Shown one piece after another: positions 1-33,303 of a stretch of DNA of 33,303 nucleotides; the stretch's first letter is position 1; every line of letters begins with the position of its first letter. A model generated the notes under the pieces. The model searched no databases. It was not told the DNA's origin and was given only the letters and a program-made list of their open reading frames with translations. Source of the DNA: Spirochaetaceae bacterium. Its GTDB lineage: Bacteria > Spirochaetota > Spirochaetia > DSM-27196 > SLAA01. The stretch is taken from NCBI GenBank assembly GCA_003552185.1, contig PUOW01000030.1, forward strand, positions 1-33,303, written 5' to 3'. Position numbers and translations under genes: made by a program.

Positions 1-266
1 ACCACCATGAGAATCAAAATTGCCTGCATCCCGGTCATGATTCCGCGAAACAGTCCCTGCTGGATAACCTCCCAGCGTATCCCCATTCTGATCGCCACCA
101 GCGCGCCGACGGCAACCGCAAGCACGATCGGAATATGCGGGTCGACCTCCAGCACGATGATGCCGACGCTGAGGATAGCAATCAGAAAGACGATCGGAAT
201 GAGGGCTTCAAAAAGACTGGGCATCCGCGGTAAATCGGGATACTCGATCTGTTCTTGGGGTTCCAT
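1..266 (-). CDS. nhaC: NhaC-family antiporter, N-terminal part (runs off the left edge)
   Basis: The complement of this stretch is open from an ATG at 266 to the window edge (88 codons), with AGGA a few bases upstream. The product starts with a short hydrophilic leader (MEPQEQIEYPDLPRMPSLFE), then two hydrophobic segments joined by a short acidic loop, then the segment WEVIQQGLFRGIMTGMQAIL. This order matches the start of NhaC-type Na+/H+ antiporters, inner-membrane proteins that exchange sodium for protons and have relatives that carry other substrates. It diverges from the arginine deiminase gene, so it might instead exchange amino acids such as arginine and ornithine; that is inference from position only. 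The identification rests on about 88 residues. Confidence 0.75.
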   Translation of the reverse strand, partial: MEPQEQIEYPDLPRMPSLFEALIPIVFLIAILSVGIIVLEVDPHIPIVLAVAVGALVAIRMGIRWEVIQQGLFRGIMTGMQAILILMV

Positions 267-314
267 AGCAATTCCTAGAATTTGGGATGGTAAACTGACT
301 AACTGCCGCACAAA

Positions 315-343
315 AGCCTAATGTGAGAACCCGGGGTTGTCAA
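315..343 (-). promoter_or_regulatory. Candidate promoter of the NhaC-type gene
   Basis: On the minus strand a perfect TTGACA (338-343) is followed after 17 bases by TAGGCT (315-320), about 49 bases before the ATG at 266. The -35 box is consensus and the -10 box is weak. The 210-base gap between the two divergent genes holds this promoter and the one reading toward arginine deiminase. Confidence 0.45.
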
Positions 344-394
344 TTTAGAAATGCATCTGAACGACACACTGCGTTGAGACACTGCCGCGGCGGC

Positions 395-423
395 TTGCCG
401 TTTCGAAGATCATCCCGTATCAT
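395..423 (+). promoter_or_regulatory. Candidate sigma-70-type promoter of arginine deiminase
   Basis: TTGCCG (395-400), a 17-base spacer and TATCAT (418-423) form a good vegetative-type promoter. A start site near 430 would give a leader of about 47 bases before the ATG at 477. No obvious ArgR box was recognised. Confidence 0.5.
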
Positions 424-476
424 TTTACTTCGCCGGCGGGTCACCCCACGCAACTCTGTACTGTGTGAGCGTCGCT

Positions 477-1769
477 ATGACAATCAACGTCGATTCCGAA
501 GTCTCCCCACTGAAGGCGGTTTTGCTGCACCGCCCCGGCCGCGAGCTCGAGCGCCTCACCCCCGACCACCTCGAAAACATGCTGTTCGAAGACATCCCCT
601 GGGTTGAGAAGATGAGCCGCGAACATGATCAGTTCGCGCGCACCCTCGCCGATGAAGGATGCGCGGTGTACTATCTGAGCGAGTTGCTCGGCGAAGTGCT
701 TTCCGGCGCTTCCGAGGCCGCCGGGAGCAATCAAGGCGCGGGCGGTGGGACTGCGGAGAAGGGCGCGAGCCGGATCGCCGCGAGCAACCACCCATCCGCC
801 GCCGAGGCGCGTCGTGCGCTGATCGAAACCACGCTCGAGCACTGCGGCCTGCGAGACACGCTCGAGGCAGGCCCGATCGAAGCCTACCTGAACGAGCTGG
901 ATGCGCGCAGCCTCGCCGAGGTGATTATCACCGGACTGGAGAAGCACGAGATCTCGTTTGCGCCGGCGCGACGTCCGCTCAGCCATTACGTGCGCGAAGG
1001 AAACCCCTTCTACATCCCACCACTCGCGAACCTGTACTTCACGCGCGACCCTGCAACCGTGATCGGTCCTACGCTGTCGATCAACCCCATGAAGGCGGGA
1101 GCCCGGCGGCGCGAGAGCACGTTGATCGCCTTTGTCGTTGCCCATCATCCGCTGCTGCGGGAAAACCGCGAGGTGCTCACCTACCGTGAGAACCCTGCCC
1201 ACACCATAGAGGGCGGCGATATCCTGGTGCTCAACCGCAAGGCGGTGGTGGTCGGGTGCAGCGCGCGGACCTCACCGGCTGCGATCGAGCAACTGGCTTC
1301 CCGCTTACTGCGGCGCGGGTTCGAGCAGGTCCTTGCGGTTCAGATCCCGGCGGCTCGGGCCTACATGCATCTGGATACGGTGCTGACGATGGTGGATCAC
1401 GACGCGTTCTCGATCTTCGGCGGAGTGGAGCGCGAGCTCGCGGTCTACCGTCTGCACGGCACCCCGGAGCTCACGGTTGAGCCGGTCGACAGCCTCACCG
1501 AAGCGCTGGAGCAGGCGCTGGGGTTGAGTGAGGTCCGGTTGATAAGAAACGTCGAGGGCGACACCCTCAGCGCGGCGCGCGAGCAGTGGAACGACAGCAC
1601 CAACACGCTGGCGGTCGCACCGGGCAGAGTTATAACCTACGACCGGAACGTGATCTCGAACCGTGAGCTCAGACGCAACGGCATCGAGGTCCTCGAGATA
1701 GAGGGCTCAGAGCTGGTTCGCGGTCGCGGCGGGCCGCGTTGCATGAGCATGCCGCTGCTACGCGAATGA
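477..1769 (+). CDS. arcA: Arginine deiminase
   Basis: Hydrolyses arginine to citrulline and ammonia, the first step of the cytoplasmic arginine deiminase pathway. Family blocks are visible in order: SPLKAVLLHRPGRELERL, LFEDIP with REHDQF, YFTRDP, EGGDILVLN, HLDTVLTMVD, and the C-terminal GPRCMSMPL that carries the nucleophilic cysteine (codon 1740-1742). Length is 430 residues, a little over the usual 405-420, because a Gly/Ala/Ser-rich stretch (about 705-804) sits between the YLSELL helix and the next helical domain. The start is uncertain: ATG at 477 is chosen, but an in-frame GTG at 465 is possible and neither has a clear ribosome site. Ornithine carbamoyltransferase follows 74 bases later, so arginine use (citrulline to ornithine plus carbamoyl phosphate) is likely. 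Carbamate kinase is not in the window. Confidence 0.93.
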   Translation: MTINVDSEVSPLKAVLLHRPGRELERLTPDHLENMLFEDIPWVEKMSREHDQFARTLADEGCAVYYLSELLGEVLSGASEAAGSNQGAGGGTAEKGASRIAASNHPSAAEARRALIETTLEHCGLRDTLEAGPIEAYLNELDARSLAEVIITGLEKHEISFAPARRPLSHYVREGNPFYIPPLANLYFTRDPATVIGPTLSINPMKAGARRRESTLIAFVVAHHPLLRENREVLTYRENPAHTIEGGDILVLNRKAVVVGCSARTSPAAIEQLASRLLRRGFEQVLAVQIPAARAYMHLDTVLTMVDHDAFSIFGGVERELAVYRLHGTPELTVEPVDSLTEALEQALGLSEVRLIRNVEGDTLSAAREQWNDSTNTLAVAPGRVITYDRNVISNRELRRNGIEVLEIEGSELVRGRGGPRCMSMPLLRE

Positions 1770-1843
1770 GCCTGACGGGAGTAGACGCCGGCGCAGCCTG
1801 TGGTTATGGTACCAACATTCACGCGGAGATCTGGAGGTAAGGC

Positions 1844-2836
1844 ATGCCGGTTAACCTGCGAGGAAGACATCTTCTGACGTTGAAGGACCTGAGCACCGAG
1901 GAGATTCAGTACCTGCTGGACCTCTCGCTGGACCTCAAGCAGAAGAAACGCGCCGGGATACGGACGAAGCTCCTCGACGGCAAGAACGTCGTCCTGATAT
2001 TCGACAAAGCATCCACTCGAACGCGGTGTGCTTTTGAAGTAGCGGTGTACGACGAAGGCGGGCATGTCACCTTTCTCTCCAACAGCCAGATGGGCAAGAA
2101 GGAGTCCCTCGAGGATACCGCCCGCGTGCTGGGGCGCTATTACGACGGGATCGAATACCGCGGCTTCAGCCAGGACACCGCCGAGCTGCTCGCGCGCCAC
2201 GCGGGTGTGCCGGTCTGGAACGGCCTGACCGACACCGACCACCCAACGCAGATCCTCGCCGACTTCATGACGGTACGCGAGCACATCCGCAAACCGCTCG
2301 AGCAAGTGAAGCTCGTGTTCATGGGCGACACCCGCAACAACATGGCGAACGCCATGATGATCGGCGCGGCGAAAACCGGGATGCATTACCTCGGAGTCGG
2401 CCCCAAAGAGCTCCACCCCGCTGATGGGATCATGCGCGAGATGCGCGCAATCGCGGAGGAAACCGGAGCGGTGATCGAGTGCACCGAGAAGATCGAGCCC
2501 GCAATCGCGGACGCCGATGTCGTCTACACCGATGTCTGGGTCTCGATGGGCGAGGAGTCGCAATTCGAGAAACGCATCAAGCTCCTGAGCCCGTATCAGG
2601 TCACGATGGACCTGATCAAACGCACCGGCAATTCCGAGGTCATCTTCATGCACTGCCTTCCGGCCTTCCACGACACCGAAACAGAGATCGGCGCTGAGAT
2701 CGCCGCGAAGTTCGGGATCACCGAGATGGAAGTTACCGACGAGGTGTTCCGCAGCAAATACTCCAAGGTGTTCGACGAGGCCGAAAACCGCATGCACACC
2801 ATAAAGGCCGTGATGGTCGCCACTATCGGGAGCTAA
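1844..2836 (+). CDS. argF: Ornithine carbamoyltransferase
   Basis: Transfers the carbamoyl group between carbamoyl phosphate and ornithine/citrulline; next to arginine deiminase the catabolic direction (citrulline phosphorolysis) is likely. The 330-residue protein has the carbamoyl-phosphate loop STRTR (residues 57-61), HPTQ (133-136) and the ornithine/catalytic motif HCLP (from residue 270), with the usual N- and C-terminal halves and normal length. A strong GGAGGT precedes the ATG by a few bases. It follows arcA on the same strand after 74 bases. It could also serve arginine synthesis; sequence alone cannot separate arcB from argF, so the symbol is given by family. Confidence 0.94.
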
Positions 2837-2851
2837 GGGCAAACGCTATTG

Positions 2852-2881
2852 TTGCCATAGACGGTCAGTTTTTCGTACTGT
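2852..2881 (+). promoter_or_regulatory. Possible promoter of the ABC exporter genes
   Basis: TTGCCA (2852-2857) and TACTGT (2876-2881) are 18 bases apart, which would start transcription close to the ATG at 2896. Only a weak ribosome site (AGAGA) is present, so a very short leader is plausible. The match is moderate. Confidence 0.3.
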
Positions 2882-2895
2882 AGTTACAGAGAACT

Positions 2896-3786
2896 ATGGA
2901 ACCGATCATCCAGGTGCGTGAGCTCAGCAAGCGCTATCAGAATGTGCGCGCTGTTGACCGCGTCAGTTTCGATATCCGCGAAGGCATCTGTTTCGGGCTC
3001 CTCGGCCCTAATGGTGCGGGCAAGACGACCACCATCGAGATGATGGAGGGAATCCTCGCGCCCGATAGCGGCCAGATTCTGTTCCGCGGCAACCCCATCG
3101 ACACTCGCTTCAAGGAGAAGGTCGGGATACAGTTTCAGCATACCGCGTTGCCGGAGTTCATCACGGTGCGCGAGACCCTGCAGCTGTTCTCGGCGTTCTA
3201 TCCCGATCCGCGCAGCATGGAGGAGGTCATCGAGATCTGCTCGCTGCGGGAGATCATCAACCGCGACAACCGCAAGCTCTCGGGAGGACAGCGCCAACGG
3301 CTGCTGCTTGCGCTTGCGATCATCCCCGCGCCTGAGGTGGTGTTTCTGGACGAACCGACCACTGGGCTCGACCCGCAAGCGCGGCGCAACTTCTGGTCGC
3401 TGATCGAGCGCGTGAAAGCTGAAGGCACGACGGTGATCCTCACCACCCACTATATGGACGAGGCGCAGCTGCTGTGCGATGAGGTCGCGATCATGGACCA
3501 CGGCAGGATCCTCGAGCTCGACGCTCCGCAACGCCTGCTCGATCGCCATTTCACCGGCGTGCTGATTCGGATTCCCGAGCCGGGCGAGCGTTTCATCACC
3601 GACCCGTCCCAACTGCCGAGCGGCGCTGAGATTCGCGACGGCGCCGTGGAGCTCACCACCGCGCGGATCGACGAAACGGTCCGCAGACTGCTTACGATGG
3701 AGCTCAACCTCGACGGCCTGAGCATTCACAAACCGAACCTGGAAGATCTGTTTCTGAAACTGACCGGGAGCTCGTTGCGCGCCTAA
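2896..3786 (+). CDS. ABC-2-type exporter, ATP-binding protein
   Basis: This 296-residue ATPase powers a membrane exporter. It shows Walker A GPNGAGKTT (from residue 37), the Q-loop near residues 79-81, the signature LSGGQRQRL (128-136), Walker B VVFLDEP (148-154) and the switch histidine in TTHYMDEA (185). The C-terminal 80 residues after the nucleotide-binding domain resemble the regulatory tail of DrrA/CcmA/NatA-type drug and lipid exporters. The permease gene follows after 29 bases on the same strand, so the two form one transporter. The substrate cannot be read from the sequence; drug, lipid or ion export are all possible for the family. Confidence 0.92.
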   Translation: MEPIIQVRELSKRYQNVRAVDRVSFDIREGICFGLLGPNGAGKTTTIEMMEGILAPDSGQILFRGNPIDTRFKEKVGIQFQHTALPEFITVRETLQLFSAFYPDPRSMEEVIEICSLREIINRDNRKLSGGQRQRLLLALAIIPAPEVVFLDEPTTGLDPQARRNFWSLIERVKAEGTTVILTTHYMDEAQLLCDEVAIMDHGRILELDAPQRLLDRHFTGVLIRIPEPGERFITDPSQLPSGAEIRDGAVELTTARIDETVRRLLTMELNLDGLSIHKPNLEDLFLKLTGSSLRA

Positions 3787-3815
3787 GCGGCGAGCCCGGT
3801 TCGGAGAGAGAAAGT

Positions 3816-4889
3816 GTGAAGAAGTTCATCGCGATTTTCAAAGCTCGTAACATGGAGTTCGTTCGCGACCGCGGCGCGTTGTTCTGGAACATCCTGTTCC
3901 CGACTCTGCTCGTGGTCGGCTTCGCGGCGGTGTTCTCAAACGGAGAAGAATCGGTGTTCAGAGTGGGGCTGGTCGGCCACGGCGCGCCGCCGGCGCAGCT
4001 TGCGGGGCTTGAAGGGGTGGAGTTCATCCGGTATGAGGGCGAAGGCGCCGAGTCACTCGAGATCATTCTCAATCGGCTGCGCCGGCATCAGATCGATATG
4101 GTGGTGGATCTCGAGCGCTCGGAATACTACCTCAACACCGAGGCCTCGAGCGCGCCGATTTTGCGGCGACTGGTCGCCGCCCCGTTGTCGCCGGCAGGCG
4201 ACTCCGAGCTCATCGCCGGCGCCGCCGAGCACGGCTCGAATCCTCCGGCGGGCGCGCTCGGCTTCACCGAGCGGCAAATAGCGGGAGAGCCGGTGCGCTA
4301 TGTGGACTGGGTGGTCCCAGGCGTGCTCGGCATGAACATGATGTTCAGCTGCCTGTTCGGTGTCGGCTACGTGCTGGTGCGCTACCGCAAAAACGGTGTG
4401 CTCAAACGGCTGAAGGCGACGCCGGTCTCGGCGCTGACTTTTGTCTCGGCCCAGGGGGCCAGCCGGCTCGTGATCGCGCTCACGACCTCGGTCTTCGTCT
4501 ACCTGGCTACCAACGCGTTTCTCGGATTCATGATGAACGGCTCCTACCTCACGCTCCTGCTTGTCACGATGCTCGCGGTGGTTTGCATGATCAGCATCGG
4601 ACTGATCGTCTCCGGAAGGCTGAAGAGCGAGGAGCTCGCCGAGGGGATGATAAACCTCGTCACCTTTCCGATGATCATTCTCTCGGGTGTTTTCTTCTCA
4701 CTGGAAGGGACGCCGCAGATTCTGCAAACGCTTGCGCTCGCGTTGCCGCTTACGCACTTCATCACCGCGGCGCGCGCGATCATGCTCGACGGCGCCGGAC
4801 TGCTGCAGGTGATGCCGCATGTGGCGACGCTCGCGGTGATGTCGGTTGTGTTCCTGTTCACCTCGGCCGCACTGTTCCGCTGGGAGTGA
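3816..4889 (+). CDS. ABC-2-type exporter, membrane permease
   Basis: This 357-residue inner-membrane protein is the partner of the ATPase just upstream. One transmembrane helix lies near residues 22-42 (WNILFPTLLVVGFAAVF), followed by a periplasmic stretch of about 120 residues. Five or so helices fill the C-terminal half, including a VVPGVLGMNMMFSCLFG segment and an ILSGVFFSLEGTP segment typical of the ABC2_membrane family. The start is a GTG with a purine-rich stretch (GAGAGAGAAAG) ahead of it. It ends 13 bases from the stop codon of the convergent asparagine-synthetase-like gene, with no hairpin terminator in between, so opposing transcripts may overlap here. Confidence 0.88.
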   Translation: MKKFIAIFKARNMEFVRDRGALFWNILFPTLLVVGFAAVFSNGEESVFRVGLVGHGAPPAQLAGLEGVEFIRYEGEGAESLEIILNRLRRHQIDMVVDLERSEYYLNTEASSAPILRRLVAAPLSPAGDSELIAGAAEHGSNPPAGALGFTERQIAGEPVRYVDWVVPGVLGMNMMFSCLFGVGYVLVRYRKNGVLKRLKATPVSALTFVSAQGASRLVIALTTSVFVYLATNAFLGFMMNGSYLTLLLVTMLAVVCMISIGLIVSGRLKSEELAEGMINLVTFPMIILSGVFFSLEGTPQILQTLALALPLTHFITAARAIMLDGAGLLQVMPHVATLAVMSVVFLFTSAALFRWE

Positions 4890-4902
4890 CCCCGGCGTTT
4901 CT

Positions 4903-6378
4903 TTACTTGAAAGGATCCCAGCGCGCGGTCAGCCGCTCGTAACCGGCGGGAAAGAACTCCCGCAACAAGCGGTAGAAGTGAAGCTCCTTCGCCGACCCAA
5001 AGGTCAGCCCCAGGGCACTCGCCGGCGTGCTCGCGAGCTCCTCCTCGGATGCCGCCCCCGCCACCGCCCGGTCCATCAACGCATCCACGCCGACCCCACG
5101 GGCGAAGCGCAGCTTGGGCCGCTCGGCTATCTCGCGCGGAAGCATTTCGCGAAACGCTTCGCGCAGGATCCACTTCTCCACCGGTGCCTCCGGCGCCTGT
5201 TCGGAGACATAGACCTTCAGCTCGAGCGGTATCTTGTCGGCGAACGCCACAACGGCGGTATCGAGGAACGGCGCGCGGTAGTCGACCCCGTTCGCGGTCC
5301 ATGCACGGTCAAGCCGTCGCAACGCGGTGTTGTACGCTACCGCCAGCAGCTTGCGCGCGACCCGTTCGCGCTCGGCCGCATCGTTGATGCTCGTGAGCTC
5401 GCGGAAGTAGCCCCCGAAGAGCTCGTCGGCCCCTTCCCCGACCAGCACCCGCTCGCCCCATTGCGAGGCCAGCCGCGAGGTGTAGTAGTTAGCGATGAAG
5501 CCCGAGACGCAATCCTCGTCGAAGGACTCCAGATGCCACACAGCCTTCGGTATCACCGCGGCGATATCCTCAGCCGTCATCGCATAGACCTCCAGGGGAA
5601 CACCGGCGGCGCGCGCCATCAGCTGCGCGTACTCGAGGTCCTCACCCGGAGAATCTTTGATCGTCGCGCTGAACGCCCTGAGCCCCGGGTTGAGCTCGCG
5701 CGCGGCCGCCAGTACGATCGAGCTGTCAAGCCCGCCGCTCAGCGATACCCCCTCGACCGTCCCGTCGGCCATCGTTTTCTCGACGGCACGAACCACGAGC
5801 TCGCGCAGCACGCGCACCGCTTCTTCCGGACTGTCGAAATCCGGGACCGGCGGGGTATACGGCGTGAACTGCTGAAGCCCGCTGCGGCTGCAGAAGTAGC
5901 TCCCCGGCGGCAACTCCTCCACCGTATCCAGATCCTCGCGGAGCGCCTTCGCCTCGGAGGCGAAATAGAGCGTGCCGCCGGCCGCCACGCCGTACACCAT
6001 CGGCCGCGCGCCGATGGCGTCACGGGCGATGATCGTCCGTTCGCCGTCGATGATCGCACAGCTGAAACTGCCGTCGATCTCCCCGAAACACTCGACCCCC
6101 CTGCGACGGTACAGCTCGCGTACGAAAGCCGCATCGGACATGCCGGGTTGAGTCTTGTTGTACACGACGCCGTCGAGCAATACCGTGGTCGGCGACGCAG
6201 CCTCGCTATCGCGATGCCCCCCGGGGACGGCGGCCGCCATCTCGGCGATGCCGACTACGCCGCCTGCCAGATCGAAGACCTCGGATCTGCGCGGTCCACG
6301 GTGCCGCACCGTTTCGAGCATTCGGTTCACCGTATCTTGATCGGCGCCACGCCCAATGATTCCTACGATCCCGGCCAC
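4903..6378 (-). CDS. Asparagine-synthetase-like protein lacking the glutaminase cysteine
   Basis: A 491-residue member of the AsnB family: an Ntn-type glutaminase-like domain (about residues 1-180), then an ATP-pyrophosphatase synthetase domain with the PP-loop SGGLDSS and the block VLVGEGADELFGGY. The protein starts MAGIVGIIG from a GTG placed after AAGGAGG, so the catalytic Cys that should follow Met is Ala. The glutamine-pocket motif normally NGEIYN reads DGVVYN, also losing the key Glu. The synthetase half looks intact. It probably uses free ammonia or another amine rather than glutamine, or acts in a different acyl-adenylate reaction, as beta-lactam synthetase does. It is the last gene of the corrinoid operon, 32 bases after metF. 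Substrate unknown. Confidence 0.88.
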   Translation of the reverse strand: MAGIVGIIGRGADQDTVNRMLETVRHRGPRRSEVFDLAGGVVGIAEMAAAVPGGHRDSEAASPTTVLLDGVVYNKTQPGMSDAAFVRELYRRRGVECFGEIDGSFSCAIIDGERTIIARDAIGARPMVYGVAAGGTLYFASEAKALREDLDTVEELPPGSYFCSRSGLQQFTPYTPPVPDFDSPEEAVRVLRELVVRAVEKTMADGTVEGVSLSGGLDSSIVLAAARELNPGLRAFSATIKDSPGEDLEYAQLMARAAGVPLEVYAMTAEDIAAVIPKAVWHLESFDEDCVSGFIANYYTSRLASQWGERVLVGEGADELFGGYFRELTSINDAAERERVARKLLAVAYNTALRRLDRAWTANGVDYRAPFLDTAVVAFADKIPLELKVYVSEQAPEAPVEKWILREAFREMLPREIAERPKLRFARGVGVDALMDRAVAGAASEEELASTPASALGLTFGSAKELHFYRLLREFFPAGYERLTARWDPFK

Positions 6379-6410
6379 TGTATCCTCCTTTCAACACCTC
6401 CGGCTCAGGG

Positions 6411-7388
6411 TCAACTGCTCGACGACTGTTCGCCGGAAGCTCCCGCTCCGGTATCCTCAGCTTCGCTCATCCCCAGGCCCCGGTAAATCTCCAACGCGGC
6501 CCTGGAGCGGTTGCGAGTGAAGAGATGAATTCCGTCCACCTGGTTCTCGATGAGGTCAAAGACCTGACCCGTCGCCCAGGTGGTACCCACGTTACGCACC
6601 ATAGCGTCACTTGAAACCCGATCGACCGCCTTCAGCAGCTGCCCCGGGAAGCGGGTAGCCGGGCTGAGGTCTGCGATTCGGTGCATGTCCTTCTTGGAGA
6701 CTATCGGCATGATCCCGGCCAGGATCGGCACCTCGATCCCCGCCATTCTGCAGCGCGCTTGAAAGTCGTAGAACTCGCGGTTGTCGAAAAAGAGCTGAGT
6801 GACCAGCCAGTCGACGCCTGCGTCGACCTTGGCGCGCAGGTACTCCATCTCGAGCAGGCGGTTCGGGGTTTCACGATGCCCCTCGCAGTGACAGCCGGCG
6901 CCGACCGAGATCTCCGGAAACTCGCGCTTGATGAAGCGAACCAGATCGACCGCATGGGGAAAGTCGCGTTTGTGCTTGCTATCGGCTTCGGAGAATGAGC
7001 GGGCCTTCGCGTTCGCGCCCGACCGTTCGCCGCGCAGCGCGAGGATGTTGCGAATGCCCTCCTCGTAGTAAGTGCCGACAAGCTGCTCGATCTCGCTCTT
7101 GCTGCAGCCGAGACAGGTCAGATGCGGGACAACCGTCAGCCCGGTCATGCGCCGAATGCGCAGAACGAGCTCGTGGGTCAATGCCCGCGTTACCGGCCCG
7201 GTGCCGTACCCCACCGTTACGAACGACGGCCTCAGCGGGACCAGCTCTTCGATCGAACGATAGAGCCGCTCGGCTGCTTTCTCGGTGCGAGGAGGGTAGA
7301 AATCGAAGCTCACCGAAACCTCGGCTTTGCGGATCAGCGCTTCCACCCGGGCCTGTTCGGATGATTGCTGTGAAGAAAACGTACTCAT
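6411..7388 (-). CDS. metF: Methylenetetrahydrofolate reductase-like protein (MetF family)
   Basis: A 325-residue TIM-barrel flavoprotein of the MetF family, which interconverts methylene- and methyl-tetrahydrofolate. Family blocks are clear: SFDFYPPRTEKA, FVTVGYGTGP, NILALRGE, DAGVDWLVTQLFFDN and PILAGIMPI. Two residues that are catalytic in the E. coli enzyme differ: the Glu28 position is Asp (residue 29) and the Asp120 position is Glu (residue 121). The usual YPEGHPE block reads CHCEGHRE. The start codon overlaps the upstream mttB stop by four bases (ATGA), so translation is coupled. In this operon it would most simply oxidise methyl-tetrahydrofolate made from methylated amines, but it could also supply methyl-tetrahydrofolate for methionine synthesis. 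Confidence 0.9.
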   Translation of the reverse strand: MSTFSSQQSSEQARVEALIRKAEVSVSFDFYPPRTEKAAERLYRSIEELVPLRPSFVTVGYGTGPVTRALTHELVLRIRRMTGLTVVPHLTCLGCSKSEIEQLVGTYYEEGIRNILALRGERSGANAKARSFSEADSKHKRDFPHAVDLVRFIKREFPEISVGAGCHCEGHRETPNRLLEMEYLRAKVDAGVDWLVTQLFFDNREFYDFQARCRMAGIEVPILAGIMPIVSKKDMHRIADLSPATRFPGQLLKAVDRVSSDAMVRNVGTTWATGQVFDLIENQVDGIHLFTRNRSRAALEIYRGLGMSEAEDTGAGASGEQSSSS

Positions 7389-8845
7389 GATAGCGATTCC
7401 AGATCGTGTTTTATGCAGGCGAGGTCGAGCTCGCCGGGGATGCGCTCGCCGGTATAAAGCAGCCCGGCGCGCAGCCCCTTGCGGGAGCTCTTCATGAACA
7501 CACGGCTGCCGCCTTCGGTTTCGACGGCCGAACCGATCGTCTCGAGCTCGCGATCGAGCGCCCCGCGCGAGTACTCCTCGCGACGCTCTTCGATGAAGCT
7601 CACCTGCGCTTCAAGCTCGCCCTCAGCCTCGGGTCCGAGCTCCACCCCGAACCGCGCCAGCGCCGTGCGCGCAACCTCCTGCGCGGCCTCGCGAGCGGTC
7701 AGATCATGACGCTCCTTAAGCGTTTCCGCGAGCGTCTCGACGATCACGTTGTCGATCAGGTACTGCGCCGGCGCCACCGTCATCACACGCTCGAGCATTC
7801 CGAACGCGCTGTTGATATACTGCGCTCCGGCGAGCGCCACATAGGTGAGACTCACCGCCTTCTCGGCGATCGCCTGGGCGTTCGGCTCGCGCTCATCGGA
7901 GACACCGGCGGTACCGCAACACGGCAGCCGGTAATGCCGGCACAGCTCAGTAGCGAGCGTCAGGCGGCGGATGCTGTCGGGACGGCACCAGCGCGGCGAG
8001 CAGTCGCCCAGCAGGTCCGCGGTGAGCGGTATGCCGCGGTACAGCACCGGAGCGCCGGGATTCAGCGCCTGAACGAACGCGATCCCGAACAGCACCTCGG
8101 CGTTGAGCTGCACGAGCTCACCGGCCTCCGACAGGGGCGCGGTGGTTCCGCCCTGCGCACAGCTCGAGATCGAGACCGGGATTCCGCGCTCGGTGACCGC
8201 CCGCAACCGTTCGACTGCCGAGTCGTCGACCGTGAGCGGGCTGCTCACCAGGCAGACGATGAACGAAAGATACGATTCCCGGCCGACGATCTCGATCACG
8301 CGCTGCAGCTTGCTCGGGTCCACGAGGTTCGCGAGGTTCATCGGTTTGGTAGTGTTGGCGGCGAAGGCGCGCGCCTTTTCCTCGTCCATGCGCTCTTTCG
8401 GTACGTCACATTCCACCGGCCGCGTCACGAAGTCCAGATACGGCAGCCGTTCGCACAGCCGCAGCAGGCTCACCAGGTCGTCCCTGCCGGCCGCCCTGCG
8501 CTCCCAGGCACCCGCCGGCCGGTCGAGCAGGTACAGCGCCTGCCCCCCGCTGCCGAACCGCGCGACGTTGCCGGCCGCATCGAGCGTGAACGCGTGCTCC
8601 GAAGCCGGAGCGTCAAAGCGGATCGTTTCGGGCGCCGAAGCCAGCGCTTGCTCCACCACCGAGGTACGCAGATACAGGCGGCCGTTCTCCGCCATCGCGG
8701 CGCCGGTCTTGGTGAACGTTTCGATCACCTTCGGATCTCGGACCTTAACGCCGATGGTCTCGAGCACCTCACACGAGGCAGCGTGGATGAGGTCCTTTTC
8801 GCGTGCGGACAGCAGCTCCGGCGGCCGGCCGGTGATCTCGATCAT
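7385..8845 (-). CDS. MttB-family corrinoid methyltransferase (copy 1)
   Basis: A 486-residue member of the trimethylamine methyltransferase superfamily, expected to move a methyl group from a quaternary or tertiary amine to the Co(I) corrinoid protein encoded next to it. Blocks shared with the other two copies are FGSGGQALYLLD, VSSPLTVD, CAQGGTTAPLS and NPGAPVLYRGIP. No in-frame TAG interrupts it, so it is of the non-pyrrolysine type, like the glycine betaine enzyme MtgB. The ATG at 8845, preceded by GGGAG, is chosen over a frame-open extension of 43 residues whose composition (Arg/Ser-rich) does not match the family. The gap to the corrinoid protein gene is 22 bases. Betaines, carnitine or proline betaine are possible substrates. 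Confidence 0.9.
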   Translation of the reverse strand: MIEITGRPPELLSAREKDLIHAASCEVLETIGVKVRDPKVIETFTKTGAAMAENGRLYLRTSVVEQALASAPETIRFDAPASEHAFTLDAAGNVARFGSGGQALYLLDRPAGAWERRAAGRDDLVSLLRLCERLPYLDFVTRPVECDVPKERMDEEKARAFAANTTKPMNLANLVDPSKLQRVIEIVGRESYLSFIVCLVSSPLTVDDSAVERLRAVTERGIPVSISSCAQGGTTAPLSEAGELVQLNAEVLFGIAFVQALNPGAPVLYRGIPLTADLLGDCSPRWCRPDSIRRLTLATELCRHYRLPCCGTAGVSDEREPNAQAIAEKAVSLTYVALAGAQYINSAFGMLERVMTVAPAQYLIDNVIVETLAETLKERHDLTAREAAQEVARTALARFGVELGPEAEGELEAQVSFIEERREEYSRGALDRELETIGSAVETEGGSRVFMKSSRKGLRAGLLYTGERIPGELDLACIKHDLESLS

Positions 8846-8867
8846 GGTACTCGCTCCCGCGGTGCGC

Positions 8868-9551
8868 TCAGGAAGCGCTCCGCAGCGCTTCCAGCTTCTC
8901 GACCGCTTCGAGCGCGTCGCGGCAATGCCCGTCGGCACCGATCTTCCGCGCGAACTCCTCTGAGGTGGGGGCACCGCCGATAATCACCTTCACATCGGTG
9001 ATTCCCGCCTCCTTGAGCTGTCGGATCACCGTCTCCATCTCAGTCATCGTCGTGGTCAGGAGCGCCGACAGACCCAGATACTGCGGCTTGTGTTCCTTCA
9101 CCGCGGCAACGATCTCGTCGGCCGGCACATCAATACCGAGATCCCGCACCTGATATCCGGCGCCTTTGAGCATGGTGATGACGATGTTCTTGCCGATGTC
9201 GTGCAGGTCGCCCTTCACCGTGGCAATCAGGAAGGTACCCTTCTGCGTATCCGCCGTACCGGCAAGATGCGGTTCCAGGACGTCCATCGCCTCTCCTACG
9301 CATTCGGCACTCGCGAGCATGTCCGGTAACAGATACTCGCCTGCCTCAAACAGCCTTCCGACCTCGTCCATCGCCGCGTTGAACACCGTAAGAATCTGCT
9401 GCGGATCGGTCTCGGCTTCCAGGGCCTGCTCGACCAGCTCCACCGTACCCGGCGTTCCTTCCATACTGCCGTCGAACCCTTCGTCTTCGGCGTCGAGGTG
9501 GCCCATAACGATTGAGTTACGGATCTCCTCGAGAATGTCACGTTCGCTCAT
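8868..9551 (-). CDS. Corrinoid (B12-binding) methyl carrier protein
   Basis: This 227-residue protein holds the cobamide that carries the methyl group between the MttB-type enzymes and tetrahydrofolate. An N-terminal helical cap domain (about residues 1-95) is followed by a Rossmann B12-binding domain with the DxHxxG motif in GDLHDIGKN (His117 as the lower cobalt ligand) and the block IIGGAPTSEEFARKIGADG. An acidic stretch (MGHLDAEDEGFDGSMEG) lengthens the first helix region compared with MtbC/MtgC proteins. It begins after GGGAGG, 11 bases from the mttB copy 2 stop. It is the only corrinoid protein in the operon although there are three methyltransferases, so it probably serves all of them. 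Confidence 0.93.
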   Translation of the reverse strand: MSERDILEEIRNSIVMGHLDAEDEGFDGSMEGTPGTVELVEQALEAETDPQQILTVFNAAMDEVGRLFEAGEYLLPDMLASAECVGEAMDVLEPHLAGTADTQKGTFLIATVKGDLHDIGKNIVITMLKGAGYQVRDLGIDVPADEIVAAVKEHKPQYLGLSALLTTTMTEMETVIRQLKEAGITDVKVIIGGAPTSEEFARKIGADGHCRDALEAVEKLEALRSAS

Positions 9552-9562
9552 CTTCAGCCTCC

Positions 9563-11164
9563 CTATCCGCGTATGTCGAACATACGTCGGTCAATCAACC
9601 CCGGAACAGAGGCGTAAACGCGATCTACCGTCGCGTCGCTCAGCCGCCTCGGCTCGAGCTGATACAGCTCTTCCAGTTTGCGCTGCGCGCGTTCGAGTAC
9701 CCGGTCAGCCTGTCCGTCGTCGGCGAATGCGTAGGCATCCCCCACTACGCCGCGCCGGAGCTGTTTGCGCACTCGGCGGGCAAACACTCCCGAACTGCGC
9801 GCCACGCTGCGAATCTCCTCCACCGCAGCCGCCAGATCGTCGCGTGTAAAGCGGCACGGTCTTACGATTTGCTTCACCAGTCCGATCGCGCCGTCGTCGA
9901 GCACCGCCTGCAGCGGGGAGAAGATATTGGTGCGGTCCAGCAACCCGAACGCGTAGTGGATATACTGCGCGCCGCTTGCCGCAACCGAGAGATGCGAAGG
10001 GAGCTTCTCGACCGTCGCCTGCAGGCCGGGGCGCTTCGCGTCGCCGACGCCCGCGCTTGAGTAGCACGGGATACCGTAGCTGCGCGCCATCTGGACGCAG
10101 GCCAGGTTGTAATGCACGAACTCGGGAGCCCCGTAGAAGTCGTGCAGATTGTCGAGCCGCGCCCTGACCGGCACCGCGCCGTAAAGCACCGGACACCCGG
10201 GCCGGGCAAGCTGCGCCAGCGCGAGCCCGGCGAGTATCTCGGCGTTGATCTGCGCCACCATTCCCTCTTCCTGGATTGGGGCGGTGGAGCCGCCCTGCGG
10301 CGAACAGGAGATCACGAGGGGCACCCCGGCCTCCGCAATCGCCACCACCTTCTCGGCCGTGTCCGCTACCATCTGCAGCGGGCTCTTGACCGGACAGGCG
10401 ATGAACGAAACAGGCAGCGCCCGCCCGCGCTCCGTGCTGTCCGGGCTTGCGCCGTCGCGCTCCGCGCTGTCCGGGTCTGCGCCGTCGGCGGCCGCGAGCT
10501 CAGCGAGGCGCAGCATCGGCTGCAACGCCTCCAGGCTCTCGAGCCCGCCCTGCACGTGCTTGGCGGTGTGGAGCAGAGCAGCGAAGTAGATATTGACGTC
10601 CCGGTGCTCTGCAGGAATGCTCTCGTCCTGCGCGTTGACGTTGCGGATGAAGAAATCCACGTTCGAAAGATGCTCGGCGAGGTGCGCTGACCGGCATAGA
10701 TGCGCGATGGAGCCCGTACTCTCTGAGTAAACCGGAAGGATCGTGGCGTGCTCAGGCGATTCCTCCGAACTGAAACTCGCCAAGCGCGACTCGAGCACCA
10801 GATTTGCCTGCGACCCGGTTCCGAAGTACACATTCGGTTCCGTTCCGCGCAAAACCAGGGTGTTAGCCGGGTCGCGCGCCCCGAGAACCACTTCATCCGG
10901 AGCCGACTCGAGCGCCCGCTCGATTACCGCAGCGGAGATCCGCACCCGGTAGCCGTCCTGTCGACCGCTCTCGGAAACCCGCGTGAGCGTGCACCCGCCG
11001 GCTTCAAAGGCCGCAAGCGCGCGCTCACCGCTGCACCATATCCCCGGGTCCTCGAGGAGCTCCAACGAAGCCGCATGAACGCTTTGCACCTGCTCGGCGG
11101 ACAGCCGGGATACAGGGTCAACTACAAGCGCTTTTCTAACCGCTGCCATACTAGCCGCTGCCAT
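9563..11164 (-). CDS. MttB-family corrinoid methyltransferase (copy 2)
   Basis: A 533-residue paralogue of copies 1 and 3, with YFGTGSQANLVLES, CPVKSPLQMV, CSPQGGSTAPIQ and RPGCPVLYGAVP. It lacks an in-frame amber codon, so no pyrrolysine is expected. Two oddities are visible. A 30-bp unit is tandemly duplicated inside the gene (10428-10487), adding an Asp/Ser/Glu/Arg/Gly-rich stretch just before VSFIACPVKSPL. The start region is itself a 15-bp duplication, so the protein opens MAAASMAAVRK with two ATGs. The first ATG (11164) is chosen because GAGG lies five bases before it, within the stop codon region of the upstream gene seven bases away. The substrate is unknown; a methylated amine is expected from the family. 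Confidence 0.88.
   Translation of the reverse strand: MAAASMAAVRKALVVDPVSRLSAEQVQSVHAASLELLEDPGIWCSGERALAAFEAGGCTLTRVSESGRQDGYRVRISAAVIERALESAPDEVVLGARDPANTLVLRGTEPNVYFGTGSQANLVLESRLASFSSEESPEHATILPVYSESTGSIAHLCRSAHLAEHLSNVDFFIRNVNAQDESIPAEHRDVNIYFAALLHTAKHVQGGLESLEALQPMLRLAELAAADGADPDSAERDGASPDSTERGRALPVSFIACPVKSPLQMVADTAEKVVAIAEAGVPLVISCSPQGGSTAPIQEEGMVAQINAEILAGLALAQLARPGCPVLYGAVPVRARLDNLHDFYGAPEFVHYNLACVQMARSYGIPCYSSAGVGDAKRPGLQATVEKLPSHLSVAASGAQYIHYAFGLLDRTNIFSPLQAVLDDGAIGLVKQIVRPCRFTRDDLAAAVEEIRSVARSSGVFARRVRKQLRRGVVGDAYAFADDGQADRVLERAQRKLEELYQLEPRRLSDATVDRVYASVPGLIDRRMFDIRG
10428..10487. repeat. In-frame 30-bp tandem duplication inside mttB copy 2
   Basis: Two head-to-tail 30-bp units (10428-10457 and 10458-10487) differ at only three bases. 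Read in the gene they give two ten-residue units, GADPDSAERD and GASPDSTERG. The flanking sequence matches the other MttB copies, so the duplication is an insert in a non-conserved loop. Confidence 0.9.
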
Positions 11165-11169
11165 ACTCG
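11140..11169. repeat. 15-bp tandem duplication carrying the start codon of mttB copy 2
   Basis: Units 11140-11154 and 11155-11169 differ at one base. Each contains an ATG on the minus strand (11147-11149 and 11162-11164), so the gene has two in-frame start codons five codons apart. Only the outer one has a well-placed GAGG. Confidence 0.85.
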
Positions 11170-11171
11170 CC

Positions 11172-12014
11172 TCACTGCCGTAGTGCGCCCTCAGGCGGCG
11201 CCCCGTCGAACAGCCCTTTTCTCGCCGCCCGCGTAAAGCGCCTGCAGAAGCGGTCCTTGCCGGCGAGCAGCTCGCCCAACACGATAGCCCTGCTGATTTC
11301 TTCGCGTCCCGGATCGCAGATAGCCGAGGTGAGACCGTAACAGATCGCGGTTGTCAGAAACGCCGCGTTCACGACGGCCCGTTTGGTAAGCCCGTGCGAG
11401 ACATTCGAGAGCCCGAGCGTGATTCCCGCACCGGGGAACCGCGCGCGCAAGCCTTCGATAGTACGAAAGGTGACCATCGCCTGGGAAACATCGGTGGAAA
11501 CCGGGAGCACCAACGGGTCGAACCACAATCGCTCCTCAGGCACCCCCTGCGCGCCGGCGGCGTCGCGGATCTTCTCGCACACCGCGATACGTTTCCCGGT
11601 TTCGGCCGGAATCCCGTCCTCGTCCATCGCCAGGGCAATCAGCGGCACTTCGTGCTCGGCAGCCAGCCCGATCATCACGAGATCACCGTCGGTGAGCTCC
11701 CCGGTGATGGAGTTGAGCATCCAGGAACGCCGATTCGCCAGGTGATTGGCGGCATGCTCGAGCACCTCCGGACCGGCGGCATCCAGGGCCACTTTCTTCT
11801 CGCCGTGTTCGAGGGCGATATCGATCAACCACGCCAGATCGGTCTTCTCCTGCTGTTTGTCCCCCGAGCCTGTGCCGGCGTTGAGATCGATGTACTCAGC
11901 GCCGGCTTGTTCCTGGCTCCGGATCTCATCGATGATCACGCCGGCATCGCGGCTTTGAATGGCTTCGCGAATACGTTTACGGGTGGCGTTGACCCTTTCG
12001 CCTATGATCGTCAT
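11172..12014 (-). CDS. Methylcorrinoid:tetrahydrofolate methyltransferase (MtgA/AcsE-like)
   Basis: A 280-residue pterin-binding TIM barrel of the family that holds AcsE, MtrH-like and MtgA proteins. It opens MTIIGERVNATRK and carries AGAEYIDLNAGTGSG, WMLNSITGE, FDPLVLPVSTD and ITLGLSNVSHGL, all characteristic of methyltetrahydrofolate:corrinoid methyltransferases. In the glycine betaine system of Desulfitobacterium hafniense, MtgA moves the methyl group from the methylated corrinoid protein to tetrahydrofolate, and the same role fits here. Dihydropteroate synthase is the structural relative but is less likely in this setting. The start overlaps the stop of mttB copy 3 by four bases (ATGA), and the stop is seven bases from the next start, so translation of the operon is tightly coupled. 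Confidence 0.9.
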   Translation of the reverse strand: MTIIGERVNATRKRIREAIQSRDAGVIIDEIRSQEQAGAEYIDLNAGTGSGDKQQEKTDLAWLIDIALEHGEKKVALDAAGPEVLEHAANHLANRRSWMLNSITGELTDGDLVMIGLAAEHEVPLIALAMDEDGIPAETGKRIAVCEKIRDAAGAQGVPEERLWFDPLVLPVSTDVSQAMVTFRTIEGLRARFPGAGITLGLSNVSHGLTKRAVVNAAFLTTAICYGLTSAICDPGREEISRAIVLGELLAGKDRFCRRFTRAARKGLFDGAPPEGALRQ

Positions 12015-13501
12015 GGCGCACCTCCGGCTGCGTTCCGGCCTGCTGGGTTAGGGCCGCCTGCGGTCGTTGTGCCGGAAGCGAGCCCAAAGCGACTCTCAAC
12101 GCGCGCGCGGACGGCGTCATCCAGGAGCGCGGCGGGCCTCCGCGCGAGGATATCGAGAACGCGCTCGTGCGCTCGAGATGCAGCCGACAGCCGGCCGTTG
12201 GCCTCCCATTCTGGGCGTTGACTGCGGTCACTCAGCTGCGGATGGAAGTGCTCGGCACGCATGAACGCGCGCGTCTTGCGGCTGGTGAGGAAGTTTCCTC
12301 CCGGCCCGACCTTTTGAATGTCGTCAACCGCCAGGGTCCGCTCGTTGACCTCAATGCCGCGCACCGCGCGGCGCACCATCCCGAGAATCTCATTGTCGAT
12401 AACGAGCTTCTCGAGACTGACGGTCAGAGCGAACTCCATCAACCCAGCCGCGTCGTGGATGAAGTCCGAGCCGGCAAGCGCCACGAGCAACGAGCTGACC
12501 GCCGATTCGTAGCCTGATTGGGCGTCGAGCGTCTTGGCGTCGCTGATGCCGGCGGTAGCGTAGTACGGTATGCCGTAATACTGGGTCAGCTGTGCCGTCG
12601 CGGCGTTGATCATGGCCCCTTCAACCGGCGCTCCGAGGTACGAGAGGTTATGCAGGTCGGTGGTGGAGGCAACGCACCCGTAGATCACCGGACAGCCCGG
12701 GTTGACGAGCTGGGTGAGCATGACGTTGATCAGCGCGTCGCAGTTCTGGATAACCAGCGCTCCGGCCAACGACATCGGGGCGGTTGCGCCGCAGAGCGGC
12801 TCGGCCGGGACTGCAAGCGGTATTCCCTCGCCTGCCACCTGCATCATGTAGGCGCCGTACTTGCTGTCCAGCCGCAGCGGACTGATCCCGCAGGTGATCA
12901 TCGAGATGAACGGGCGTTCGCGCAGGGCCTGCGGCGACCCCGCGATCATCTCGGCCATGCGGATCACGTCGTCGATACCCTTTGCGGTATACACCCCGCC
13001 CATGATGTGCTTAGTGGTATGGCTGAGACCGGTGTAGAAGCGGTTGAGATCCACCTGCTCGGGTTCGAGATCACTGGGGTAAGTTGGGAGTAGGAACAGG
13101 TCGATGTTCTCCAGCTCGTGAGCGACCCGCGTCACGTGCTCCAGATCTTTCAGGGTGGCCCTTCTCGTGGTACCCTGCTGGTAGTCCAGCATGTCGAGCG
13201 CGGTACCGCCGGTCCCAAAATAGACCTCCCCCGAGCCGAGCACGCAATCATAGCGCTCCTCGCGTCCGCACAGGGTGACGGTACTCGGGGCACGCGCAAC
13301 CAGCTCGCGAACCGTGTCTGCGTTTAGGCGCACGATACGCCGGTCGGTATCAACCGATTGAGCCACGGCTTTAAAAAGCTCAAACGCTTCCGGCTCGCGC
13401 ACTTCGAACCCGGTCTCGGCGAATACCTCCATCGTTGCCGCATCGATCCGGGCGATGTCGTCCTCCGAAAGCGGCTTATACTGATGCTCGACTCGTCTCA
13501 C
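12011..13501 (-). CDS. MttB-family corrinoid methyltransferase (copy 3)
   Basis: A 496-residue member of the trimethylamine methyltransferase superfamily, starting with GTG after AAGGAGGGGAGG. It shares YFGTGGTALDML, ITCGISPLRLD, GATAPMSLAGALV and NPGCPVIYGCVA with copies 1 and 2, but in place of their (S/C)xQGG core it has EPLCGATAP, so it is the most divergent of the three. No amber codon occurs within the frame. A C-terminal Ala/Gly/Pro-rich tail follows the last conserved helix. It is the first methyltransferase gene after the activation protein, 17 bases downstream. Different substrates for the three copies, feeding one corrinoid protein, are likely but unproven. Confidence 0.9.
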   Translation of the reverse strand: MRRVEHQYKPLSEDDIARIDAATMEVFAETGFEVREPEAFELFKAVAQSVDTDRRIVRLNADTVRELVARAPSTVTLCGREERYDCVLGSGEVYFGTGGTALDMLDYQQGTTRRATLKDLEHVTRVAHELENIDLFLLPTYPSDLEPEQVDLNRFYTGLSHTTKHIMGGVYTAKGIDDVIRMAEMIAGSPQALRERPFISMITCGISPLRLDSKYGAYMMQVAGEGIPLAVPAEPLCGATAPMSLAGALVIQNCDALINVMLTQLVNPGCPVIYGCVASTTDLHNLSYLGAPVEGAMINAATAQLTQYYGIPYYATAGISDAKTLDAQSGYESAVSSLLVALAGSDFIHDAAGLMEFALTVSLEKLVIDNEILGMVRRAVRGIEVNERTLAVDDIQKVGPGGNFLTSRKTRAFMRAEHFHPQLSDRSQRPEWEANGRLSAASRAHERVLDILARRPAALLDDAVRARVESRFGLASGTTTAGGPNPAGRNAAGGAP

Positions 13502-13518
13502 CTCTTGCCCTCCCCTCC

Positions 13519-14247
13519 TTAATCACGCGCGGGGCTCCAGTGGGGATCGTACGCACAGCGACGGAAAGGGCATCGCGGCCTGTCGCAACGGCGACAGGCG
13601 ATGCCGTACTTCGCCACCATCGCGGCGTCACCGATTCCCATGACCGCGGTAACCGACTTCTGCGGCTGCATGAGATACGATTCCGATAACGTAAGCCCGA
13701 TCTTCTCGGGCCGTAACAAGGCGAACATCAGACGCTGCTCTGTAAGCGGCCAATCGCAGTAACCCGGGCTATAGCGCGCGGTGAGTGCGCGCGCCGCCCC
13801 TGAGGGCCCACGCTGCAGCCCGGTGATGATCTCTGCTTCCAGCTCGTCCATAACAGCCTCCACCGCCGCGGTGGCAACCTGATCGAACACCCACTGGTCA
13901 TAGGCCGAGAGCGAGGGATCACGCAGAACATCATCGAGCTGCTCCCCGAGCGTGACCGCACAGACAACCGCGGTCTCGCATTGTGAGAGCACGCCTGAGA
14001 TCAAGCGGCTGCGCACCGGAAAGCGCAGGTCGTCCAGAAAGCAGTATGGATATCCGGGTACCACGCGGACCAGACGCCGGACTGCGCGCGGCTCGGCGAC
14101 CTCGCGCACGCACGCTGCTGCGCGCGCGGCGGCGTGCCGCATCCGCTTAGATGAACCTTTCTTACCGCAAAAGTATGTTTTGGATGCTAAATTCTTTGGA
14201 ACGTCAAGAGGCAGATGTTGCCGGTCCGTCCATTCGGCTTTACGCAT
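13519..14247 (-). CDS. MetH activation-domain-like protein with a four-cysteine tail
   Basis: A 242-residue stand-alone relative of the reactivation domain of cobalamin-dependent methionine synthase. The landmark block is RYSPGYCDWPLTEQ (MetH has RxxxGYPACPDHTEK), followed by IGLTLSESYLMQPQKSVTAVMG. In MetH this domain binds S-adenosylmethionine to re-methylate oxidised Co(II). Here it probably binds the corrinoid protein of the operon and helps return Co(II) to the active state. The C-terminus has cysteines 218, 221, 226 and 231 in a C-x2-C-x4-C-x4-C pattern that could hold an iron-sulfur cluster or zinc; MetH itself has none there. No RamA-type activator is seen, so this may be the operon's reactivase. 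It is the first gene of the operon, with GAGGA ahead of the ATG. Confidence 0.87.
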   Translation of the reverse strand: MRKAEWTDRQHLPLDVPKNLASKTYFCGKKGSSKRMRHAAARAAACVREVAEPRAVRRLVRVVPGYPYCFLDDLRFPVRSRLISGVLSQCETAVVCAVTLGEQLDDVLRDPSLSAYDQWVFDQVATAAVEAVMDELEAEIITGLQRGPSGAARALTARYSPGYCDWPLTEQRLMFALLRPEKIGLTLSESYLMQPQKSVTAVMGIGDAAMVAKYGIACRRCDRPRCPFRRCAYDPHWSPARD

Positions 14248-14331
14248 AATTCAGTCCTCACCACACATGTCGGACACTGAATCGCTCAAGCTACGCTAGT
14301 TCACGGCCGGTTCGTATGGTATCTTGGCTAT

Positions 14332-14360
14332 ATTATACCCCGAAATTCGCTTTTCGGTAA
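14332..14360 (-). promoter_or_regulatory. Promoter of the corrinoid operon with an operator-like palindrome
   Basis: On the minus strand TTACCG (14355-14360) and a perfect TATAAT (14332-14337) are 17 bases apart, about 80 bases before the ATG at 14247. An inverted repeat, CCGAAA and TTTCGG separated by six bases (14340-14357), fills the spacer, where a bound repressor would block RNA polymerase. The remaining leader to 14248 shows no cobalamin, SAM or SAH riboswitch pattern that I could recognise. Confidence 0.55.
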
Positions 14361-14387
14361 GCTTTTTTGGCCCTTGAGGCAAAAAGC
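14361..14387. other. A/T-flanked hairpin next to the operon promoter
   Basis: GCTTTTTTGGCC and GGCAAAAAGC can pair around CTTGA, giving a seven-pair stem, a small bulge and three more pairs. It abuts the -35 box of the corrinoid operon promoter. It looks like a terminator, but no gene reads into it from either side, so a regulator or curvature site is more likely. The rest of the 286-base divergent gap (about 14390-14515) shows nothing recognisable. Confidence 0.35.
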
Positions 14388-14517
14388 CATGCAAATCGCG
14401 GCCTGATCGACCTTTATAGACTCATCGTACACGAAAGATTATTGCGCAGAATCGCCGCCTCGAACCGCCTTCGCCGTCTTCATCCGCGCTACACTCGGCC
14501 GAACAACCTGCGGGGTG

Positions 14518-14526
14518 TGCTATAAT
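14518..14526 (+). promoter_or_regulatory. Extended -10 promoter directly before the lipoprotein gene
   Basis: TG, one base, then a perfect TATAAT (14521-14526) form an extended -10 box. The ATG at 14534 lies seven bases further on, where transcription would begin, so the mRNA would be leaderless or nearly so. No -35 box is seen at the proper distance and there is no Shine-Dalgarno sequence. Confidence 0.55.
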
Positions 14527-14533
14527 CGGTCCC

Positions 14534-15469
14534 ATGAACAGACGCGTTTGCGACGCTCGCCGCCCCTGCGGCAGCTCACGATCCCGGTTAGGCCTGCCGG
14601 CGACCGCAATCATCCCGCTTGCGGCGCTGCTCCTCAGCGCGTGCGCCGCCGTTCGACCGTTCCTTCGCGCCCCGGCTCTGCCGCGCGCAGAGCTCATCGC
14701 GGCCGAGCTCACCGACCTTTCGTTCGACAGCGCGGAGCTGAGCGCTACAATCGAGGTCGAAAACCCCAACGCTTTCGGCGTTACCTTAGCCGGAATCGAT
14801 TACGCGTTTGCGATCGAGGACGCGGTACCGCTCTCCGGGCGGGCCGACAAAAACCTCGCGATAGCGCCTGAGGGAACGAGCGCGGCGGTTCTGCCGGTGA
14901 GGGTCTCCTACAGCGAGCTCTACCGCAGTGTGGCCGCCCTCCGCGACAAAACCGAAGCCCCCTATCGGCTCGAGCTCACCCCGCTGATCGAGGTTCCGGC
15001 GATCGGCCCGGTTGAGCTTCCGCTGCAGGCTTCGGGCAGCATCCCGCTGCTCCGGCTACCGCAGATCGCGTTCAGCGGAATCGAGGTCAGCCGCGTGGGC
15101 CTCACCGGCATGGCGCTCGCGATTGCGTTCGAAATCGAGAACCCCAACCCGGGGACAATTCGCTTCGAAGCCGTCCCGTACACGCTCGAGATTGGCGGTC
15201 ACCACGTCCTCTCGGGAACCCTGGACAACCGCGAGGTTATCGGCGGGTCCGAAACAATCCAACAGCGAGTCATCACCGAGGTGCGGTGGATCGATGCGGG
15301 CCTCGCCGTGAGAGACATAATCGTAGCCGGCGGTAGGGTGCCGTACCGGCTCGACGGTTCGCTCACCTTCGCCACCGACCTTCCGTTCGTGGGCAGTACA
15401 ACCGTTCCGTTCGAGTTCAGCGGCGACTCACGCCGGCCGTTGACTCCTACCCCTGCGAACCGCGATTGA
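14534..15469 (+). CDS. Lipoprotein with two WHy/LEA-2-type domains
   Basis: A 311-residue predicted lipoprotein. An Arg-rich N-terminus and hydrophobic segment end in the lipobox LLLSAC (Cys37), so it is probably lipid-anchored on the periplasmic side. The rest holds two repeats of a beta-rich domain, each with the diagnostic ENPN: ELSATIEVENPNAFGV (about residues 70-85) and LAIAFEIENPNPGTIRF (about 195-215). This is the WHy (water stress and hypersensitive response) / LEA type 2 fold, found in desiccation- and stress-related proteins and in some bacterial envelope proteins. The start is supported by the lipobox position, though the N-terminus is long for a signal peptide. Its 3' end overlaps the convergent PAP2 gene by 23 bases. 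Confidence 0.8.
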   Translation: MNRRVCDARRPCGSSRSRLGLPATAIIPLAALLLSACAAVRPFLRAPALPRAELIAAELTDLSFDSAELSATIEVENPNAFGVTLAGIDYAFAIEDAVPLSGRADKNLAIAPEGTSAAVLPVRVSYSELYRSVAALRDKTEAPYRLELTPLIEVPAIGPVELPLQASGSIPLLRLPQIAFSGIEVSRVGLTGMALAIAFEIENPNPGTIRFEAVPYTLEIGGHHVLSGTLDNREVIGGSETIQQRVITEVRWIDAGLAVRDIIVAGGRVPYRLDGSLTFATDLPFVGSTTVPFEFSGDSRRPLTPTPANRD

Positions 15470-16100
15470 CCGTGGCGGGAAGCCTGCTGCGGCCGAGCAG
15501 CCGCCACCCGATTGTCGCCATTATCGCGCCGAACGCCCAGCCGGCGGCCACATCGCCCGGCCAGTGCACCCCGAGGTAGACCCGCGCCGCCCCTACGAGA
15601 ACAACGATCACTGCCGCGCCGGCGTGAAGCTTAGCCCGCCATTCGGGGCGAAACCGGGCGAGCACCATAACCACTACCGCGTACGCAACCGTGGCGCCCA
15701 CCGTGTGTCCGCTCGGAAACGCATACGACTGCGGCAACGGAATCATCGGGAACAGCTCGGGACGCGGCCGAGCGAACATGAGCTTCAGGACCGGGTTCAG
15801 TACGATAGCCGCGAGGATAGTCGCGCATGCGATCACCGCCGTGCGCCGCTCACCCCGGCGCCAGGTAAAAACCCCGAGCGCTGCGGTCACAACAATCACC
15901 CCCACCGTGGAGCCGAACGGGCTCGCGAGACGCATTAGCAGATGCAACAGCGGATTATGCAAATCGTACACCGCTTCGGCGATTCGAACATCCGTTGCCT
16001 CCAGCGCGCTTTCCACGAGCAAGACTGCCAGAAAAACCAACACGCCGAGCGCTACCGTCACGATGACCGCCGTGATCACTGTTCCTCGATTCTGCTCCAT
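15447..16100 (-). CDS. PAP2-family membrane phosphatase
   Basis: A 217-residue integral membrane protein of the type 2 phosphatidic acid phosphatase family. All three catalytic motifs are present: KLMFARPRPE (KX6RP), PSGHT with the catalytic His, and RVYLGVHWPGD (RX5HX3D) with the nucleophilic His. Five or six hydrophobic helices surround them. Members dephosphorylate phosphatidic acid, phosphatidylglycerol phosphate or undecaprenyl diphosphate at the outer face of the inner membrane; which substrate applies cannot be told here. The gene converges on the WHy lipoprotein gene and shares 23 bases with it at the 3' end. It diverges from metZ. Confidence 0.9.
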   Translation of the reverse strand: MEQNRGTVITAVIVTVALGVLVFLAVLLVESALEATDVRIAEAVYDLHNPLLHLLMRLASPFGSTVGVIVVTAALGVFTWRRGERRTAVIACATILAAIVLNPVLKLMFARPRPELFPMIPLPQSYAFPSGHTVGATVAYAVVVMVLARFRPEWRAKLHAGAAVIVVLVGAARVYLGVHWPGDVAAGWAFGAIMATIGWRLLGRSRLPATVNRGSQG

Positions 16101-16194
16101 CTTGAGCCTCCGGGTGATCAGATTACCTGCCTGCGCTGTTCATGAACAAGGTGATATCTGCTAAAAGGTAAGGAGTGCTGCAAGGAGCGTGCCG
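16101..16194. promoter_or_regulatory. Divergent PAP2/metZ gap with a 10-bp palindrome
   Basis: The gap holds the perfect palindrome GTTCATGAAC (16138-16147), followed by an extended -10-like TGATATCTG reading toward metZ (16153-16160) and then AAGGAG at 16182-16187. No good -35 box is seen. A regulator site is possible. Confidence 0.3.
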
Positions 16195-17364
16195 ATGCAG
16201 GAACATTTCGATACCAAGGCAATCCGCGACCAGACGCCGCGCAGTGTTCATCGAGAGCACTCGGTGCCGGTTTACCTGACCTCCAGTTTCGTGTTCAAGG
16301 ACGCCGAGCATGCCCGGGCGTTGTTCGCCGAAGAGGTGGAGGGGCAGATCTACTCGCGCTACAGCAACCCTAACAGCGACGAGCTCATCAGTAAGCTCGC
16401 CGCCATGGAGGGGTGCGAGACCGGGGTTGCTACCGCCACCGGCATGGCAGCCATGTTCGCAAGCCTCGCCGGCGTGCTCTCAAGCGGCGATCACGTTGTC
16501 GCCTCGCGGGCCGTCTTCGGCTCCACCCACCAGATCCTCACGCAGATACTGTCGCGATGGGGCATCGAGCATACCTATGCGGACCCGGGCGACCCGGCCG
16601 CCTGGGAGCGCGCGATGCGGCCGAACACCCGCATGCTGTTCGCGGAAACACCATCGAATCCCGGCCTGGCGATCGTCGACCTGGAACACCTCGGCCGGCT
16701 CGCGCGCGCGAACCGGACCCTGTTGAACGTCGACAACTGTTTCGCAACCCCGTACCTGCAGAACCCGGCCGAGTTTGGCGCCGACCTGGTCACACACTCG
16801 GCTACGAAGTTCATTGACGGACAAGGGCGCGTGCTCGGCGGCGCGGTTCTGGGAAGCCGCGAGGCAATCGAGCGAGTGCGTTTTTTCTGCCGGCACACTG
16901 GGCCGGCGATCTCGCCGTTCAACGCCTGGCTCCTTTCCAAGAGCCTGGAGACGCTCTCGGTGCGCATGGACCGCCACTGCGCCCATGCGCTTGCGCTCGC
17001 ACGGCATCTGCAGGGGCATTCGAAGCTGAACACTGTGAATTACCCGTTCCTCGATACTCATCCGCAGGCCGAGCTTGCCAAACGGCAGATGCGCCAGGGC
17101 GGGGGCATCGTCACGTTCGAGATCGCGGGAGGGTTCGAGGCCGGCAAGCGATTTCTCGACGGGCTGCAGATGATCTCGCTGAGCTCCAACCTCGGCGACA
17201 CCCGCACCATCGCCACGCACCCGGCATCAACCACGCACTCCAAACTCTCCGAAGACGAGCGGCAGGCGGTGAACATTCCCCCGGGTCTCGTTCGCCTCTC
17301 GGTAGGGCTCGAGGCCCTTGACGACATCATCGCCGACGTTGATCATGCTCTGAAATCCGTATAG
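16195..17364 (+). CDS. metZ: O-succinylhomoserine sulfhydrylase-type PLP enzyme
   Basis: A 389-residue member of the Cys/Met-metabolism PLP family (fold type I). It shows SRYSNPNSDELISKLAAMEG, the ATGMAAMFASL phosphate-binding loop, ETPSNP, NVDNCFATPY and the Schiff-base lysine in HSATKFIDGQGRVLGGA (Lys205). The DGQGR sequence after the lysine is typical of MetZ, which uses sulfide to turn O-succinylhomoserine into homocysteine. Methionine gamma-lyase and O-acetylhomoserine sulfhydrylase are the main alternatives. An in-frame GTG at 16189 exists, but AAGGAG ends at 16187, too close to it; the ATG at 16195 has proper spacing and is chosen. The MFS transporter gene follows after 18 bases and is probably co-transcribed. 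Confidence 0.85.
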   Translation: MQEHFDTKAIRDQTPRSVHREHSVPVYLTSSFVFKDAEHARALFAEEVEGQIYSRYSNPNSDELISKLAAMEGCETGVATATGMAAMFASLAGVLSSGDHVVASRAVFGSTHQILTQILSRWGIEHTYADPGDPAAWERAMRPNTRMLFAETPSNPGLAIVDLEHLGRLARANRTLLNVDNCFATPYLQNPAEFGADLVTHSATKFIDGQGRVLGGAVLGSREAIERVRFFCRHTGPAISPFNAWLLSKSLETLSVRMDRHCAHALALARHLQGHSKLNTVNYPFLDTHPQAELAKRQMRQGGGIVTFEIAGGFEAGKRFLDGLQMISLSSNLGDTRTIATHPASTTHSKLSEDERQAVNIPPGLVRLSVGLEALDDIIADVDHALKSV

Positions 17365-17382
17365 GAAATACGCACCGAACAT

Positions 17383-18606
17383 ATGGCGAACTCACAGACA
17401 CCACCTCCAAGCCGGGTCAAAGTGTCTCTACTCAACTTCGGTTACTATCACGCCTTCGGGTTCGCGATTCCCTACTTCACGCTCTACCTCTCGCGGATTC
17501 TGGTGCTGGACAGTGGACGACCGGCGAACCACCTCATCGGGCTGATCCTGCTGCTGTTTAACGGCTCGGTGCTGATTTCCACCCCGATTGCGGGATACGT
17601 GGCCGACCGCTTCCGAATCGGCAACGCCGTTCTTGCCGGTTGCGCCGCCGGCGTTGCGGTCGGCGCGGCTCTGATCGCCCTTCCCGGGTTCCTCGGCACC
17701 GCGCCCCTGGAGGCTGCGTTGGCGGTTGTGGTGCCGGGTGTGATCATCGCCGGTCTGTGCCTGCACCCGATGGTCCCCCTGATCGATACCCAGACCCTGC
17801 ACTATCTTCATTACACCCGCGGCCAGGCTTCCGACTACGGGCGTATACGGATGCTCGGATCGGTAGGGTTTACGTTCTCCACGCTGCTGGTCGCGATCGT
17901 CCTGGCGCGCACCAATCAGGCTGCCTGGACATTCGCGCTCTTTGCGGCCGGGTTCCTCGTGCTCGCAGCCATCGCCGCCACCGGAGTGCAGGCAAGGCCC
18001 AAACCGGTCGGCATACCGTGGCGCCACCTGGGAACGAACACCCGCTTCCAGCGTTTTCTCGTGTTCGCCTTCTTCGCGTCGTTGGGCGTGAACAGCGGCT
18101 TTCTGTTTACGAGCTACTTCCTCGATGAGGTGGGGGCCGGCTTCGTGATCATGGGCTTCACCTTTGCGGTTTCGGTGGTACCTGAGATCCCGATCATGTT
18201 CAACGCGGGGGCGCTGATACGCCGAATCGGAGGCTCGAAGGTGATTCTGTTGGGGGTGGGGGCGCAGGTCGCCAAACTCGCGCTGTTCTACAGCTTCGCC
18301 GGTAGCCCGGCAACCTGGGTCTTCGCGGTGGTCAGCATCCTCCACGGAGTAGGATTCGGTCTGCTGTACACCGGCTGCATCACCTTCGTGGACAACCTTT
18401 CGCATCCGAGCATGCGCGCCACCTACCAAAACCTGTTCCGCCTGCTTTGGGTGACGGCGGTCGCCGCCGGGGGGCCGATCTCGGGCGCTATTATAGACGC
18501 CTGGGACACTACCACGCTGATGGGGATTTACGCAGTGATGCTGCTTGCAATAAGCTTGTATTTTGCGATGGCTGTCGATAACCGGCGAAGCGAGCATGTG
18601 ATATAA
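17383..18606 (+). CDS. MFS transporter
   Basis: A 407-residue inner-membrane protein with about twelve predicted helices, in two six-helix halves. The cytoplasmic loop after helix 2, IAGYVADRFRIGNAVLAG, is the MFS motif A, and YGRIRMLGSVGF near the middle of the first half is typical of the MFS_1-like group that includes the phenylpropionate and nucleoside permease families. The substrate is unknown. It lies 18 bases after metZ; methionine or a sulfur compound would be a guess from position only. Its stop codon sits inside the -10 box of the next gene's promoter. Confidence 0.85.
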   Translation: MANSQTPPPSRVKVSLLNFGYYHAFGFAIPYFTLYLSRILVLDSGRPANHLIGLILLLFNGSVLISTPIAGYVADRFRIGNAVLAGCAAGVAVGAALIALPGFLGTAPLEAALAVVVPGVIIAGLCLHPMVPLIDTQTLHYLHYTRGQASDYGRIRMLGSVGFTFSTLLVAIVLARTNQAAWTFALFAAGFLVLAAIAATGVQARPKPVGIPWRHLGTNTRFQRFLVFAFFASLGVNSGFLFTSYFLDEVGAGFVIMGFTFAVSVVPEIPIMFNAGALIRRIGGSKVILLGVGAQVAKLALFYSFAGSPATWVFAVVSILHGVGFGLLYTGCITFVDNLSHPSMRATYQNLFRLLWVTAVAAGGPISGAIIDAWDTTTLMGIYAVMLLAISLYFAMAVDNRRSEHVI

Positions 18607-18607
18607 T
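18599..18607 (+). promoter_or_regulatory. Extended -10 promoter overlapping the MFS stop codon
   Basis: TG, one base, then TATAAT (18602-18607) form an extended -10 box. The TAA stop of the MFS gene (18604-18606) is part of TATAAT. Transcription would begin near 18614, giving a leader of about 43 bases with AAGGAAGG before the ATG at 18657. The box and the following CGG match the box before the WHy lipoprotein gene. Confidence 0.5.
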
Positions 18608-18656
18608 CGGGCTCATACGATTGGCAGCGAAATAACAGGCGGCAAAAGGAAGGATT

Positions 18657-19166
18657 ATGCGTATTCACCGGATTGTAAGTATCGCACTCGTTCTGATGCT
18701 CGGGGCAGGCGTGGCGGCCGCGGTTGCCGATGAAACTTCGGGGTCCAACCCGTCGGACGGCGTGGACCGCTTTAGTTTGGGGATCATCGTCGGGCACCCA
18801 ACCGGGCTGAGTGGAAAGCTGTGGCTCACGCCCACCAGCGCTGTCGATGCAGCGATTGCCTGGAACTTTCAGGCCGAGCGCTTTCACCTGCATGCGAGCT
18901 ACCTCCACCATTTTTTCAATGCATTCGACATCTCGCCCGACCGGCTCCCGCTGTATCTCGGCATCGGTGGAAACTTCCGCGTCCGGGGTGACGATCCCGG
19001 GGACACCGGAGCGGTCCGCTCGGGGCTTCGAGTGCCGTTCGGGATCAGCTTTCTCTCGGCTGAGCTTCCCCTGGAAGGGTTCGCCGAGATCGTACCTGGT
19101 CTTCGCATCATTCCGTCAACCGAGTTCGAGCTCTGGTGGGGTATCGGCGCGCGCTATCGTTTCTGA
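18657..19166 (+). CDS. Small exported protein, probable outer-membrane barrel
   Basis: A 169-residue protein of unknown function. An N-terminal signal peptide (about residues 1-25, MRIHRIVSIALVLMLGAGVA then AAVADE) is followed by alternating hydrophobic stretches such as GHPTGLSGKLWLTPTSAVDA, FHLHASYLHHFF, LPLYLGIGGNFRV and VPFGISFLSAELPLEGFAEI. The chain ends in RYRF, and a C-terminal aromatic residue is the usual signal for outer-membrane barrel assembly. Eight strands would fit the length. The start is set by AAGGAAGG and its own promoter. No specific family is claimed. Confidence 0.7.
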   Translation: MRIHRIVSIALVLMLGAGVAAAVADETSGSNPSDGVDRFSLGIIVGHPTGLSGKLWLTPTSAVDAAIAWNFQAERFHLHASYLHHFFNAFDISPDRLPLYLGIGGNFRVRGDDPGDTGAVRSGLRVPFGISFLSAELPLEGFAEIVPGLRIIPSTEFELWWGIGARYRF

Positions 19167-19179
19167 TCGCTGTTAGAAG

Positions 19180-20712
19180 ATGGTTCGGCACTGTAAGGTA
19201 CACGACGAGGATGATTTCGCAGATGTGCTGCGCTGCATGCTGCAGCACACGCTACCGGTGGCCGAATACATACGGCAGTTGGCGCCGGCGGATCCCGGCC
19301 GCACCGCCCTCGGCGTACTGCTGCAGGAAAGCAGCCGGCTAGAGGAGCTGCTCGACGCCTACGGCGCGCGTACCAACCGCCGCTGGCTGCCGTTCCGCCG
19401 CACCGTTGCCGCAGTCAAGCTGTTCTCCGATGTGCATTACAAGCTTCTGCATCTGAAGTACAGCATTCCGCTTTACGCACTTATGGAAGTTGATCGCGAC
19501 ATAGTCTCGGCGACCGGCGCGGCGCTCGAGCGCAGCAATCGCCTGCTCAACGGCGCTATCGAGCGATTCCTGACCTCCGCCGAGCGCTACGAGCTCTACA
19601 CCGAGCTCTCGCCGTATGAGCCGCGTTGTCTGGAGGATGAGGAGGTGACCTGGCGGCTGCCCAATGATGTCACCCACTCCCCGGTCCAGTACAACCCGGA
19701 CGAGTCGGTAGTGGCACTGGCGACCGAGTTTCTCAACGAGGTTGAAGAGAGCGACCTCCCCGGGTTGCATTCGGCGCTATCCGAGCGGGGCTTCACCGAC
19801 TGCGTTCCCATTTTGGCGTGCGAGAAGGATTTCCGCCGGTTCGAAGAGGTGTTCCACAACCTGCAGGCGCTCTATGACTCATACGTCGGCGGAACAGACC
19901 TCGAGCGCAGCGATGAGAACCTCGCGCACCTTCGGGGGCATGCAACCGTCGTTTTTCACCTGTTTGAAATCGTAACCGGTTTGACCCACCACTACGAGCG
20001 CCATATCGTGATCGCCGAGCTGATGCATGACGAGCTCGTTCAGGCCAGGGTAGAGGACATGTCGTGGCTGGTTGTCTCCTACGCCATCGAGCTCGCAATG
20101 GTATACGCAACCAGCGCGCAGGATCTGTGCCGAGAGTTGATTCGCACCTACACCGAGTACACAACGCTGACCTTGCCGGCACCACCGTACCGCGGCTTCC
20201 ATGTACGGCCGTCAACCCTGATCGCTCGTATCGTGCGCCACTACGGCAGCGAAGTGGTCCTGGAGATCGAGGGCGAGCGCTGCGATGCCTCCGCGCCGAT
20301 GGAGATGATCCGGATGAACGAGCACATCAATGCGATCAAGCGAAGGTCAATCGGCGGTGAGGTGGTTGTGCTCGCCGAGCAGCAGCTCGACCAGAGCGAT
20401 TACCGGAGAGCGGTTCACGACACCATCCTAGAGCTGTTTCGTCGCAAACGCATTATCATCTACTCGCGCGATCTTGCGCTGGAAAGCATCAGCCCCGCCT
20501 CCGGTGAGCCGCTCGGCGAATACGCACGCCGCGCGATCGAACAGTTGCTCGCCGAGGGACAGATAGATATTAAGGCAGATATCAAGGTCGTATTTCGCGG
20601 CGACCGGCGGGCGCTGGAAGACATCCAGATACTGGCCGAAGCCGGGTACGGTGAGGATCAGTTCGGCAACAATGTGCCGTTACCGAAGGAGCTCGCCTAC
20701 GTGAAGCGGTGA
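19180..20712 (+). CDS. Large protein with an internal HPr-like domain
   Basis: A 510-residue cytoplasmic protein with no signal peptide or membrane helix. About residues 1-330 are mainly helical and match nothing I recognise. Residues about 335-420 resemble the PTS phosphocarrier HPr: RGFHVRPSTLIARIVRHYG corresponds to GLHARPAT with the phospho-accepting His (His341 here) and the neighbouring Arg (Arg343). The usual SIMGVMSLG region around Ser46 is replaced by MEMIRMNEHINAIK, so regulation by HPr kinase is doubtful. A further 90 residues follow. It may be a phosphorylation-sensing regulatory protein rather than a sugar-transport carrier. Spacing to the barrel gene is 13 bases and to the protease gene 24 bases. 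The ribosome site (AGAAG) is weak. Confidence 0.7.
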   Translation: MVRHCKVHDEDDFADVLRCMLQHTLPVAEYIRQLAPADPGRTALGVLLQESSRLEELLDAYGARTNRRWLPFRRTVAAVKLFSDVHYKLLHLKYSIPLYALMEVDRDIVSATGAALERSNRLLNGAIERFLTSAERYELYTELSPYEPRCLEDEEVTWRLPNDVTHSPVQYNPDESVVALATEFLNEVEESDLPGLHSALSERGFTDCVPILACEKDFRRFEEVFHNLQALYDSYVGGTDLERSDENLAHLRGHATVVFHLFEIVTGLTHHYERHIVIAELMHDELVQARVEDMSWLVVSYAIELAMVYATSAQDLCRELIRTYTEYTTLTLPAPPYRGFHVRPSTLIARIVRHYGSEVVLEIEGERCDASAPMEMIRMNEHINAIKRRSIGGEVVVLAEQQLDQSDYRRAVHDTILELFRRKRIIIYSRDLALESISPASGEPLGEYARRAIEQLLAEGQIDIKADIKVVFRGDRRALEDIQILAEAGYGEDQFGNNVPLPKELAYVKR

Positions 20713-20736
20713 TCCGGCCGGGAGGTTATAAGAGAC

Positions 20737-23700
20737 GTGCTATTGCGCAGCCAGATTCACACCGAACGCATTCGATGCTTGCGTGACAGGCAGGCGGGGC
20801 CGCGAGGGCCCTTTCTTTTTGGTCGTTGGCTCACGTTGCTGGCGGTTGCTGTACTCCTCGGCCTGGTCGGTGGCGAGCTCGGCGCCGACGGCGGGGAGGT
20901 CGCAGCCGACAGCCGGCGGGTCGCTTCCGACGGCGGGGAAGTCGGGCTTCCGCGCTTTCCCTCGATAAGCCCGGACGGCTCGGAGCTCGCTTTCAGTTGG
21001 GGCGGCGATCTCTGGCGCGTTCCGGCCGAAGGAGGCCAGGCGCTGCGCCTGACGAGGCACAACCTCGACGACCTTCATTCGAGCTGGAGCCCGGACGGAC
21101 GCCGGATAGCGTTCGCATCGATGCGCGACGGGTATCTCAATATCTGGCGCATCAACCGTGACGGCACTGCGCCGACACAGCTCACCTTCAGTGACCGGTT
21201 CATGCGTAACCCGAGTTACGGCACCGATGAGGGCGGCGAGACCGTGATTACCTTTTCCGGTCTGCTTGAAGCCGACGTGTACCGTGACCAGCGCCCCTAC
21301 ATCGTCTCGCCCGACGGCGGCGAGCATCGCCGCCTCCACGACGCGTTCGGTTCGGAGCCGCGCCTCTCGCCCGACGGTTCCCGCATCGCGTTCACCCGCG
21401 GCGGACACTATCACGACTGGAACAGGCGCCATTACACCGGGCCCGATGCGATGAACGTCTGGATCTACGACCGCAGCACCGAGGAGTTCACCCAGGTGAC
21501 AAGCCGCGACGGCGATGACGGGCGGGCCCACTGGGCCGACGACCGAACTCTTATCTTCATGTCCGACCGTCGACACGACACGGTCAATCTGTATCGCGTT
21601 GAGCTCGGCAACAGCGCCTGGGAAAACCCTGAGGAGCTGCAGTTCGAAGCGCTCACCGATTTCCGGGAGCACGACCTGCGCCATTTCGACGTCTCCCGAG
21701 ACGGAAGCACGGCGGTGCTGCAGGTCTGGGATACACTCTATACGTTGGACCTCGAGGATCCCGAAGCTGAGCCCCGGGCAGTCCCAGTTCGGGCGGCTGA
21801 GGACGGGCACGACGATACCGCGCTGCGCCGCATCGATAACCGCGTCACCGAAGCCGAGCTCAGCCCTGACGGCAGAGTAATGGCGTATATCGCCTACGGG
21901 CGCGTATATGTGCGCCACATGGACGATCACAGCCCCACCCGCGCGGTGACGCCGGGAACGCATGCGCGCCACAGCGATCTGCGCTGGTCCCCGGACGGGC
22001 TGCGTCTGTACTTCACCAACGACGCCGACGGCACCTCCTCGATCTACGAAGCGCGCGTGGCGCTGACGCGCGAGGAGATTCGGCGCGCCTTCGAACAGAC
22101 GCCGCCGGTTCCCATGCGCGAAGACCGCGAGATCCCGCGGGTGATCCCGCCGGAGGACCCGGCCGACGATCCCGAAGAGCCTCCCACCGACAACGACGAG
22201 CCGGACCCGCAGCTCGAGCAGGACGAGATCGACGACCCGTTCGGGCCGGTAGATCCCGGCCACCCGACCGACCCCGTCACACCGCCCGATCCGCATGATC
22301 CGGCATACCAGCCGGCGCCGCCCCAGGAGCCGCCGGCACAGCCTGAGACTGTTCCCGAGGAGGATCTCGACCCGGAGGATCCGGACACACGGCCGGCACA
22401 GTTCGATCCCGCGCGCTGGCACGATGCGGTGCAGTTTACGGTTCGCCCGGTTGTGCAGACTACGCACAACGACCGTGAACCAAGCCCTTCGCCGGACGGC
22501 CGCTACCTTGCGTTTCGCAGGGGCCGAGGCGATCTGGTACTGCGCAATCTCGAAACTCGGCGCGAGCGCGTGCTGGTCGAAGGCTGGGACAGCACCATTC
22601 AGTGGCGCTGGTCGCCTGACTCCCAGTTCATCGCTTATGCCCGGAACGATCTGAACTTCAGCGCCAATATCTTCATCGTGCCTGCCGACGGCTCAGCCGG
22701 TCCGGTGAACATCACCAGGCACCCGCGTAATGACCACAACCCGCGCTGGTCGGCCGACGGACGGATTCTCACCTTCATCTCGAACCGTTCGGGAGACACC
22801 TACGACCTGTACCGGGTCTACCTCGACCGCGAGCTCGAGACCTATACGCCACGCGAGCTTTCAACCTACTATCGCGATGCGGCCGCCGCTGCAAGCCGGC
22901 GAACTCCTCCGCCGGTACGCGTGCCGGGAGCGGCGCCCGCGCCTGAAGCCCCGGCTGCCGAGCACGCCCCCGCGGCGGAAGGCGAGCTGCCGTTCACACA
23001 ACACGATCTTGAAACCGCGTGGCGGCGGGTTGAGCGAGTGACCGCCACACCGTACCACGAGTTCAGCAACGAGATGACCCCGGGCGGTAACCGCTACGTC
23101 TTCAACGTTAGCGGGCAGGGCCTGACAGTGATGGACTGGGACGGCAGCGAGCGCCGGCGCATCGGGGCATCTGCCGCGGTTCAGCATCTGAGCATCAGCG
23201 GTGACCGGGTGGTCTACGTCGCCGGCGGGCGCGTCGGCGTTGCTCCGTTGGCCGGGGGGCAGCATGTGCGTCCTGACATCTCAGACCGCATCCGCGTCGA
23301 CCTCCGGCAGGAATCGCTGCAGAAGTTTCATGAGGCGGCGCGCATGATCGGCGAGAGCTTCTACCAACCGGATATGAAGGGCCTCGATTGGCCGGCGCTG
23401 GTTGAGGAATACGAAGAGCTGGTGGCGCGCGCCCGTACCGCAAGCGAGTTCAGCGATGTAATCAACAGCCTCATGGGCGAGCTGGCCGCATCGCACGTGG
23501 GCGTCTCCAATCCGGGGCCGGCGTCTGCGCTCCGCGAGCCGGCGGGGCGCCTCGGCATAGAGCACGAGCGGGTTGCCCTCGAGGATGACCGCGAAGGCTA
23601 TCGGGTGCTCGATGTGGTGCCCGAAGGGCCCGCCGCCCGCGGACCGATGCGTCTGCAGGAAGGCGATATCATAACCGAGATCGATCTCGAGCCGTTCAGA

Positions 23701-24483
23701 AGACGCGACACTCTGCTGCGCAGCCTGCGTGGAAGCGTCGGCCGGGAGGTTATCGTAACTTTCGAGCGTCCGGTGGCCGACGGCCGGCTCGAGTACCGCG
23801 CGCTCCTGACGCCGGTCGGCTACGGCGAGCTCGCTGAGCTGAAGTACAACGCGTTTCGCGAGCGCAGCCGCGAGCTCGTCCGGGAGCTTTCCGGCGGGCG
23901 CCTCGGCTACATTCACATCGAGGCTATGAACCAGACCTCGCTCGAGGAGTTCCAGGGCGACCTCTACGCAGCCGCCTACGGCAAGGAGGGGCTCATCATC
24001 GACGTACGCAACAACGGAGGCGGACACACGACCGACCGGATTCTAACCTCGATCATGGCCGAAGAGCACGCGTACACCATTCCGGCCGGGGCAGACCCTG
24101 CTAAGACCGGACACTACCCGCAGGACCGGTTGGACGCTCCGCGTTACACCCTGCCGATCAACATGCTCGCCAACGAGAAGAGCTACTCCAACGCCGAGAT
24201 TCTCGCACACGCGTTCCGAACACTGGATCGCGGCACACTGGTGGGCGAGCAAACCTACGGCGGGGTGATCTCCACCGGAGTTCATACGCTGATCGACGGT
24301 GCGACCGTGCGACGGCCGTTCCGCGGGTGGTATCTCCCGGACGGAACCGATATGGAGCACCACGGCGCGGAACCTGACATCCGCGTTCGCCAAACGCCCG
24401 AGGACGAAGTGGCCCAGCGCGACCGCCAGCTCGAGCACGCGGTAGAAGACATGCTCGACCGGCTTAACAACCCTGGGCCCTAA
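20737..24483 (+). CDS. Tricorn-type protease with an N-terminal membrane anchor
   Basis: A 1248-residue homologue of the archaeal tricorn core protease (1071 residues), which cuts peptides from larger protein breakdown. An N-terminal hydrophobic segment (about residues 28-45) suggests export or anchoring, unlike the soluble archaeal enzyme. Then come WD-like propeller repeats with SPDGxxxAF signatures, a Pro/Asp-rich linker (about 455-561), a second propeller, a second Ala/Pro-rich insert (about 718-753), a helical domain, a PDZ domain (about 950-1030) and the tail-specific-protease domain. Catalytic residues can be matched: Ser919-His920 in AASHVG, nucleophile Ser1151 in SYSNAE and Glu1207 in MEHHGAEPD. 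The start is a GTG after GGAGG. Partner aminopeptidases are not in the window. Confidence 0.88.
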   Translation: MLLRSQIHTERIRCLRDRQAGPRGPFLFGRWLTLLAVAVLLGLVGGELGADGGEVAADSRRVASDGGEVGLPRFPSISPDGSELAFSWGGDLWRVPAEGGQALRLTRHNLDDLHSSWSPDGRRIAFASMRDGYLNIWRINRDGTAPTQLTFSDRFMRNPSYGTDEGGETVITFSGLLEADVYRDQRPYIVSPDGGEHRRLHDAFGSEPRLSPDGSRIAFTRGGHYHDWNRRHYTGPDAMNVWIYDRSTEEFTQVTSRDGDDGRAHWADDRTLIFMSDRRHDTVNLYRVELGNSAWENPEELQFEALTDFREHDLRHFDVSRDGSTAVLQVWDTLYTLDLEDPEAEPRAVPVRAAEDGHDDTALRRIDNRVTEAELSPDGRVMAYIAYGRVYVRHMDDHSPTRAVTPGTHARHSDLRWSPDGLRLYFTNDADGTSSIYEARVALTREEIRRAFEQTPPVPMREDREIPRVIPPEDPADDPEEPPTDNDEPDPQLEQDEIDDPFGPVDPGHPTDPVTPPDPHDPAYQPAPPQEPPAQPETVPEEDLDPEDPDTRPAQFDPARWHDAVQFTVRPVVQTTHNDREPSPSPDGRYLAFRRGRGDLVLRNLETRRERVLVEGWDSTIQWRWSPDSQFIAYARNDLNFSANIFIVPADGSAGPVNITRHPRNDHNPRWSADGRILTFISNRSGDTYDLYRVYLDRELETYTPRELSTYYRDAAAAASRRTPPPVRVPGAAPAPEAPAAEHAPAAEGELPFTQHDLETAWRRVERVTATPYHEFSNEMTPGGNRYVFNVSGQGLTVMDWDGSERRRIGASAAVQHLSISGDRVVYVAGGRVGVAPLAGGQHVRPDISDRIRVDLRQESLQKFHEAARMIGESFYQPDMKGLDWPALVEEYEELVARARTASEFSDVINSLMGELAASHVGVSNPGPASALREPAGRLGIEHERVALEDDREGYRVLDVVPEGPAARGPMRLQEGDIITEIDLEPFRRRDTLLRSLRGSVGREVIVTFERPVADGRLEYRALLTPVGYGELAELKYNAFRERSRELVRELSGGRLGYIHIEAMNQTSLEEFQGDLYAAAYGKEGLIIDVRNNGGGHTTDRILTSIMAEEHAYTIPAGADPAKTGHYPQDRLDAPRYTLPINMLANEKSYSNAEILAHAFRTLDRGTLVGEQTYGGVISTGVHTLIDGATVRRPFRGWYLPDGTDMEHHGAEPDIRVRQTPEDEVAQRDRQLEHAVEDMLDRLNNPGP
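20884..20946. repeat. Three in-frame 21-bp tandem units in the tricorn gene
   Basis: Units 20884-20904, 20905-20925 and 20926-20946 encode ADGGEVA, ADSRRVA and SDGGEVG. They sit directly after the hydrophobic anchor, ahead of the first propeller blade, where extra length would act as a spacer. The unit length is a multiple of three. Confidence 0.8.
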
Positions 24484-24662
24484 AGAACTGCCCCGCACCG
24501 TGTTGGTGTTATCTCCGACGGCAGCGCCGGCCACCGCTCAGGGCTAAGGGCTGCGATCGGGCGTGCTTCCGCCGCGCGGCTTTCGCCTGCGCAGGCCTCC
24601 TCGGGGTTCCAAGCGCTTCGCTTAGCGCAGATATTCTGCCAACACGGTGCCGGGCAGTTCTT
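24483..24662. repeat. 180-bp element with 24-bp inverted ends between convergent genes
   Basis: The left end (24483-24506, AAGAACTGCCCCGCACCGTG and on) and the right end (24639-24662) are reverse complements at 23 of 24 bases. Partial similarity continues inward with a small indel. The inside is GC-rich and contains a smaller hairpin (GCGCT, six bases, AGCGC). It exactly fills the gap between the tricorn stop (24481-24483) and the stop of the PLP enzyme (24664-24666). TA occurs next to both ends if one base of indel is allowed, as IS630/mariner-type insertion would leave. A miniature inverted-repeat element is the favoured reading; a bidirectional terminator is the alternative. No transposase is encoded. 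Confidence 0.7.
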
Positions 24663-24663
24663 A

Positions 24664-26130
24664 TCAACCCCCACCGGCAACTTCGGCGTTGAACTCTGCA
24701 ATCATCGCGTCGATCGTCTCGGCCTGTTGTTGAATCGCTCGCCAGTAGCGCTTGTCGTACCACTGGCGGGTGAGCTCGTCCGATTGCATCCCCTGTTGCT
24801 CCACCCAGGTGTAGTATTTCAGATTGTGGATGCGGCGGCGATCCCGGTAGGTGGTCTCAATCAAGGCGTCCGGCTTTAGTCCCTCGATATGGCGATAGGC
24901 AATGCGCTCGGCATCGGCGTCACTGAGCTCTCCATAAGCCTCGCGCAGCTCGGCAAGGCGCGACCCGTACAGGTCCATGGAATCGGTTAGCACCGTCAGG
25001 ACGACGTCATCCTCATACAGCTCCAGGTAGCGAGCCATCTTGGCGGCCGCCACGACATTGCCGATTCCGGATATCCCGGCCGCTTCAAGTTGGTCGGCGA
25101 CCTGGGGGGGCAGGCCTCGCTCCGCCAGATGGCGGCGCCCGGCCGGCTCGTTGTACAGCCGCAGCAGCTGCATTGTGTCGTCATCGTCGACCCCGATCAC
25201 CAGCCCGGTGTTACGCAGATTGTGGATCCAGGGGATGTGCTTGTCACCGATGCCCTCGATGCGGTGCTCGCCGTAGCCGTTCTCAAGCAGCGTGGGGCAT
25301 TGGAGCGCCTCGGCAGCGGCGACCGTTGCCGCCGGATACTCATCGATCAGCCGGTCTCCTGCCGCGAGCGTTCCGGAGGACCCGGTGGCGGCGACGAAGC
25401 CGGCAAGCTGTTGACCAGGCTGCAGCTCAAGCTCCAGCAGCTCCAGCAACGCCGAGCCGGTGACGTGATAATGCCAGAGGTAGTTGCCGAACTCGGAGAA
25501 CTGGTTGAAGATCATCACCTCAGCGCCGCGCTCGGCGCGCAGCGCGTTGCAGGCATCGAATATCTCCTTGACGTTACTCTCGGTTCCGGGGGTCGCGATG
25601 ATCTCCCCGGCTGTCTGCTGCAGCCATTCGAACCGCTCCCGACTCATGCCTTCCGGCAGAATGGCGACCGAGTCGCACCCGAGCAGCGCTGCATTGTAGG
25701 CGCCGCCCCGACAATAGTTTCCGGTCGAGGGCCAGACCGCTTTTTGCCGCGTGGAGTCGAAGCTCCCGCTGACCAGCGCCGGCGCAAGACAGCCGTAGGT
25801 TGCGCCAACTTTGTGCGCCCCGGTCGGAAACCACCGCCCCACCAGCGCGATAACCCGGGCACGCACCCCGGTCAGCTCCGGCGGAAACTCGAGGTAGTTG
25901 ACCGTGCCGAACCCGCCTCCGCGGTGCGCCGGTTCGTTCTTCCAGGTGATCCGAAAGAGGTTTAGCGGATTGAGATCCCACAACCCCACCTCCGCAACCC
26001 TGCGCTTCAGCTCCGGATCAAGCTGCTCGGGATGCTTCTGCTGTTCCAGGGTCGGCAGGACGATACCCTGTCGTCTGCAAACCTCGATGTTGCGCCGGCG
26101 CGCTTCGCGGTTGACCGATACGTGAACCAT
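24664..26130 (-). CDS. PLP-dependent lyase-like enzyme, fold type II
   Basis: A 488-residue enzyme of the cysteine-synthase/threonine-dehydratase fold. The Schiff-base lysine is in FPTGAHKVGATYG (Lys107), the substrate loop is STGNYCRGG (about 135-143), ILPEGMSRERFEWL follows, and the phosphate-binding glycine loop is AATGSSGTLAAG. It is longer than cysteine synthase and lacks the haem or CBS domains of cystathionine beta-synthase. It is not YgeX: the lysine motif and length differ. The ATG at 26130, with AGGAGGGG six bases upstream, is preferred over a frame-open extension of 21 residues. It diverges from ygeW, so a role in cleaving a diamino or ureido amino acid is plausible but not proven. 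The reaction is unknown. Confidence 0.8.
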   Translation of the reverse strand: MVHVSVNREARRRNIEVCRRQGIVLPTLEQQKHPEQLDPELKRRVAEVGLWDLNPLNLFRITWKNEPAHRGGGFGTVNYLEFPPELTGVRARVIALVGRWFPTGAHKVGATYGCLAPALVSGSFDSTRQKAVWPSTGNYCRGGAYNAALLGCDSVAILPEGMSRERFEWLQQTAGEIIATPGTESNVKEIFDACNALRAERGAEVMIFNQFSEFGNYLWHYHVTGSALLELLELELQPGQQLAGFVAATGSSGTLAAGDRLIDEYPAATVAAAEALQCPTLLENGYGEHRIEGIGDKHIPWIHNLRNTGLVIGVDDDDTMQLLRLYNEPAGRRHLAERGLPPQVADQLEAAGISGIGNVVAAAKMARYLELYEDDVVLTVLTDSMDLYGSRLAELREAYGELSDADAERIAYRHIEGLKPDALIETTYRDRRRIHNLKYYTWVEQQGMQSDELTRQWYDKRYWRAIQQQAETIDAMIAEFNAEVAGGG

Positions 26131-26277
26131 GCTACCCCTCCTGCTCGAGACGCGTATGTGGCTCACCGTACGCCATTCGCGGCTTTTGTTCAAACGTTAG
26201 ATCGAAAAGGTAGAGAGTGGTACAAAGCCTTTCGCGCCGGCGCGGGGCTTATGCCGGCACGCGCGGGGCGATGGTCG

Positions 26278-26307
26278 TAGACAGAACCGGGCAGGCTTTC
26301 GTATGAT
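26278..26307 (+). promoter_or_regulatory. Promoter of ygeW
   Basis: TAGACA (26278-26283), an 18-base spacer and TATGAT (26302-26307) each match the vegetative consensus at five of six bases. The leader to the ATG at 26347 carries GGGAGG. The rest of the 216-base divergent gap shows only weak boxes reading toward the PLP enzyme. Confidence 0.5.
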
Positions 26308-26346
26308 TCAGCCGCACACGCAACCTTTTTTCCGGGAGGCTTCCCC

Positions 26347-27558
26347 ATGCCGGCCAACACCGATGCCCTGAGCGCATACCTCGAACGTATCAACCACGAG
26401 GCCACGCGCGAGCTTTACCAGAAGGATTTTCTGCTGACCTGGCAGCATAGCGATGCCGTTCTCCACAGCATCCTCGAAACGGCGGCGGCGCTGCGGCAGA
26501 TGCGTGACGCCGGCTGGGGCACTCGTGTTTTTGACAACGGGCTGGCGGTTTCGCTGTTTCGCGATAACTCCACGCGCACGCGCTTCAGCTTTGCGAGCGC
26601 CGCAAACCTGCTCGGGCTTGCGATCCAGGACCTCGATGAAACCCGCTCACAGATCGCCCACGGCGAAACGGTACGCGAAACTGCGAATATGATCTCGTTT
26701 CTGGCCGAGGTGATCGGCATTCGTGACGACATCTACCTGGGAGCCGGGCACGAGTATATGCGCGAAGTCGGCGAGTCGCTCGAGGAAGGCTACCGCGAGG
26801 GCGTGCTGCCGCAACGCACCACGGTGGTCAATTTACAGTGTGACCGCGATCATCCTACCCAGAGTCTGGCGGACCTGGCGCACCTTCGCGAGCATTTCGG
26901 CGGTCTCGAGCAGCTCAGAGGCAAGAAGCTGGCGATGAGCTGGGCGTATTCGCCGTCGTACGGCAAACCAATGTCGGTGCCGCAGGGCATCATCGCGCTT
27001 CTGACCCGGTTCGGGATGGAGGTGACGCTGGCCCACCCGCCCGGGTACAACCTCATCCCCGAGATCGAGGAGATCGCCGGCGCCGGCGCCGCCGCCTCCG
27101 GCGGAAGCTTTCGGCGCAGCGAGAGCATGGCCGAAGCGTTTGAGGACGCCGACATCGTCTATCCCAAGAGCTGGGCGCCCTACGCGGTGATGCAGAAGCG
27201 AACCGAGTTGCTCGCCGCCAAGGACACCGCCGGGCTTGCCGAGCTCGAACAGGAATGTCTCGAGAACAACCGCCGCTATCTCGAGTGGGAATGCAACGAC
27301 GAGCTCATGCGAACCACGAAAGGCGGTACCGCGCTGTACATGCATTGCCTGCCGGCGGACATCAGCGGCGTGAGCTGCTCGCAGGGCGAGGTGAGCGCCG
27401 AGGTCTTCGAGCGTTCCCGGCTCGCCACCTACCGGGAGGCCGGTTGGAAGCCCTATATCATCGCCGCGCTAATTCTGTTGTCACGCGTCGAAAAGCCGCG
27501 CGTCGCGCTCGAGCGCCTGGCCGCGCAGCGGTACTCGCGCGTGGTCGGCAGCGATTAA
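26347..27558 (+). CDS. ygeW: Knotted carbamoyltransferase YgeW
   Basis: A 403-residue transcarbamylase with carbamoyl-phosphate loop FRDNSTRTRFSF (STRTR at 75-79), DHPTQ (HPTQ at 169-172) and MHCLPAD (His at 333). The SWAYSPSYGKPMSVPQG segment and the SGVSCSQGEV stretch after HCLP match the YgeW group, not ornithine or aspartate carbamoyltransferase. The E. coli enzyme has no proven natural substrate. In anaerobes that degrade uric acid, ygeW lies in the required cluster, where it would move a carbamoyl group off a ureido intermediate. It lies between a PLP enzyme and a MocA-type gene. It is a distant paralogue of the ornithine carbamoyltransferase at 1844-2836. Confidence 0.9.
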   Translation: MPANTDALSAYLERINHEATRELYQKDFLLTWQHSDAVLHSILETAAALRQMRDAGWGTRVFDNGLAVSLFRDNSTRTRFSFASAANLLGLAIQDLDETRSQIAHGETVRETANMISFLAEVIGIRDDIYLGAGHEYMREVGESLEEGYREGVLPQRTTVVNLQCDRDHPTQSLADLAHLREHFGGLEQLRGKKLAMSWAYSPSYGKPMSVPQGIIALLTRFGMEVTLAHPPGYNLIPEIEEIAGAGAAASGGSFRRSESMAEAFEDADIVYPKSWAPYAVMQKRTELLAAKDTAGLAELEQECLENNRRYLEWECNDELMRTTKGGTALYMHCLPADISGVSCSQGEVSAEVFERSRLATYREAGWKPYIIAALILLSRVEKPRVALERLAAQRYSRVVGSD

Positions 27559-27594
27559 CGCGCGCCGGTTGCCCCACGCCCCGTGCCGCTGCAG

Positions 27595-27624
27595 GGTTGC
27601 CGTGCTCCCGGTTGCCGTGCGCGG
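27595..27624. repeat. Two 15-bp tandem units between ygeW and mocA
   Basis: GGTTGCCGTGC repeats exactly at 27595-27605 and 27610-27620, giving 15-bp units that diverge over their last four bases. The CTGTCGGC sequence that follows near 27660-27685 is also repeated. The 118-base gap holds no gene and no clear terminator. Confidence 0.6.
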
Positions 27625-27676
27625 CCTGCTGCCGCCGCCGGCGCAGCACCGCGTGCCGGCTGTCGGCTGTTGGGTC

Positions 27677-28336
27677 TCAGCTGTCGGCGGCGCGGTACTC
27701 GTCGATTGTGTCCAGGTCGAGGAGTATGGCGTCGTTTGGTACGCTTCGCGTTTCAGTGGGGTAGTCGGCGAGAAAACGGCGCATCGAGCCGTACGCTTCC
27801 ACCTCGACCGCGAGCAGCCGTGGGATGACTGCAGCCGAGATCAGGACCGGATGACCGCGCCGCCCGCGATGCTCGGGGAAGGCGGCGTAGCGCGGGAGCG
27901 GTTGCAGGAGTGCGGCGTAGATATCCGGCGTTAGGCGCGGCATGTCGGCCGGAGCAACGAAGAAGTACTCGGTTTCAACTTCGCGGGCGCCGCGCTGAAT
28001 AGAGCTGAGCATGCCGAGTGGCCAGTGCTCATTGTGTACCACTCGCAACCCGTCGCTGCCGGTTGGCCCGTGGCTGCTGGTTGGCCGGGCGCTGCCGGTT
28101 GGGCGATCGGGGGGTGACTGGTCGCTGCCGGTTGGCCGGGCGCGGCGTGCAAGGTGCGCCTCAAGCTCATCGCCGCGGTACCCGGTTACGACCACCACGC
28201 GTTCAGCGACCGCCCGAGCGTTCGCAATCGCCCGATCGACGAGCCGGCCCTCTCCGAACGGCAGGAGCGGCTTGAAGCGGCCCATGCGCTCCGAGCGCCC
28301 CCCGGCGGGAATAATCACTGTTGTCGGAACCACCAT
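27677..28336 (-). CDS. mocA: MocA/MobA-type nucleotidyltransferase
   Basis: A 219-residue NTP-transferase of the MobA/MocA fold. The nucleotide-binding signature IIPAGGRSERMGRFKPLLPF opens the protein, with VVVTGYRGDE, LGMLSSIQRG, APADMPRL and HRGRRGHPVLI in the expected order. MocA adds CMP to molybdopterin for enzymes such as xanthine dehydrogenase and aldehyde oxidoreductase; E. coli ygfJ is the paralogue beside ygeW. XdhC and purine genes lie nearby, so a role in the molybdenum cofactor of a purine hydroxylase fits. An in-frame 18-bp repeat adds a Pro/Thr/Gly/Ser-rich insert (about residues 64-98). The ATG at 28336 lies nine bases from TATAAT, without a ribosome site. FAD- or GTP-specific relatives cannot be excluded. 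Confidence 0.85.
   Translation of the reverse strand: MVVPTTVIIPAGGRSERMGRFKPLLPFGEGRLVDRAIANARAVAERVVVVTGYRGDELEAHLARRARPTGSDQSPPDRPTGSARPTSSHGPTGSDGLRVVHNEHWPLGMLSSIQRGAREVETEYFFVAPADMPRLTPDIYAALLQPLPRYAAFPEHRGRRGHPVLISAAVIPRLLAVEVEAYGSMRRFLADYPTETRSVPNDAILLDLDTIDEYRAADS
28055..28141. repeat. Four in-frame tandem units inside mocA
   Basis: GCTGCCGGTTGGCC-type units start at 28055, 28073, 28091 and 28124. Three are 18 bp and the third is lengthened to 33 bp. On the coding strand they give PTGSDG, PTSSHG and PTGSAR, plus the longer PTGSDQSPPDR. All lengths are multiples of three, and they occupy a surface position between two conserved blocks. Confidence 0.85.
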
Positions 28337-28345
28337 CGCCCGGCA

Positions 28346-28351
28346 ATTATA
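28346..28351 (-). promoter_or_regulatory. Perfect -10 box nine bases before mocA
   Basis: TATAAT on the minus strand (28346-28351) lies nine bases before the ATG at 28336. Initiation seven bases downstream would leave only two or three leader bases, so the mRNA would be almost leaderless. No good -35 box was found. Confidence 0.45.
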
Positions 28352-28387
28352 ACCGGTTCGGACCGCGCCTGTACTGGCCCCACACTC

Positions 28388-28413
28388 AATCGTGATTTAC
28401 AATCGTGATTTAC
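28388..28413. repeat. Two 13-bp direct repeats upstream of the threonine-synthase-like gene
   Basis: AATCGTGATTTAC occurs back to back at 28388-28400 and 28401-28413. Each copy ends in TACAAT (28398-28403, 28411-28416), a five-of-six match to a -10 box. Either a duplicated promoter or a binding site is possible; no -35 box stands out. Confidence 0.6.
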
Positions 28414-28496
28414 AATGACCGTGATCCAGACCAGAGCATAGCGCAATCCGGCCGGACGGGGGAGCTTCCGCCGGCGAAGCGGCGCATGGAGGTGCG

Positions 28497-29654
28497 ATGA
28501 CCTTTCACTACCGCTGCAGCGAGTGCGGCGCCACCTACGCGATTGAACCGGGGCGCCTTCGATGCGATAACTGCGCAGCGCAGCAGGAGCCGCAGCGACC
28601 GCTGCGCGGGATTCTGGAGGTTGAGCTCGAGGGGCGTCCCGAGGCCGATTGGGATCCCATCGATCTCTTGCCGGTGGAACGGAGCTGGTTCCCGGCGATC
28701 CCGGTGGGCAACACGCCGCTGTGGCGACCCGAACGTCTGCGGCGCGAGCTTCAGGCCCCCGGACTGTTCCTCAAGGACGACGGGTTGAACCCCACCGGCT
28801 CGCTGAAGGACCGCGCAAGTTTCCTGGTGGCCGCGTTCGCCCGCCGGCACAACATCCGGCAAATCGCGGTGGCCTCTACCGGCAACGCCGGAAGCTCCAT
28901 GGCCGGCGTGGGCGCCGCGGCCGGGCTCGAGATCCGGCTCTACCTCCCCGCCTCGGCGCCGGGGGCGAAGCTGGTGCAGGCAATGCAGTACGGGGCCGAC
29001 CTGCAGAAGGTGGACGGCACATACGACGAAGCCTTTACCCTGTGCCGCGAGTACCTCAGCCGCCACAACGCTCTCTCGCGCAATACCGGCGAGAACCCGC
29101 TGACAATCGAGGGCAAAAAGACGGTCGCGCTCGAGATGTTCCGCCAACTCGGTGACCGCGTTCCCGACCACGTCTTCGTTCCAACCGGCGACGGCGTCAT
29201 CATCAGCGGAGTCTATAAGGGTTTCGAGGACCTTCGGAAGCTAGGGCTGGCCGACCGGATGCCGCAGATCGTGTGCGTGCAGGCCGAGCGGAGCGCCGCG
29301 ATTACCCGTGCGCTACAGCGCGGCGGGTTCGAGCAGCCGATTCCGGCGGACACACTCGCCGACTCCATCAGCGTGGGGGTGCCGGCAGCCGGTTACTTCG
29401 CCGTCGAGCGCCTGCGGCGTCACGGCGGCGATACGGTCCTCGTGTCCGACGATGAAATTCTGCACGCACAGCGTCGTCTCGCCGCAGCCAGCGGCTGTTT
29501 CGTCGAGCCCGCGGCGGCTGCCGCCTTTGCGGGGTACCTGCGCCGGCACACGAGCATCGGCGCCCACGAACAGGTGGTGGTTCTGTTGACAGGAACGGGG
29601 CTCAAAGACATCGCCACTGCGCAACGGGGGGTGGAGAGCCTTTACAGTTCGTGA
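28497..29654 (+). CDS. Threonine-synthase-like PLP enzyme with a zinc ribbon
   Basis: A 385-residue fold type II PLP enzyme. An N-terminal zinc ribbon uses Cys7, Cys10, Cys23 and Cys26. The PLP lysine is in NPTGSLKDRAS (Lys104), followed by ASTGNAGSSMAG, PTGDGVIISGVYKGF and LLTGTGLKD. This is the architecture of ThrC, which converts O-phosphohomoserine to threonine, and of cysteate synthase. Its place beside adenine deaminase and YgeW rather than hom or thrB argues that it could act on another amino acid, but that is inference. GGAGGT is only three bases from the ATG, unusually close. The adenine deaminase gene follows on the same strand after about 103 bases. Confidence 0.82.
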   Translation: MTFHYRCSECGATYAIEPGRLRCDNCAAQQEPQRPLRGILEVELEGRPEADWDPIDLLPVERSWFPAIPVGNTPLWRPERLRRELQAPGLFLKDDGLNPTGSLKDRASFLVAAFARRHNIRQIAVASTGNAGSSMAGVGAAAGLEIRLYLPASAPGAKLVQAMQYGADLQKVDGTYDEAFTLCREYLSRHNALSRNTGENPLTIEGKKTVALEMFRQLGDRVPDHVFVPTGDGVIISGVYKGFEDLRKLGLADRMPQIVCVQAERSAAITRALQRGGFEQPIPADTLADSISVGVPAAGYFAVERLRRHGGDTVLVSDDEILHAQRRLAAASGCFVEPAAAAAFAGYLRRHTSIGAHEQVVVLLTGTGLKDIATAQRGVESLYSS

Positions 29655-29656
29655 TC

Positions 29657-29698
29657 GGCCACGCTATCTTTGAGCTACTCTTCGAGGCGGCGTGGGCC
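29657..29698 (+). terminator. Possible terminator after the threonine-synthase-like gene
   Basis: GGCCACGC (29657-29664) can pair with GCGTGGGCC (29690-29698) with one bulged base, followed by TTTCCTT. The loop of 25 bases is large, so this is a weak candidate. Confidence 0.3.
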
Positions 29699-29757
29699 TT
29701 TCCTTGACTTAGACGCACACAGTGCCCGTTGTCTCAACGCAAAGGAGCGCACAACAC

Positions 29758-31455
29758 GTGAACGCGGCGCAGCAAGGTCTTCCGGACCAGCCGGACTCGG
29801 TAGCAGGCCATGTGGTCGACGTAGTGCAGGGCACGGTAACCCCGGGTGTGCTACACATAATCAAAGGCCGGATTGCCCAGTTCGAGCCGCGTGCAGATGT
29901 CCCGCAGCGCTACCTCATTCCCGGCTTCATCGATGCGCACATCCACGTGGAGAGCACCATGCTTCCGCCCGCGGAGTTCGCGCGCTGGGCGGTAGTGCAG
30001 GGTACCGTCGCCACCGTTTCCGATCCGCATGAGATTGCCAACGTCCTCGGCGTCGCCGGCGTGGAGTACATGATTGCCGAGGCCGCACGGCGTCCGCCTT
30101 TTACGATTCTGTTCGGCGCCCCCTCGTGCGTTCCGGCAACCGCTTTTGAAACCTCAGGCGCGGTGCTCGACGCTGAGGCCGTGCAACAGCTGCTCAGCCG
30201 TCCGGAGATCGGTTATCTCAGCGAGGTCATGAACGTACCCGGCGTGCTCAACGACGACCCGGATTTGCTCGCCAAGCTACGCGCGGCACGCCGAGCCGGC
30301 AAGCCGATCGACGGCCACGCTCCCGGTTTCCGCGGCGAGGCGGTGATGCGTTACGCCGCAGCTGGTGTAAGCACCGATCACGAATGCACCACCCTGGAAG
30401 AGGCGCGCGACCGCCTCGCCGCCGGGATGTGGGTGTTGATCAGGGAGGGGTCGGCCGCGAAGGACTTTGACGCGCTTGCGCCGCTCCTGTTCGAGGCGCC
30501 CGAGCATCTGATGTTCTGCAGTGACGACAAACACCCCAACGACCTCCTCGTCGGCCATATCAACAGCATTGCCGCCCGCGCAGTCGCTCTTGGTGCCGAC
30601 CCCATCGCGGTACTGCGGATCGCCTGCCTGAACCCCGCTCGACACTACGGCATTGACACCGGCTTGCTTCGCCCCGGAGACCGGGCCTCGTTTGTGGTAG
30701 TCGATGATCTGTTGCAGTTCCGACCGCTGGCTACCTACCTCGATGGAACCTGTGCGGCGCGCGAAGGCCAACCACTGTGGAGCTACCTTGCTCCCGAGAC
30801 ACCCAACGTGTTTCGCAGCTGCAAGCTCACGCCTTCGAGCCTGCGGCTCAGCGCCTCACGAGACGCCACGCTGCGCGTCATCGAGGCCTATGACGGCAAA
30901 CTCATAACCGGCGAGCGCTTGTTCTCGAATGCAAAAACCGGACGTGACGGTACGCTACAAGCGGACACCGCGCGCGACCTTCTCAAGATCGCGGTGGTCA
31001 ACCGCTACACCGAAGCGGACCCGGCCGTGGCGCTGGTACACGGGTTCGGGCTGAAGCGCGGGGCAATAGCTTCCTCGGTGGCTCACGATTCGCACAATGT
31101 GGTCGCGGTAGGGGCCGACGACGAGAGCCTCCTCGCAGCCATCGGCGCGGTGGTGGGGGTGGGCGGCGGCGTGGCCGTCGCGCGCTCGCCGCAGGAGGTT
31201 GACTGCCTCGAGCTGCCGATTGCGGGCCTCATGGCCGCCGGCCGGGGCGACGCCGTCGCCGCCCGTTACGAAGAGCTCGACCGGGCAGCCAACGCGCTCG
31301 GCTCACGGCTTCGCTCGCCGCTGATGACCCTCTCGTTTATGGCGCTGCCGGTCATCCCCAGGCTCAAGCTCAGTGACAAGGGGCTGTTCGACGGTGAGGC
31401 GTTCGCGTTTACCACGCTTGAAATCGCGCCGGACGACGAGCCGGCGCTCGAGTAG
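29758..31455 (+). CDS. ade: Adenine deaminase
   Basis: A 565-residue amidohydrolase that turns adenine into hypoxanthine and ammonia. The metal-binding IDAHIHVESTML, the DPHEIANVLG block, HAPGFRGEAV, CSDDKHPNDL and the C-terminal VAHDSHNVVAVG and VGGGVAV blocks all match bacterial Ade (AdeC). Two GTG starts are in frame: the one at 29722 has no ribosome site, and the one at 29758 follows AAAGGAG by ten bases and is chosen. With the guanine-deaminase-like gene on the opposite strand it would channel both purines toward hypoxanthine and xanthine, the substrates of the molybdenum hydroxylase whose accessory protein XdhC is encoded nearby. The stop codon lies in a 31-bp tandem repeat. Confidence 0.93.
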   Translation: MNAAQQGLPDQPDSVAGHVVDVVQGTVTPGVLHIIKGRIAQFEPRADVPQRYLIPGFIDAHIHVESTMLPPAEFARWAVVQGTVATVSDPHEIANVLGVAGVEYMIAEAARRPPFTILFGAPSCVPATAFETSGAVLDAEAVQQLLSRPEIGYLSEVMNVPGVLNDDPDLLAKLRAARRAGKPIDGHAPGFRGEAVMRYAAAGVSTDHECTTLEEARDRLAAGMWVLIREGSAAKDFDALAPLLFEAPEHLMFCSDDKHPNDLLVGHINSIAARAVALGADPIAVLRIACLNPARHYGIDTGLLRPGDRASFVVVDDLLQFRPLATYLDGTCAAREGQPLWSYLAPETPNVFRSCKLTPSSLRLSASRDATLRVIEAYDGKLITGERLFSNAKTGRDGTLQADTARDLLKIAVVNRYTEADPAVALVHGFGLKRGAIASSVAHDSHNVVAVGADDESLLAAIGAVVGVGGGVAVARSPQEVDCLELPIAGLMAAGRGDAVAARYEELDRAANALGSRLRSPLMTLSFMALPVIPRLKLSDKGLFDGEAFAFTTLEIAPDDEPALE

Positions 31456-31514
31456 CCCCGCCCCCGAGCGGCCTTGCGACTAGTAGCCCCGCCCCCGGTC
31501 GAGCTTGCGACTAG
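31453..31514. repeat. Two 31-bp tandem units spanning two convergent stop codons
   Basis: Units 31453-31483 and 31484-31514 both run TAGCCCCGCCCCC to TTGCGACTAG and differ at a few central bases. The first begins with the TAG stop of ade. The second ends with CTAG, which is the TAG stop of the deaminase on the minus strand. A degenerate third copy continues into the deaminase 3' end, probably the source of the repeat. Confidence 0.85.
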
Positions 31515-32002
31515 TACTCCACCCGGTCGGGCTTGGCGGTCCAGGCTTCAAAGCTCGCCTGCGCCTCGTCACGCAGGAGCTGCTGCATCGGAAGCCTGCG
31601 CTGTTCACACGCGCGGAGAATCTCCTCGTAGATAAAAGCATCGTCAAAGCCCGCGGTCGCGGCATCATCACGCGTTGCGGCGTAATAGACTCGGCGCGGA
31701 CGCGCCCAGTACAGTGCGCCCAGACACATCGGGCACGGCTCACAGGTCGTGTAGATGTCGCACTCGTGCAGCTGGTAATCGGCGAGCTCGCGGCAGGCGT
31801 TGCGGACGGCATTGATCTCGGCGTGGGCGGTGGGGTCGCAACTGCTTGTGACGGTGTTGGTGCCCTCGGCGATGATCCGCCCGTCGCGCACAACCACCGC
31901 GGCGAACGGCCCCCCTCTTCCGGCCCGAACGTTCTCAACCGCAAGCTCGATCGCAGCGCGCATGAAATGCTCCGCGTTACGGTGCTCCACACTCCACCTC
32001 AC
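31511..32002 (-). CDS. guaD: Guanine-deaminase-like nucleobase deaminase
   Basis: A 163-residue zinc deaminase of the cytidine-deaminase superfamily. The zinc site is complete: TAHAEINA (His60, Glu62) and TTCEPCPMCLGALYWA (Cys90, Cys93). The C-terminal KPDRVEY tail resembles that closing the active site of Bacillus-type guanine deaminase, which makes xanthine from guanine. tRNA adenosine deaminase TadA is a relative, but the C-terminal tail argues against it. The GTG start (32002) is only four bases past the xdhC stop, so the two are co-transcribed; an ATG at codon 14 is a possible later start. Confidence 0.85.
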   Translation of the reverse strand: MRWSVEHRNAEHFMRAAIELAVENVRAGRGGPFAAVVVRDGRIIAEGTNTVTSSCDPTAHAEINAVRNACRELADYQLHECDIYTTCEPCPMCLGALYWARPRRVYYAATRDDAATAGFDDAFIYEEILRACEQRRLPMQQLLRDEAQASFEAWTAKPDRVEY

Positions 32003-32006
32003 AGGT

Positions 32007-33146
32007 TCAGTTCTGTGCCGCCGCGGCGCTGCGGCCCTGGGCGTGGCCGGCGCTGCGCTCGTGAATGCCGGTGCCCTTGTCCATCAGCCGCGACCCGCTG
32101 TGCCCGCGTTGTTCCGCGAGAATCTCTGCCAGGATACTCAATGCGATTTCTTCAGGCCCCTCCGCCCCGATGTCGAGCCCTACCGGGTTATGCACCCGGT
32201 GAACCGCATCCTCATCGGGCTTACGCCCCTCGGCTTCCAGTGCATCGAGCAACTTTTCGAACCGCCGTCGCGGCCCAAGCACACCAACGTACGCGGGCTT
32301 GTGTTCTATAGCGTACACGAGCGCCTCGCGGTCGCGCTCGAGGTGGTGATTCATGATTACCACGTGGCTATAAGGCGATACCGGAACCAGCTCCGGATAC
32401 CGTTCCGGATGCGCAGCCACGATTTCCGCATCCGGGAAGGTTGCCGCATTCGCGACCGAGGTACGCGGGTCAACCACGATGACGCGAAACCCAATCTCAG
32501 CCGCCCGGGCTGCGAGGGGCACCGCGCCGGGACCGCCGCCGAACAATACGAGCTCGGGGACGGGCGCGCTCAGATCGAAGAACACCTCTTGCCCGTCGAC
32601 CGACTCCAATCTCGAAGCCGAGCCACCCGCCTCGAGCAGCTGCGCCGCGCGGGCTGCAACTCCGTCGCTAATCCCCGATTCCGAGTCGCCGCCGTTTCCG
32701 GCCGGATCCCGCTCCCGAAAAAGCCGGTGCGTCGCACCGTCGTTGTCGAACACGCTCGCGAGCACCGCCGGCGCTCCGGCAGCCTGCAACTCCACCCAGC
32801 CGGCCGCGGCACTTTCGTGATACAGCGGCTCAATATATAGGTCAATCGCGCCGCCGCACCCGAGGCCCAGTCCCCAGACCTCCTCTTCGCTGAGGTCGTA
32901 GCGAACGCGACGCGGCTTCCCGGAAGCCAGCACCTCCCGAGCAACCTCGGCGAGCTCCGGTTCCAGGCAGCCGCCGGAGATCATGCAGGTAGTTGCCCCA
33001 TCCGGGCGCACCAACATCTTGGCGCCGGGTTTGCGGTACGCCGACCCATCAACCTGAAGCAGCGTGACGAGGGCCGGGACCTCCCCTTCGGCGTGAACCG
33101 CTTGCATAGCATTGCGCAGCGCGGCAATCTCGCGGGCGTTAATCAT
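32007..33146 (-). CDS. xdhC: XdhC/CoxI-family molybdenum-hydroxylase accessory protein
   Basis: A 379-residue protein of the XdhC family, which binds the molybdenum cofactor and helps sulfurate and insert it into xanthine dehydrogenase-type enzymes. The N-terminal XdhC/CoxI domain shows MISGGCLEPEL and GLGLGCGGAIDLYIEPL, with the conserved Cys of the family. The C-terminal Rossmann domain has ELVLFGGGPGAVPLAARAAE, NHHLERD, YVGVLGPRRRFEKLL and VHNPVGLDIGAEGPEEIALSILAEI. A low-complexity tail of about 35 residues follows. TTG codons precede the ATG at 33146, which is chosen because AGGAG lies eight bases upstream. The dehydrogenase itself is not in the window and may start at the right edge. 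Confidence 0.92.
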   Translation of the reverse strand: MINAREIAALRNAMQAVHAEGEVPALVTLLQVDGSAYRKPGAKMLVRPDGATTCMISGGCLEPELAEVAREVLASGKPRRVRYDLSEEEVWGLGLGCGGAIDLYIEPLYHESAAAGWVELQAAGAPAVLASVFDNDGATHRLFRERDPAGNGGDSESGISDGVAARAAQLLEAGGSASRLESVDGQEVFFDLSAPVPELVLFGGGPGAVPLAARAAEIGFRVIVVDPRTSVANAATFPDAEIVAAHPERYPELVPVSPYSHVVIMNHHLERDREALVYAIEHKPAYVGVLGPRRRFEKLLDALEAEGRKPDEDAVHRVHNPVGLDIGAEGPEEIALSILAEILAEQRGHSGSRLMDKGTGIHERSAGHAQGRSAAAAQN

Positions 33147-33187
33147 CAACAAAACTCCTGAGCATCACTTCTGTCGTCCAGATTTTT

Positions 33188-33216
33188 ATCTTACCACGCC
33201 CTTGCAGTCTCAGCAA
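33188..33216 (-). promoter_or_regulatory. Promoter of the xdhC-guaD pair
   Basis: On the minus strand TTGCTG (33211-33216), 17 bases and TAAGAT (33188-33193) form a moderate promoter, with an extra TG one base ahead of the -10 box. The leader would be about 35 bases and carries AGGAG. Confidence 0.45.
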
Positions 33217-33300
33217 ACCGTCGAGTAAGCTGGCCTATACACGAGAGGTGACGGCGCGTTTCATCTCCGTCGAGAAGAATACGGTTTCTGAGGATTGCAA

Positions 33301-33303
33301 ATG
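33301..33303 (+). other. Start codon of a gene that continues past the right edge
   Basis: An ATG ends the window and GAGGA lies about six bases before it, in a 150-base divergent gap opposite xdhC. A new gene, perhaps part of the purine hydroxylase locus, probably begins here; its product cannot be seen. Confidence 0.45.

Follow-up and report, generated by a model that had tools for sequence, protein, structure and literature searches.

The window analyzed here, a stretch of 33,303 nucleotides, is a whole contig of a soda-lake Spirochaetaceae MAG (G000; 3.5 Mb, 457 contigs, 92% complete). Open reading frames and sequence delimit eight intact genes on the minus strand, from position 14247 down to 4903: a MetH-type activase gene (act), a first MttB-family gene (B1), an MtgA-like gene, a second MttB-family gene (B2), a corrinoid protein gene, a third MttB-family gene (B3), metF and an asnB-like gene. 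This order is the one given in the original prediction, which was also correct about gaps of at most 32 bases and two ATGA overlaps: the intergenic gaps are 17, -4, 7, 11, 22, -4 and 32 bp in gene order, and both overlaps (B1/MtgA-like and B3/metF, -4 bp each) are real. The three PF06253 genes of the source MAG all lie inside this operon. A promoter and terminator scan of the locus gave nothing better than shuffled sequence, and no betaine transporter was found in the window.

The corrinoid protein (8868–9551; all coordinates on the minus strand) is of the two-domain MtgC/MttC type (PF02310, PF02607; NF047996, 3e-54). It carries the cobalt-ligand motif GDLHDIGKN and is 69–95% identical to the copies of its relatives. 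The MtgA-like gene (11172–12014) encodes a pterin-binding methylcorrinoid:THF methyltransferase (PF00809, 2e-21), which scores 230 bits against NF005719 for a cut-off of 259. The combination of a pterin-binding methyltransferase with a corrinoid protein bearing the DxHxxG motif is that of a corrinoid:THF methyl-transfer operon. In addition, metF (6411–7388) encodes a methylene-THF reductase (MTHFR; PF02219, 1e-69). As had been claimed, the predicted route to methylene-THF is complete, via one corrinoid carrier, the MtgA-like enzyme and MetF. The act gene (13519–14247) encodes a stand-alone MetH-type (Met_synt_B12) cobalamin reactivation protein (PF02965, 2.2e-7), with a Cys-rich C-terminus and an RYSPGYCDW motif kept in four loci. 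The RYSPGY part resembles what we take to be the RxxPGY SAM motif of MetH. The expected activase is thus present in the sense of a cobalamin reactivation protein; an ATP-dependent enzyme of the RamA/RACo type was rejected, PF02965 being its sole match and ASKHA/RACo domains being absent.

All three MttB-family proteins match PF06253 over the TIM barrel (1e-49 to 1e-101, above the cut-off), which places them in the MttB superfamily. B1 (12011–13501) is a full-length, non-pyrrolysine member (PF06253, 4e-101; MttB and MtgB structures, E~1e-76 to 1e-79), translated from a GTG start codon preceded by AAGGAGG. B2 (9563–11164; PF06253, 1e-49), the marker gene of asnB-linked operons, and B3 (7385–8845; ATG start; PF06253, 3e-54) are divergent; an AlphaFold model of B3 (pLDDT 75) has MttB and MtgB as its best structure matches (E about 1e-21). 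Pairwise identity among the three is about 30–31%, and there is one corrinoid gene; to that extent the claim of three divergent MttBs on one carrier stands. At the position of pyrrolysine, the window genes encode Ile (Ile319) in B1, Val in B2 and Val in B3, with no in-frame stop; among orthologues the residue is Ile or Thr in B1, Val or Ala in B2 and Val in B3. The TIGR02369 scores (436, 202.5 and 176 bits) likewise fall below the MttB cut-off of 525, and the amber codon for Pyl334 is missing. Pyrrolysine decoding was rejected for B1, B2 and B3, in agreement with their earlier assignment to the amber-free group. A PYLIS_3 match in B1 begins at a codon that is now ATC and reflects only coding-sequence kinship to mttB.

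Substrate pockets were compared with that of MtgB, for which Y94, N199, R309 and H345 were proposed to bind glycine betaine in a docking model (PMC6855144). The corresponding residues are G/C/Y/D in B1 (the second being C or L), S/C/Y/Y in B2 and G/C/C/S in B3, so that none of the three carries the MtgB signature, as judged from this docking model and an alignment of proteins about 20–30% identical. The position of MttB Met249 (PMC9842639) is occupied by Glu in B1, Ser in B2 and Cys in B3. Hence, the B1 pocket is acidic, with Glu at MttB M249 and Asp at MtgB H345, both invariant among orthologues. With pocket residues that depart from the glycine betaine signature, the proposed action on betaine, carnitine or proline betaine is an unproven one. 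In B3, cysteines 198, 229, 309 and 310 are invariant in four orthologues; 198, 229 and 310 are pocket positions and 309 is adjacent. Their C-x79-CC spacing resembles what is presumably the zinc motif of homocysteine methyltransferases.

A congener (G003, PUPD01000030), a Spirochaetaceae MAG from hypersaline soda-lake sediment in the data set of PMC6146748, has all eight genes in unchanged order, with 89–95% identity to the window. In a Desulfonatronovibrio soda-lake MAG (PXDF01000101; sediment label, same survey), the order is act-B1-mtgA-B2-C-B3-asnB, at 47–75% identity and without metF alongside. A more distant spirochaete (G050) shows act-B1-mtgA-B2-C-B3-asnB-metF, with asnB and metF frameshifted. 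The order act-B1-mtgA-B2-C-B3, plus asnB, is fixed in these four genomes from two phyla. A second operon type, present in G002, G020 and G034, contains asnB, a B1-type mttB, a B2-type mttB and a gene for a SAM-dependent methyltransferase. It has no adjoining corrinoid gene, corrinoid proteins being encoded elsewhere in these genomes, and its MttBs could for that reason serve another function. B2 is conserved in 7 loci overall. Among 393 genomes sampled evenly across the phylum, and in the order of G050, no further B2 operon was found, and additional sampled members of the Desulfonatronovibrio class gave no match at operon-level scores, indicating that the operon is rare. In a plasmid collection, all MttB matches were distant and the AsnBs were of the ordinary kind.

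In a maximum-likelihood tree of 29 sequences, with reference MtgB, MttB and 4YYC taken from PDB alignments, B1, B2 and B3 each form their own orthologue clade across the four full operons (support 100/99 to 100/100). The B2 of the second operon type is sister to the operon B2 (100/100), and B1 behaves likewise (100/98). These paired sister clades indicate that B1 and B2 were inherited as a pair. Between the window and the congener, dN/dS is 0.055–0.14 across all eight genes. This corresponds to purifying selection, and the operon is therefore not a product of chance or decay. Gene content, order, conservation, selection and residue states are all read directly from the sequence.

The last gene (asnB-like, 4903–6378) encodes an amide synthetase (PF00733, 2e-51; best PDB match 1CT9). 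The original prediction gave it no role; here it is a constant partner of B2. It is present in 7/7 B2-bearing loci and absent from 3/3 examined mttB loci without B2. Moreover, its position differs among the three operon groups linked to B2, which span two phyla. The synthetase site is kept (SGGLDSS ATP loop, GEGADE, C-terminal Lys), as in the amide-forming half of the asparagine synthetase superfamily. In contrast, the residues for glutamine hydrolysis are replaced (Cys1→Ala, R49→Glu, N74→Asp, E76→Val), and all four are replaced in the AsnBs of both the window-type and the second-type operons. The protein scores 276 bits against NF006949 (asparagine synthase B, the nearest named family), for a cut-off of 499. 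Between the window and the congener, dN/dS is 0.11 for the whole gene, 0.077 for the synthetase half and 0.166 for the glutaminase half. In G050, AsnB retains the glutaminase site, suggesting ammonia as the source of nitrogen there. Long branches and a support of 82/87 connect the three AsnB groups, which are not clearly one lineage; asnB recruitment may therefore have occurred more than once. An AlphaFold model built from three sequences reached a pLDDT of 39. Beta-lactam synthetases typically have GYGAD, with Tyr replacing the Glu of the GEG(S/A)D motif. This type was rejected for the window protein, in which the Glu is kept. The enzyme is possibly a general ammonia-dependent asparagine synthase. 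Our literature search found no paper linking MttB with asparagine synthase.

Concerning the fate of the methyl groups, formate-THF ligase (FTHFS) is present in the source MAG and its spirochaete relatives, and was not found in the Desulfonatronovibrio MAG. Acetyl-CoA synthase (CdhC/AcsB, PF03598) was not found in seven genomes, including the 92% complete source MAG, while control genomes were positive. Acetogenic (Wood-Ljungdahl) use of the methyl group was rejected on this ground. Besides the operon metF, the source MAG, the congener and G050 each have another copy, which in the source MAG is at G000:C156. With FTHFS present, acetyl-CoA synthase absent and a second metF, methyl groups are probably oxidized rather than made into acetate. 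A metF paralogue, MetF2, has been proposed for methyl-THF oxidation in Ruegeria (PMC12478193). For the window MetF, both this direction and the electron acceptor are putative.

Our preferred explanation, to which we give roughly even chances, is a single operon for corrinoid- and folate-dependent demethylation, in which B1, B2 and B3 form a co-inherited set within one pathway and AsnB contributes an integral amide step. The reactions, their direction and the class of substrate are predictions from gene content and homology. A methylated, most probably N-methylated, solute would donate its methyl group to the Co(I) corrinoid protein via the MttB-family enzymes. The MtgA-like enzyme would pass it on to THF, and the extra MetF, run oxidatively, would convert methyl-THF to methylene-THF, destined for formyl-THF and formate or for biosynthesis. 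The MetH-type protein would restore oxidized cobalamin, probably with SAM. Rather than three interchangeable inlets, B1, B2 and B3 could act one after another on a single compound with several methyl groups or be partners in one complex. The AsnB-like enzyme may use ATP to adenylate a carboxylate and then join it to ammonia or an amine; the substrate or product would thereby pass through an amide. One pathway is preferred over separate inlets because the B1-B2-B3 set is locked together and because 'Ca. Formimonas warabiya' DCMF expresses a cluster of three MttBs and one MtgA-type gene on a single substrate, glycine betaine (PMC9768040).

The original prediction proposed instead three substrates feeding one hub, with each of B1, B2 and B3 having its own quaternary amine (such as betaine, carnitine or proline betaine) and all of them sharing the corrinoid protein, MtgA-like enzyme and MetF. 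A single corrinoid protein for three divergent enzymes and the differences between their pocket residues are consistent with such a hub, whose principle is proven in E. limosum, where MtpB, MtcB and MtyB feed MtqC (PMC8604678). However, the genes for these E. limosum enzymes lie in separate clusters and each is induced on its own (PMC8604678), whereas the order B1-B2-B3 is fixed across two phyla and B1-B2 are paired in the second operon type. Glycine-betaine-type carboxylate-binding residues are also absent from all three proteins. The hub is a possible reading but, with this set inherited together, not a likely one. Alternatively, one osmolyte could be demethylated stepwise, from betaine to the dimethyl and monomethyl compounds, with one enzyme per step and asnB assimilating the released amine or ammonia. 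This scheme overlaps our preferred explanation in its single pathway and differs in the role of asnB. It agrees with the saline alkaline habitat suggested by MAG titles and PMC6146748, and a route from glycine betaine via dimethylglycine to sarcosine has been put forward for DCMF, another organism with three MttBs in its cluster (PMC9768040). A glutaminase-dead AsnB would suit the use of free ammonia, but the charge pattern of B1 is opposite to that of MtgB. Furthermore, pyrrolysine-free enzymes are not known from biochemical work to demethylate tertiary amines via a corrinoid, which also counts against this scheme; we think it unlikely.

The remaining alternatives concern individual proteins. 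An ordinary asparagine synthetase could have landed by chance at the operon end. Its nearest named family and the fact that the operon asnB is the sole PF00733 gene found in G003 and G002 would fit such a passenger. On the other hand, the gene accompanies B2 in three operon groups at varying positions, its four glutaminase residues are lost in two of these groups, and G020 has a separate glutaminase-competent AsnB elsewhere in its genome; a passenger is accordingly improbable. B2 and B3 could also be non-catalytic and join B1 in mixed oligomers as additional subunits. In MttB, the dimerization loop of the partner holds the corrinoid protein (PMC9842639). The PF06253 matches of B2 and B3 end at about position 413–422 of 500, and neither protein has a recognizable form of the C-terminal dimerization-loop sequence common to B1, MttB and MtgB. 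Yet both keep long, strictly conserved stretches round the barrel mouth, typical of active enzymes, and we consider loss of catalysis quite improbable. Equally doubtful in our eyes is a bolder form of the amide hypothesis, in which the AsnB-like enzyme would first amidate a carboxylated methylated solute for MttBs whose pockets are acidic instead of basic, and B3 would be a zinc-thiolate MttB member that handles either methyl bound to S or O, or a thiol acceptor.

For most proteins of the MttB family, no substrate is known. An operon that ties three of them to an amide synthetase offers a way in, as the product of the synthetase should reveal the substrate class. If amidation did precede demethylation, the range of the MttB family would extend past acidic quaternary amines. 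The operon would then represent an unrecorded sink for methylated nitrogen compounds of saline, alkaline sediments, ending in oxidation and not in methane or acetate.

The operon resembles MtgB-MtgC-MtgA of Desulfitobacterium hafniense in joining an MttB-family enzyme, a corrinoid protein and an MtgA-type THF methyltransferase without pyrrolysine. It differs by three divergent MttBs in which Y94/N199/R309/H345 are not kept, and by including a MetH-type activase, metF and an asnB-like gene within one operon. As in the MtqC hub of Eubacterium limosum (MtpB, MtcB, MtyB), several MttB-family enzymes accompany one corrinoid protein, here in a single fixed operon instead of separate clusters. The choline system of E. 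limosum, MthK-MthB-MthC-MthA, likewise pairs MttB-family demethylation with an ATP-using enzyme: phosphocholine is supplied to MthB by MthK, an ATP-dependent priming before MttB-type demethylation (PMC12155760). Unlike the MthK kinase, the window enzyme would be an asparagine-synthetase-type amide former, and the analogy of its putative step with MthK priming is unproven. The DCMF glycine betaine cluster also brings together three MttBs and one MtgA-type gene; it differs in two corrinoid genes, betaine transporters and the Wood-Ljungdahl pathway, with no asnB reported in the available part of its description. Ruegeria pomeroyi MtgBCD-MetF2 similarly uses a dedicated metF paralogue oxidizing methyl-THF from a demethylated osmolyte, but in an aerobe, shared with methionine synthesis and with a different gene set. 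What sets the present operon apart from these relatives is a fixed set of different demethylases always found with an asparagine-synthetase-like enzyme, which suggests a chemical modification of the substrate along the pathway.

The asnB and metF genes that close the related operon of a more distant spirochaete (G050) are disrupted by frameshifts (L023:12902-15416), while the six genes preceding them are intact. The frameshifts may reflect either sequencing error or decay. A second operon type, with the order asnB-mttB-mttB-SAM methyltransferase, is present at L025 (G002:C144), L027 (G020:C20), and L028 (G034:C257), and no corrinoid gene was found adjoining it at these three loci. Its SAM methyltransferase is about 430 aa long and Methyltransf_25-like; a PDB search with this protein gave no match.

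The genome that carries the window contains two more asparagine-synthase-like genes, at G000:C229 and G000:C319 (L088 and L089), which have an SGGMDSA motif, lack the Cys nucleophile, and are distant from the operon asnB copy. Besides its copy of the operon, the congener G003 carries a methanol system (L086, G003:C153:1-14000), in which MtaB is accompanied by a corrinoid protein and uroporphyrinogen-decarboxylase-like proteins.

Elsewhere in the window, arginine deiminase adjoins ornithine carbamoyltransferase (arginine fermentation; 465-2836, plus strand), and a tricorn-like protease of 1248 aa carries beta-propeller repeats, a PDZ domain, and an S41 peptidase domain (20737-24483, plus strand). 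The genes at 26347-33152, encoding a YgeW knotted carbamoyltransferase, a MocA-like protein, a PLP enzyme, an adenine deaminase, and an XdhC-type maturation factor, look like a purine-degradation island.

Within B1, the first mttB gene of the operon, positions 12448-12545 (minus strand) match Rfam PYLIS_3, the pyrrolysine insertion sequence of mttB. The match starts at the codon aligned to MttB Pyl334, which in B1 is ATC (Ile319). Rather than a functional element, the match appears to reflect coding kinship to Pyl-mttB.
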